Source of the DNA: Prosopocoilus inquinatus
Taxonomy: Eukaryota > Arthropoda > Insecta > Coleoptera > Lucanidae
Assembly: GCA_036172665.1 (NCBI GenBank)
Contig: CM069872.1
Location: 20,005,001-20,069,000 of the forward strand
Direction of reading: 5' to 3'
DNA length: 64,000 nt
Part shown: piece by piece, positions 1 to 64,000 of the stretch
Layout of the letters: each line of letters opens with the position of its first letter
Position numbering within the stretch: the stretch's first letter is position 1
Position numbers and translations under genes: made by a program
Notes under the pieces: model-generated
The model's database searches: none
Seen by the model: only the letters and a program-made list of their open reading frames with translations
Told to the model about the DNA's origin: nothing

Positions 1-206
1 TACGGTCTTATTAAAACATTTTAAAACAAAAGTTCATCAGTATGGGATGTTTTTTGAAACGATTCACAATAGAGGTAAAACAGAATTAAAAGTAACGTTA
101 GAAAACGTACGCCAAATGACAACGAAGCTGGTTTTTACTCAGCAACGCGACAGGTTAACCAACTTTAGGTTTAGCGTGAAATTCCCCAAGTATTGGGGAG
201 ACCCTG
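1..206. mobile_element. End of a mariner-type non-autonomous element, cut by the window edge
   Basis: The segment ends with ...GGGGAGACCCTG followed by TA at 207-208. This is the inverse of the CAGGGTCTCC-type terminus seen on several TA-flanked elements in this window. Its other end would lie before base 1. A 61-codon ORF here has no recognisable features and looks fortuitous. Confidence 0.3.
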
Positions 207-341
207 TATATGATTTAGGTAGCGACAAATAGCGAATGATTTCTGACATAACAAGTACGACATCTAGCGGCCAATTTTTGACTTAAGACCTAGAAAATAA
301 TAATGATAATAATCATATATATCTAAATACGAATATACAAA

Positions 342-587
342 TTAGAGTAAATCAAATAATACATAAATTCCAGATTTCTGTTCAACATCAACTTTATCTT
401 TCGGGTTTCCCAGTAAATTCTTTATGGTATTGTTAGTTGAAAAACCTAATCGTAAGTTTTGGGTTTTAAAAATATGTTTTAAACCTTTGGTGTAAAACGG
501 ATCGAAAGGCATTTTAACAAATTTTCTTAGAGATGAAGTTGCCGTTAAAGTGCTAGAATTTTGGACCTGTTTCCTATATTTATACAT
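342..587 (-). pseudogene. Penelope-like element fragment (between RT and GIY-YIG domain)
   Basis: The 81-codon frame resembles the stretch just before the GIY-YIG endonuclease of Penelope-like retroelements. Landmarks are a GLKHIFKTQNLRLGFSTNN segment, then IKNLLGNPKDKV and KSGIY. The endonuclease itself is missing, and the frame stops soon after KSGIY. No matching 5' part is nearby, so this is a small dead remnant. The call rests on family pattern and on similarity to the better-preserved copies at 55.3-57.2 kb. Confidence 0.5.
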
Positions 588-654
588 AACATATATAGCT
601 TATTTTATATTTTTACATATTAATTTATATTGACTTACATTTAGACATATATAT

Positions 655-1004
655 TGTTACGTTTCTAGGGTTTAAATTTATTTATTTAAACGAATAAAAC
701 ACTCGGTAAAAACTTAATCGTAATTTAATAACGCTTACAAACTAATTTATTTATAACAATTTATTTTCACACTAAAAATCTAACTTCGACGATCGCTGTT
801 AGAATTCGACTGACTGGTGAGTCAATTCCGAGCGATTTTATATCATTTGCTGCCGTCTGGAATTCTCTACGCTGGAAGATTCGAGTTTGTTCCATCGCCG
901 GAAAAGTCTAGGCTGTTCGATGTAGACCCCGGTGGCGTGGCAGCCAATGACGCATAACGAACCGACTTCTTGACGCCTTGAGCTAAGCCGGGTGGCGTGC
1001 CACA
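655..1004 (-). repeat. 3' LTR of the gypsy element
   Basis: On the plus strand it starts TGTTACGTTTC and ends GGCGTGCCACA, giving TG...CA ends on both strands. It is almost identical to 6792-7140. The last 46 codons (including the stop) of the macrodomain ORF lie inside it (867-1004), so the LTR is partly coding. Confidence 0.93.
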
Positions 1005-1679
1005 CTGCCCCCTTCTTAAAAACGTTTCGTCTCGAAATGTTCCTGGTGATAGTCTTGAAGGAGGGTGTCGGAATCTACATGCTGGCCCATTCTTGCAACT
1101 TCCCGTCTGGAAGAAGTAGCAGTCTACGGTTTTGCTGTTGCTGACTGTTGCCTGTGGGTGGTGGCTGCAGACTAGGACTTCAATTCCCGTTCTGTGGAAG
1201 ATGACTTCCAGCATGCTTCGAATTACTCTCCAGTCTAGTCCGTCCAATCCGCAGCCCAATTTGAGGATGGCTAACTTCATCTGATGGTTCTCTATTAGCT
1301 GTCTCCTCAGGCTATATAGGGCTCTCCACATACTTTGATAGTCAGGTTTACCGCTTGATGTCTTCTTAGTGACTAAATAATGCACGTGGCGCCTCCGATC
1401 TGCCGTCGAATCAATGATCTGCAAGCTCTTGCCTACCATGGGATGCTGTCTTCGTAGCTCCTCGATTTGGCCAAATTTCTTCCTAAACACCTGAGCGATT
1501 CCTTTGGACATTTTCAGGTCTTCTGCTACGCAGTGGGCCAGACTGTACTCCAGTGGCACTTTAAAGAGATCTTGTTGCTTCTTCGTGGTCACTCCAAACC
1601 GTGCCTTGCTTCCTTCGGCGTGATGAGACATGAAGGTTTCGAAGTTCACTTTGTACTGTCCCTTCATCTGCTTCTCCAT
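867..1679 (-). CDS. TARG1/OARD1-like macrodomain plus CCCH zinc finger, retrotransposon ORF3
   Basis: This 270-aa ORF encodes a macrodomain at about residues 27-172, closest in pattern to OARD1/TARG1 (terminal ADP-ribose protein glycohydrolase 1), which removes ADP-ribose from acidic side chains and deacetylates O-acetyl-ADP-ribose. Landmarks are SLAHCVAED (46-54), a KGIA loop (59-62), YLVTKK (101-106) and LGCGLD (141-146). The two residues known to be catalytic in human TARG1, a Lys in TKK and an Asp in GCGLD, are both kept (K105, D146). A CCCH finger follows (C187, C195, C201, H205; C-x7-C-x5-C-x3-H), suggesting RNA binding. The start codon sits in ACCATGG and overlaps the 3' end of pol by 119 bp in the +1 frame. 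The last 45 residues read through the polypurine tract into the 3' LTR. The domain call is strong; the role in the element is inference (reversing host ADP-ribosylation or binding element RNA). Confidence 0.88.
   Translation of the reverse strand: MEKQMKGQYKVNFETFMSHHAEGSKARFGVTTKKQQDLFKVPLEYSLAHCVAEDLKMSKGIAQVFRKKFGQIEELRRQHPMVGKSLQIIDSTADRRRHVHYLVTKKTSSGKPDYQSMWRALYSLRRQLIENHQMKLAILKLGCGLDGLDWRVIRSMLEVIFHRTGIEVLVCSHHPQATVSNSKTVDCYFFQTGSCKNGPACRFRHPPSRLSPGTFRDETFLRRGQCGTPPGLAQGVKKSVRYASLAATPPGSTSNSLDFSGDGTNSNLPA
1005..1017 (-). other. Polypurine tract of the gypsy element
   Basis: On the - strand this reads AAGAAGGGGGCAG and directly abuts the 3' LTR start (TGTGGC). That is the expected position and composition for the plus-strand primer. 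The tract is also coding, lying inside the third ORF. Confidence 0.8.
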
Positions 1680-4600
1680 GGTAAGGGGCTATCCGGTTGA
1701 AGTGGATTACTTTGGGTTTGCCATGGGGGACCTTCTTGATGCGGTAAACGACGTCGTTGATCCGTTTCATCACTTTGTAAGGACCTTCCCAAGAGGTCTG
1801 CAATTTTGGGGAGAGGCCTCGACGTCTTTGGGGGTTATAAAGCCAGACCAGTGCTCCAGGTTGGTATCCCCCGTGTTGAGCGTTGATGTCATAGTGCTCC
1901 TTCATCCGATCGCTGGCCGTCTGTATATTGTGACGCACTTGGTTGTGGATATCATCCATTTTCCTGCGTAATTTGCTCACGTAATCTTCGTCGGCAGAGA
2001 CTTCGCCAGGCTTCACACCAAACTTCAGGTCGCAGGGCAGTCTCGGCTCTCGCCCGAATACCACTTTCGCGGGAGTCTCCCCTGTTGTCTCATGAACAGA
2101 TGAGCGGTATGCCATTAGAAACAGGGGGATGTACGTGTCCCAGTCCCTCTGATGATTGGAAACGACCTTGGACAAATGTCGGTTGATGGTTCTATTGAAC
2201 CTTTCCACCATTCCGTCCGACTGTGGGTGGAGTGCAGTGGTTCTAGTTTTTCGTACGCCGAGCAGAGTACACACGTTCTTGAACAAGGCCGATTCAAAGT
2301 TCCTTCCTTGGTCTGAATGCAGTTCCGTAGGTGCACCATACCGACTGATCCATTCCCTGACAAGGACTTCCGCAATAGTGACTGCCTCTTGGTTAGGTAG
2401 GGCGTAAGCTTCAACCCACTTACTAAAGTAGTCCATTACCACGACGATGTACTTGCTTCCACCATTCGTTTCTGGAAACGGGCCGGCTACATCGATGGCA
2501 ACTCTTTCAAAAGGACTTCCAACGTTGTACTGTCTCATGGGGGCCTTACCCCGCCTGTGGGGGCCGTTACTGGCTGCGCAGACTGCACACTTTCTGCACC
2601 AATCCTTCACGTCTTCCTTGCAGTTCACCCAGTAAAATCTTTCGCGCACCTTCTCCATAGTCTTCTTAACTCCCAGATGCCCTCCCGAAGTTCCATCGTG
2701 AAGTTCCCTCAGAACTTCTGGCACCCTATTCTTGGGGATTAGTAACTGTGTCTTCTGTTCCATGCCTTCTGGATTCTCCATGCTTCGTCTCAGAAGACCA
2801 CGATCCAACACTATGGAGTCCAACTGCGCCCAGTATGATTTTACGGACGGTGCACATGGTGCTACCTCTTCCCAGGTAGGCCTCGCGTCCCTGCTTTTCC
2901 ACTCTAGCACTAATTTCAAATCCGGGTCGTTCTTCTGGTCTCTTCGCAGTTCTTCGTCTTGCCATTTGTCGTCAACTATGGCTGTCCTCGCAGTCGTGGC
3001 TACTTTCTCGTCCAAACGACTATAGTGCTTACAGTCTTCGGCACAGGGTCTTCTCGACAAAGCATCGGCATTTCGATGGCTAGTTCCTGCCCGATGCTGA
3101 ATTTCAAAATCGTACTCCTGAAGTCGTTCGATCCATCGTGCAACTTGCCCTTCTGGGTTCTTGAAACGGAGAAGCCATTTTAGAGCGGCGTGGTCGGTCC
3201 TCAGCAGGAAGCGTCTACCATACAAGTACTTGTAGAAGTGTTCTATCGTTTTTACGACGGCTAGCAATTCCCTTCTTGTGACGCAATAGTTTCGTTCTGG
3301 CTTTGATAGGACTTTTCTGAAGTAGCCGATCACCTTCTCTTGCCCCTCTTGTATCTGGGAGAGTACGCCACCAATCCCAACGTTGCTAGCATCTGTGTCC
3401 ACGACGAACTTGCCTTCCGGGAGAGGATAACTCAGAATAGGAGCACTAATCAAGTACTGCTTTAGTTGTTCAAAGCCAATTTGACACTGTTGGTCCCATT
3501 CAAATGGACGACCTTCTTCAGTGAGTTTTGTCAACGGCTTAGCAATGTCTGCAAATCCAGGAACGTAGCGCCGATAGTAAGTGCACAGGCCAAGGAAACT
3601 CCTTATTTGGTGTTTATTTCTGGGAGTTGGCCAGTCTTTCACCACCTGAATCTTCACAGGGTCCACGGCGATTCCATTTCCATTAACAATGTGCCCCAGG
3701 TAATTCACTTCCTTCTGGAACAGGTGACACTTCTTGAGGCTAAGCTTTAGTCCAGCTCCGCGAAGCCGCTGGAACACTCCTTCCAGGTTCCTTAGGTGGT
3801 CGTCGAACGTCTTTCCCACGACAATTATGTCGTCAAGGTACACCATGCACGTTGTCCAGGACAGACCTTTCAGAACCGTCTCCATTAACCTCTCGAATGT
3901 CGTTGGGGCATTACATAATCCGAATGGCATCACTGTGAACTGCCACAGACCCATACCAATGGAAAACGCCGTCTTTTCTCGATCTTCGGGCGCCAGCTCC
4001 ACTTGCCAATATCCACTCTTTAAGTCCAAAGTTGAGAAGATCTTTGAGCCGGCCAGGGTGTCCAGGGTATCATCAATCCGTGGCAGGGGATAGCTGTCCT
4101 TCTTGGTGACATTATTGAGTAACCGGTAGTCTACACAGAACCTGGTGGACCCATCCTTCTTCTTCACAAGCACTACTGGTGACGCCCACGGGCTGCTTGA
4201 TGGTTCTATTACATTATCCTTTTCCATCTCGCGAATAATGCGTTCCGCTTCCTCACGCTTCGCCAACGGTAATCGCCTTGGAGCTTGACGGATGGGTCTT
4301 TCTTCTCCAGTCTCTATTTTGTGTTTCACGACATCAGTTCTTCCCTTGGATCCATTTTCTACCTCAAATACATCTTGATAGCGGCCGATCAGATTCTTTG
4401 CTTTTGTCTTCTGGTCTGGAGTCAATTCCTGGGCTGTTGACGTAACCATTTCCCATAATTTCTTTGGGACTTTCGCTTCTGGCACGTTTGTTTCAAGTTG
4501 CCGGGAGATGGAGGACACCATGGTGCAGCTTCCCAAGATTGTTCCTTTCTTGATATTGACAGAGAAACAATTGACGTTCATCAGGCGGACAGGTACTTCC

Positions 4601-5274
4601 TTCTTCGCCGTCAACAACATTTTCCCAACGAGGACTTCTCTTTCAATCCTTTGATCATCAGTATTAGGTTCAACCATAATGACTTGCCCATCTTGAAAAA
4701 CACCGTCCAGTTTTGCGTCGACGATAACCTCAGTTCTGCTAGGTAATACAACGTCTTCAGCGAGGACTACTCGAGCGGCCACGTCCCCTCGTTGATGTAG
4801 AACCAACTGCTCATTATTGACCGCCATCACGCCACGCTTTAAGTCCAATTGGAACCCGTGGGCACACATGACGTCCATGCCCAAAATTGCCTCGTCCTCT
4901 ATATCTGCCACCAGTGCACGGTGTTTTATTGGAGTTGAACCAATGGTGATGATAACCTCTACTTCACCGTGGACAGTTGCTGATGCTCCAGTTGCAGTTT
5001 TCAGTTTCCACTTGGTCGGCTCGGTGCGTCCAGATGACTTAATGACGTCGGGTCTTAGGATGGTCTTCGTCGCACCCGTATCCAATAACATGGTGTGAGG
5101 AATGTCATCAATGGTAACATCCACGAAGATACTGCTGGTTAACTGCCGTAGGGATATTACTTGGTTGACTTTCGTCTTTGGGGGCCTTTGAATACGGGTC
5201 GACGTTTGCCCCTCTGCACCGACTCGGCTTAGTTTAACTGTGGCTTCCTTGGATCCTGTCTGGGTTTTGGACAT
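1561..5274 (-). CDS. pol: Gypsy Pol: protease, reverse transcriptase, RNase H, integrase
   Basis: Open frame of 1237 aa. The aspartic protease has LLDTGAT at 64-69 (active D65). The reverse transcriptase has the catalytic box YLDD at 479-482, and RNase H carries DTDAS at 626-630. The integrase zinc domain is HHCC (H859, H866, C896, C899), with a DDE core at D928, D988 (HSDQG) and E1024 (GMVERF). After the core comes a GPYKV...HFNRIAPY module typical of the integrase C-terminus. Pol lies in the -1 frame relative to the CCHC end of gag, with a 46-bp overlap (5229-5274), as expected for -1 ribosomal frameshifting. Its final ~39 residues are out-of-frame translation of the macrodomain ORF and probably not functional. 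No disabling change was seen. Confidence 0.95.
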   Translation of the reverse strand: MSKTQTGSKEATVKLSRVGAEGQTSTRIQRPPKTKVNQVISLRQLTSSIFVDVTIDDIPHTMLLDTGATKTILRPDVIKSSGRTEPTKWKLKTATGASATVHGEVEVIITIGSTPIKHRALVADIEDEAILGMDVMCAHGFQLDLKRGVMAVNNEQLVLHQRGDVAARVVLAEDVVLPSRTEVIVDAKLDGVFQDGQVIMVEPNTDDQRIEREVLVGKMLLTAKKEVPVRLMNVNCFSVNIKKGTILGSCTMVSSISRQLETNVPEAKVPKKLWEMVTSTAQELTPDQKTKAKNLIGRYQDVFEVENGSKGRTDVVKHKIETGEERPIRQAPRRLPLAKREEAERIIREMEKDNVIEPSSSPWASPVVLVKKKDGSTRFCVDYRLLNNVTKKDSYPLPRIDDTLDTLAGSKIFSTLDLKSGYWQVELAPEDREKTAFSIGMGLWQFTVMPFGLCNAPTTFERLMETVLKGLSWTTCMVYLDDIIVVGKTFDDHLRNLEGVFQRLRGAGLKLSLKKCHLFQKEVNYLGHIVNGNGIAVDPVKIQVVKDWPTPRNKHQIRSFLGLCTYYRRYVPGFADIAKPLTKLTEEGRPFEWDQQCQIGFEQLKQYLISAPILSYPLPEGKFVVDTDASNVGIGGVLSQIQEGQEKVIGYFRKVLSKPERNYCVTRRELLAVVKTIEHFYKYLYGRRFLLRTDHAALKWLLRFKNPEGQVARWIERLQEYDFEIQHRAGTSHRNADALSRRPCAEDCKHYSRLDEKVATTARTAIVDDKWQDEELRRDQKNDPDLKLVLEWKSRDARPTWEEVAPCAPSVKSYWAQLDSIVLDRGLLRRSMENPEGMEQKTQLLIPKNRVPEVLRELHDGTSGGHLGVKKTMEKVRERFYWVNCKEDVKDWCRKCAVCAASNGPHRRGKAPMRQYNVGSPFERVAIDVAGPFPETNGGSKYIVVVMDYFSKWVEAYALPNQEAVTIAEVLVREWISRYGAPTELHSDQGRNFESALFKNVCTLLGVRKTRTTALHPQSDGMVERFNRTINRHLSKVVSNHQRDWDTYIPLFLMAYRSSVHETTGETPAKVVFGREPRLPCDLKFGVKPGEVSADEDYVSKLRRKMDDIHNQVRHNIQTASDRMKEHYDINAQHGGYQPGALVWLYNPQRRRGLSPKLQTSWEGPYKVMKRINDVVYRIKKVPHGKPKVIHFNRIAPYHGEADEGTVQSELRNLHVSSRRRKQGTVWSDHEEATRSL

Positions 5275-6693
5275 CGCCTACGAACATGTCCTTCCTCCTG
5301 GCAATTCCAACACACCAGCGGCTTCTTCTGCTTGAGGACCTGTTCCACAATGCGGCGAACATCCTCGGCGGTGGCATATTCCTTGGATTGCCCCTTATTA
5401 GCAGATCCCACCTTGGCGTTGGCGGACTCTTCTTCTTCTTCCTCTTGGAAGTCCATAGCCGCTCGCACCTTGACATGCCCTCTTGAAACTCGTCTCGCCG
5501 CTTCAAATTCCAAGGCATAAGCCAATGCGTTCTTGGACGTCTTCGGATGGGTCATTCTCAATGCCTGCTGGTTGTCTGCAGTATGCCAATTGGGTCAGAC
5601 TCGCTACGTCTGCTTCGAATTCCTGAAGACTTTCTCCGGATTTCTGACAGCGATTCCTCAACTGCGCATGGTATACCTCGGTCAGATGGGCCTGTCCGTA
5701 ACGCATTTCCATCCTATTCACCAGCTTATCGAAGTCTTCTTGTTCCTCTGACGACATCGTCTGTAGCACATAGATAGCGTCCCCTCTCAAGGCCACAATT
5801 AACGAAGTGGCTTTTTCGCGGGCCGTCCATCTGTTTGCCTTTGCTGCTGCTTCGAACTGTTTGAAGTAGTTGGGCCAAGAAGACTTTCCATCAAACGTCG
5901 GTGGTTTTATTTTTAATTTCGAATTTTCTGCTGGTCCTCCTACAATTCGGGTTTCATTATTTTCTAGTATTTCTACTGGTGGCTGATCCCCGAACACTCG
6001 CAACCCCGCCATGATTTGTTCCAGATTTTTGATTTTGTTATCCTGCTGGAATATTATTTCTTCCACATTTTCTTGCAGGTTTCTTGTTTCTTCCGATATT
6101 TTTACCACTAGTTTATCTTCGAGTCCTTTCGTCTGTTCTAGAATTTCACCCTTCAAATTTCCGGACTGTTCTAGAAGTTTCTCGTCGAAATTTCTGGATT
6201 GCTCTAGAAATTTCTCGTCTAAGTCTCTAGATTGTTCCAACAATTTATTTTGTAATTTGTCGAAATTTCCAGATTGTTCTAGAAGCTTCTCCTCTAAATT
6301 TCTGGATTGTTCTCGAAGTTCGTCCTTGAAATTTCCAGATTGTTCTAGAAGCTTCTCCTCTAAATTGCTGGATTGTTCTCGAAGCTCGTCCTTGAAATTT
6401 CCAGATTGTTCTAGAAGTTTCTTCTCTAAATTTCCAGACTGTTCTTGAAACTTCTCGTCCAAATTTCTGGATTGTTCTCGAAATTCATCCTTCAAGATTT
6501 TATTAAAATCGGCGGGACCACACGAAATTTCGAAAAGGAACGTCTCTGGATCTTCACCAGCTGTCAACAAATCGCATCGGAGACGCTGTTGAAGTTCGCC
6601 TTTCAAACCACAGGTTTCTAACTCTCGTTCTTCCAATTCGGTTTTTAATTCGGCCACTTTTAAGTCTTTCAACAACACTTTTCTCGTAGCCAT
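5229..6693 (-). pseudogene. gag: Gypsy Gag with SAP domain, hendecad coiled coil and CCHC knuckle (one frameshift)
   Basis: The first frame (6693-5503) opens with a SAP-like helix pair (about residues 8-42), a DNA-binding motif. Eleven 11-residue repeats of the type EQSxNLxEKLL follow (about 73-196), then a Gag core starting near KPPTFDG. This frame ends early at 5503. The continuation is in the +1 frame (5561-5229) and ends with a CCHC zinc knuckle (CWNCQEEGHVRRRC). The change of frame near 5570-5580 is consistent with one extra base. Apart from it, gag looks whole. The SAP domain and hendecad coil are uncommon in Gag and suggest chromatin association and strong oligomerisation; that is inference. 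Confidence 0.85.
6106..6477 (-). repeat. 33-bp tandem repeat encoding an 11-residue coiled-coil repeat in gag
   Basis: About eleven copies of a 33-nt unit built on the TCTGGATTGTTCTAGAA motif (plus-strand reading). The unit stays in frame and encodes EQSGNLEEKLL-like hendecads. One copy is 3 codons longer (FDKLQNKLL), still in frame. Confidence 0.85.
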
Positions 6694-6773
6694 TGTTTTT
6701 TTTTCGATAATGTACTTATTTAATAATCTGATTAAATTTAATTTACTTTAAATTGTTTATTTATTTGCACAAA

Positions 6774-6791
6774 CCCGCACACCGACACCAC
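6774..6791 (-). other. Putative primer binding site
   Basis: On the - strand, one base after the 5' LTR, the sequence reads TGGTGTCGGTGTGCGGG. It begins with TGG, as needed to pair with a tRNA CCA end. I cannot name the tRNA. Confidence 0.45.
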
Positions 6792-7140
6792 TGTTACGTT
6801 TCTAGGGTTTAAATTTATTTATTTAAACGAATAAAACACTCGATAAAAACTTAACCGTAATTTAATAAAGCTTAAAAACTAATTTATTTGTAACAATTTA
6901 TTTTCACACTAAAATCTAACTTCGACGATCGCTGTTCGAATTCGACTGCCTGGTGAGTCAACTCCGGGCGATTTTATATCATTTGCTGCCGTCTGGAATC
7001 CTCTACGCTGGAAGATTCGAGTTTGTTCCATCGCCGGAAAAGTCTAGTCTGTTCGATGTAGACCCCGGTGGCGTGGCAGCCAATGACGCATAACGAACCG
7101 ACTTCTTGACGCCTTGAGCTAAGCCGGGTGGCGCGCCACA
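6792..7140 (-). repeat. 5' LTR of the gypsy element
   Basis: Pairs with 655-1004; TG...CA ends. It holds a start-less copy of the coding tail of the macrodomain ORF. Confidence 0.93.
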
Positions 7141-7161
7141 ATATCTTTTAGGATGATTAGA

Positions 7162-7511
7162 TTGCAATCAAAAACGATTTGCACAAAATTTTTCTAAAAT
7201 CTTTCATTATGCTTTGACAGCAAGCATGGCCGCCTTGCATGGGGGACTCATTAGGAGCAAATCCCGCTTCAATTTGTCTATCCTACTGCAATGTTAGGTC
7301 AAAAAGCGATAGTAAGATGTCGCTACTTTATATGTTCATCATTCTTACATCGCAATTGCGAATAAATAGGGCAAGTCGTTTTTGGTCTGCAGTGGGAATG
7401 TCGAGCTACGTTTCTGCTGAAGAAGCCCCAAGCAGGGCTGAAACAGCTGTCCAGAGGCTGCTCGAGGTTCTCACTGCAATCAAAAACGATTTGCACAAAA
7501 TTTTTCTAAAA
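7162..7511. repeat. ~311-bp dispersed repeat, one unit plus overlap
   Basis: The block GCAATCAAAAACGATTTGCAC occurs at both ends, 312 bp apart (7164 and 7476), so one full period is present. The gypsy insertion lies next to its left side. It contains the family landmarks CTCGAGG, the GCTGAAGAAGCCCC hairpin half and AAAAAGCGATAGTAAGATGTCGC. ORFs inside it recur in other copies only because the DNA is repeated. Confidence 0.8.
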
Positions 7512-7734
7512 TAGGACTTGACTTTAAATTACCTTAAAATATAAAATTACCGTTGTTTTTGTATTTTAATGTGATTTAAAGTCTTCTTTAGTCGCTTTAT
7601 GAAGGAGGCCTTTCAGTTGACAATACATGGCCATCTCATATTTTGCCTACTTAATTGACTAAACAAGTAAACTAAATAAGAAAAAAATCTCCTCATTTAG
7701 GCAGCTGTAAAAGAATATCTATAAGACTTTTGTG

Positions 7735-8070
7735 AAAGTAAGTCATTTTTAGGGGTAGATTAGAGTTTTTGGAAGTCATTTAAATGCATATTAGGTATCA
7801 ATGAAAAATATTTATTTTGAAAAGTACCTGGCAGCAAAAACATAAAAATTAAGTAAAAAATCTCATTGAAATCTTGATTAGCTTCCGAGTAATGACAATT
7901 TCACAATTTTGACCATTTGGAAAAACTCTATTTTCTAACTAAGTAAAATTCGCTCGGTATATTTGATAGGGGCTAAATAGGTTTTCAGATAAGCAGAAAT
8001 TATTGCTGTAAAAAGTTTTTTCGAAAAATCACAAATAAAGATTCTTTCCATTTGATGTCGACTTTTTGGC
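7735..8070 (+). mobile_element. Truncated right end of a CAGTGATCGCC-type element
   Basis: Matches the right part of the element at 38400-40004: both share TAGATTAGAGTTTTTxGAAG, a TTTGATAGxxxCTAAATAG stretch and CATTTGATGxCGACTTTTTGGC. It is cut off at the terminus where the 8071-8275 element begins. The 7512-7734 stretch holds nothing I recognise. Confidence 0.55.
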
Positions 8071-8275
8071 GTGTCCACCGAGTGCCACGGTCTTCTCTAC
8101 CGTCTAAAGTATAGAAGATATAACTTTAGTATGGCTCTGTTATTGAACATCCTGTATAGCCAAAAATAATTTTAGAAAATAGAGCTGACTAAGTTACACC
8201 TCAGCTGGTTTGAATTTCTTTTCTATCTTGTATACTTTAGACGGTAGAGAAGACCGAGGCACTCGGTGGACACCC
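8071..8275. mobile_element. Short inverted-repeat transposon (MITE), mariner type
   Basis: GTGTCCACCGAGTG at 8071 is matched by its inverse CACTCGGTGGACAC at the right. The arms extend over about 45 bp (TCTTCTCTACCGTCTAAAGTATA and its inverse, one or two mismatches). The right end is ...CACCCTG followed by TA (8276-8277), the usual mariner-type end. About 205 bp, no coding capacity. Confidence 0.7.
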
Positions 8276-8281
8276 TGTATA

Positions 8282-10334
8282 ATGGATTTCGATACAAACA
8301 AATCTTTTTATAAAGAATAAGTTTTCTCCTAAAACTCATATTAAAAAGAATCCCTATAGGAAACCTCATCACTTTACACACTGTTATAAAAATTAAATAA
8401 AATCAAATGAGGAATGAGGAATAGAAGATGATGATAAAGTTAGAATCAAAATAAAAATTGTATAAAACTACAATAAGTTAAATTAATTTAAAAAATTACG
8501 AATTTTGACCTAACCTAAAAATTAATCTGTAAACAAGAAAAAGGACGATCAACCAATAATTAAAAAAATAAAATAAAATCAAAACGAATGAAAGACAAAA
8601 AAAGTGGCGATTAATCGACAGGATTTAAATGTAAAATACAAGTCATATCGAGGAAATGAAAGAAAAGAAAAACAAAAACTGATGAATTAGTATTTTAAGT
8701 AATAATTAAAAAATAATAATCACGTTAAATAAAATTAAACAAAATAGTTTAAGGGAAAAAATAAAGGTTGACCAATTGATTATACATGTCAAACTGTCAA
8801 ATAAGGAATTAAAAAAGATGATCGGTGATGAAGACAACACTAAAATAAAAATTGTAGATAATGTTAAATAAAATCAATCGAGATCGATCAATTCATTATA
8901 TTAAAACCAATCGACGAGATTATTACGTAAAATAAACTGAAATCGAATAAATGGAAAAAGAAAACCATCAACTGACAAGTAAAAAATAAATCACTTAAGC
9001 TATAACATCAAAATCAGAACATAAAGAACTAATTTAAAATCAACAATTTTAAATTGACCAAAAGAGGAAAAAAGACAATTAATTAACAATTAAAATATAA
9101 AAGAAAATCATGTCAATAAAATCAATCCAAAGAAAATACCATAAACAAGATGATCAATTGATAATTAAAAAATAAAAACAAAATAAATTTTAAAGAGTAA
9201 ATCACTTAAGGTTACAACATCAAAATCAGGATGTAAAGAAGTAATAAGAAAATCAACAGTTTTGAATCGAAAATACCACAAACAAGATGATCAATTGATA
9301 ATTTAAAAAAATCGATAAAAAGAAAACACAAAGGTCGATCAAATGATTACATTATTAAAAATCAAAGAAAATAAAGTCGAATGATTTGATTATATTAAAA
9401 ATTAAATAAAATCAAATAAGGAATAAAAGATGCTGATAAAGTTAGGACCAAAATAAAAATTGACAATACGTCAAAATGATTTAAAAATTAACGAACTTTG
9501 ACCTAATCCAAAAATGAATCTGTAAAGAAGAAAAAGGATCGTTTAATAATTTAAAAAAAAAATTAAGTCAAATCAGATAAAAGAGAAAACAAAAGTGGCG
9601 ATTAATCGACGGGATTTAAATATAAAATAAAGTCAGTTCGAGTAAACGAAAGAAACAAAAACAAAAGACGATGATTTAGTTGATAATTAAAAAATAATAA
9701 TCATGTCAATTAAAATCAATCAAAAACAGATTAAAAGAAAAAAATAAAGGTTGACCAACTGATTACATACATATTAAAAATGCAATTAAATAAAGTCAAG
9801 TAATGAATTAAAAAAGACGATCGGTGATGAAGATAACACTAAAATAAAAATTTTGGATAATGTCAAATGAAATCAACCGACAAGAGATTAAAAGAAATTA
9901 AAAGTCCACTTAAGTAAAGTCAAATAAGGAATTAAAAAAAAGATGATAAAGCTAAAGATAAAACTAAAATAAAAATTCTACAAAACTAACATAAATAAAG
10001 TCGAATCAAGGGCAGTAACGAATTTTTAGTCGAAGGTTTGAACAAAAGCGAATCAAGCTTATAATTCAAATAACGTAAAATAAAGTCAAATCGAAACTAG
10101 AAAATGAGAAAGAGATCGGCTTAGAATAAAGTATATATATATAGCTTAAACAGCGACATCTTACGATCGCTTTTTGACAAAAAAAAGGTTTACAACAAAT
10201 TCTAATATTATTAGGAGTAGTACACATATTTACACTAACTGTTTTAAAAATATTAATTAAATTTGAAATGGGGTCAATGGATGTTTTTATTTTCGTGTAA
10301 GGGGTCGATGCTTAGAAAACGTTGAGAACCCCTG
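8282..10334. mobile_element. Degenerate AT-rich hAT-like non-autonomous element
   Basis: Almost entirely A/T/G-rich on this strand, built from loosely repeated AAATAAAATCAAATxGAATAAAAGAGAAAA motifs with GGCGATTAATCGACxGGATT blocks. It ends GTTGAGAACCCCTG at 10334, whose inverse is CAGGGGTTCTCAAC, a hAT-like terminus. The same interior and a similar right end occur at 51754-53167, where an 8-bp TSD can be seen. No convincing left end or TSD here. No coding capacity. Confidence 0.5.
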
Positions 10335-11189
10335 TCTTACGCGATCGTAGAATTAGTAACGCAGTGGTCAACTGCATACCATAAACATAAACAGTGCATA
10401 AAATATAGACACTTTGTTGATAACTTACAAAAAAATGTACTTTTTCCATTACTTTTATTATTCTGATGCTGTAGGTTTATTACTAATTTTACTTTCCCAA
10501 TTATTGTTTCATTAACAAATCATACCTACTCACTACTCACTGTCAGACTTTAGGTAACGGTTGCCATGAATCATCCTGTACATCGAGGTACTAATTGTGA
10601 GGCACGTGGATTTATAAATGTAGGTATCAGAAATTATTGTTTGCACTACTATGTCATATCTACTTTTAAATAAGCCTCCCAATGATTGCTATTAAAAAAC
10701 AAAGCGTTATCAATGCGAAGTTTACACAACAGAAATATGTAAGTTTCGAATTCGCAATAATTGCGGTGTTGCTTGTTGCGTTCCTAGCGCGTTCACAAAA
10801 TCGCTGACTCACTCATTTGAATGGGCAGTTTGTTAGAAATTTATGTGAAGGCCGGTCCAATAAATCAGATTTTTAGTCGGTCGGTAATGCATAAATCTAA
10901 TTAGGAATTGGACTTACATAATTAGAAGGCGAACGTATTTTTTGCGGGATGACTCAGTGGCGTAACTACACGTTATGATTTTCGGAAGTGTTAATAAAAC
11001 GTTAATGACGAGGAATTTAAATTAATAGTTCCTCAAGATTGCCTCCCAATTTCTAAAATTAACAATAAATTAGTCCCACTCAGTGGCGGATTTAGTAGTT
11101 GAGAGGCCCTCGGCGCAATCCAACTTTGAGTCCCCCCCTCTAAATATTTTCAGTATCATCACAGAGTGCACGTTTTTATTGCAGATTAA
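10335..11189. other. Intergenic, nothing recognised
   Basis: Ordinary AT-rich sequence without long ORFs, tRNA-like folds or clear transposon ends. Confidence 0.5.
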
Positions 11190-11375
11190 GGCGGCTTGTC
11201 CACGACAAGAATTTTCGCCGTTCGCCATCCCGGCGAATTTACCGGATTAGTAGTAATACATTAGATTATATTCACTCTTGTCCACGTGTTCTGAAAATTT
11301 ACCGTGCCGGCTCGTGGACAAGCCAGAACTTAATCTAATGTATTACTATTAATCCGGTAAATTTGCCGGGACGAC
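11190..11375. mobile_element. Inverted-repeat element with nested arms
   Basis: GGCTTGTCCACG near 11193 and CGTGGACAAGCC near 11313 are inverse. ACCGGATTAGTAGTAATACATTAG near 11230 and its inverse near 11333 form a second pair. A related fragment with the GTGGACAAGCC block is at 14580-14665. Probably a small foldback transposon; its ends are not certain. Confidence 0.5.
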
Positions 11376-11977
11376 GCACAGTGGTCCGGATTGCAGTTTT
11401 AGCGCGAAATAATTATGAATTCTACTTAAATAGTTGTTTTTCGTAATGAAACAAATTTTCAAGAAATCTAAAGCATACAGTGATAATAAACGAATAATGT
11501 TATGCTCTAAAACCTAACTTTTTTTTAGCAGTCAGACATTTTAAAACCACTGGTTTCACTATAACACATTATTTCTGTGTTTATCTGATGTTGTCCAGGT
11601 GTTGGCGGGTAATACATATAGATTAGGTATTTAATAGGGTGTTTCTATATTTATGTTCTAAACGTATGTTTCAGTTGAGAAAAGAGTTCAGATCTCTTCC
11701 AATATATTTATTTTCATAGCAAGTACGTGTGCTTATCAGTTGTAGTGCACCTCAAAAAAAAAAATTAAAAATAAGAAAGTTGTACACAGTTGCACTTTGC
11801 TTTTTTTAAAAATGAATTTTGAATATACATTGATCCTAAAAAAATACATTTCCACATCTGCAAACATCTGCCTTTTTTGTGGGTCCACTTAATTTCTGAA
11901 ATTATTTTTGTTTGACACGCAAGTAATTTGGCAAGCCAAAAAAAATATTTACATTAAAGACAGAATAGTAACAAATA

Positions 11978-12581
11978 CTGGGTGTCTCATAACCTACGGA
12001 GGAGATTAAAAGGTTAGCTAAAGGAGATCAAATTAAAGAGTTTTTCTTAATAAATTTTTGGTAAAAACGCAATAACTAAAAAGTTACAAGAGTTTAAAGC
12101 GAAATTAATTAACAAGCAAAAGTTACTCCCCTGTAGTAATATTTTAGGTTTTAAATTCAAATTTGAGGCATTTATGAGTTAATTGAACACTGCTTTACAA
12201 TAAACAACTATTTTAAAAAACGTAGTCACGTTAATGTTATAGCTATTTCATTTTTTCTTCTAATGCCCAAAAACGGGGTTTCCTTTCGTTGTGCACCGCC
12301 TACTAATTAAAAACAGAACTAGGAAACAGATTAACATGGACATTATATGAATGGTGGTTTTGATAAATTTAGAGTTTATTTAACAATAAAGTTGCATTTT
12401 GTGAAATAATTTTTATTAATTAAGAAGCTACTGGTGTAAATTAAATAAGAAATTAAGAAAGTTAAGCCGCTGTAACTTTCTTATTATTCGGTTTTGGTCA
12501 AAAGCGAATTAAGAAAAAGGCTTTATTTTGATGTGCCACAGCTGCCCTTTCAATCTCCTCCGTAGGTTGTGAGACACCCAG
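11978..12581. mobile_element. MITE with CTGGGTGTCTCA ends and TA duplication
   Basis: Starts CTGGGTGTCTCATAACC and ends with the inverse GGTTGTGAGACACCCAG. TA lies on both sides (11976-11977, 12582-12583). The inverted repeats run at least 34 bp with few mismatches. The 604-bp body has no ORF. Confidence 0.8.
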
Positions 12582-12828
12582 TATATTACACATTCAGTAT
12601 ACGATTATCATTGCAAAAAATATAACACAACATAGAAATAAACATAGATAACTTTAAAAAGCAAGATCTTTCAAAGACGACTGATGACAACACGAATGAC
12701 GATTTAATAAATTAATAAGTTTGACAATCGGTTATTCAGAATTCAAACGATATTTATGCAAGCCTATATTTTTTTTTCATATTCTTTGTGATGTTTGTCA
12801 ACAGAATTATTTTCATTTACGTGATATA

Positions 12829-14534
12829 CAGGATCTCCCAAATTGAGTGGCCTATTAAAAGTTTTCGAGGAAGGAAATCAATCGAATTCAGACTAAAATA
12901 TTTTCACTTTTATATCACTTCCGATTATACCGGAAGTCGCCGCTAATTTTCTTATTTTAAATGATTTTGAGATATCTGGAGATTTATCTAAAAAATTGTT
13001 TTGGTCAGCTTTCTTTGAAGAGATTGTGTTTATGACACTTTCAAATTTAGAAATTCAGGTGAGCATGTCGTTTTGAAGTACTATCTTCAGGCTTTCAAAT
13101 AGTGTCCTAATTATCCCTGAAAAAATCACAGGCTGGTCATAAAATGGTGTCGAACCTCACTATGTTTAACTGCCCAAAACTCAATTTTCGTAAATGGAAC
13201 ACCCTGTATATTTTTACATCATGAGACAGAGAATCAAATTCTACATCGATTAGTATTAGTATTCCTTATACCCATCTGCAGTAGTTTTCTTATTATCAGT
13301 AATAATTTTTTTATTATAATGGTATATTTTTCTTGAATTATTGTATTTTTTAGCAGTAAGTGACGAGAAAACAAAAATATTTATTGAGTTATAACACTAA
13401 CAGATAAGTAACATGATTTTTTTTTATTTTAGATAAAGTTGGCCATGAAAAGCAAAAAGAAGAGGAGGTGGCGACCTACAATAAGAACAAATTTGGAAAT
13501 TCTGTGGTAGATTTTTATGTAGTGTATCTTTCTACGGCCTCCATTTATCTAAAATTTAAAAAGTCACATACAGTACAAACAAGTAACAAAGAAATTAACA
13601 AAATTAACAAAGCAAATGAAAAGTATCCTTACTATTGCAAAATTGTAACATCGTAAAATAACTACAAAGCTTGTTAAAATTGCCTGCCATTCGTGCGGAG
13701 GCAATTTCTTATTCGTGATACAACACCCTCTGTGGTTGCTCGTCGTATTTCCATGGGATTTAAATTTTGAAAGCAATTTATAACTCGATTTTCGAGATCT
13801 TGCCTATCATTTACAGGTTCACGATAAACCTCCGATTTAATTTTACCCCACAGATAGAAATCCAATGGCATAAGATCAGGTGATCGCGGAGGTCATCTCA
13901 AAGGACCGTGGCGTCCTATCCATCGATTTGGAAAAAGTTCGTAAATTTTCTAAAAAATTTGTCATTACAGTTCTCAAAATGTCTAAACAACGACGAGAAT
14001 TTAGATTTTCGTTATAAATAACGATAGAATTTGATTCTCTGTCTCATGATGTAAAAATATACAGGGTGTTCCATTTACGAAAATTGAGTTTTGGGCAGTT
14101 AAACATAGTGAGGTTCGACACCATTTTATGACCAGCCTGTGATTTTTTCAGGGATAATTAGGACACTATTTGAAAGCCTGAAGATAGTACTTCAAAACGA
14201 CATGCCACCTGAATTTCTAAATTTGAAAGTGACATAAATACAATCTCTTCAATGAAAGCTGACCAAAACAATTTTTTAGATAAATCTCCAGATATCTCAA
14301 AATCGGTTACATTTAAGTGTAGGCAAGCCTTAACAATTTTTACTTAGACTAATACGTAGAATCAGAATTTGCAATAAAAAATATAGCATTCCATTTAAAA
14401 TAAGAAAATATTGTGAAAATATTTTAGTCTGAAAGATCACCTTCCGCCGTGGCAGCCTGATGCTAAGTTTCATATTTTTTGTATATTTCCTTCCTCGAAA
14501 ACTTTTAATAGGCCACTCAACTTGGAAGACCCTG
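12829..14534. mobile_element. Mariner-like element with long inverted arms (DD41D type, dead)
   Basis: Ends CAGGATCTCCCAA and (inverse) CAGGGTCTTCCAA, flanked by TA at 12827-12828 and 14535-14536. The terminal repeats are long: the first ~50 bp match nearly perfectly, and a further block (about 12940-13260 against 14015-14330) is again inverse. The 1.7-kb body holds a decayed transposase (13674-13919, -), so the element is non-autonomous. Confidence 0.8.
13674..13919 (-). pseudogene. C-terminal remnant of a DD41D mariner transposase
   Basis: The end of a Tc1/mariner-superfamily transposase: WIGRHGPLR, then an in-frame stop, then PPRSPDLMPLDFYLWG and a tail ending NGRQF. The same order occurs in the DD41D transposase at 24.8-25.7 kb (WIGPNGPIKW, PPRTPDITPLDFF, NGRQF). 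The last catalytic Asp (PLD) is present; the rest of the catalytic domain is lost. Confidence 0.65.
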
Positions 14535-15173
14535 TATGAAGACTTCATTTCTCGAATTAATTATTTCGCGCTAAGTATTCATTCTAGACTGTGCGACGGA
14601 CGGCGAAAATTCTTGTCGTGGACAAGCCGTCTAAGAATTTTCGCCTTCCGCCGTCCCGGCAAATTTTGGTAAAATCTTTTAAGTGCTTTTAAGTTTAAGA
14701 TTTAAAATCTTTTAAGTGCTTTTAAGTTGGTAGCGTACTGAAGATGGTAGCTTAGCTGCCGAAATACGTATCTACGGATATAAAATTATTATGGGCGGAG
14801 ATTAATTTCAATTATTTCTTAAACCACAGTCTCCTTTAATATTTTAGTCAATAAGAACGTATCGTTTTTGCTGTAGCAATATATTTTTTTTGTTTTTATT
14901 TAACTATTTCAAACCATTTTAGTAATCTACCTCTTATCTGTGGTGATCTATCGCAATTTAGAGATATCTAACGAAATTTTTCACAACTTTATTCCGAAAT
15001 GCACACTTGGTCGGTTGACAGCATTGATTCTTGGCCCACGAATAAATCGCTATCTTAGTTTATAGGACTATTAATTTGTTCTTTCTCTGTTGACAGTAAT
15101 AAAAATTTCGATATTGATGTTTCATAAATACCGTAATTTTTATTGTTGTCAAGAAAATGTATAAGAATCGCAC

Positions 15174-15417
15174 CTTTTCGACACAGTACTCATCCTCATC
15201 GACATACGAGTACAAAATACTCTCATCTTCTGTCAATCGGGCGACATTCCTATGACGCGTCTTATCCAAATCGGTGACGCAGTTTTTTTCATCCTTGTAG
15301 AATTCCCTCTCGAATTTTCCGTATACCTTCTCCTGCCAGCGGAAAGTTTTGCTCTCGAGTTCCGCCGTCCTGGTTTCTCCTAGTTGCGGATCGTCGACAA
15401 GCTCTTTTATTTGCACC
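15174..15417 (-). CDS. Candidate exon of an unidentified gene
   Basis: An open stretch of 81 codons (ELVDDPQLGE... to ...YVDEDEYCVEK), richer in G+C than its surroundings. A plausible acceptor (TTATATACAG) lies at its start and a GTGCGA donor at its end. The peptide is charged and hydrophilic, and I do not recognise it. Caution: the acceptor overlaps a CAGGGTGCAA-like string that could be a transposon terminus, and no partner exons were found. Confidence 0.3.
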
Positions 15418-15956
15418 CTGTATATAACGCAAGAGGGATAAGTTCGTCGGAGAACGATCTCAACAAAAGAGTGAGGGAGAACAACTGTGTCTCACTGCAA
15501 GTACACGTACACAGAAAAATTAATGCCAAAATGGAGACAGAAACAAATTTTATATGAAATATTTGCACAATTGTCGGACAGGACGTTATTCTTAGAGTAA
15601 AATTTACTACAGTTGTACTCATTTTTGCTACAATTTGTTTCTGATTTTTTTTTTCTATGTGTAAGACTGAGAAAATGAAACAATCCGAGTGCTCCAAGCG
15701 TATACTAGCCTGCATTTTATGTAGTCGCAGTTTCTCATTTAAATTTAAAATTCAACATACAGTTCCATGATTGGTTGTTACCGTAGCAACAAAATTTAAC
15801 AGCCTTTTAAATTGAACGCTTTTGACACAGAATAGGTCCCTAAGGCGGCCTGGAATTTTTTTATCATTATTAATTTATTGTGTAGCGTTTCGAATATTCG
15901 AATTCATATTGTCTTGTGCTTAACTAAACAGCCATTTAGAACTTATGTAAGCAACT

Positions 15957-16170
15957 TTCCAGACCGTCTGAATTTTGTTGCAAATCGTTTTTAATGCAGT
16001 GAAACCCTCGAGCAGCCTCAAATAGAGCTGAAACAGCTGTACAGAGCGTGCTCAAGGGTTTCCCCTACAATCAAAAACGATGTGCAACAAAATTTTTTTA
16101 AACTTTCATTATGCTCAGACAGCAAGGCATGTCAAAAAGCGATCGTAGGGTGTCGCTGTTTAAACTGTAT
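15957..16170. repeat. Degenerate copy of the ~311-bp repeat
   Basis: Contains GCAAATCGTTTTTAATGCAG, a CTCGAGCAGCCTC half, an inverted GCTGAAACAGCTGTACAG part and AAAAAGCGATCGTAGGGTGTCGCTG at the end, with deletions relative to other copies. Confidence 0.65.
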
Positions 16171-16264
16171 TATATTGATATTTTAAACTCAATTATATTA
16201 GGAACGGCTCTTCCAAATATCAATATATTATATATTTTTGAAATCAGGGAACAATGGTGTTTCA

Positions 16265-16916
16265 GAAAAATTTTGTGCAAATCGTTTTTGATTGCAGCGA
16301 GAACCTCGAGCAGCCTCTGGACAGCTGTTTCAGCCCTGCTTGGGGCTTCCTCAGCAGAGACGTAGCTCGACATTCCCGCTGCAAACAAAAACGACTTGCC
16401 CAATTTATTCGCATTTGCGATGTAAGAGTGATGAACAGATAAAATAGCGACATCTTACTATCGCTTTTTGACCTGACATTGCAGTAGGGTAGACAAATTG
16501 AAGCGGGATTTGCTCCTAATAAGTTCCCCATGCAAGGCGGCCATGCTTGCTGTCAAGGATAATGAAAATTTTAGAAAAATTTTGTGCAAATCGTTTTTGA
16601 TTGCAGCGAGAACCTCGAGCAGCCTCTGTACAGCTGTTTCAGCAAGTCGTTTTTGTTTGCAACGGGAATGTCGAGCTACGTCTCTGCTGAAGAAGCCCCA
16701 AGCAGGGCTGAAACAGCTGTCCAGAGGCTGCTCGAGGTTCTCGCTGCAATCAAAAACGATTTGCACAAAATTTTTCTAAAATTTTCATTATCCTTGACAG
16801 CAAGCATGGCCGCCTTGCATGGGGAACTTATTAGGAGCAAATCCCGCTTCAATTTGTCTACCCTACTGCAATGTCAGGTCAAAAAGTGATAGTAAGATGT
16901 CGCTATTTTATCTGTT
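16265..16916. mobile_element. ~311-bp-repeat element, two inverted units, perfect 13-bp TSD
   Basis: The 652-bp insertion begins GAAAAATTTTGTGCAAATCG and ends GTCGCTATTTTATCTGTT. It is flanked by CAATGGTGTTTCA at 16252-16264 and 16917-16929, an exact 13-bp duplication. Inside is one unit reading one way, then a second joined in inverted orientation, with a fold-back near 16640. No terminal inverted repeat and no poly(A) are present. Confidence 0.8.
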
Positions 16917-16929
16917 CAATGGTGTTTCA

Positions 16930-17627
16930 ATTTAGCAAAAAATATACAGGCCGTTGCATTAAAAAAAAAACACAAATTGAATTTTTTTCTCCAATTTGTG
17001 TTGCGTTTTTGTTTTACTACATGATAACTAAAACTAATAGACATAAAGCATAGACATAAACTTTTGTATTAAAATTTCTTTTCTAGAACTTAAAATAAGC
17101 CTCTAGGTAAGTTGCAAAATATAAAAAAAAACCTGTATAGGATGAAGCGAGAATAGAGTGAGAGTGAAGCTGTTGTGATACAAGTAAAAGTGAGACTGAA
17201 GTTGCGTCGGCTTATATTCAACTCCATACACCCTCTTTGATCTTTTCGCAGTTTTGACTCGCTTTACTTGTATCAAAGTGAATTAAAAAAAGTGCGAACA
17301 TGTTGAATTTTTGACTTACTCGTTTGTATCAATATCAAAAGTGAATCAAAAGTACAGAGTTGAATAAACGAACGCAGCTAAAAGTGCTCGGAAAGCGTAA
17401 ATAGTTGACTAAACGAACGCTTCTTTAGCGGCACGGAGAAAGCGCGCGCGCTTTACGAAGTTACACCAAATTGCATACCTGATTATCAAATTGTTAATGT
17501 CATCGGGACACCTGTAGATACAAGTATATTTTTTGAGTTTTTGCCAATTCCACTCCACGAGTTGGTTCGTCATTACTTTGACGGCTCTTGTGCATTTATT
17601 TATTTGTTTTTTTTTCTTGCTCCGGAA
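16930..17627. other. Upstream region of the rho-4-like gene, mostly unassigned
   Basis: Begins with a weak CAGGCCGTTGCATTAAAA to CCTGTATA inverted pair (about 16947-17138), possibly a tiny MITE. The rest is unassigned and includes a short GCGCGCGC run near 17442. No promoter element can be claimed. Confidence 0.35.
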
Positions 17628-18011
17628 TCACAACACTGAAGTTAGCGAGTTAATTATAGACGCAACTGACGCAACTTCAAAGCGACAATCAAATTAATGA
17701 TGTCATTTGTAAATTTGAAAGAACTTTTCTGTGAAGTTTTTATCAATAATTCTGTTTGACGAAATAGTTCGCGTTCGTAACGCATTTGGTTTTCTCTCGA
17801 TGAATCAATCACAACAATGAAGTTAGCGAAGCAAGCTCAAAACGAAAACAAAACGATAAGCAAATTATTGGTGATGTCATTCGTAAATTCCAAGGTACTT
17901 TGCTTGTGTTTTTATCAGTTCTGTTTGACGAATTAGTTCACGTTCTTAACGAGTTTCTTATTAATGACGCATTTGGTTTTTCTCCGATGAATCAATCAAT
18001 CACAACAATGA
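17628..18011 (+). repeat. Tandem repeat, ~185 bp, about two copies
   Basis: TCACAACAxTGAAGTTAGC recurs at 17628, 17809 and 18000 (periods of 181 and 191). The units share GATGTCATTxGTAAATT, TTCTGTTTGACGAA and CGCATTTGGTTTTTCTC. It lies just upstream of the rho-4-like first coding exon. Confidence 0.8.
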
Positions 18012-18369
18012 AGTTAGCCGCTGACACGCCGTCACCGAGCGAACGTCAAACAACGCGCGATGAGGTTATTTGATGCATAATGTAAGAAAATTTTGAATTT
18101 CTTCTAAAATTTAAGGTGGAATGAGCGAACGTCGCGTTTCACTTCCAGACCTGCGTCGGCCCGCTCATCGGCACGACTTTCCGACGCCGATAAGATAAGA
18201 TAGTTACATGATTAATGCCGTAAAAATTTGACTGAGGTAGAAGGTGGTAATTACAATTATTTTTTATTCGTAACTTGGGTGTGCTTGATTAACATTTTTT
18301 TTATTGCGCATTCTCGCGTCGCGCTTAAAAGCTCAAAGCTACAAGGTTTTTCTTTTTTGTTCCATCGAA

Positions 18370-18453
18370 ATGACCAGGGACCGTGCCAATTCACAGTCAA
18401 TTCCATTACAGTTGAATGGGAGAGACGAAAGCTACCGTTCACTATTCAATGAA
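18370..18453 (+). CDS. rho-4-like: rho-4-like exon 1
   Basis: 28 codons from ATG (context CGAAATGA) to a perfect GAA|GTAAGT donor. It ends ...SYRSLFNE, the entering helix of the first EF-hand, and runs straight into FDVNRDG of exon 2. Other frames here give longer ORFs that lack this continuity. Confidence 0.8.
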
Positions 18454-21400
18454 GTAAGTATACCAAATATATTTTCTTAATAATAGACTTGATCAGAAAC
18501 TCCTCTTCACTTCTAGCAAAGAAGCTGCTTTTACTTTTGGCTAGTCTTTTCACTTTCCTCCTGTAAAGTTTATTTCATGTGCACTTCTGTCTTCACTGGT
18601 GTTCTGAACGTCTTACTTTACAAAAATTTTTTTGTGCAAATCGTTTTTGATTGCAGTGAGAACCTCGAGCAGCCTCTGGACAGCTGTCCAGAGGCTGCTC
18701 GAGGTTCTCACTGCAATCAAAAACGATTTGCACAAAATTTTTCTAAAATCTTTCATTATGCTTTGACAGCAAGCATGGCCGCCTTGCATGGGGGACTCAT
18801 TAGGAGCAAATTCCGCTTCAATTTGTCTATCCTACTGCAATGTTAGGTCAAAAAGCGATAGTAAGATGTCGCTATTTTATATGTTCGTCTTACTTTACCT
18901 ATATGATGGCTTTACAAATAAATTAAAAGACCTGACCTTAATTTATGCTTTACAAAATGATTTTTTAGTTTGATGTTAACCGAGATGGATACGTGAGCTA
19001 TAGTGAACTATGGGAGCTGCTAAGAAGAGACCATCACGGTCTTCCTCAACACGTGATACGCAGAATTCATGAACGTGCAGATAGAAACGACGACGGTCAA
19101 CTCGATTATGATGAATTCGTAGATATGGTCACTCATCCGGATAACAGAGTGTTTTTCAAGCAGTATGTGAACAGGTAGGGGACATCTGCGGTTCTCAACA
19201 AGATTTTATGGCATTTAGGCTCGATACATACGTGCGTGTTTTTGCCACTGTGGTAAAATGCTGGGTGTGTGCTTTAGTCTATAAGATGCAATGTAATGTG
19301 GTACCGCAAGTGTCATAAAATTCACATGTGTGACCATAGCAGCATCGCATCAGCGCCGGAGTTGCGATTTACGTTCCCGTAAATCAAATGTGGTGCTCAC
19401 ATACACCTCTGGCGACCTAGCTGAACGCACATCCATTCTGCGTGCATTTTGTGCTGCAATTCCCTACAAGAACGTTGCAGCGCCGTATATGGCGGATAAG
19501 GGGTTTTCTCCTATTTTAACAGAATTTGTTATTTATTTTATTTTTGGGCTCAGAGTGGGAAAGCTGCTCGGAACTAGACTTTCTAAAGTTTATTTTTTTT
19601 TAAATAAATACAGGGTGTTGATAAAAATCTGTACACATTTTGACACAAAAATAAATTACGAAGTTTTGAAAATTTGATATGCCATCACATTAGTTTAGTG
19701 ATAAGACATTCGTTATGTAACCGAAGTGCTTCGGATTCTATTCCAGGATGTGGTAGAATTTTTCTGTCCTGTTAGTGTTTGCTTAATTAATTTCTGAAAA
19801 AAAATCTTACTTATCACGGGTCAGCAACTCAACTGTTTTGAAGATATATTGGATTTTTTGTTTTAAAATTAAAAAGAGAACTGATTCTTTAGATTTTGAG
19901 AATAATCTCCTCGTTTAGATCTCCACAGCATCTAAGTTGCTGACTCAGCTTATGCATAGCACAGACAGATAGCTTATGGTGCTAAGTTTTAATAGTTCGC
20001 ATTTTAAAGTTCGCTATGTTATCCATTCAGGAACACCATTCGCTGAAAGTCCGTGTAATGGGTCAGCAATTCAGCTCCGGTTATTTGAATGCGGCCTTTG
20101 TAAGTCACATTGACGGTATAATAACCACAATTTATTATTTATTTATTTTAGACAGCGATAGCAAAAAGAATTCCGTTTAAATAATAGAGATTTTTTTATT
20201 TAGGTGATAAAAGGGCAAATGAGGTTAAAAAAAAGTTGCAATAATTGAACAAAAATTGAAAAAGGGTACTCTAAATGGCTCTGTTTCTAACGAAACGAAA
20301 AGATATGCAAAGAGATCTGTAAAATCTAAAAATCTGAAAAAAAAAGGTATTTTACCTAAAATCAGGTGCTTATATTTAATGTTCTAAAATGCAATAACTT
20401 ATCTTTTACTGATATGTTGTGTTATACTGATACGCTATGACAATTAAATAGTTTTAATTAAAAATAGAAAATTTAATAATAATAAAGGTAATAAAAATAT
20501 CGTTGCAAATCGTTTTTGATTGCAGTGAAACCTCAAGCAATGAGCAGTGTGACTCTGTACAGCTGTTTCAGCCCTGTTGGGGCTTCGTCAGCAGAGACGT
20601 AGCTCAACATTCCCACTGCAAACCAAAAACGACTTGTCCAATTTATTTGCAGTTGTGATGTAATAGTGATGAACAGATAAAACAGCGACATCCTACGATC
20701 GCTTGGGGACATACAGCAAAATCCGCTTCAGTTTGTCTATCCTACTGCAATGTCAGGTCAAAAAGCGATCGTAGGATGTCGCTGTTTTATCTGTTCAATA
20801 AAGGTAATGTAATATGAAAAAGAGTACCAGTTACCCAAAACTGCCCATTATCTTACACGCATAAGGTAAATTTAGCCGCAGTTCAGGTAATTATCCGTAA
20901 TTTGGCAACACTAATTGTTAGAGTAGTTTTTTTTAACGAATGGTAAATAAAGAAAAAAACAGATATACAAGCCGTCGCTTCACACAATTAACAACACAAT
21001 TGTAATGAGCTTGTATATCAAATAACACTTTTACAAAATGTACTTTCTAATTATTCGAGGTACGGACCCTTCTCTCACTAACCTTCATAACTAAACTCTT
21101 GGCGGACCGAAGCCTACTAGAATGAACGCGAACCATCGAGAAATTTCAGTAATGTTCTGTGATGCCAGATGGCGTGACTGATGCTAAAAGTAGATCTATT
21201 TGCGCGTCACGGCTATAACATTAATAAATATCTTCGACTCCTTCGGTCTAAAAAACTTCTTATAACATAATCCTACACATGTGCAAACTAATATAAAAGG
21301 AATAACAAGTTCCTGTATTGATTACCTTGTAACAAATGTTAATCAGAGTGCGTTTTTTTTTACAAACTGGGAAACACGGAAAACTCAGATCGAAGGAGTC

Positions 21401-24400
21401 GGTATGAATGCAAACACTAATCGACACATGAAAACTCTATCTCCTATATAGAATCCGCATGCATCGAGTGAGAATCGAACTCACACCTAGAGTTACCCAG
21501 TCGAGCGTCAAATACCGCTGCCAACGGTCCAACCAACTCAGCTATGCAACTCAAGTTTAAATATAATATTTTAAGTTTACACCTATCCGATCACTTTGGT
21601 TAAAAATTGTCCTGGAAAGTCAAAAAATTAAAACAAGAACATAACATCAAAACTGCTACTGTCTCAAGGTAACTTTGAACAGTTTTATTACCTTTTGAAA
21701 TAAATAGACTGAGAATTTGTGTACAGTACCAACTTGTCTATTTATATTAAATTTGAATGGTTCTTAAACATTTTTACTAAAACATAAAAAACAGACAGAA
21801 AATACGTAAACAGCCTCTTTTGCTCGAACTCACTAGAATGAACTCGTAGCTTCATTAACGTTCTATGACGCATGGTGGCGTGACTGATGCTAAAATTGAT
21901 CTGTTTGCGCGTCACGGCTGTAACAATATGATAAAACTTTAAATCGTTAGCTGTACTACGTTATCTACTACATTGCTGCTACTTTGTTTAATAAAGTTAA
22001 ATTTCAGAACACTTTAATTACAAGCTGTCGCTTTACACAATTAACAACATAATAGTAATGAGCTTGTCTATCAAATAACAATTTTACAAAATGTACTTTC
22101 TACTTATTCGAGGTACAAACCCTTCGCTTGCTAACTTAATAACTAAACTCCTGGAGGACCGTTACGACTTTTATAGCAGATCTCTGCAGTCCAAAACATA
22201 CTGGAATGGACGAAAAACGTACGATAACATTCTGTGACGCAAGATGGGGCAACGGGCGCTAAAAATTTGCACGTCATGGCTGTAACAATACCATATTTTT
22301 TATCACTAAGGGTCGTTAATGAATTAAATCAATATTATTATTGCGTTTTTCGCTGGTTGAACCAGTGTGCACTGAGTGTATCTCCATCTCTGTTCAGCTT
22401 TATTTAATAAAACGAGATAGAGACACACTCAGTGCACACTGGTTCAACCAGCGAAAAACGCTATTAGAGCAAAAGAGGAGACGCTTCTTGTCAATTTTCA
22501 GTTGACATATCTCAGTTATACATTTTTCAAATATGGCGTACATAGGTAGTCATTATTAAAATTCAATTTTCTTTCGTTTACGACGATAATATATTCATAT
22601 TTATAATGATCGGAACAGATCAAACAAATTTTCTAATTTGAACAACTCTGTAGCACTAAAAATAAGAAAGTTAGCAACAGTGCCGACTTACTTTGAAACA
22701 GGGTGTACAGCTAGGTGCTTTTGGTGAAGACGAGTAGCATATTAATGCGTATTCATCAAAAAATGACAAATGCAGTGCCGGTGCCGTACAGCTAAAAACC
22801 GTACGTGTACAGAGTGGACCATTTTTGATGGTTTTCCAGGGTTTCTCAGTTATTTAAAGCAGCAGAAGAAAACCGTTCCCGCGACCCAGTGCTACTTTTT
22901 CGAGAAAAACTCAGTGGAGAAAACAAAAGTTAGCTATCTCGATTCGTTCGGGAAATATCGGCCGAAAACGAATTTTCGCGAAAAACTATTTTTCACAATA
23001 TCTCGGCGCAATTTGATGAGATATTTTGGAAATTCAAAAACTGTTTTATTCAGCAATGAGCGGATATCTAACTGACGTTATTGTCTTTCGTAAAAGCCGC
23101 ACCAGTTTTCCGAAACCGAATATAATTTTAAAATTTTAGGAAAATTTTGTGCAAATCGTTCTTGATTGCAGTGAAAACCTCGAGCAGCCTCTGGACAGCT
23201 GTTTCAGCCCTGCTTGGGGCTTCTTCAGCAGAGACGTAGCTCGACATTTCCACTGCAGACCAAAAACGACTTGCCCAATTTATTCGCAATTGCGATGTAA
23301 GAATGATGAAGAGATAAAATAGCGACATCTTACTATCGCTTTTTGACCTGACATTGCAGTAGGATAGACAAATTGAAGCGGGATTTGCTCCTAATAAGTC
23401 CCCCATGCAAGGCGCCCATGCTTGCTGTCAAAGCATAATGAAAGATTTAGAAAAATTTTGTGCAAATCGTTCTTGATTGCAGTGAAAACCTCGAGCAGCC
23501 TCTGGACAGCTGTTTCAGCCCTGCTTGGGGCTTCTTCAGCAGAGACGTAGCTCGACATTTCCACTGCAGACCAAAAACGACTTGCCCAATTTATTCGCAA
23601 TTGCGATGTAAGAATGATGAAGAGATAAAATAGCGACATCTTACTATCGCTTTTTGACCTGACATTGCAGTAGGATAGACTTATTAGGAGCAAATCCCGC
23701 TTCAATTTGTCTATCCTACTGCAATGTCAGGTCAAAAAGCGATAGTAAGATGTCGCTATTTTATCTCTTCATCATTCTTACATCGCAATTGCGAATAAAT
23801 TGGGCAAGTCGTTTTTGGTCTGCAGTGGAAATGTCGAGCTACGTCTCTGCTGAAGAAGCCCCAAGCAGGGCTGAAACAGCTGTCCAGAGGCTGCTCGAGG
23901 TTTTCACTGCAATCAAGAACGATTTGCACAAAATTTTTCTAAATCTTTCATTATGCTTTGACAGCAAGCATGGCCGCCTTGCATGGGGGACTTATTAGGA
24001 GCAAATCCCGCTTCAATTTCTCTATCCTACTGCAATGTCAGGTCAAAAAGCGATAGTAAGATGTCGCTATTTTATCTCTTTAAAATTTTAAATGGAAACC
24101 TCAGTTGGCTATGACACCAGTAAATTGCTTGTTTCCTTACCTTTTCAAAAATATATAACTCGATGCATTTATTTTCATAAACAACGAAATTATTGAATGT
24201 TTTCATTTTTCTATCACCACAAAGAATGAATACGACAGTAAGTAGGCTTAGATTGCTAAATTCAACAAATGAAGAAATAAATCATAATGTGACGCTGTCC
24301 TGTCAAAATTAAAAGAGATCACGTTACGATGGTTTCTTACGATAATTTGAAGACACCAATAAAATACTGATTTAATTAGCTTTATAAAAATGTATGGTTT

Positions 24401-27400
24401 AATTATTTTAAGATATATACAGATATTATTTTTTTTATTTTCTATTAAATAACAAGTTACCTATGCACCAGAAACTAAAAGAAATTCAGTTGGTTTTTTC
24501 AAAAAATCAATTGGTAAAACCTATTTATAACATGCTACAATTCTGAACCCAATTGTAAGCACTATTAAATATTATTGAGTCATTTAAATCGCCAGATTAA
24601 TTAACTTAGCATGAATACGATCGAGTTCAAAATTCTACATCAATTAGAAAATAGAAATAATAATTAGTAATGCATAAAGTACTGCGACTTACACAAAACT
24701 ACTGATAATTTCTTAAAGAAAAAAACTCTTCAATAGAAAACATTAAACAAGAAAGAAGGTTTCTTAACTACTTATTCCTATTTACTAAAATAAATGTTCA
24801 AACTGCCTACCGTTTTCTCGGAGGCAAATTTGACATCTTTTGTTAATCGAGTTTATTGCGTTTTGAATTTGAAATGGTGAAATTTTGCGAAAAGCATTCT
24901 CTATATTATTTTCTAAAACATTGATAGTATTATTTTGTTTCGAATAAACGTAGTTCTTTAAATTGCCCGACAGAAAAAAATCTAGAGGCGTTATATCCGG
25001 TGTTCTTGGAGGCCATTTTATAGGTCCATTAGGACCAATCCATTTGTCAGTAAAACGCTGGTTTAAAACATTTTGAGTTAAAAATGAAGCATGTGGTGGT
25101 GCTCCATCTAATTGAAACCAGGCTGCTTCTTTTTCATTATTCTGCATATTATTCAGAAATTGTGTCAAATGTATATTTAGCAACTCAACATAGAGAGCAG
25201 CATTCAAATTTTGCTCATACGTAAAATAGTGTAATTTGTTCTTTTTAAGAAAACTACAAACATTCACTCCAAATCGTCCTTGCCGACGTCGAGTTGTTGT
25301 GGCATGAGGATTTTCATTGCTCCAGTGATGATGATTATGACGATTAAATGTTCCGTCGCTGGTAAATCGGGCTTCGTCACTCCAAATGATGTTATTTTGG
25401 AAAGTATTGTCCAATCTACACTTATTTAACTACCATTGACAAAATTCTGTCCTTTTTTGAAAATCTTCCGGATATAGAAAATGATTCATTCTGATTCTGT
25501 ATGGTCTAAATTTATGCTCTTGTAAAATTTGTAAAGTTTTTGTTTTACTTACTCCTATATCGTTTTCTATTTCTCTCGAAGAAATATTTGGATTGGCTTC
25601 AACCAACGCCAAAACGTTCATAACCTCATTTTCTTTCTCAGGTTTACTGTACTTTTTTGGTTTGGGTTTCTCAAAAGCTCCATACAGTTTTAAATTATTT
25701 TCAATTCTCTTATAAACTTTTGAATCTGGTTTCGGATGTTGTAATTAAATCCTTCCCGCTCTCGATATATGCTGTAAGCATGTCCCATTTCTCCAAATTA
25801 TCGTAAGAAACCATCGTAACGTGATCTCTTTTAATTTTGACAGGACAGCGTCACATTATGTCTTTTTTCCTGAGAAATGGATTGGTCCTAATGGACCTAT
25901 AAAATGGCCTCCAAGAACACCGGATATAACGCCTCTAGATTTTTTTCTGTCGGGCAATTTAAAGAACTACGTTTATTCGAAACAAAATAATACTATCAAT
26001 GTTTTAGAAAATAATATAGAGAATGCTTTTCGCAAAATTTCACCATTTCAAATTCAAAACGCAATAAACTCGATTAACAAAAGATGTCAAATTTGCCTCC
26101 GAGAAAACGGTAGGCAGTTTGAACATTTATTTTAGTAAATAGGAATAAGTAGTTAAGAAACCTTCTTTCTTGTTTAATGTTTTCTATTGAAGAGTTTTTT
26201 TCTTTAAGAAATTATCAGTAGTTTTGTGTAAGTCGCAGTACTTTATGCATTACTAATTATTATTTCTATTTTCTAATTGATGTAGAATTTTGAACTCGGT
26301 CGTATTCATGCTAAGTTAATTAATCTGGCGATTTAAATGACTCAATAATATTTAATAGTGCTTACAATTGGGTTCAGAATTGTAGCATGTTATAAATAGG
26401 TTTTACCAATTGATTTTTTGAAAAAACCAACTGAATTTCTTTTAGTTTCTGGTGCATAGGTAACTTGTTATTTAATAGAAAATAAAAAAAATAATATCTG
26501 TATATATCTTAAAATAATTAAACCATACATTTTTGTAAAGCTTATTAAATCAGTATTTTATTGGTGTCTTCAAATTATCGTAAGAAACCATCGTAACGTG
26601 ATCTCTTTTAATTTTGACAGGACAGCGTCACATTATGATTTATTTCTTCATTTGTTGAATTTAGCAATCTAAGCCTACTTACTGTCGTATTCATTCTTTG
26701 TGGTGATAGAAAAATGAAAACATTCAATAATTTCGTTGTTTATGAAAATAAATGCATCGAGTTATATATTTTTGAAAAGGTAAGGAAACAAGCAATTTAC
26801 TGGTGTCATAGCCAACTGAGGTTTCCATTTAAAATTTTAAAGTTATATTCGGTTTCGCAAAACTGGTGCGGCTTTTACGAAAGACAATAACGTCAGTTAG
26901 ATATCCGCTCATTGCTGAATAAAACAGTTTTTGAATTTTCAAAATATCTCATCAAATTGGCGAGATATTGTGAAAAATAGTTTTTCGCGAAAATTCGTTT
27001 TCGGCCGATATTTCCCGAACGAATCGAGATAGCTAACTTTTGTTTTCTCCACTGAGTTTTTCTCGAAAAAGTAGCACTGGGTCGCGGGAACGGTTTTCTT
27101 CTGCTGCTTTAAATAACTGAGAAATCCTGGAAAACCATCAAAAATGGTCCACTCTGTACATCAAACCGAACTGCGAGAAGAAAACTAATGATAGATGAAC
27201 CTGCGAAACCGCACCGTCACCGCAACGTACGTGTGCGGTGTTTCGTTAGATCTATGGTTTCATAGACTGCAAATGCAACGTCGTTGCGGCAAAATATGTA
27301 CGTGCGTATCTAGCCTTACGAGAAAAAAGTTACCGTTCACATATTCTAGATCAGACCTTAGCATGGTAGGGGAACATGACGAGGTATATCCCCTTTCTTC

Positions 27401-28405
27401 GCGATATTAGTTGCGCGCTTATCTCAGCAACCAATCACACTGGGACCTTTTTTGTAACTTCTGTGTGATCACACTTGTTTGTTAATGGATTCATTGTTAC
27501 CGTCGATGGGTGGGGGATACTACAAGCTGGCTCTTCTCGTATTTTATGCCCAGGTTTGTTCTAGATACATGAACATCTTGCTGCCACATCCGAAGTACTC
27601 GTCGGAAAAGCGGGATGTAACCGATGGGCAATACGAGGACCAATATTCATGTTCGCCCCCGGCCGTGGGCATGATTTCCTTGTCCGTTATCATCTTGATA
27701 TTATTCTTCGTAGAGATAGCGAAAGCTAGTGATCATTTCGGCTCGGGCCCCATCGCCCTGGCTTTAATGTACGATCCGCACCGACGAAGAGAAGTCTGGC
27801 GGTTCATCACTTACATGTTCGTTCACATCGGGTATTTCCATCTCATAGTCAATCTGCTGGTGCAAATTATGCTCGGCGTCCCCCTCGAAATGGTTCATCA
27901 CTGGTGGCGAGTCTTGATAATTTATTTCGCTGGCGTCCTCGCCGGATCTCTCGGCACCAGCATAACTGATCCGACGGTGAGGTTGGCCGGAGCTAGCGGT
28001 GGGGTGTATTCGTTGATCACCGCGCACATTGCAACCATTGTAATGGTAAGTCTCCCATTCGTGTTCGACCAAAATGTTTTATTTTTGTTGCCATAGAATT
28101 GGAATGAAATGTCTTACCCATACGTCCAGCTGTTAATCTTCTTGGTGATAACCGTCAGCGACGTTGGTACCGCTATATACAACCGTTACGTGCTTGATAA
28201 AGACGAGCACATCGGGTACGCGGCTCATTTGTGTGGGGCGGTAGCCGGGTTGCTCGTCGGCATCACCCTGCTAAGGAATCTTGAGAAACATCGCACTGAG
28301 AAAATCCTGCAGAAAATCGCTATCGTCGTCTACGTTTTGCTGATGGGCACGGCTATTTTGTGGCACTTTGTTTACCCCAGTTACTTCCCCGTGCAAACTG
28401 TTTAA
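18370..28405 (+). CDS. rho-4-like: EF-hand rhomboid intramembrane serine protease (rho-4/RHBDL-like), four exons
   Basis: Exons 18370-18453, 18969-19174, 27565-28045 and 28097-28405 join in matching phases (0, 2, 0) into 1080 nt, 359 aa. The cytosolic N-terminus has two canonical EF-hand loops (D30-E41, D66-E77), each with Gly at position 6 and Glu at 12. The rhomboid core follows: a first membrane helix (about 131-148), a WR motif in loop 1 (W175-R176), H189 and N193 in helix 2, the catalytic Ser in GASGG (S241) and the catalytic His in YAAHLCG (H301). Rhomboids cleave single-pass proteins inside the membrane; EF-hands suggest calcium control, as known for Drosophila rho-4. The start ATG has A at -3. 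Intron 2 is 8.4 kb and full of transposons. No lesion is seen; assignment within the EF-hand group is by architecture. Confidence 0.88.
18622..18885. mobile_element. ~311-bp-repeat element in rho-4 intron 1, exact 13-bp TSD
   Basis: Flanked by CGTCTTACTTTAC at 18609-18621 and 18886-18898. The left half is a perfect palindrome of about 100 bp centred on GGACAGCTGTCC (near 18684). A single-copy right part ends GCTATTTTATATGTT. It lies wholly inside intron 1. Confidence 0.85.
18969..19174 (+). CDS. rho-4-like: rho-4-like exon 2 (paired EF-hands)
   Basis: Acceptor TGATTTTTTAG, donor AG|GTAGGG. The 206-nt exon encodes both EF loops (DVNRDGYVSYSE and DRNDDGQLDYDE) and ends in phase 2 within an Arg codon. 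Confidence 0.9.
19175..20480 (+). other. Start of rho-4 intron 2, no element identified
   Basis: No exon fitting the required phase was found. A TACAGGGTGTTGATAA string at about 19609 resembles a mariner-type end, but I found no partner. The rest is AT-rich single-copy-looking sequence. Confidence 0.5.
20493..20796. mobile_element. ~311-bp-repeat element, 12-13-bp TSD
   Basis: Flanked by AATAAAGGTAAT (20481-20492 and 20797-20808; a 13th base differs T/C). It contains the same landmarks as the other copies, with an internal deletion and an inverted right part, and ends GCTGTTTTATCTGTT. Confidence 0.75.
20966..21237. repeat. Direct repeat R1 (LTR-like, unclassified)
   Basis: Begins ACAAGCCGTCGCTTCACAC and ends CGTCACGGCTATAACA. 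A related unit lies at 22017-22293, and the last ~100 bp recur at 21830-21932. On the - strand it begins TGTTATAGCCGTGACG, which looks like an LTR start, but the other end is not CA. It may be a small LTR-type or other non-autonomous element. Confidence 0.5.
21460..21548 (-). tRNA. tRNA-like sequence (degenerate class II tRNA or SINE head)
   Basis: On the - strand an 89-nt tRNA-like stretch has 6 of 7 acceptor pairs (TGCATAG / CGATGCA), an A box (TAGCTGAGTTGG), a B box (GAGTTCGATTC) and a T stem GTGAG/CTCAC. The length suggests a long variable arm (Leu/Ser type). The anticodon stem has a mismatch and I cannot assign the anticodon. It lies between copies of an unclassified direct repeat, so a tRNA-derived SINE or pseudogene is more likely than a working tRNA. 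Confidence 0.4.
22017..22293. repeat. Direct repeat R2, partner of 20966-21237
   Basis: Begins ACAAGCTGTCGCTTTACAC and ends CGTCATGGCTGTAACA. It is roughly 80% similar by eye to 20966-21237, with an extra insertion near 22160-22195. Confidence 0.5.
22343..22461. mobile_element. Small perfect-armed hairpin element
   Basis: GCGTTTTTCGCTGGTTGAAC at 22343 is exactly inverted at 22442-22461. The arms continue through CCAGTGTGCACTGAGTGT, about 38 bp, followed by an imperfect ATCTCxATCTC. The loop is about 25 bp. Confidence 0.7.
23139..24078. mobile_element. ~311-bp-repeat element: two direct units and one inverted, 12-13-bp TSD
   Basis: Two units repeat with a 311-bp period (GCAAATCGTTCTTGATTGC at 23151 and 23462); a third is inverted after about 23680. 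The flanks TTTAAAATTTTA (23127-23138 and 24079-24090) are the target duplication. The intact right arm of the host mariner preserves the empty site with one copy of CTTTAAAATTTTA, which proves insertion. Confidence 0.88.
24785..25735 (-). pseudogene. DD41D (rosa-type) mariner transposase, near full length, broken
   Basis: A helix-turn-helix N-terminal part (25735-25433; ISSREIENDIGVSKTKTLQIL) and a catalytic part (25414-24785) share one frame, split only by a TAG codon at 25430-25432 after ...FCQW. A further frame change lies near the N-terminus (about 25735). The catalytic triad is D in WSDEARF, D in LDGAPPH and D in TPLDFF. The last two are separated by 41 residues, the DD41D signature of rosa-type mariners rather than the DD34D of classic mariner. 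The C-terminus is CLRENGRQFEHLF. A second copy of the last 87 codons is inverted at 25875-26135. Confidence 0.8.
25875..26135 (+). pseudogene. Inverted duplicate of the DD41D transposase C-terminus
   Basis: Encodes the same C-terminal residues as 24785-25045 (WIGPNGPIKW through NGRQFEHLF) on the opposite strand, with no visible change. It is part of the right foldback arm. Confidence 0.8.
27565..28405 (+). CDS. rho-4-like: rho-4-like exons 3 and 4 (protease domain)
   Basis: Exon 3 (27565-28045) follows the acceptor GTTTGTTCTAG; its first base completes the Arg codon split by intron 2. It ends before a 51-bp intron (28046-28096, GTAAGT...CCATAG). Exon 4 ends in TAA at 28403-28405. An upstream in-frame ATG (27485) would give an alternative start, but it lies in the intron side of the acceptor and lacks the EF-hands. 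Confidence 0.9.
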
Positions 28406-29220
28406 TTTAATAAGTATTAGAGAAGGCAGCAGGTTTATTTTCGTTTAGCTTTTTACACTTCTTGTATAGCGCGCGCGTGCGCGCGTGTGTTTACACAAGT
28501 ATTATTTTGATAAGGTATTGTTTATATGATAGAAATGATGCAGTCCTAGGTGATTTGCCCCCCAAAAGACAACAGCAAGTACTTATTTTTATTTAGCATC
28601 GTTTTCTATCTGTTTATATTTAGAGCGGCAGCATATCATTTATTATTATCATTATTATTTACTAGTATTAGTTTTATTAAAGCACTCTTTACATCACGCG
28701 TTAAGTTGGGCTCTCTGTGGACTATTTTGCTTGCAGTGCACATTTACTGTATGTCATGAATTTGAGCGTACCTCGCATTACTGTGATACATGTGAAAGAA
28801 GAAGAAGAAGGAGAGTCGTCAGTAAGTACAAATCGTCGAGTTTCCTGCATGAACAAAAAAAATATATATACCTGTGAAAATTTGTAAATGTGACTGCACT
28901 ATCTTGAGCCTGTATACTATAAGTATTATTTTATTTAAATTAGAAATTCAGAGATGGTTACAAATAATCGCGTACTATTGTGGCCTTGAGCAAATGTATT
29001 ATTTTTAATGTGCAGAGAAGGTAGGGGATTTCGCAAAGCCTTTTGTATTGTGACAAATGCTCGGGCAGCTTGAAGAAGGCAAATGTAAAGTTTCAGAAGC
29101 TCTTTTTGAATAATTGTTAATTGGCTGTGAGGCTTTGCGTTATTTTGGCTAAAACATATTACATGACTATTTTATCGTATTATATTTTTATACAATAAAT
29201 GTTTGTTCTTGAAATTTTAT
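28406..29220 (+). other. rho-4-like 3' UTR
   Basis: Non-coding sequence from the stop codon to an AATAAA signal at 29194-29199. It includes a GCGCGCGCGTGCGCGCGTGTG run near 28469. The next ~900 bp (29221-30130) hold nothing I recognise. Confidence 0.55.
29194..29199 (+). terminator. Polyadenylation signal AATAAA (rho-4-like gene)
   Basis: AATAAA followed by TGTTTGTTCTTG, a GU/U-rich downstream element; about 790 bp after the stop codon. Confidence 0.55.
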
Positions 29221-30130
29221 TTCATTTCAATATCGAGTTGCCCAATGATGAAGTAATGTGAACACATGAGGCTGCTATGGTTTGAAAAACCTATATGTAC
29301 CAAGCTTTGTGTCACATTTATTTTCCGTCTGGCGCAATAATCGACTGGCGACGTAGTTTTTGGGTGAACGTAGCGTTGTATTTCCTCCATCGAAAGACAT
29401 AGTGTATTTTTATTGCAGTTTATGTTCATTGCCGCAAAATCAAAAAAAAAGTCATGAAATTCTGAATGTACGAAATATTTCGATGAAATGAAATTTATGT
29501 AGAATATTTCATTTGAAATGTTTCTGCTTTACAACACTGGGAAAAACAGTGTTTAGGCTTGCATAGTTTTGGTAAGAATAATTCATGTACTGCGCGTTGC
29601 CTTCATCCTAACCTAAAAACTCTTACCATTTTCCGTTTCGGTTTTTTTTGTAAGCCTTATAACTTGAGGACCTGTCTGGACCTGAATTTCGGTCCTACAT
29701 TTTATAAATACGGGCCTGATATTCTCCTCTCACAACATGGTTGCCGCTGGTTGACGGAGGTCCAAGGCGACATCGACAAGTTTACGTTCTGATTATTTCT
29801 TATTCTGTGGCTTTGATTTGTCCTTCTCTGTGCAGTTTCGCTGCATTAATTTAATTTTTGGAGTGCATGTACGTAGTTAGTATGTGGGAAGTTGTCTGAT
29901 GCAATATCGGACAGATTCGACATTTGTCGGGCGAATGATGTGTGAGTCAGGCATACGTCACACGTCCAGCTGAAGCTCTATATCGTTCTTATTCGAAATT
30001 TTTAGTATTTTAATCAACGATCATAAAAAATATGAAGTAAAATGTAAGCTTAGGTTAATTAAATACACCGTGTCTCAGAACTCGCGCCCCAGAGAACAAG
30101 GGCAAATGCCAATATCATTGGTACACATTG

Positions 30131-30286
30131 CGATAGTGTTTCCGTCAATGATTACTTTTGCGCAAACGGGTGCGTCGTGCGAACGGACGTCAATTTCTAA
30201 ATCGGGCTTAAAGACTTAAAGATTGACGCCCGTTCGCAAGACGCACCAGTTTGCGCAAAAGTAATCATTGACGGAAACACTATCGC
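30131..30286. mobile_element. Hairpin MITE adjoining the ~311-bp repeat
   Basis: GCGATAGTGTTTCCGTCAATGA at 30131 is exactly inverted at the right end (...CGGAAACACTATCGC, 30286). The arms of about 65 bp pair nearly perfectly, with a ~25-bp loop. No clear TSD. Confidence 0.65.
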
Positions 30287-30620
30287 TGCTGAAGAAGCCC
30301 CAAGCAGGGCTGAAACAGCTGTACAGAGGCTGCTCGAGGTTTTCACTGCAATCAAAAACGATTTGCACAACATTTTTCTAAAAACTTTCATTATGCTTTG
30401 ACAGCAAGCATGGCCGCCTTGCATGGGGGACTTATTAGGAGCAAATTCCGCTTCAATTTGTCTATCCTACTGCAATGTCAGGTCAAAAAGCGATCGTAAG
30501 ATGTCGGTATTTTATCTGTTGAAAACACTCAAATAAAATAGCGACAACTTACGATCGCTTTTTGACCTGACATTGCAGTAGGATAGACAAATTGAAGCGG
30601 GATTTGCTCCTAATAAGTCC
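30287..30620. repeat. ~311-bp repeat, partial unit and an inverted fragment
   Basis: TGCTGAAGAAGCCCCAAG... to ...GATGTCGGTATTTTATCTGTT (30525). After ~10 bp an inverted start follows (AATAAAATAGCGACAACTTACG to CTCCTAATAAGTCC). It abuts and truncates the R1-like LINE. Confidence 0.7.
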
Positions 30621-31745
30621 ACAGTTTAGTCGTGATCGTCCCATCCGACGTCATTATTGCTCTTTCGTCCAAATATGAGGCTATTATCCCTATAACATCT
30701 TAGACTTATCTCATTTTCTTGTAAAATTTTCATGATTCTCCGCCATGACGCGGTGATAAAAGCGTTTTTTATATCAAGTGTCACAAGGACGCTATATTCT
30801 CTATTTTTATCTGCCTTTTTTCTGATCCTTTCTACTATGTCCTTTACCTGTTGTAGTGCCGTTAAGGTTGATTTCCTAGTACGGAAGCCGTGCTGGTTAT
30901 CATTGAGGATTTTTTTCTCTTCAATTTCGGCATTTAGACGTTCTCTTATGAGTGTCCGTATCTTTTCCGATTTCAGGTTTTAAAGTCGGTCACAATTGTT
31001 TCCAATTTTGCTGTGCAGACTCGCCCTCCCTTTTCAACTCTCCTGTTTATAAGAAAAATTGTGCAAATCGTTTTTGATTGCAGTGAAAACCTCGAGCAGC
31101 CTCTGTACAGCTGTTTCAGCCCTGCTTGGGGCTTCGTCGGCAGAGACTTATTAGGAATAATCTGCTTCAATTTGTCTATCCTACTGCAATGTCAGGTCAA
31201 AAAGCGATCGTAAGATGTCGCTATTTTATCTCCTGTTTATGTTCGTATCCCTTTTCTCGGGTTTTATTTCGAAGGTGATTATTCTGTGGTCGCTGAGGCT
31301 TTCCAATTCCTCAGCGACTCGCCATTTAACTATTCTCCCCGCCATTTTCCTGGAAGCCATCGTGAGATCTATTTGTGATCTCCCTCTGGAATTTATGAAA
31401 GTGGGCACACTTCCATTATTTAGTACTGTCAGATCATTGAGGTTGATCCATTCTTCTAGTATCTTTCCTCTTTCATTCTCCACGTCGATGTTCAAGGACC
31501 CCATCTTTGCGTTGAAGTCCACCACTACGACGTGCTCTCTTCTTCCATTTCTGAAATGGTCCTCAATGGAGTCCAAAAACTCTTTAAATTCATTTATCGG
31601 CCTGTTATATATAAAACCGTCTTTATTAACGCAGACTTTTAAGCCTTTAGTCAATAGGGCAAAGGTATCACAACGCTTATCACAAAGCTTGCTATCACGG
31701 CTTGCTTTACCTGCGTCTACTTGGCTCTTGTCCAAGGTCGGCATC
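30621..31745 (-). pseudogene. R1-clade non-LTR retrotransposon fragment (endonuclease and RT start)
   Basis: 31745-31241 encodes an APE-type endonuclease tail (VVVVDFNAKMG; GRSQIDLTMAS; LSDHRIITFEI). 31020-30630 encodes the start of the reverse transcriptase (NDNQHGFRTRKSTLTAL; LVTLDIKNAFITASW), the LDxxNAFxxASW block typical of R1-like LINEs. Both frames are broken, the region between holds a ~311-bp-repeat insertion (31051-31228), and the YxDD box is missing. Dead fragment. Confidence 0.75.
31051..31228. mobile_element. Short ~311-bp-repeat insertion in the R1-like LINE
   Basis: Begins AAGAAAAATTGTGCAAATCG and ends GATGTCGCTATTTTA. The flanks share TCTCCTGTTTAT (31039-31050 and 31229-31240), a 12-bp target duplication. 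Internally deleted. Confidence 0.7.
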
Positions 31746-31789
31746 TACCTTTCCTTCGTGCATGGTTTGGTTTAAAAGATCCAAGCGTT

Positions 31790-32640
31790 TTACTCCCGCC
31801 ACTCAAGCACCCGCGCTTGGCTGCTTCCGCCGCTCAAGACCCCCCGCACTTGCTTGCTCCCGCCGCTCAAGACACCCCGCGCTTGCTTGCTCCCGCTGCT
31901 GAAGACCCTCCGCGCTTGCTTGCTCCCGCCAACTCAAGACGCCCCGCGCTTGCTTGCTCCCGCCGCTCAAGACCCCCCGCGCTTTCGTGCTCCCGCCTCT
32001 CGAGAACGCCGCAACCGCCACTCAAGACACCCCGCGCCCGCTCGCGCTCGCCATCCAAGACACCCCGCGCTCTCTCGCTCCAGCCACCATAGACACCCCG
32101 CGCTCGCTCGCTACCGCCACCGCCACCCAAGACACCCCGCGCTCGCTCGCTCCCGCCACCCAAGACACTCCGGGCCTGCTCACAACCGCCACTCAAGACA
32201 CACCGCGCCCACTCGCGCTCGCCATCCTAGACACCCCGCGCTCTCTCCCTCCCGCCACCCTAGACACCCGGCGCTCGCTCGCTGCCGCCACCGCCACCCA
32301 AGACACCCCGCGCTCGCTCGCACCTGCCACCCAAGACACCCCGTGTCCGCTCGCAACCGCCACTCAAGACACCCCGCGCCCGCTCGCTCTCGCCATCCAA
32401 GACACCGCGCGCTCGCTCGCTCCCGCCACCCAAGACACCCCGCGCTCGCTCGCTACCGCCACTAAAGACTACCCCGCACTCGCTTGCTCTCGCCGCTCAA
32501 TCCACCTCGCACTCGCTTGCTCCCGCCGATCAATCCACCCCCTCCTACCGCTGCTCAAGCCACCTCCTGCTCCCGCAACCCAACCCAACCACTGCTATCA
32601 CCAAGCCACCCCGAGCGGACTCGCCGGGCAAGTACCCGAA
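31790..32640 (+). repeat. GC-rich 33-bp minisatellite
   Basis: About 25 degenerate copies of GCTCGCTCGCTCCCGCCACC plus CAAGACACCCCGC. The composition (>65% G+C) contrasts sharply with the surroundings. Because the unit is 33 bp (11 codons), several frames on both strands stay open for 200-300 codons, for example ATQDTPRSLAP repeats in 31954-32847. One frame runs past the array into non-repeat sequence (FDPARQLGDRSLDPPNLSYL...). I see no start context, splice sites or known domain that would make it a gene. Confidence 0.85.
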
Positions 32641-32847
32641 CCCGAATACCCCCCCCCCCCCTTCGATCCCGCTCGACAACTAGGTGATCGATCTCTCGAT
32701 CCACCGAATCTCTCCTACCTCCTCTCTTCAGCCTCTCGTCGAATTCTTGAAGAACTCGAAGACATCTTCCTGAGCACTCTGGGACTTACCTGTAGTGCTC
32801 GTGTTGCTTGCACGTGCACCCACCTCCTTGGGCGATTACGTTCGTAG

Positions 32848-33170
32848 GTAGAGCTGGGATTTTTACGCGGCACGACTATTAAGGAGAGGTTTGCCTGAAG
32901 ATTTCGGCCGTGATAATTTTTTTTTTTTTGCTTAATGGAACGCCTGGTATATTTTTATACCTTGCGACTCAGGATTAAATGTTCTTTCGTCCTGCATTAG
33001 CATTCCCTATACCTAACTCTTGTACTTCACTCGTACTCCATGACGTCTTTTGAACACCTCTACTTTTTCCAGTTCTCGCTATTGTTTTTATACAGTGTCT
33101 TATAGGTATAAGACCTGTGTGACAAAAACGAAAGTACTGTATTAGACGAACAATTTAGGATACAAAAATA
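32848..33170. other. Spacer with a partial transposon copy
   Basis: 32935-33060 (GGTATATTTTTATACC, CAGGATTAAATGTTCTTTCGTCC, GCATTAGCATTCCCTATACC) matches a segment inside the next element at 33655-33780. Nothing else recognised. Confidence 0.45.
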
Positions 33171-34615
33171 CAGGGAGATTCATTCAACACATTCATTAAA
33201 AGTTTACGGACTTCTCCTTTGAATTTCTGTTTCATATTTTTCAGTTATAAGTTAACGATAAAGATCTATCAAAATATAATATTTTCAACTTTCGGGCACT
33301 TCCGCTTGTACCGGAAGTTGCTGTGAACTCTCTTATTTTAAATGGAATACCCCATTTTTTATTGCATTTCTGAAATCTACATGAAATTCGAAAAATATTT
33401 TGTGTAACATGTGATACAAGAAAAATTAGCCGTTTTAGAGATATTTCCATTTTTTAAAAAAAGTTCAAAGCTGCAGTACGTTGTTTATGATGCTGCTGCC
33501 ACCTTTGTGTAACAAAAGCCATAAATTTAATTTTTGGCCTTTAGTAGGCTATGCTCATAAGCTTTCAGGTCATAGCTAATTTTGCACAAAATTGTTTACG
33601 GACTGGTTGAAAAGTAACTTCTATTCGAACTGATTTCAACTGTCGAAAAGTCATGTTTTTAAATAGAAATCCTAGTATTTTTTATACCATAAGAATCTGA
33701 ATTAAATGTTCTTTCAAACTGTATTAGCATTCCCTATACCCATCTCTTACCTTTCTCTCTCTATTCATGATTTTCTTTTTGACACATCGATTTTTTCACT
33801 TTTCAGTATTATTCCTGAATAGTGCGCTATGAAAATTTCACAAACTGAGGTTTTGTTTTAATTAATTTCAGTATGTAAAATCAATTTCGTTTAAAAACAT
33901 CTGAACCGTTTATTTACATATGTATACCGCATGTATTAGAATTCTTGGTGACTTTTTACGCATTTATAAGGAGAAATTTACACTTAGAATACAAAATTTT
34001 ATGAAAACTAATAAATAAATCAGAAATATTAAAAACAATACACAAATTGTTGGTTATAATATTGGCTCTAAGTTGTTCTCGGCTATTATTTATTAGTAAT
34101 AACTTTCTACTCTATCTAAGTAATAAAGCATTTTCCTCGATATAACAACTTCTTTTATTAACTTCTTGAATTGTCGATCGTTTTATCATCAAGTACATTT
34201 AATATGTCTGTGTCTGATTATTCATTTTTTGGTTCTTCGTAGCGATGAAATTGTTTTTCTTTAATTCCTACTAGACGGATGATTTCAAAAAATATAATTT
34301 CTCTAGTTTTCATAGCCCACATAATGAGTGAACTATAAGAGGTAGGAATAGGGAATGCTAATACAGGACGAAAGAACATTTAATCCTGAGTCACATGGTA
34401 TTATAATATACTAGGCATTCCATTTAAAAAAACATGACTTTTCGACAGTTGAAATCAGTTCGAATAGAAGTTACTTTTCAAACAGCCTTTAAGCAAACAA
34501 GTGCAAAAGTGGACATGATCTAGAAGAATGTTACTGTAGCCTACTACAGGCCAAAAATTGGCACCGTGGTTTTTGTCCGTAAATTTTTAACGATTGTGTT
34601 GCCTTAATCTCCCTG
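33171..34615. mobile_element. Non-autonomous mariner-type element, CAGGGAGATT ends
   Basis: Starts CAGGGAGATTCATTCAACAC and ends with the related inverse GTGTTGCCTTAATCTCCCTG. TA lies on both sides (33169-33170, 34616-34617). A ~150-bp internal inverted block (33596-33750 against 34345-34500) contains TTCAACTGTCGAAAAGTCATG. An isolated end of the same family is at about 41800-41816. No transposase. Confidence 0.75.
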
Positions 34616-34617
34616 TA

Positions 34618-35830
34618 TATGTATGTATGGTATGCACCCATGTCCTTTAACTCGAATTAAATCTCAGGTCCTTTGGCAGTTCGAGTTACGGAGCTTCGAC
34701 TGTATTTGGTACCATTGGTATTAATTATTTTATAGTTGGTGGCTAGTTCAGTGGCTAGTAGAAAGTCGTGGTTTCACAATGTAATTAATGGTAACTAAGG
34801 TTATGTTTATGTAGTTTTGCTAATTGTGGGAATCCTAATAATCGCTTTATTAATTGGAAAAAACTCTGATAAGTAGGAAATAATTTTATTTTTGTGTTGG
34901 TGGTGTCATCTTTATTATAATTGTTCATGCTTTTTTTATCTCATAAATAAATAATTCGTTCCTTAACTGCAACTTTGATTATTAAAATTAAAAGAAATTA
35001 AAAAAAATTACATTTATGAAATTCGAAACTTTACGTAAAATTAATAAAAAAAATACAGTTATACAACGAAGCACAAATTTAAAATAAATCTTAATTAAAA
35101 AAAAATAACTAAAATAAAAAAACACCATAAAAATATAACAGAAAAATATAAATTACCGAATCAAAACGTGGTCGAGAAACATTACGATTCGACCTTCTCA
35201 GACCAAGAATATCGGCGTAGAAACCTGAAATTCGAGATCTGAGCTTCCCTTGCGATTTAGCTCAACTTAATTTCGGCGTAGGAAGCTGAAATTCTGGATT
35301 TGAAATTTCTTTTCATTTTCTTAGCGTCTTAGCTTAGTTAACGCAAAATTTAGCATAGCTAGTAAGCAACGATTATTTTTTTTTTTCAATAATTTGTTCA
35401 AGGTTAAGTTTAAAAAACACATTATTATCTCACTTCGCCTTGCGATTTGTTTTATAACCAATGTTCTTTTCCTCCTAATTATGTTGCATTCATCCAAATA
35501 ACTGGACTATTATTATTATTTCGATGGTAACACGAATTTAAGCTCAATGAAATTACTTTCTTACTTTAATCTATATCTTCGACTCTGTTGAATATTTGCT
35601 AATATTTTCAAGCTGATTTTTTGAAAAACTTTAAATTTTTTTTAATATCCAGTCGTATTTGGTTAAATAAAAAAAAAGTAATAGTAGGGACTAAAACATA
35701 ACAAAAATAACAAATCATTAGCGTTCAATTTTTGAATGGAATACTCAGTTATCCAGAAATGTTAATATCATATCGAAAACGACTTCTTAAAAAGTTTAAT
35801 AAATAAGTATCCCCGCATGACTTTTACATT
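34618..35830. other. AT-rich intergenic DNA, nothing recognised
   Basis: Long A-rich runs around 34980-35150. Two near-repeats of TTTCGGCGTAGxAAxCTGAAATTC-like sequence occur near 35210 and 35275. No ORF or fold worth listing. Confidence 0.5.
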
Positions 35831-35831
35831 G

Positions 35832-36435
35832 TCTCTTTGCTTTTCCAAAATTCCCGAAAGAATTGCGTCTGCCTTACACAGCTTTCCGAGAGCTAAACGC
35901 TAGTGAAAACCCCATCCCCCTATCTCCAACCATTTAGGAGATATTAATTACATAATACAAAGCGTTGCCTCCTCCATATTTTTCTTCATAATCTCTCTGC
36001 TTTTCCAAAATTCCAGAAGGAATTGTACCTGCCTTACGCATCTTTCCGAGCGCTAAGCGCTTGTCAAAACCCCATCCTCCTATCTCCAACCGTTTAGGAG
36101 ATATTATTTTACTTAATACAAGGCGGTGCTTCCACCCTATTTTTCTTCATATTGTCTCTGCTTTTCCAAAATTTAGGGAGGAGTTGTATCTGTCTTACGC
36201 AGCCTTCCGAGGGCTAAACGCCTGTGAAAACCTCATCCCGCTATCTCCATTATCTCCAACATTATAGGAGATATTAATTATTTTACTTAATACAAGGCGG
36301 TGCTTCCACCATATTTTTCTTCATATTGTCTCTGCTTTTCCGTAATTCAAGGAGGAGTTGCATCTGTCTTACGCAGTTGTCCGAGGGCTAAGGCCAGTGA
36401 GAACCCCATCACACTACCTCCAACCGTTTAAGAGA
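35832..36435 (+). repeat. Tandem repeat, ~160-174 bp, four copies
   Basis: TCTCTxTGCTTTTCCAAAATT recurs with periods of 160, 161 and 174 bp. Each unit contains CTGxCTTACxCAGCxTTCCGAG, CCCCATCCxxCTATCTCCAACC and TTTAGGAGATATTA. Copies diverge by about 10-15% by eye. No protein frame is conserved across all units. Confidence 0.85.
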
Positions 36436-36448
36436 CATTAAATATTTT

Positions 36449-37628
36449 AAAAAATAATAAGTCCCCCTTGCAAGGCGGCCATGCTTGTTGTCAAAGCATA
36501 ATGAAAGTTTAAAAAAAAATTGTTGCAAATCGTTTTTGATTGCAGCGAAAACCTCGAGCAGCCTCTGTACAGCTGCACAGGGTGGCCCAACGATGCGTAT
36601 TTCTTCTGTGAGGCCTATGGGACTTTGGCCTTTATGAAAATGTGAACAAAATTAAGATATCATTTTGCATTATACTGAGCGATCGATACTTACGAAACAT
36701 TCGGTATCTCATTTTTTTTTAATGGAATGTCCTACTTTTTATTTCAGAAATGGATAGCACTTAAATGTAGCTTTCTGCTGATATAAGGTTATATACCTTT
36801 ATTTTTAATAATTTCGTTACTAGAAATTTTCTTTTAAAAAAGATACCAAATGTTTCATAAGTATCGATTGCTCCGTATAATGCAAAAAGGTATCTTAATT
36901 TTGTTCACATTTTCATAAAGGCCAAAGTCCCAAAAATATCGTGTCAGATTTTCGTTGGTCTGTGTTATCTCATTAATCAGAAATTCATATTCAAACTGAC
37001 TGAATTTTTGCAAAATTCTTCAAGAAAAAAAATTATTTTATGAAAGTTATTCAATAAAATCAATACATCTTTATACCGCTGTAATCTGTTCATTGCGGCG
37101 CATCCAAATATCTAAAAATATATAGGGTATTCCATTAAAAAAAAAATAGTTTCCACGAACCACGATTTTTCTGATCACTCTGTATACTTCAAAATAATTT
37201 TACAATATGCCGCGTATTGTCTATTATAAAATTCTTTATCGATTTTTTTCCTAATTTCCTATAGGCCTCACAAAAGAAATACGCATCGTTGGGCCACCCT
37301 GTACAGAGGCTGCAGAAGGATAGACAAATTGAAGCGGATTTGCTCCTAATAAGTCCCCCATGCTAGCTGTTTCAGCCCTGCTGGGGGCTTCATCTCTGCT
37401 GAAGAAGCCCCAAGCAGGGCTGAAACAGCTGTAAAGAGGCTGCTCGAGGTTTTCACTGCAATCAAGAACGATTTGCAACAAAATTTTTTAAAACTTTCAT
37501 TATGCTTTGACAGCAAGCATGGCCGCCTTGCATGGGGGACTTATTAGGAGCAAATCCGCTTCAATTTGTCTATCCTAGAGCAATGTCAGGTCAAAAAGCG
37601 ATCGTAAGATGTCGCTGTTTTATCTATT
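36449..37628. mobile_element. ~311-bp-repeat element with 13-bp TSD, split by a MITE
   Basis: Flanked by CATTAAATATTTT (36436-36448) and CATTAATTATTTT (37629-37641), a 13-bp duplication with one mismatch. The left part is an inverted unit half and the right part a direct unit ending GTCGCTGTTTTATCTATT. A mariner-type MITE (36578-37301) sits at the palindrome centre (ACAGCTG). Confidence 0.8.
36578..37301. mobile_element. MITE with CAGGGTGGCCCAACGATGCG ends
   Basis: The terminal repeats CAGGGTGGCCCAACGATGCG... and inverse run ~40 bp with two mismatches. The internal halves (GAGCAATCGATACTTATGAAAC-like) are also loosely inverse. The right flank is TA (37302-37303); the left flank is CA, a likely mutated TA. 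No ORF. Confidence 0.8.
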
Positions 37629-37641
37629 CATTAATTATTTT

Positions 37642-38399
37642 ATTTAATACCCGGCGCATCCATCAAATTTTTTCAGAAAAATTGCGATTAATCGGAGATG
37701 AGAAGAGATAGAGCGATGCGGTTTTCACTGTTGGGTGACCCATTGAGAATCTCACCATTCTGTGACGGAAACGTTTAATTGATAGACAAGCAGAATTTTT
37801 TATAAAGTTAAAACTTCCTCCCCTCTCCACTTACCAATCATTTCGGAAAAATTCTGCGTGTCCAGTAATTAAACTTTTCCCTCACTTTATGATGGGATTC
37901 TCAATGGGTCACCAAACATTGAAAACCGCATCAATATATCTTTTTCGCTTCGAAGTTATCGCAAGTTTTCTGAAAAAATTTGATGGCTGCGGATACTAAA
38001 TAAAATAATTAATATCTCCGAAACGGTTGGAGTTAGGAAGATGCGCTTTTCATTGCTGCATAGCCCTCAGCGCTCCGTATAAAATAGACACAGTTTCTTC
38101 GGTGACCATTGATAAGTGAGGAGGGGAGGAAGTTTTAACTTTATAAAAAATTGTGCTTGTCCAGCAATTACAACAGTAAAACCGTATCGCATTATCTCTT
38201 TTTGTCTCCGAATAATCGCAATTTTTCTGAATAAATTTGGCGATGCCCGGGTATTAAATAAAATATTTAATATTTCCGAAGCGGTTGGAGTTAGGAAAAT
38301 GCGGTTTTTATGCTACATAGTCCTCAGCGCTCCGTATTAAATAGATGCAGTTCCTTCCGAGATGATTGATGAGTGGAGAAGGAAGTTTTAACATATATA
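37642..38399. repeat. Degenerate satellite-like repeats
   Basis: Repeated blocks include GATGGGATTCTCAATGGGTCACC, AAATAAAATAATTAATATCTCCGAAACGGTTGGAGTTAGGAAGATGCG and CAGCGCTCCGTATAAAATAGA, in two to three imperfect copies. The same family resumes at 40007-40320, so the 38400-40004 element inserted into this array. Confidence 0.7.
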
Positions 38400-40004
38400 C
38401 AGTGATCGCCAAAAAGTCGGCATCAAATGGGAAAAATCTCTATTTCTGATTTTTCGCAAAAACTTTTTACGACAATAACTTCTCCTTGTCTATTTAGCCC
38501 CTATCAAATATATCGAGTGAATTTTACTTAGTTAGAAAATGGATAGAATTTCAGAATCTAAAACTGTTACTCTAAGAATATTTTCTGGAAATTGAGTAGG
38601 TACTAGGAAGACGGACCACCAGAATGAATCTTGCCTAGAAAGGGGTAAGAGTGTCAGGAAACTTTCAGAAACGGATTAATGCATAAAGGAGTAGAAATTA
38701 CTGGGAATGAAAATAGAACAATAGTAAAGATTATTTATAGGATGTATAAATTTTAAAAAAGTATTATTTAAAGGTGATAAATGTAAATTTAAAAGGTGTT
38801 GTTTATGTTTCTTCATGTATATGGCTTCGAGCATATCTAAATTATTGCTTCGGCATTTTTTTCTATTTCTGAGTTCTATTTGTTTCTGTTTCGTGTGTGA
38901 ACTTTACAGAGGGATATTGGTTTTTTATGAAGTCTAAAAAAGTTTCTATGTTAAATTGTTCCGGTATGACAGCTAAGATGTCATCAACGTATCTGGCCCA
39001 GAAATTAGGAAAATTTGGTGCTTTATTTTTTATGTGTTGCTCGAAGTAATTCAAAAATAAAAAATTGGCTATGAATGGTGATAGGGGGTTTCCCATGGCT
39101 GTTCCGAAAGTTTGTAAAAATTGTTATAGTTTTAAATATTCTGAGATTTTTGTTGCGGAAATGAAGTTGAATTGCAGAAAAGTTTTTAGCATATTGGACA
39201 TAATTTCTCAAAAACTCAAAAATTCAAAACTTAAAATTAAAAGTGGTTCTTCATTTTTCAGTAATTTAAAGTCAAGTCTTATTATTAAAATAGACCTTTA
39301 GTAATTTGATTTGACAATAAAAAATTCCACAGTCATCTCATTTTCTGCTACTGACTTGAACATGCAAGCTAAATAAATAAAAATTCTCTCGTTTAAGCCA
39401 GTGTAAACGAACGTTTACAGGCTCGTTGTGAAAATAATTCATTAACAGGAATAGATTAGAGTTTTTAGAAGTTATTTAAATACGTTTTAATTATTTTTGA
39501 ATAAAATAATAACAAAATTAAAATAAATATAAAAATATTATTTTCGCTAAATAATAATGTATCTCAAGCAGTAATTAATCTTCATTATTTTTTGCAATTA
39601 TAAATATTTGAAGTTTTCGCCTCAAAAAAATTGAATTCTGAAATTATGTTAATTTTGTAATTATGTAAAATTTTGGGAATATTCTAAGAATTGCAAAATT
39701 CAATTATACGGAAAATTAAAGAAAAATAAGTTATTGTCTGGCCTTGATATGAAGCAATGAGATGAAACTATCCCAGGTTACAGAAATCTCATTGAAATCT
39801 AAATTAGTTTCCGAGTAATAACAATTTTACGATTTTGATCATTTACAAAAACTCCATTTTCTATCTAAGTTAAATTCACTCGATATATTTGATAGAGTCT
39901 AAATAGATTTTCAAACAAGCAGAAGTTATTGCCGTAAAAGGTTTTTTCGAAAAATCAGAAATAAAGATTTTTCCCATTTGATGCCGACTTTTTGGCGATG
40001 ACTC
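38400..40004. mobile_element. Composite inverted-repeat element carrying a Penelope RT fragment
   Basis: Ends CAGTGATCGCCAAAAAGTCG and inverse (two mismatches), flanked by TA (38398-38399, 40005-40006). The ~145-bp arms include ATCAAATGGGAAAAATC and TTTGATAGxxxCTAAATAG. The 1.6-kb body holds a broken Penelope-like reverse transcriptase fragment (38863-39211, -). Another truncated end is at 7735-8070. Confidence 0.75.
38863..39211 (-). pseudogene. Penelope-like reverse transcriptase fragment
   Basis: AMGNPLSPFIANF followed ~25 residues later by WARYVDDILAV, the RT box around the catalytic YVDD, then FNIETFLDFIKNQYPSVKFT. This is Penelope-type spacing. A frame change lies near 39100, and there is no endonuclease. 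Confidence 0.75.
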
Positions 40005-40006
40005 TA

Positions 40007-40320
40007 TTATAATTAAGCTTGTGCAGCAATTAAACGTTTCCCTCAGAAAATGATGGGATTCTCGATGGGTCATCCAACAGTTAAAACCTCATCAATCTAT
40101 CTTTTTCGCTTTTGACTTATCGCGATTTTGCTGAAAAGAATTGGTGGCTGCGCTGGTTACTAAATAAAATAATTAATATTCCGAAACGACTCGAGTCAGG
40201 AAGATGCGGTTTTCACTGCTAAATAGATCCCAGCGCCCCGCATAAAATAGACATAGTTTCTTCCGAGACGATTCATAAGTGATTCATATTGACAAAAAAT
40301 AAAATTTTTCACCCCTTTTT
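40007..40320. repeat. Continuation of the 37.6-38.4 kb satellite-like repeats
   Basis: Shares GATGGGATTCTCGATGGGTCA, AAATAAAATAATTAATATTCCGAAACG and CAGCGCCCCGCATAAAATAGACATAG with 37642-38399. Confidence 0.65.
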
Positions 40321-42398
40321 CAGGGCTTATGACACCCTTATTATTCACTTCTGGAAAAAAAATTATATAAAAGGTGACCTTATTTTTCCACAATAACCCG
40401 GTGTTTTGCAAAATTTCTAGAGTAATTGCAAAAGACGGATTATTCAAAATTCCTGCGAGAGATATTAGACAATTACAAATTTGGTTTTGGTTGAATTCTT
40501 GGCTACCGGTTGGAACCGTGTGTCTCGGATTTCTTCTACTGCCGCCGTTTCGTTCTTCATTGCAAAAGAACTTCCTCAAGGCTGCTGTTGGTGTTGGAAG
40601 TGCTGCTGCTTCTTGTTAGTCGTTGATTTACCATGGACAACGCGACGGCAGCGGAAGCCTTCAAGTTAAACTAGAAATTTTGTTGTTTTCCGTTTTTCCC
40701 AAATTATAGAGAAAGGACTATTTTAAGTCTAATATCATTTAAAGCCTAAAAAACGAAATTTTTTCCCCATATAACCTACATTGTAGCTTTAATAATAAGC
40801 GAGATCCCTGTGCTGGACAACTTTCTCTGGACAGTCTGTATACCTGTTTCACTACGTATTTTTGTAATATTTATTTGCTTTTTCGATACTACAAACCCAT
40901 TTATTTATTTTTTCAATATAATTTCTAACAGAACTTCATGAATTTATTTTACAAAGTTTGCTTTATTTGCTTAACATATTTAATGAAAAGGAGAGACTGA
41001 TGTGTGCCACGTGCAAATTTAAGTTTTACCCATCGCATATCTTGTTCCTGTGTTATTCGCTTCTTCAGTGTCTATTCCGTTATTTGACGTAGTATTGCAG
41101 TATACGAGAAACCAGTTCTTAGTATCTAAAAAATTACACATAATAATTAAATTGTACAGGGTGGATTAATTTCGATGTCTCTTATCGGCATCTCCATAAC
41201 TATAAGAGATAGAAAAAAACTAGTGGCCAAGTCACGATCTCTTTTTGGAGATTAAGTAAATAGCGTAAACAAAAATTGGTTATTATTATTATTATATATA
41301 TTATTATTAATACGGTGCCGATTTTTTGTTTTGCAAAAAAATTTAACGAGCTTTCATATATTTTCACAATTTTGGCTGCGTAAATAGTTTCCTATTCGCG
41401 TTAATTTACAATGTTCTGATTTCTCGTTTTGGCGACCTTTCTGACAAGAGCTTCTATCTGACTTTCTATTGAGAATTAGTTTATCATTCATCACGTTACA
41501 CAGAACATTTTAGCAATAATGTTTTAAACTATGTATTATTAAAAAGTGTTATGACCGAAAGTTTTTAGAAAAATTGTTTTCAATCTTTTCAAAAAAGAAT
41601 TTATTATTGAAGTCGACTCTTGTCCGATGAAATATGTGAGAGAAAATAGTATTTAAACTTTAAAAGAGACACTGTGAAATCGCACACACGTTTCGCTATC
41701 GCTTTATAGTTTCTTCAGGAAATTTGGAAATATTATATTTTGATAGATCCTTATCATTAACTTACAGCTGCAAAATATGAAACTTTAATGAAAGGGTTGC
41801 CTGAATCTCCCTGTATGTGATACATTATTACATTTAGAAAAAAAATTCTCTTAAAAGGACGAAAAAAATTGGGAGGTACCAATTTAAAATGTTGAGGTTA
41901 TGCTAGATTAATAAAAATTTGCAATAATGAAATTGATTTTCTTAAGTGCCCAAAAGGGATGAAGTAGCCCTCGAGAAAACTAGCCGAAAAAGTTCAACCA
42001 AAAACCATAAGAATAGTAGGTAGGGCGCAGAAAACGGAGACCATCCGCATTAGACGCACAGACGCCCTGGGAATATCGGAAAGAGGAACTGTCATACGTT
42101 ATCATGTTCAGGTCCACTTGAATGAGCAATGCTCTGCATTTTACAAATATGCAAAGTTAAGGCTAGTCGAACACTGCCTGCACTGTGAAATTTGCGCCTA
42201 ATATGCACACTACCAGAGGTACACCCGCGTTGCCAGGTTTAGGAATTTTTGTTTAGATCTGGGGAATTCTTACTTATAGAAAGCAGTATAATTTATCGCT
42301 GGAAAGGGAAATTTTGCATCTGGCAACGATTTGTTCAGAACTTGCGGCTCTAGCGGAAACTCTCATGAACTAAGTGGCAATTTAGGGCAATATAAATA
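40321..42398. other. Intergenic, no gene supported
   Basis: A slightly GC-richer patch at 40480-40670 is open in two frames but has no domain, splice sites or start context I can defend. An isolated AATCTCCCTGTATG end of the 33171-type family is near 41805-41820. The rest is AT-rich. Confidence 0.45.
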
Positions 42399-42400
42399 TA

Positions 42401-43915
42401 TAGGGTGTAATCAAATTAGTTTCACATATTAATACCGTAAGTTCCTCATCATGTAAGAGAATTAATGCTGCAACTACCAAAAGTCTTGCTCAAAAATAAA
42501 AAAAATGACCTAGTGAAGGAGTACTGACTCTTTTGTTTGAGAACTTTTGGTCGGCCGTGCACAAAAACAACGTTATAAAACAAAATTCCAGCAAAATTCA
42601 AGGTCAATTGCTTAATCGCATTTTAAAAGCTTTATGGGAACACAATAAAATAGAATCACCGAACCCTTAAAGACGAGACTTCAAATTCACAACCTCTCGG
42701 TCATAGCCTGTGTGTGATATATTATTAAAGGAGAACAATTTAAATCTGCTTGCATTGATCAGAATTAAATCTGTTTCATTAGATAATCGACAATAATTAG
42801 ATATTGACATCCTGGTCTTTGTAAACCAATAGTACACATGATTTACAGTGCTAATTTCGCGTATTAAAGTAATTAAAAAAAAATTATTAGTCGCTCTGAT
42901 CGATTGTCGCTTTGTTAATTATTTCCACTAACGAATACGTTTCTTCGTAGTTCCAGTTCGATGACACGCTTTATTGTTTTGGTTCCACAAAATAATAAAA
43001 GCGATGACTGCATTCAATAATGATTTTCCGAAATGCAGAAAGAAAAGACATTCTTAAACATTTTGCGCAATAAAGAAATAACAATGCAGTTTATTGACGA
43101 CCAGCAAATAAAGTACACGATGAATACGTATGAATTAGTAAAATAATTTTAGAAAATGGAATTTCTAATTTTTATTTATTTTTACAGTTTTGTGAGCAGA
43201 AAACTATTAACAATTACGTGAAAATTGATTAATTTAATAAGCAACGCGATGGATATTTATAATTCTATTCCGTTATGGAATTACATAAGCGATGATTTTA
43301 ACCCAGTGCCCTTCAGTTCGATGACGCTTTATTGTTTTACGACGTTTTATGATGCGCTTGTAGAAACTAGGGATGACGACGGGTACCCAGGTACCCGGGT
43401 ACCCATTTATTTAGATGGAACCGGTTCCTCTTTTTGAATACCCGTTACCCGATAACTACCCGATACCCGATAATTATCCGTTACCCGATATTCCGAAACT
43501 GCCGAACAACGAAGTAGCCTTCATTTCATTTTGCCTGATGTGACCTACATTAACATTTTGCTCGAATGAGCATCAATTACTTCAGATAATTCTATACAGG
43601 TTTTTTTAAATTGTTAGTCGATACTTATCGGATAGCCAAGTAGTTGTCGGATTACCGGTACTTATCGGGTAACGGGTAACTACCCGGGTATCAATAACGG
43701 GTACCCGGGTAGTAAACTTATCGGGTATCGGTATCCCTAGTAGAAACTGATACACGGCCAGTGTGAGGTTTTCAAACAAAAAGTTTCCGGGCTCTGGGGG
43801 GGGGGTTTAATTTCTTTAATTTTTCACCAATAAAATTCATATTTGCAGAAATAACTTTCTTAAGTGATAAAGAACTTACAGTTTTAATATGTGAAACTTA
43901 TTTGATTACAGGCTG
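42401..43915. mobile_element. Non-autonomous mariner-type element with a nested hAT MITE
   Basis: Left end TAGGGTGTAATCAAATTAGT, right end inverse CAGCCTGTAATCAAATAAGT. Further inverse matching extends about 45 bp (TTTCACATATTAA, GTAAGTTC). TA lies at 42399-42400 and 43916-43917. No ORF of note. Confidence 0.75.
43368..43739. mobile_element. hAT MITE built of GGGTACCC motifs, exact 8-bp TSD
   Basis: Starts TAGGGATGACGACGGGTACCC and ends CGGGTATCGGTATCCCTA. It is flanked by GTAGAAAC at 43360-43367 and 43740-43747, an exact 8-bp duplication as made by hAT transposases. The subterminal parts are runs of TACCCGATA / GGGTACCCGGGTA repeats. It lies inside 42401-43915. Confidence 0.88.
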
Positions 43916-44208
43916 TATAAATTAATCAAAATGAAATGACTTAATATCGCTTATTAATACACTGTTTAAAGTACATTATGCCGTTTAAGTGGGCGTATTT
44001 TCTTGGTCTAATAATTGTTAAATTTCGAAATATACGAGTATTAACATTAACAACGATACTTAAATAATTTATATTTTGTATGCATTAATATTAGTTTGCC
44101 CCCTTTAGAATTACATCCTTTACTACTGTGATAAATTTCTTTTAATTTGATGTTTATTTAGACATCGAAAATAGGAAAAAAGAAATTAAAAAATGGTATT
44201 TTTCAAAA

Positions 44209-44541
44209 TTACAACGGGGTATAATTTTTTTCACTAATGAAATTAGTTAAGCCTCGTAGAGATGTAAAAGGCGCGTATTTTGACATATTACACATTAACA
44301 AAAAATTCAGTTTAATACCGAGAAAAAGGAAGAAGGTTTCTTTTAGGTGAGTCAGAGTAGCCTTAATGCCGCACACTGCGCTTACCCATAGAGAAGTACT
44401 TAAACTGAGACTGGCAAATTTTCCTATTGTAAGGGCCACAGGTCTCTTGACTCCGACCTGAAGGATCATAATACTGGATTTAAAACGTTTGCTGCCTAAA
44501 TACCAGGGAATGTCGTATATATCATTTTGGAGTTGTTCACT
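44209..44541 (-). CDS. Odorant receptor C-terminal exon
   Basis: Starts after ACTGATTTTAG with SEQLQNDIYDIPWYLGSKRF and continues through MILQVGVKRPVALTIGKFASLSLSTSLW. This is the signature of insect odorant receptor C-termini (Gln-Ser-Glu-x-Leu...Tyr...Trp-Tyr; xLSLxTxxxV), covering the last cytoplasmic loop and the start of helix 7. A strong GTAAGC donor lies at 44385 after SLW. If used, a last small exon should follow; the in-frame SKYAPFTSLRGL further on looks like that exon, but no AG acceptor precedes it. Either the exon reads through to the stop at 44209 or the gene is damaged at its end. Confidence 0.72.
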   Translation of the reverse strand, partial: SEQLQNDIYDIPWYLGSKRFKSSIMILQVGVKRPVALTIGKFASLSLSTSLWVSAVCGIKATLTHLKETFFLFLGIKLNFLLMCNMSKYAPFTSLRGLTNFISEKNYTPL

Positions 44542-44622
44542 CTAAAATCAGTAAAATATTAAAAAAAAAAAAACAAATAATTGTGTTTCCTATAAATAAT
44601 AAATGTAGCACACTTTGCATAC

Positions 44623-44724
44623 TTGAGTTGTAAGCAGTTGTCCTACGAAACATGTTAAGAAAACTGCTGCCAAGATGAGTATGATGTAACCACCAAACAT
44701 GATACGTATAGAGTTGTCGTTTGC
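44623..44724 (-). CDS. Odorant receptor exon encoding helix 6
   Basis: 102 bp, phase 0 at both ends (acceptor CTATTTTAG, donor CAA|GTATGC). It encodes ANDNSIRIMFGGYIILILAA... to ...CFVGQLLTTQ, a membrane helix ending in the GQxLxxQ motif. The next exon starts SEQL, so together they give the conserved ...GQxLxxQSExLQ junction of insect odorant receptors. Confidence 0.8.
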
Positions 44725-44972
44725 CTAAAATAGACAGAGTCTAGAAAACCGATGCACATAAGTATTTTGTCTGGTTAAAATTAGTGAGTTTGCGGCAATG
44801 CTTTTCCGTTACGTTCTTCTTCTTCTTCTTTATTATAAAGCTTTTGGTTTACGGCTAAAAAGCCATTTCAACCAGTCCCATGAATTAATAATTCCTGATA
44901 TCAAATCAGATGTTCCTGGATCATAGAGGTCAACATATAAAAGTAAATTTGCCTAGAGGGATATATTAGATA

Positions 44973-47900
44973 TTATAATTTATATTTTGAAACAACTAAA
45001 AATTTATATAGGCAATTGTAAAGATTATTGTCTTTGTGAAATAACAGAGAATTTATCGAGTATGGAGAGCAGAAATTAAGATCATTAAGTTCTTTGAAAA
45101 GGAGCAGAATGTTATTATTGCGTTGACAGTTAAAGAAAATGTGGTTCAGATCTTCAATAGAACCACATATACAAGAGTTTTGTGAAATTATATTGAACCT
45201 AGCCAAGTGAAATTTACAACAACAGTGCCCTGTTCTGAGCCGACACATGGTAGTAATGTAAGATCTACAACGGAATGGCTCAAAGGAAAACCAGGGTTTA
45301 ACGTTCACATCTGGATTGATGTTAAAATACCATTTTCCCTTCTGCTCACAAGATTTTTCCCAATATTCTTTCCAAGACTTAAACATGAATTTCCTGAGCA
45401 ATTTAAACAAATCACCATAAAAAATTTTGTTGTTATTGCAAGGAGACATATCACCTAATTTCGCTAAATGATCGGCTGTTTCATTACCTTCAATACCTCT
45501 ATGGGCAGGGATCCAACACAAAGTGATTTTCTTATTTGCACAAAAAGCTTCAGAAAGAAGATCTCTGATTTCAAAAATTAAAAAATGAGTATTGTTTTTG
45601 TAATTCATTGAGCCCAGCGCTTTAAGAGCACTTAAGGAATCAGAGAAAATTACAAAATCCGAACAAGAGCTGTCTAGGGCTAATTTGATGGCAGTAAATA
45701 TTCCCCAAAGTTCCGAACTATATATGGAGTTAAAATTATTGATTCGGCGGGAGATTTTGATATCCAGACTAGAACAGAAAATACCAAACGAGGAACGATC
45801 AGGTTCTTTAGAAACCGAGCCATCTGTAAATATTTGGCACACACTGGGCCAAATTTCATTGGAAAGTTGACTAAAGAAGGCGTTGACTTCTTTTTCTCCG
45901 AGTCCTATACTAGCAATTTTTTCGCCGAACCAGAATACTATATTGGGAACTAAGCTTAAAGATTTGTAGTCGTGCTGGAACAGCTCATGAGAAGAGGTTG
46001 AATGAATGGTATTTGAAAAATCGTCTAAAAATTCGAGACTTTTTATTAGAAGTGGCAAGCCTTGACCCCTGCTGTTTCTTCTACGAGGAAATACTCTTAC
46101 CAAAGTCCGGATGCCTGTGATAGTTGGGTTGGGTTGAATCGACAAGTTCTTGAGGCAGTATGATTTTGATATGTAGTCAAATCTTATTTCAAGTGGCACA
46201 ATCCCAGCTTCCATTTCTAACACATTGGTGGGAGTTGATCTCATAATTCCAAGACATATTCGGAGTGCCTGATATTGTATTTTTTCTAGTTTATTAAACC
46301 ATGTTGGCGATATATGAGCGAAGAGAAAACAACCATATTCTAAACGTGCTCGGATGAAAGCCTTGTAAAATGTTAGAAGGGTCATGGGATCCGCACCCCA
46401 ACGAACCCCGGCTAATGATCTTATGATGTTAATGCCTTGATTGCATGATTTCAAAAGGTAGTTTACATGACTTCTCCAGTTCATTTTAGAGTCGAATTGG
46501 ATGCCCAGATAACGTACTTCTTTTTTGGAAGGTATTACCATATCGTTAAAGAAGATATTAGAAGTGAAAGGCGTTCTCCTTCTACTAAACGGAACAACAA
46601 CGCTTTTAGAGGTGGACAATGATAAGCCGTTCTTCTGCAACCACTTATTTAGCTTAATGAGTATTGAGTTGATTTTTTCTGCAGCTTGGAGAAAGCAATC
46701 GCTGGAAACATAAACGACTATATCGTCTGCGAATTGTAGTATTTTCCCCTCTCCACTCAGGATAGATGCCAAATCATGAGTGTATAAGTTGTAAAGTAAG
46801 GGACTTAAGACACTCCCCTGCGGAAGTCCAAGGAACGAAGATCGTGACCCAATTTCTAAGGTGCTTGATTTTAAAGTCAAAACTTTTTCGGAAGTGAGAG
46901 CTATTATCAGGTTAACTATCTTTTTTGGAATGTCCAGGTTTATAAGTTTTCCTTTTAGAACTGGAATGTTGACATTGTCATAGGCAGCCTTGATATCAAT
47001 GAAAACTGCCACTACTACCTGATTACGACAGAATGATCTCAAGATATCACAGGTTAGATTGGAGAGACAATCCAATGTACCTTTCCCTCTTCGAAACCCG
47101 TACTGTGTGTCAGAAAAAATAGAATTTTTTTCACACCACCAGTTGAGTCTTGACTTGATTATTCTTTCTAAAACTTTTCTAAAGCATGATAACAGGGCAG
47201 TAGGTCTGTAACCCTCAGCGCTATTCAGATTTTTATTTGGCTTAGGAATGGGACAGATCAATGTCTGTTTCCACGAAACTGGTATTTGAGGAGAAAGAAT
47301 GAGTCTGTTAAACCAGTTTATCAGAAATTTTTTAGCAGACTGAGGTAAGTGTACAATCATAGAGTACGTTATTCCATCCAAACCAGGTGACGACTTATTT
47401 GTTTCCAATAAGGCATTATTAAACTCCAAAAGGGAGAAGGGTTCCTCAAGAAAGTGTGAGGAACAATCAGAAGAAACAAAGCAAATTTCGTCAAATGAAG
47501 GAGCATAATCAGGTGCAAGAGATTTCAAAAAGTCTTCCTTCCAAGAGAGATCACCTGCAGCTTCCGGGTGAAGGTCTTTAAACGCGCATCTGTATCGTCT
47601 AACGGCTTTCCAGACTTCTCCTGAAGAAACATTTCTATTGAGGGACCCACAGAAAGTTTTGAAACTTTCTCTTTTTTTCTTAAGTAAAATCCTTTTAGAC
47701 TTTGCGATATATCGTTTTGCTATGATGAAAGCTTCGAAAGATCCCGACGATTTATACTGTGCGATGAGATTTTTCCTCAAAGTAATAATTTTCGAGCATT
47801 CTTCGTCCCACCAGGGATTTAGAGATCTATTTGATGAAAGGGGTTTCGATTTCGGAATTGCTTTTTCAGCCGCTCTAGAAACACTTGCAACCAGAGAGTC

Positions 47901-48701
47901 GTAATCAATAACTTTGAAACATTCAATGTCTTTGTCTATTAACGAAGAAAATAATTCCCAATTTGCTTTCTTAAAAATAAAACGACTGGCAATATTTGTC
48001 CTCTTATTATTGACACTGTTCTGCAGGATAGAAGTGAAAATTGGAAAATGATCGCTGCCCATTGTATCGTCCTGGGTACTTGAGGAACACAACGAAGCCA
48101 ATTCGTTTGAGCAAATAAATAAATCTATGATGCTAGAGTTGGCGCCGGGAGGAGAGAACAGAGTCGGTTTCCCATCATTTAAGACTACCAGATTATTTTC
48201 CTGGATTAATTTGTTCAAGCTATGTCCTCTACTGTTGCAAAATGAACTTCCTCAATTAATATGATGGGCATTAAAGTCACCGATGATTACAAAAGGTTTA
48301 GGAATGTCCTTTACTATAAAACTCCAATTGTTGAAGGACATGTGCACGTCAGGCGGAATGTAACAAGATAGAAACGTAATACCACTAACTTCTGATTTTA
48401 GGAACTGGGCTCTAGGCAAGTGCGCCAAGCGAAGAATCTTGCTCTTGTAAGCCAGACCTCGTCTAAAAAGGGCTGAAACACCCCCTTTACCATCGTCCCT
48501 TCGATTATTCACAGAGTAATAACCAGATGTAGTAATTGAGTAATTGTGCTTGAGCCAAGTTTCGAATAAAAATATAACATCTGGGTGAAAATCTTGTACC
48601 AAACTCAAGAGACTAGGTTTATTTTTTGAAAAACTTCTAATATTCCATTGCATGATTTTTAAGGGTTGAATGATTGAATTAGGAACAACATTTAAAGCCA
48701 T
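44973..48701 (-). pseudogene. LINE ORF2: endonuclease, reverse transcriptase, RNase H (one nonsense codon)
   Basis: Starts MALNVVPNSIIQ and overlaps the end of ORF1 by 10 nt, suggesting stop-start coupled translation. The APE endonuclease has MQWNIRS, FLFETWL, GDFNAHH and GSDHFPIF. An in-frame TGA at 48252-48254, just after GDFNAHHIN, splits the frame, which otherwise continues unbroken to 44973. The reverse transcriptase has DIKAAYDNV, LPQGSVLSPLLYNLY and FADDIVVY (catalytic DD). RNase H has FTDGSVS, the SSELWGI Glu, SDSLSAL and WIPAHRGIEGNETAD. A C-terminal CxCGxxxxxxHxxxxC motif follows (CICGSIEDLNHIFFNC). Confidence 0.92.
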
Positions 48702-50308
48702 TGTAGAAATTGATGAAACTTGATTGGAATCGAATTCAATAACAACTGCTTAAACAGAGCTGGGTCCTCACTAAATGTTTTTTTGAGAGTTTCGACGATT
48801 ATGTCATTATTAAAAGTTTTGGGGTCCAGGTCGGCACTGATGCATGCGCTTGGAAGAGAATTGAACGGACGTTGCGAAAAATTAAAACAGGGACGTTTTT
48901 CATTACTATCTGGGGATCTACCATTTGGACAAAGCAAACTACTATTGTTATGGTAATTTGTTTTCCTTTTATAGGTGACCTTAGCCGTGTTCTTTGTGGA
49001 GGAGGTAATGAGTTTGTGACTATTGCCACCAACAGCTTCGGCAAAAGAATTTAACTGGCGAGTTTGCATGGAAGGGATGGGAGTGACGCCTGGTGCGTTT
49101 GAGACACCATTTTCCAAGGGGGGAAAATCCGTGTCTACGTTAAGCGTTGGAGCTGAAGAAAGATCCTTATTCGTCAGCAATCCATTGGCTTCATAATAGG
49201 AATAATTGTAGAAGGCCATAAGTTCCTTGATCTTTTTTTGTTTAAGAAATTCAGAACACGTTCGATCAACTAGCTTGGTGCCCTTTTCAGTGGTTAGATG
49301 AGGCCCTTTGCAAAAGGCACATTTGGGAGTCGATTTTTTTTCACAATCTTCTAAGTCATGAGGATCCAAACAAGCTGGGCAACGAATTGTGCTGTTACAG
49401 AGAGCCTGCGTGTGACCATACCGACAACATTTGAAACATTGTATGACAGGGAGTTTAAATATTTCAGGTTTTCTGATATTGTAGAATAAGCTGATAGATT
49501 CTGGAAGTCTTTTGCCGCGAAACGTGATAACAACTGAGGAGGAGTTGACGTATTTAGTTGTTCCTTCTTCAGTGACACGCCTTTTAAGTCGTCTCACTTT
49601 AAGGGGACGGGAAAGACCAGGTGTTTTAATATTTAAGAGAATCTGATCCTCAGTTAGATCTGCATCAACTTGCCGAATTATTCCTTTACAAGATATTAGG
49701 TGGTCAGGAACAAAAGCTCTCAGGTTGCGTTCCAAAAGAAATTTGTGCTTGAGAAAGTTGTTCGCAGTGTAAGAGGAATTAAACAAAATAGCTAACCTAT
49801 TTTTGCCTTTCTTTTCCACCTTCGATATGCCACTAATATTTTCTTTATAAAGCCAATTGCCTACAGTCATAGGTCGAAGTTGTCCCAAATTCCCGGATGA
49901 CGATTCCACGTAAACAAAGTATGGGGGAAAATCGTTCGGTTCATAATAACTTAGTGTGGCGGGGGTCTTGTCTTTGCCAGTTGCCGTTTGACGTTGCTGT
50001 TGTAAAATTTCCTTAGAAAGGGTTTTTACACTTGGGGAAATAGTTACTTTCTGGTAACTATTCTTGGGATTATAATAGAAACCCTTGTTTACTACTTCTT
50101 CTAGTTCTACTAACATTGAAGGAGTAAGTGCCAATTGTGACATGAAGTCTCGGTCAGTTGCTGAATCGATTTTCGATTCCAAACAGTTGATTATTGGAAT
50201 TATTGATTGAGAGGAATTATCATCATCAGAAATGGAACTGTCTTCTTTATCAATAGCCATATATTCTTCATGTTGGGGGGAAGGGTTTCCCCCCGAGGAA
50301 TCATTCAT
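48692..50308 (-). CDS. LINE ORF1: Gag-like nucleic-acid-binding protein
   Basis: 538 aa, open. The middle has an RNA-binding-like region (about residues 125-290). Zinc knuckles begin CFKCCRYGHTQALC, followed by CPACLDPHDLEDC and CAFCKGPHL, the three-knuckle arrangement of Jockey/I-type ORF1 proteins. It binds element RNA as a chaperone in known family members. The start at 50308 lies about 200 bp inside the element's 5' end. The end overlaps ORF2. Confidence 0.88.
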   Translation of the reverse strand: MNDSSGGNPSPQHEEYMAIDKEDSSISDDDNSSQSIIPIINCLESKIDSATDRDFMSQLALTPSMLVELEEVVNKGFYYNPKNSYQKVTISPSVKTLSKEILQQQRQTATGKDKTPATLSYYEPNDFPPYFVYVESSSGNLGQLRPMTVGNWLYKENISGISKVEKKGKNRLAILFNSSYTANNFLKHKFLLERNLRAFVPDHLISCKGIIRQVDADLTEDQILLNIKTPGLSRPLKVRRLKRRVTEEGTTKYVNSSSVVITFRGKRLPESISLFYNIRKPEIFKLPVIQCFKCCRYGHTQALCNSTIRCPACLDPHDLEDCEKKSTPKCAFCKGPHLTTEKGTKLVDRTCSEFLKQKKIKELMAFYNYSYYEANGLLTNKDLSSAPTLNVDTDFPPLENGVSNAPGVTPIPSMQTRQLNSFAEAVGGNSHKLITSSTKNTAKVTYKRKTNYHNNSSLLCPNGRSPDSNEKRPCFNFSQRPFNSLPSACISADLDPKTFNNDIIVETLKKTFSEDPALFKQLLLNSIPIKFHQFLQWL

Positions 50309-50525
50309 AGCTGACAGTTAGGATATGTTTCTTGTTCCTAACTACGTAGGCAGTAGAGGATTTTCACAAACTTTCAGAAGGAAAGAGTACTTAATGTAGA
50401 CGTAAGTGTAAGCAATATAAACACTCAATTCACCAAAAAACAGTTCAAATTCTACACGTATTCTACAGACACTATCACTCACTTTGACAGTTTTTGACAG
50501 TTTATAAGACTTTTTCCGTTACGTT

Positions 50526-50876
50526 AGATGGCCATTTTTGTTTATAATTGCTACGCAACAATTGACTATCTCTCGCGTGTTGTTTGTCGCGAACGGGACG
50601 GTGTGTGGTCGGAGGGTAAGTAGTGCCCAGCTCAGGGAGACGGTCGTGGGTAACAAAGTTACGCGGCGAGATAGCCGTAGCGATACACTCCGACAGGGGA
50701 GAAGGGGCGCCACCTAGTGTAGCTTTGGGAGGGAGTGAGCAACCAAATACTTCACTAGGAAAGTATTCGGGTTCCACAGTGAGGTTCAACTCTAAAGGTC
50801 CCAGGATCTTGCTCAATAAACCCACAAGGTTCACTTTCCCCGAATAAATCCCCAAAAGAGAAAAAAAAAAAAAAAA
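50526..50876 (+). other. Polyadenylated 3' end of an unidentified retrocopy or element
   Basis: A GC-richer stretch ends with AATAAA (50843-50848) followed 12 bp later by 16 A residues (50861-50876), as in a reverse-transcribed poly(A) transcript. ORFs on both strands are short and not recognised. The 14-bp TSD of the LINE marks its left side only because the LINE inserted there. Confidence 0.5.
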
Positions 50877-51482
50877 CTAAATCCGTACGGGTATAAGAGA
50901 AATATATCTATTTGCCACAATAGATTGAACAAATAAAATGTGGTTTTCCTAACGGTAGGCTTATACAATGGTACGGATGGTACCCGGTTATGCGTTACGC
51001 GATGGATTCAAGCGTTCGCCTTACATGTACATAATAACATCAAAAAAATAAATAAGTATATACCAGAAAAAAGGTTTCGCAAACACTTCAATGTGCGGTA
51101 CATCTTATCATACTCAGGGATGTAAATTAATAAATTACCATTAAAATATTAATGGCCGTTTTCATAATCAGACTTTAAGGAAACTTTAATTTAAAGTCAC
51201 TTTAAGAACAGGGAAACAAATGTCCTATTATGAAAACGACCGTTAAATGAAATACCAAATGTAAGGTATCTTTACCAAATTTAAAATACCGTATTTTACA
51301 AGGTAAATTACAATTTCGTAAAATATGTTTGGTAAAATACCAAGTGGTATATTACCAGTGACGTAAGGCGGCGTTTTCCAAACTGTTAAGCCTTCAAAGG
51401 GGGGCGCAGCAGAATAAATATAAAAAAAATTGAAGGCAAATTGCAACTAATTTTTCATATTTTTTTTATAAGAAATTGCTTA
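50877..51482. other. Intron DNA of the odorant receptor, nothing clear
   Basis: AT-rich. A TTAAAGTxxCTTTAA palindromic patch near 51170-51210 and a GGGGGGCGCAGCAGAATAAATA string near 51400 could be transposon debris. Confidence 0.4.
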
Positions 51483-51484
51483 TA

Positions 51485-53471
51485 CAGGTTGATTACGCGA
51501 GAATTCCCACTCCCTTTAACTTCTTGATTTTTGAATTTAGAAAGAAGTCTATTATAAAACTTATAAAGACGGATTCAAAGTTTTTGCTGATGTTAGAGAG
51601 ATATAACCAAATTTTAATTTTTTAAACGGAACACTTGGTATTTTTATACTTATTTGAAATCTTTTCTTTTTCTTAAAGATAATTTATTTTTTAAAACTTT
51701 GTTTAATTACAACCTAACATTTCCCCTAAGAGACGATTACTCACATTTTATACAACGGGTTTCCAACGAGATCGATGTCGACCCCTTGGAGGTCGATGAA
51801 GACTTGAAAGAGGTCGATGAACCTTTATTAGGGGTCCGCTAGGGATCTCTCAAGGGGTCGGAGTTGTTAAGTCTTGTGTAATGATGGTCTTGCTGAATAG
51901 TTTATAAAAAAAGTAAAGAGAAATTCCATATAATATTAAATGAATTTGAATTAGCACGAATAAAAGAGAAAAAAGACGTTGAATTGATTATTACAATCAA
52001 AACACTCCTAAAATACGAATAAAAACGAATGAAATAAAAACAAATTATCAAGCAAGACAGGACGATAATAAAAATTGTGTGAGACGCACTAAGTCAAATC
52101 GATACATAATTAAAAAATAAAATAAATTCGTCAAAAATGGCCATCAATCGGCGGAATTAAAATGTAAAATAGAATAATCTTAAATCGTGTAAAAAAAGAA
52201 ACAAAATATGTTCAATTGATAATTAAAAAGATCAAAAGTCATATCAAATAAAATCAAACCGAAGAGAAAATAAAAAACAAAATGATTAGTTGTTAATTTA
52301 AAAGTAAAAATCAAAACGAAGGAAATCGATTAAAAGAAAAAACAAAGGTCCATCATTTGATTACATTAATAGTTAAATAAAACAGAGTCAAATAAATGGG
52401 GATTGTATAAAAGTAAAGGGTGATGATAAAGTTAAGACTAAAATAAAAATTATATAAAACTAGTAATAAGTCAAATTGATTTAAAAATTGACAAATTTTG
52501 ACACGATCCAAAGAATAATCTGTAAATTTTAACGAAACAGGGCGATCAGTGAATAATTTAAAAGCAAAAAATAAAGTCAAATCGAATAAAAGAGAAAATG
52601 GCGAACAATCGACGGGATTAAAGAGTAAAATAATTTCACACTCAGTAAACGAAAACTAAAACAAATCAGTGAAAAAATAATGGTAAATCGTAGTTAAGAA
52701 ATAAAAACAAAACGAATGAAATATATTAAAACAAAAAACAAAACTTGATTAATTTGATCGTATTGAAAATTAAATGAAATAAAGTCGAATAAGGAATGAA
52801 AAGAAGATGATTGTTGACCTAGATGAGTTTAAAAGAAAAATTCTACAAAATTAACATTAAATAAAATCGTATCAAGACATTGGCGAATTTTTAATTGAGG
52901 TTGATTAAAAGAGAATCAAACTGCAATCGAATCAAGAAAAGAAAAAAGACGATCGAGGTATTATTAAAAAATAAAATAAAATAAAGACAAATAGAATAAT
53001 AAATTGTCACGATTTAACAAAATTTTATATCTACATAAAACATATATTAGTATATCTACATTTCCTGTTTTTTATTTTAATATTATTTAAATCTGAATGG
53101 AGTCGACGGACATTTTTATTTTCTTGTTAGGGGTGGGTGGTTTTAAAAAAAGGTTGGAAACCCTGCTTTTTATACGCGTGCAACAGAATTTATACTGTTA
53201 AACACAAATATCTCAAAAACTTTTCGTTTTATTTAAAAATTATTTGGAGAAATTGTTATCAGAATTTAATTTGGGATCCAGATGTGTACAGACATACCGG
53301 GTGATCCACTTCAAAAAACAAAATATCAGTTCATATCTCGGTTATTCGATGTGCATTTGTTATTCGGTAAACATCATTAAAAACTTTGAATCAGTGTGTA
53401 TAAGTTTTGTATTAAACGTTTCTTTCTGATAAAAAGTTGATGGGAGTAGGAATTCTCGCGTAGTCAGCCTG
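51485..53471. mobile_element. Non-autonomous mariner-type element, CAGGTTGATTACGCG ends
   Basis: Ends CAGGTTGATTACGCGAGAAT and inverse (three mismatches in 30), flanked by TA (51483-51484, 53472-53473). It contains a nested hAT-like insertion (51754-53167), so its own body is about 0.57 kb. Confidence 0.75.
51754..53167. mobile_element. hAT-like non-autonomous AT-rich element with 8-bp TSD
   Basis: Left end AACGGGTTTCCAAC, right end (inverse) GCAGGGTTTCCAACC. TTTTATAC lies at 51746-51753 and 53168-53175, an 8-bp TSD. The interior is strongly A-rich on this strand, with the same AAATAAAATCAAATxG / GATTAAAAGA / GGCGAxxAATCGACGGGATT motifs as 8282-10334. Not coding. Confidence 0.7.
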
Positions 53472-53473
53472 TA

Positions 53474-54189
53474 CAATACAGTCGCAAGCAATAAATTGTG
53501 ACAGTGACGGCCAAAATTAAATAGTTTTTTTTTTTTTACTTTGAATATAAAATGTAAATATTCCCATGTTCAAGTTTAAAAAAAGACGTGTCAGGATATT
53601 CAAACAAGCTTGAATAAAGCAAATGTGCTATTATTGTCGGTTATTAGAGTCTCAAATATTTAAAAAAATACTGTGAAAGCATTTGATAATCGTTTAGCAT
53701 CAGTGTTCAAGTTCGAGATTGGACGGTGAAGGGGAGCGTGAATCATAACAAAGCCCAAAAGGGGGTCGCGAAACCTAAAAGTTTGGGAAACGCTCTTGTA
53801 AGATTATCCCTAACTGCAATTGGCTGTAGTTTGCACGAACTTGCTTAAACAGAAGTGCCTTACCAATTAATTTGATAATAGGTCGCAAAGGTTGTACTGT
53901 ACTTATTCGGACAGGCTATGAAAATCACACAAAAGTTTTGTTAACAAATGATAAGTGGGTTGATATTTTGAGTTGACACAAAAAATACTATTTTCATTTT
54001 GAGGTGTAAAATCACCCTGGATGAATAAAATTTTTGAAATGTGTAAACTGTATTTGTGGATAATACATTAAGAATCAATTTAATCTGTTAATTTACGGCA
54101 AAGAAAAAAGAACCTTACGCTACAAGTTTCTTTTTATTTCCTGAAGTACAGTGAATCGTTTTACACATTCACAACGGTGAATTAGACGA
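53474..54189. other. Intron DNA of the odorant receptor, nothing recognised
   Basis: AT-rich. GGGGTCGCGAAACCTAAAAGTTTGGGAAAC near 53765 resembles a hAT-like end but has no partner. Confidence 0.4.
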
Positions 54190-54500
54190 GTCTTTCCCTT
54201 TTCTCTGTTCGAGACCTCACAGCAGAGGAGTAACTCGAAGAAAATTCCATTGCCATCTCACCGAGTTGGCCTAGTTGGGTACCTTGAAATCGAGAATAGT
54301 GACAAGAGGTAAAGCGACGTCATTAATTTCGAGATCACTAATACAGATCAGTGGAGTTTTCGAGCTACTCCACCACTGACGAGGCCCTGCCTAGAGTCGA
54401 AAAAGCTGCACAGAGGATGTTTTAAAAATTCCATTCAAACCGAGATGCAACAAATTTTTAAATTTGCCATAAGGCATTAGAATACAGCCATACTTGTTTC
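54190..54500. repeat. Old diverged copy of the ~311-bp repeat
   Basis: GACGAGGCCCTGCCTAGAGTCG, AAAAAGCTGCACAGAGG and GAGATGCAACAAATTTTTAAAT, then CATAAGGCATTAGAATACAGCCATACTTG, follow the same order as the young copies (GAAGAAGCCCCAAGCAGGGCTG, ACAGCTGTCCAGAGG, GATTTGCACAAAATTTTTCTAAAAT, CATTATGCTTTGACAGCAAGCATGG), at perhaps 65% identity. Confidence 0.5.
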
Positions 54501-54601
54501 TTTAAGTGGCGCTGAAAAATTGGCGTACGTGAATATCAAAGATATCAACGGAATTAATTTTCGCGAACAACAATATTTCAAATACAAAGAAAGTAACTTA
54601 C

Positions 54602-54920
54602 GTTCACCATAAAATACAATGAGAACAAAGTAATCATTGTAAAAACCATAGTAAATATTAGCATTAGTGGTGAAAAGAAGTCTTCCAAATCAGCACAGTG
54701 AAGCTTCAGTACTTGATGAAACTGGATGAGTTTTTTGAATCTATTTATTAAGGAGTTGCTGAACATACTGGTATCGATTACGTCATACACATCATCATAA
54801 ATTTCTTTTGCTTCGGGTGTTGGCTGCATTATAAATTCTCCACAACTAAAAAAAGAAACCACATTAATATACAGGTCGTCCAAAATAATATTGCCAATAT
54901 GTATTGCCAACATAAGATCT
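54602..54920 (-). CDS. Odorant receptor exon (helices 4-5 region)
   Basis: Encodes DLMLAIHIGNIILDD... to ...FKKLIQFHQVLKLHCADLEDFFSPLML... ...SLYFMVN. The HxxxLxxxxxxLExxFSPLxL block is the conserved loop and helix 5 start of insect odorant receptors. The donor AAC|GTAAGT is in phase 0 and matches the helix-6 exon 9.9 kb downstream. The acceptor ACAACAG at 54921-54923 is plausible. The upstream exons are not in the 55-64 kb stretch as far as I can see, so they probably lie beyond the transposons and the window edge. Confidence 0.72.
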
Positions 54921-55091
54921 CTGTTGTTTTAAAAGATGCAGATTCTGTTAAATTTTTCATAAATTATTGTCAAGTAAATAAATTGCTGTGGAACTTTGAG
55001 GCAAACATTTTGTCTTCTATCTTTATCAAAAATGTATTAAATAATTAACACGTTCTGCCGTTACTTTGTGATATTCCATTTTCAAACTGAT

Positions 55092-56470
55092 TTTTTAAAC
55101 CGAAACTGAGTCTGTATATATACACAGGCAGAAAACTAAATTCTAATACTAAGAACACCACCTAGAAGCATCTGGAGGGATTTTTTAATTACAGGCTTCG
55201 AAGAAGGATGAATACATTAGGTCAGTTTGGTCGTTCAATAATATTTCTTCGGAATTATTCGCCGCGTTACGAATTTCTAAAGACTCTAATAAGTTTAATT
55301 TAATGCTTTTTTCGGCGTAATGTAAAATTTGTGCATTGTCTGAAGCGAATGTTTTTCTGCGATTAAATGGTTGGCAAAATTTGAATCAGTTTTTTGTAGC
55401 TTAAAAGACCGAATGTGTTCTTGAATGCGTGTGGCAAAATTTCTCTCAGTCTGACATATGTAAACACCTTTACAATCATTACATTGTAGTTTATATACAC
55501 CAGATTTTTTAAATTTGTCTATTTTAACTTTATTGTTAAAAATTAAATTTGAGATTTTATTATAAGGTTTATATGCAACAATTATATCTTGATTTTTGCT
55601 AATTATTCTACCTATTTTTTCGGATATTTTACCAAAATATGTGAGTGAAACGAACTGTTTGTTACTAGAATTTACCTTGGGATATATAGAGTTTAATGTT
55701 TGTTTTTGTAGTTTATTTTTAAGAATTTTGTCAATTATGTTGCTGTTGTATCCATTGTTAGTAGCTATTTGTTGAAGATAAATGGCTCTATGAATCATAG
55801 AATTAAATGCTGAAAGTTTTTGTTTGTATGAGTGCGATGAATCTGCAGGAATTAATGAGTCTGTGTACGTGGGTTTCCGGAAAATATCAAATATTAAGTT
55901 GTTGTTCTTGTTGGTTATAGTTAGGTCCAAAGAGTTTAGATTATTGTCTTCTTCCATTTCAACTGTGAATTTTATTTTAGGGTGTATTGAGTTAATAAAA
56001 TTTAAAAAAGTTTGTAACTGTCTAGCTGTACCACTAAAACATGCTATTATATCATCTACATATCGGTACCAGAAATGTGTTTTTTTACTTATCTCGGATG
56101 ATAAGATTGTTTCTGTAATAAAGTTCATAAAAATCTCAGCCAGTAATGGGCTTAACGGTGAACCCATTGCTAAACCTTCTTTTTGTATGTAAAATTTATT
56201 TGAAAACATGAAGTAATTTTGTTTAATAACTAAACTTGTTAATTCTAAAATTTCGTTTGAGATTAACGGATTTACTCTTTTTTCTATCAAGATATTTTTC
56301 ATTAAATTTAAGTAATCTTTAGTAGTTATTGGAGAACATGTTAGATACATCAAACGATACTATTTTTGCATTATTTGGTATTTTTTCTTTCACTAATTTC
56401 TTTACTATTTGAATGGAATTTTGAATAGACGTAGGGTCAGAGTCAGTTTTTTTAAATATCACACGAAGTT
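55092..56470 (-). mobile_element. Penelope-like element, minus copy
   Basis: On the - strand it runs from the palindrome centre near 56460 to a 3' end at about 55092-55200 (CTGTATATATACACAGGCAG; GCATCTGGAGGGATTTTTT). Its coding frame (56353-55295) has a reverse transcriptase and a GIY-YIG endonuclease. The same 3' end is repeated in inverse at 57130-57220. Confidence 0.8.
55295..56461 (-). pseudogene. Penelope-like RT and GIY-YIG endonuclease, broken
   Basis: The frame from 56353 has LAMGSPLSPLLAEIFMNF, FWYRYVDDIIACF (catalytic YVDD), the palm end KIKFTVEMEEDN and the GIY-YIG domain KSGVYKLQCNDCKGVYICQTERN...RIQEH. The Gly of YIG is replaced by Cys here (YIC), which should weaken or kill the nuclease. 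Upstream, IVSFDVSNMF (RT motif A) is in a different frame at about 56365, so a one-base change separates it. The 5' part is missing and the C-terminus frame also changes at about 55295. Confidence 0.85.
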
Positions 56471-56493
56471 CTCTGACCCTACGTCTATTTTTA
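56428..56493. repeat. Palindrome at the junction of two Penelope copies
   Basis: AATAGACGTAGGGTCAGAG at 56428 is exactly inverted at 56475-56493, with a ~28-bp loop. It joins the two head-to-head Penelope copies. Confidence 0.8.
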
Positions 56494-57220
56494 TTTATTA
56501 TTATTTATCTTCCACTTTCGCAAGATAATTTAAAAAAAGAAATAACAACTATAAAACAAATAGCTACTAACAATGGATACAACAGCAACATAATTGACAA
56601 AATTCTCAAAAATAAACTACAAAAACAAACATTAAACTCTATATATCCCAAGGTAAATTCTAGTAACAACAAACAGTTCGTTTCACTCACATATTTTGGT
56701 AAAATATCCGAAAAAATAGGTAGAATAATTAGCAAAAATCAAGATATAATTGTTGCATATAAACCCTATAATAAAATCTCAAATTTAATTTTTAACAATA
56801 AAGATAAAATAGACAAATTTAAAAAATCTGGTGTATATAAACTACAATGTAATGATTGTAAAGGTGTTTACATAGGTCAGACTGGGAGAAATCTTGCCAC
56901 ACGCATTCAAGAACACATTCGGTCTTTGAAGCTACAAAAAACTGATTCAAATTTTGCCAACCACTTAATCGCAGTAAAACATTCTTTCACTTCCGACAAT
57001 GCACAAATTTTACATTACGCCGAAAAAAGCATTAAATTAAACTTATTAGAGTCTTTAGAAATTCGTAACGCGGCGAATAATTCCGAAGAAATATTATTGA
57101 ACGACCAAACTGACCTAATGTATTCATCCTTCCTCGAAGCCTGTAATTAAAAAAATCCCTCCAGATGCTTCTAGATGGTGTTCTTAGTATTAGACTTTAG
57201 TTTTCTGCCTGTGTATATAT
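56494..57220 (+). pseudogene. Penelope-like element, plus copy (3' half only)
   Basis: The frame ending at 57150 encodes the linker (YFGKISEKIGRIISKNQDIIVAYKPYNKISNLIF) and an intact-looking GIY-YIG domain: KSGVYKLQCNDCKGVYIGQTGRNLATRIQEH, with the YIG glycine kept, then NFANHLI and a C-terminus SLEIRNAANNSEEILLNDQ. It lacks the reverse transcriptase, so it is 5'-truncated. After the stop comes the same tail as the minus copy; it is interrupted at TATAT (57220) by the LTR of the next element. Confidence 0.8.
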
Positions 57221-57427
57221 AGTTAAACGTTTATTAAGAGAAAACTACTTTTTAAAAACTAACTTTAATGAACTTCGTTGTTACAAGCAATACGCATAGA
57301 GAACAACTGAGAAAAGATCTGTGTTACATTGTCCTAACTAGTATTTATAATATCTTGATTCACTATTTGCGGAAGAAGGGTTGTCACTCTTCACGGAACG
57401 GGGCTGTAATGACTAACGCACATAACT
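57221..57427 (-). repeat. 3' LTR of the errantivirus-like element
   Basis: AGTTAAACG...CACATAACT: the inverted ends AGTTA/TAACT are typical of errantivirus (gypsy-type) LTRs. 207 bp. It lies between the Penelope end (TATAT) and a polypurine tract. The partner LTR is beyond 64000. Confidence 0.8.
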
Positions 57428-57438
57428 CCTCCTCCCTT
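57428..57438 (-). other. Polypurine tract of the errantivirus-like element
   Basis: On the - strand AAGGGAGGAGG, directly before the LTR start AGTTATGTGCG. Confidence 0.75.
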
Positions 57439-57441
57439 AGT

Positions 57442-58878
57442 TTAAGGAACGTCCTCGTTGATTAGTTGCGGATGCAGGGTCTTCATTTCTTGGAACTCCT
57501 CTTTGGTAATCTTGAGTGTCCGTCTTGGTTTGCAGAGTTTGTCGTAAAGTAGGGTCTTGTACCTGATGATAAAACCTCCAATGATGAGTAAAACAATTAT
57601 AAGAATACCAGTTATTGAATAATGAACGAGGTGTACTAAAGGTAGTAGATGTACCGGTGTATCTTGGATTTCTCGGATGTCTTGCTTTAGCTTCGATAAG
57701 TTTTCTAGGTGTTCCAACTTTAGCTGCACCTGATAATTATGAATTATCTTTTCTTCTTTAACTTCGGGGATAGATAACGTAAAGTTAAGGGTGTTGGTTT
57801 TGATTACATTTCCTTGTATAATGACATCGCACTCGGTTTTTATTAAGTTACTTTTTACCAATGTTATTTTATGTGCATCTATGTCACAATTTTCGATAAC
57901 TTCTTGGGGCTCGTCATTGCTCACTAGGATAGAGTAATCTTGCAAAACAGCGTACACGTTGTAGTTCTGCGTTACTGCGATCGGACAACAATTCATTTTG
58001 GAAAATTTGCACTCAGTAACAATTGCTGGCGGATAACACACAACTTGATTTCTGCTATGTAGGCATTTCTCGATCCACAACTCTTCTTCTTGAAACTTGA
58101 GGTGGTTTTGAGACGGAGGGATCATTAATTGGTTTTGGTTATTAGGAACAGGGTAAACTCTTGAGTGTTGGAATGTTTTCACGGATAAGATAGGAATTTT
58201 TAATATCATAACTACCATTACTTTTGTTACGGCTAGAGCAAATTTTGACAAATCTAACATTTCGAATAGGTGTGTATCATTGATATTAATAAGTTGATTT
58301 TTTCCGTAATTTTGCCTTAAATAATCTAACATTGCGTGTAATTCCGATAAAGTGATAATTTCAATATTGGGAACTTCTAATTTTGCTAATGTAATTGTTC
58401 TTTCTAAAATTTCTACTTGTCTTTGAAATTGTTGAATGTTATTTTGTTCTGTAATTAAAATGAGGTTATTATCAATTCTTTCTTCTGCTTTAGTTATAGC
58501 TTGTAGAGTTTGATTTTGATTTTGATTTATTATTTCAAGATCTTTTTCGTATCTATCCACAATGTGCTTAGCAAACGTTGAGATTTCGGATAATTTAACA
58601 TTCTGAAGGTGCTGATGTTCCCCTAATACTTTTAAATTTCTATTGATGTTAATTAGGTCGTCATTATCTAAGTTTCCAGTTATGAATTTTATTGTACTTC
58701 CGGCTACATCAATTAATCCTCGTTTTCGTTTAAAGGCTACAATTTTTTGTAACGCGTTTTCGGTTTCTATTATACGACGTTTCATTTCTAAAGTTTGTCT
58801 GTAAAGCATCGGATCATTAATGAATTTGTGTTCGAGGATAACATTGTTGCTAATTATTCGTCTGAAAGTGGTTTCCAA
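57442..58878 (-). CDS. env: Env-like fusion protein (baculovirus F / errantivirus type)
   Basis: 478 codons, open to a stop 15 bp before the LTR. A basic cleavage motif (KRKR, residues 50-53) is followed by a GLIDVAG-type fusion-peptide start, then a long alpha-helical stretch with several Leu/Ile heptads (about 70-180). A Cys-containing region follows (about 280-340), then one membrane helix (about 417-436) and a short cytoplasmic tail. This is the layout of class I F-type proteins of baculoviruses and errantiviruses. The part before the cleavage site is very short and no signal peptide is visible at this Met. The true N-terminus probably comes from a spliced leader exon, as known for gypsy env, or is lost. 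Confidence 0.75.
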   Translation of the reverse strand: METTFRRIISNNVILEHKFINDPMLYRQTLEMKRRIIETENALQKIVAFKRKRGLIDVAGSTIKFITGNLDNDDLININRNLKVLGEHQHLQNVKLSEISTFAKHIVDRYEKDLEIINQNQNQTLQAITKAEERIDNNLILITEQNNIQQFQRQVEILERTITLAKLEVPNIEIITLSELHAMLDYLRQNYGKNQLININDTHLFEMLDLSKFALAVTKVMVVMILKIPILSVKTFQHSRVYPVPNNQNQLMIPPSQNHLKFQEEELWIEKCLHSRNQVVCYPPAIVTECKFSKMNCCPIAVTQNYNVYAVLQDYSILVSNDEPQEVIENCDIDAHKITLVKSNLIKTECDVIIQGNVIKTNTLNFTLSIPEVKEEKIIHNYQVQLKLEHLENLSKLKQDIREIQDTPVHLLPLVHLVHYSITGILIIVLLIIGGFIIRYKTLLYDKLCKPRRTLKITKEEFQEMKTLHPQLINEDVP

Positions 58879-58958
58879 GGAGGTGAGATTATAATAAAAA
58901 TAGAACTTATGATAGTAGTTTAGCAGTTCCGATATTTTCTTGAAAATAGCCGTTGGTT

Positions 58959-61526
58959 TTAATTGGAGTCACGAGAAGTGGATGGACTTGGCTCCTTAGG
59001 AACCACAGAGTGATCCTGCAAAGGAATTGATTTTCTTAGTCTTTTAACTTTTCTAATATTGGAATTTGTATTTTTATTTTTTGCGGACATCCCAGAGACT
59101 TTATTATCTTGAGTGTTAGTGACTTGGATTTTACAGTATAAAGGGTCAGATTTTCCAGGATTATTTTTCCTAACGTATACCTCAGAGGGTAGATTTTCTG
59201 GTGGGTCTTGTTTATTTTCGTTTCTTTTGTCAAGAATTTTCTGTGCTTTTTCTTTGTTTTTATAATAAATTTGATCAATGAAGGGGAGTAGTTCGTTTCT
59301 CCGTTTGTTGTTATAATTTTCATAAATAGTGAGATCTAGATTGATATCGATCTCATTTTCGTATGGTCCGTATAAAATGGAAAAGGGTGAGAATCCTGTG
59401 GCTGAGTGGATTGATTGATTGTAAATTTGTACGGCTGTAATCATGTGATTTTGTGGTGTTTCTTTTGGTTCTTTTAGTTTTAATATTCTTAATTTTTCGA
59501 GCAATGTCGAATGTAGTCTCTCTATAGGGGCGTTCGAATTTGGATTATTAATAGTAATATAATGAAGCTCTATTTTATGTAATTGACAAAATTCTTTGAA
59601 TGTTCTATTGTCGAACTCCTTTCCTGGGTCACAAACAATTTTCTTAGGATAATTGTGATGACTAAAGTAGTGTCTTAATTTATTTAAAACGGTTATCCCG
59701 GTTCCATCTTTAATATAATAGGCTTGCGCGTACCTTGAAAAGGAATCTATTATTGTTAAGAACTTGGTATTCATGAATGAGAAGGTATCTAGGAAAAGAG
59801 TGTCGAAAGGTTTTCTTGCTAACAGCGGGCCTTGAAGTTTTACATTATAAGGATTTCTTTCATATTTGGATTGCAAACATAATTCGCATTTATTTATTTC
59901 GTCTATAATCATTTGTTTCATATTGGGCCAGTAAAATTCTTTTTTAAGTTGATTATACGTTTCGTTAATTCCTGTATGTGTGTCACTATGATATTCTGTG
60001 ATTAGGTCTTTTTGATTGTTTTCGTCAACGATATCCTTTTTAAATTCGTTGGCAAAGTATAATTTTATGGAGTTGTTCATAAGGGTTTTTACTAAATTTT
60101 GCAGTTTAGTTTTAATTTGATCGTCTTTAATGTAAATACCATAAACACAGTTTGGTTTGAAAATTTCTTTAAACATTTGCTGTAAATTGTCTTCTAGTTT
60201 ACTCTCTTCTACTAAAACGGTATAATTAAATTTTTTAAAGGGTCGCTTAAGACGTATTTCGTATTGCTTTGACGGTATAATTATTATTCTATTCGAAAAA
60301 TGATTTACGGGGTATTCTGAGATAGGGATTACCTTTCCGTCATCGTTTTCATTAATTGAATGTTGAGTTTCTCTAGAGGACAATAAGTCGTTAATGAGTT
60401 TATCAAATTCTGGTGAGTCGTGGTCATTCAGAGCAGTTTGTAGATCGTCTTCTAATTCATTAGGGTCTTGTAAATCGTGCGGCTGTGGGACGTTAGAAAG
60501 CGTTTCTATTTCGTTTACGTTAATTTCCACTCTAGACAAAGCGTCAGCTACTTTATTTTCCTTGCCCTTTTTATAGATTATTTCAAAGTCGTATTCCTCT
60601 AATTTTAGTTTCCATCTAATAAGCCGCGAGTTAGGTTCTTTAATTTTATATAACCAAACAAGGGGATTGTGGTCTGTTTCAATGACAAACTTCCTTCCGT
60701 ATAAATACGGTCGAAAATGTTTAGTTGAATCAATAATTGCTAAAAGCTCTTTTTCAATTGTTGAGTAATTTTTCTCAGCTGAGTTTAATGTGCGGGAATA
60801 GTAACTAACGGGTTTGTTATTCTGACTGAGCACGCCACCTAGGGCAATATTAGATGCGTCTGTAGTTAATTTGAAGGGTTTTTCGAAATTAGGGTAGATT
60901 AAAATCGGGGCGTTGGTTAAAAGTTCCTTACAAATCTCAAAACATTCTAAATAATCCGAATCTGTAATATCAATTTTCGCATTCTTTTTGAGGCACTTAG
61001 TCATAGGAAATACTATCTTTGAGAAATTCTGGATGAATCTCCTATAGTAACCGACTAACCCTAAAAATGATTTGATTTCTTTTACTGTTCTAGGGATAGG
61101 GAATTTTCGGATAGCCTCAATTTTAGAAGGATTCGGCTTGATTCCAGAAGGGGTTATGATATGACCTAAGAAAGTGACTTCTTTGGACAAGAATTCCGAC
61201 TTGTCTAACTGAACCTTTAGGTTGTACTGTTTCAGTTTTTGAAAGATTTTCTTGATATGGTCCAAATGTTCTTTTAATGACTTGGAAAAAATGACTACAT
61301 CGTCCATGTAAACGAAACAGAATTTGTGAAGGTACTCCCGTAGCACATTATCCATTACCCGCTGGAATGTGGCAGGGGCATTTTTAAGGCCAAAAGGCAT
61401 ACGCAAATACTCATAATGTCCATTGTTTACAGAAAATGCTGTTTTTTCGATAGAATTAATTAATTGGGTTCCATTTCTATTTGATGGAACCCTTGAGCTA
61501 GATCGAGAGTGGTGAAATACGTACAT
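58959..61526 (-). pseudogene. pol: Errantivirus-like Pol, downstream part (RT end, RNase H, integrase)
   Basis: Begins in the middle of the reverse transcriptase: FGLKNAPATFQRVMD, then FVYMDDVVIFSK (catalytic YMDD). RNase H follows (TTDASNIALGGVLSQ), then the integrase zinc domain (H...CELCLQSK) and the integrase core with D in FLDTFSF, D in VCDPGKEF and E in NAPIERLHS. It ends with a basic, Ser-rich tail. The first ~20 residues of this frame are out-of-frame translation before the break. The break with the upstream frame lies at 61460-61526. Confidence 0.85.
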
Positions 61527-63994
61527 CTGCCCAGGTTGTCTAAGATTTCATCAATCCTCGGTAGGGGGTATTTATCCTCTACTGTTTTTTCGTTAAGTTT
61601 CCGGTAGTCTATTACCATCCGGTACTTTTTCTTACCGCTCGCGTCAGCCTTTTTCGGAACTATCCATACCGGAGCACTGTATGGGGAAATTGATGGTCTA
61701 ATTATTTTATTATCCAATAAGTTTTGGATCTGATTTTGGATTTCGTGTTGCATGGCATTTGGATGTCGAAAAGATTTTACGTAAACTGGGTGATCGTCAG
61801 TTGTCCTAATGTTATGTTTTACCGCGTTCGTGAATGAGAAGTCGACATTTTCGGTATAAAAAATATCTTTGAATTGTTGACATAAGTATAGTATTTCTCT
61901 TTGCTCTTCGGAATTTAAATGGTCTGTTCGAATGTTCTTTATAATTTTGAAATTAGCATTTTCTTTTGGTAAATTTTTAATGATTTCATTGTACGACAAA
62001 GGTTCTACTTGTATTCGTTCGTGAAAATGTATCGCAATTGGGTTGGGATTAATATTGGGTAAAGTACAAATACCTTCATGAGCTACCGCTATGCTTTCGG
62101 GTAAAGTTACGTTTTTAGTTAATTTAAGCGGTGGAATAATTACCTCTCCCTCTTCCAAAGATACCGGTAATTTTAAAGATTTATCATTAATAAATTTTAA
62201 GTTAATTCGCTGATCATTATATTCTAAAAAAAATGGTATCTGAATATTGTGAAGTGTCAATGTTCTATTTTTATAATTAATATTAGCAGCTAATTTGTTT
62301 AAATCTTTAGTGCCAATTAATACGTCAAACTTTTTATGCCAATCTATGATTCTTAATTTAATGGGAGTATTAATATTGAATTCGGATAATAACGGAATGT
62401 AAATATTTTGATCATTATTTATTTCGCGATTTACACTTGTAACTGTGAACGGTTCTGTAAAAAGATAAGCAGAAAATTCTGAATAAGCTTTGTTTGGATT
62501 AATTATTGAATCTGTCGCGCCTGTATCAATTAAAACTTTAAGATCCACTTCAGGTAGATAAAAGAAAGGTAATTTTGATTGTGAAGCAATATTGTTTAAG
62601 TCAATAACCGAAGCTCCTAACTGAAGGTTTTCGTCTTCTTCAATCTGAACTTCTGACATTTCGCTAGGTTCGATATCAGCGTTGAATTGTTGCAAGAAAA
62701 AAGGCTCATGATATTCTATATTAGATAAATCTTGTTGTGGATTCATAGGTTCATGGGGTCCTACATTAGATATTTCTTGTTGCGAATTATAGGGCTCTTG
62801 TGATTCTACGTTAAATAATTCTTCTGAAATGAACGCAGGTTTATGCATTGACTGGTATGGGTGTTTCCTAAATGTGGGAACAGTACTTTGGGTGGACATT
62901 GGCGTAGGCTTATATTGTTGTTTATGAATCGAGGATCCCGGTTTCGTGCCGAAGACTTGTTTATTCGTAAACATAGGGGGTTGAGGAATCGGTTTGTTAA
63001 TTGATCCAGTAAATGGTTTCGGCTGTAATTGTTGGCGAAAAGGGGTGTAATTTAAGGGTGCTAAGTTTGGAATTTGTCTTCCTTGTTGAAATATAGAAGT
63101 ATTTTGTGATGGAAAACTCTGAACCTGTTTAGGCAGATACGCGAAAGGAAATTGACTTTGGGGAAACTGGGGGAAAACTGAGTTTTTGCTTACTGTCTGT
63201 GGTAAGTTATGCAAGACAGGCTTTGGAAATTTTGCGACATCTTGGGTTTTACGGATATAATCCATGTAATTGTTTTCTTGAGTTTTATTATCATACATTC
63301 GGCATTTATTAATGGCCTCTTCTAAACTATTTACCTCAAAATGCATTATGTACGAGCGATATGGCTCTAATAGACCAGCGCAGAACATTTGTACTGCTTG
63401 TTGTTGATAATAAGTTCTCTTGAAAACAAAAACATTAGCATCTATCTCTCGTAATTGAATACGTTGTAGCAAATCATTTAATGCTATTAAGATTCGGTCA
63501 TAATAATCGTTATAACTTTCATTACGTTTTTGAATAGTGTTTCTTAACGCGGAAATTAACAATTCCTCGTTTCTTTGATCTCCGTATTTTCTTAGAAGGG
63601 CCGCGCGGATACCTGGCCATTCAGTTTCGTTATGGAAACTTAAATAATCACGCGCTTCTTTTTTAATTTTTGCTAAAACTGCTACGTTAAAAAGATATTC
63701 TTGAGTAGAACTTAACTTTTTCTCTAGAAACTTTGCTAAATTGTCGACAGAATTTATAAATGTTGATAAATTATTCCCCGGTTGAAATTCAGGTAAAGAA
63801 TTAGTTAGAGCGGTTAATTCATTTACTTGAAACCAAAGCAATTGGGGTGTGCTCTGAGCAGAGGCGGGTGCATTCTGCTGATTATTCATTTTATTTATGT
63901 ATTCAGCGTTATTAATACGTGATACACTTCTATTCTTAAAACTAAACGATTGTAAAGACTCTATTAATTCTAATTCAATTTCTGTGTCAGACAT
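61460..63994 (-). pseudogene. gag-pol: Errantivirus-like Gag, protease and RT start in one frame
   Basis: 844 codons from a Met at 63994. The first ~250 residues look like Gag (WPGIRAALLRKYGDQ, a retrotransposon Gag motif; no CCHC knuckle seen), followed by a Gln/Pro-rich linker. The protease is marked by VLIDTGATDSII (active Asp), and the RT start by YRMVIDYRKLNEKTV and YFTTLDLAQGFHQI (motif A). Gag and Pol are continuous here, unlike the -1 overlap of typical gypsy. The frame stops at 61460 inside RT and continues in the -1 frame, so one base appears to be missing. Confidence 0.82.
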
Positions 63995-64000
63995 AAAAGT

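What the first reader, a model, noticed from the sequence alone, without database searches (positions are those of the whole stretch)
867..1679. LTR retrotransposon carrying a TARG1/OARD1-like macrodomain with a CCCH zinc finger
The ORF lies inside a complete Ty3/gypsy element, after pol and ending within the 3' LTR. The macrodomain keeps both TARG1-type catalytic positions (K105 in TKK, D146 in GCGLD), followed by a C-x7-C-x5-C-x3-H finger. Known macrodomain proteins of RNA viruses reverse host ADP-ribosylation in antiviral defence. A retrotransposon with its own, apparently intact, ADP-ribose hydrolase fused to an RNA-binding finger suggests an analogous counter-defence or RNP function. The domain call rests on sequence; the role is inference. 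I know of no established Ty3/gypsy family defined by this ORF.
Basis: partly seen in the sequence, partly recalled or inferred. Interest (0 to 1): 0.93.

Follow-up and report, generated by a model that had tools for sequence, protein, structure and literature searches.

The report
Jumping gene carrying ADP-ribose-removing enzyme domain
A beetle retrotransposon carries, at the end of its replication polyprotein, a domain that closely resembles the cell's own ADP-ribose-removing enzyme TARG1, and other retrotransposon families in the same genome carry the same kind of domain at another place in the polyprotein, which suggests that stripping ADP-ribose helps such elements.

The parts
655..7140 (-). 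complete Ty3/gypsy LTR element
   Evidence: LTR pair, TSD ATAT both sides, gag/pol domains
655..1004 (-). 3' LTR (TG...CA ends)
   Evidence: 12 of 349 aligned positions differ from the 5' LTR, K2P 0.035
6792..7140 (-). 5' LTR
651..654 (.). target-site duplication ATAT (left)
7141..7144 (.). target-site duplication ATAT (right)
6773..6790 (-). primer-binding-site-like tract (inferred)
   Evidence: sequence just after the 5' LTR in element sense; tRNA not matched
5503..6693 (-). gag ORF: SAP domain and repeats of 33-nt spacing
   Evidence: PF02037 6.2e-7
5229..5561 (-). CCHC zinc knuckle ORF (gag end)
   Evidence: PF00098 3.4e-6
1561..5274 (-). pol ORF: protease, RT, RNase H, integrase, p58_C
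   Evidence: protease 4867-5124, RT 3685-4167, RNase H 3112-3498, H2C2 2566-2739, rve 2233-2514, p58_C 1684-1785 (converted from residues)
867..1679 (-). ORF with macrodomain and CCCH finger; in the family the C-terminal part of Pol, in this copy out of frame with pol at the junction
1170..1592 (-). TARG1/OARD1-type macrodomain, ORF residues 30-170
1365..1367 (-). K105, aligned with the TKK lysine of OARD1
1242..1244 (-). D146, aligned with the GCGLD aspartate of OARD1
1059..1133 (-). CCCH zinc finger, ORF residues 183-207
1005..1018 (-). polypurine-tract-like sequence, inside the coding frame
867..1004 (-). C-terminal tail of the ORF encoded by the 3' LTR
   Evidence: stop at the same distance in 24 of 30 copies

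Best explanation
The ORF is the C-terminal domain of the Pol polyprotein of a beetle Ty3/gypsy family: a TARG1-type macrodomain, taken (inferred) from an animal OARD1 transcript, followed here by a CCCH finger. It most likely works as an ADP-ribosyl hydrolase carried into the particle and the integration complex with Pol, where it removes mono-ADP-ribose from element proteins (acidic side chains) or from terminal phosphates of element RNA and cDNA, so that host ADP-ribosylation cannot block reverse transcription or integration. In the window's lineage the CCCH finger would hold it to nucleic acid. Shown: fold, catalytic residues, Pol fusion, three Pol positions, dN well below dS between families, many copies. 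Inferred: catalysis, packaging, substrate, benefit.
For: Fold and catalytic residues: (K in 31 of 32, D in 30 of 32 element rows). Pol fusion: 27 of 30 copies; 21 of 73 homologues carry integrase p58_C in the same protein. Three positions: PR-Macro-RT in B, C, D, F, G, H, K; INT-Macro in the window family (A; I is another copy of it) and in E, and in P0196 and P0206; RH-Macro-INT in P0204. Selection: macro dN/dS 0.14 (B-C), 0.20 (G-H), 0.15 (D-F), with pN 0.17-0.29 against pS 0.63-0.72. Many like copies: 16 rows share one macro score and a 1,764-aa open frame, as in the family-G copy examined; three of them form a tandem repeat. No intron in the elements, a GT-AG intron in the own host OARD1. 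TARG1 removes ADP-ribose from proteins and nucleic-acid ends: passages of PMC6582358 and PMC8053099. Mobile elements, several of the gypsy superfamily, tend to rise in Drosophila parp-1 mutants: passages of PMC7712786.
Against: No activity was measured. Of 20 INT-macro rows two lack the aspartate and one lacks the lysine. The CCCH finger was not found in B-H and K (pattern within 300 residues; Pfam), so it is not part of a shared function. H-K macro dN/dS is 0.42 on about 17 changes; the lower values rest on near-saturated dS (1.4-2.5); macrodomains evolve faster than RT-RNase H (B-C 66% against 97% identity, dN/dS 0.14 against 0.03), which could be weaker constraint. The family-A polymorphism counts are biased: 50 of the 51 copies come from a list ranked by protein score. 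Direct attack of insect ADP-ribosyltransferases on retroelements is not established; the PARP-1 paper itself says the effect may be indirect.
Confidence: 0.6

Rival explanations
1. ADP-ribose reader: the domain at the integrase C-terminus tethers the integration complex to ADP-ribosylated chromatin (DNA breaks, PARP-marked sites), taking the place that a chromodomain has in chromoviruses (recalled).
For: C-terminal of integrase in the window family and family E; [quoted passage not shown]
Against: In B, C, D, F, G, H, K the domain lies between protease and RT, far from integrase; a pure reader would not need the catalytic lysine and aspartate, yet they are kept in 31 and 30 of 32 element rows.
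Confidence: 0.22
2. Cytoplasmic counter-defence protein made as a separate accessory ORF, like alphavirus and coronavirus macrodomains.
For: Hydrolase fold and residues; separate ORF in the window copy.
Against: In 27 of 30 copies it is in one frame with the end of pol; structural identity is 36% to TARG1 but 13-15% to Chikungunya.
Confidence: 0.1
3. Neutral passenger: a captured host fragment without function.
For: Faster evolution than RT-RNase H and dN/dS 0.42 in the closest pair H-K.
Against: dN/dS 0.14-0.20 in three other comparisons; presence at three Pol positions; conserved catalytic residues.
Confidence: 0.05
4. Assembly or annotation artefact, or host OARD1 pseudogenes hit by insertions.
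For: Gene models can mis-join elements (general knowledge).
Against: At least 142 matches on many contigs, open frames over 1,900 aa in families B and C, and the host OARD1 gene sits elsewhere with an intron.
Confidence: 0.02

Closest known systems
TARG1/OARD1 (C6orf130)
   Different: here a domain of a retroelement Pol, without the intron of the own host gene, in this lineage with a CCCH finger
Macro-domain ORFs of fish epsilon-like endogenous retroviruses (Basta et al. 2009, not held; known from one passage of PMC4977317)
   Same: retroelement with a captured macro domain
   Different: described there as additional ORFs in vertebrate retroviruses; their macrodomain class was not checked here; here Pol-internal in insect Ty3/gypsy at three positions
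Retroviral dUTPases
   Same: captured enzyme at three places: before protease, inside pol, after integrase (passages of PMC1224870)
   Different: other enzyme, acts on dUTP
Chromoviruses (recalled)
   Same: extra domain after integrase
   Different: no chromodomain among Pfam matches of this pol
Alphavirus macrodomains (Chikungunya)
   Different: 13-15% identity; non-retroid viruses

Membership tests
Ty3/gypsy LTR retrotransposon | Pol order PR-RT-RH-INT | tested here: met
Ty3/gypsy LTR retrotransposon | flanking LTRs and target-site duplication | tested here: met
Ty3/gypsy LTR retrotransposon | RT phylogeny within named Ty3 clades | not tested
   only 12 macro-bearing sequences were put in the RT tree; no reference clades
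TARG1/OARD1 macrodomain | best sequence and structure match is OARD1 among solved structures | tested here: met
TARG1/OARD1 macrodomain | catalytic Lys and Asp | tested here: met
   window K105, D146; 31 of 32 and 30 of 32 element rows
TARG1/OARD1 macrodomain | hydrolysis of ADP-ribosyl ester substrates | not testable with these tools
   needs an enzyme assay
CCCH zinc finger | C-x7/8-C-x5-C-x3-H profile match above cutoff | tested here: met
   PF00642 27.7 bits, cutoff 20.5
Chromovirus | chromodomain at the integrase C-terminus | tested here: not met
   no chromodomain among Pfam matches listed to E 1; HMMER's filters drop most weak matches
Fish retroviruses with macro-domain ORF | retroviral RT and separate macro-domain ORF | not tested
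   Basta paper not held

The most novel reading that the evidence does not exclude
ADP-ribosylation is a general insect barrier to reverse-transcribing elements, acting on element RNA/cDNA ends or on Pol proteins, and Ty3/gypsy lineages have overcome it several times over by taking a TARG1-type hydrolase into Pol (after protease, between RNase H and integrase, after integrase), swapping the module between families.
Probability: 0.3. Interest if true: 0.92.

Novelty: new variant of a known kind. Interest (0 to 1): 0.78.

Why it matters
If the domain is active, reverse-transcribing elements carry an enzyme that erases ADP-ribose as part of Pol. That would point to ADP-ribosylation of retroelement proteins, RNA or cDNA as a real host pressure in insects, where (as far as I know) it is not established. 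One beetle genome offers several RT lineages with the same domain at different Pol positions, so the question can be tested with isolated domains.

Tried and rejected
Separate accessory ORF: rejected for the family. Pfam Macro profile as proof: too weak for the window ORF (12.8 bits), replaced by PDB match and model. One origin of 33 element rows in the macro tree: weakly rejected (AU p 0.047); one clade of insect elements (p 0.313), of B, C with D-K (p 0.218), of INT-macro with E (p 0.288) and of the four RH-macro rows (p 0.254) were not rejected. So the number of captures is open; only the three positions are firm. Origin from this beetle's own OARD1: not supported, the own host gene falls with five beetle hosts at 99/96. 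Two candidate host loci (L059, L060) turned out to lie in damaged elements. Viral relatives: 145 of 166 stretches in viral contigs encode a relative, 80 kept; in 0 of these 80 loci (up to 4 kb on each side) did four RT queries hit at 1e-3. Foldseek searches of PDB and viral models were switched off.

Literature: searches (1 paper; 1; 3; 0) list every paper found; searches show only 20 of 920, 20 of 43, 15 of 311 and 10 of 115. Among the papers listed none is titled or abstracted as dealing with a macrodomain in an insect or Ty3 element. The library lacks most subscription papers, so absence is weak. All seen as listings except passages of PMC4977317, PMC8195603, PMC6582358, PMC8053099, PMC7712786, PMC1224870.

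Full report

It is part of Pol. In the own genome 142 of 142 scored candidates match (2,532 first-look candidates, so a lower bound); in all of these rows but two the match begins at residue 9 or 10. In 27 of 30 copies whose DNA was held, the end of pol lies in the same frame as the macrodomain; of the other three, L020 is also in frame with an altered motif, L026 has a stop close upstream, and L001 is the window copy. So the family has PR-RT-RH-INT-Macro-CCCH, with the junction in one frame, and the window's copy is split there; copies unbroken at that junction exist. Among public proteins 21 of 73 hits carry the integrase p58_C domain in the same protein. The named hits that cluster with the window's domain are beetles (Aromia, Molorchus, Exocentrus, Gonioctena, Callosobruchus, Brassicogethes, Pyrocoelia) and the leafhopper Macrosteles (lineages looked up for three of them, beetle status of the rest recalled).

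Other families, other positions. A flea OARD1 query found 151 matches in the same genome, including families with open frames of 1,575, 1,764, 1,916 and 1,953 aa. Nine representatives were fetched. By RT-RNase H identity I is another copy of the window family (99%), K of H (99%), and B and C are close (97%); so the own-genome set stands for seven RT lineages: A/I, B/C, D, E, F, G, H/K. Pfam scans of pieces gave protease upstream and RT-RNase H downstream of the domain in B, C, D, F, G, H, K (7 of 7), with an integrase zinc-binding domain further down in six (not D, whose frame ends earlier) and the rve core within the piece in F, G, K; in E and I the domain follows integrase. The Pfam Macro profile passes its cutoff in B, C, E, H, K; D, G and I fall below it and F is not listed; those four are recognised by the TARG1-based search and the alignment. 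P0204, a database protein from an unnamed contig, is PR-RT-RH-Macro-INT; P0201 is a Macro-INT fragment, P0065 and P0067 are RH-Macro fragments; P0196 and P0206 are INT-Macro-CCCH. The finger pattern follows the domain in A and I and in 21 of 91 database proteins examined, and was not found in the other own-genome families within 300 residues.

Origin. In a tree of 64 domains, 19 of 20 INT-macro rows plus two Macrosteles rows form a clade (100/98), sister to D, F, G, H, K (99/95); B/C and E lie apart without strong placement; P0204, P0201 and P0067 fall with non-insect hosts (98/98), P0065 with Rhamnusium proteins (97/91). One clade of all 33 element rows is weakly rejected (p 0.047), one clade of insect elements is not (p 0.313). 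RT-RNase H splits into D-K, B/C and A/I/P0196/E. The host OARD1 of this genome was found through its second domain; it has a GT-AG intron inside the macrodomain and groups with five beetle OARD1 genes (99/96), which suggests that the host is a beetle. The element domains examined have no intron there, as expected from capture of an RNA. B and C are 97% identical in RT-RNase H but 66% in the macrodomain, with dS 0.45 against 1.38 and a step in a sliding comparison: this suggests that the module is exchanged between elements, though dS near saturation limits the claim.

Selection. Macro dN/dS is 0.14 (B-C), 0.20 (G-H), 0.15 (D-F) and 0.42 (H-K, about 17 changes); D-G and F-H were saturated. The dS values of the first three are 1.4-2.5, so the ratios are rough, but pN (0.17-0.29) is far below pS (0.63-0.72). 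RT-RNase H is stricter still (0.03 for B-C, 0.11 for H-K). In 51 copies of the window family the per-site ratio is 0.32 for singletons and 0.11-0.14 for shared variants in the macrodomain, 0.48, 0.28 and 0.12 in integrase (45 copies), 0.14, 0.43 and 0.00 in the finger (few changes), and 0.55-0.75 in the LTR-encoded tail of the same ORF. Fifty of these copies come from a list ranked by protein score, which depletes amino-acid changes, and the shared-variant contrast of macrodomain against tail gives Fisher p 0.058, so this is supportive only. The lysine is kept in 31 of 32 and the aspartate in 30 of 32 element rows. Sixteen rows share one macro score and 1,764-aa open frames like the family-G copy examined; three of them are a tandem repeat. 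That suggests recent spread; insertion dates were not measured.

Mechanism. TARG1 removes mono-ADP-ribose from acidic residues and from terminal phosphates of DNA and RNA, and binds RNA (passages of PMC6582358; PMC8053099). In Drosophila parp-1 mutants mobile elements, several of the gypsy superfamily, tend to be upregulated, possibly indirectly (passages of PMC7712786). Retroviruses acquired dUTPase three times, before protease, within pol and after integrase (passages of PMC1224870). The macrodomain shows a similar pattern: an enzyme that tolerates several places between Pol modules. That argues for a packaged enzyme rather than a device tied to integrase. I therefore favour a Pol-borne hydrolase that cleans element proteins or nucleic-acid ends (0.6) over a chromatin reader (0.22). 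Catalysis, packaging and substrate are inference.

Novelty. Macro-domain ORFs in fish endogenous retroviruses were reported (Basta 2009, cited in PMC4977317; passage read; the paper is not held). Searches listed no paper on TARG1-type domains within Ty3/gypsy Pol; four of these lists were cut and the library lacks most subscription journals. I file it as a new variant of a known kind.

Noticed in passing
window 57442-63994 (-): A second Ty3/gypsy-like element, running to the window edge, with gag-pol ORFs and a 478-aa ORF in env position; no macrodomain noticed (read by eye, not scanned).
   Followed up: no
window 44973-50308 (-): LINE-like element with ORF1 (538 aa) and endonuclease/RT pieces (by eye).
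   Followed up: no
window 55295-56353 (-); 24785-25414 (-); 27479-28096 (+): Penelope-like RT ORF; mariner-like transposase ORF; rhomboid-like host exon (by eye).
   Followed up: no
L041-L044: B and C: near-identical RT but diverged macrodomain and linker, with higher synonymous divergence; looks like module exchange.
   Followed up: partly
G000:C5:47386738, 47398220, 47409702: Three macrodomain matches of family-G type spaced exactly 11,482 bases apart: a tandem repeat that contains an element.
   Followed up: no
L162 nt 418-864 and 1315-2034: The own host OARD1 locus holds a second, upstream macrodomain half similar to OARD1, as if the gene were duplicated.
   Followed up: no
P0205: Metagenomic protein with DNA-ligase and PARP-type zinc-finger domains (precomputed Pfam) and a TARG1-like macrodomain.
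   Followed up: no
L081-L160: TARG1-like macrodomain genes on viral contigs; 80 loci kept, none with an RT hit nearby.
   Followed up: partly
P0038, P0040, P0043, P0065: Three Rhamnusium proteins group with an RH-Macro fragment (97/91); possibly another element lineage or co-opted copies.
   Followed up: no
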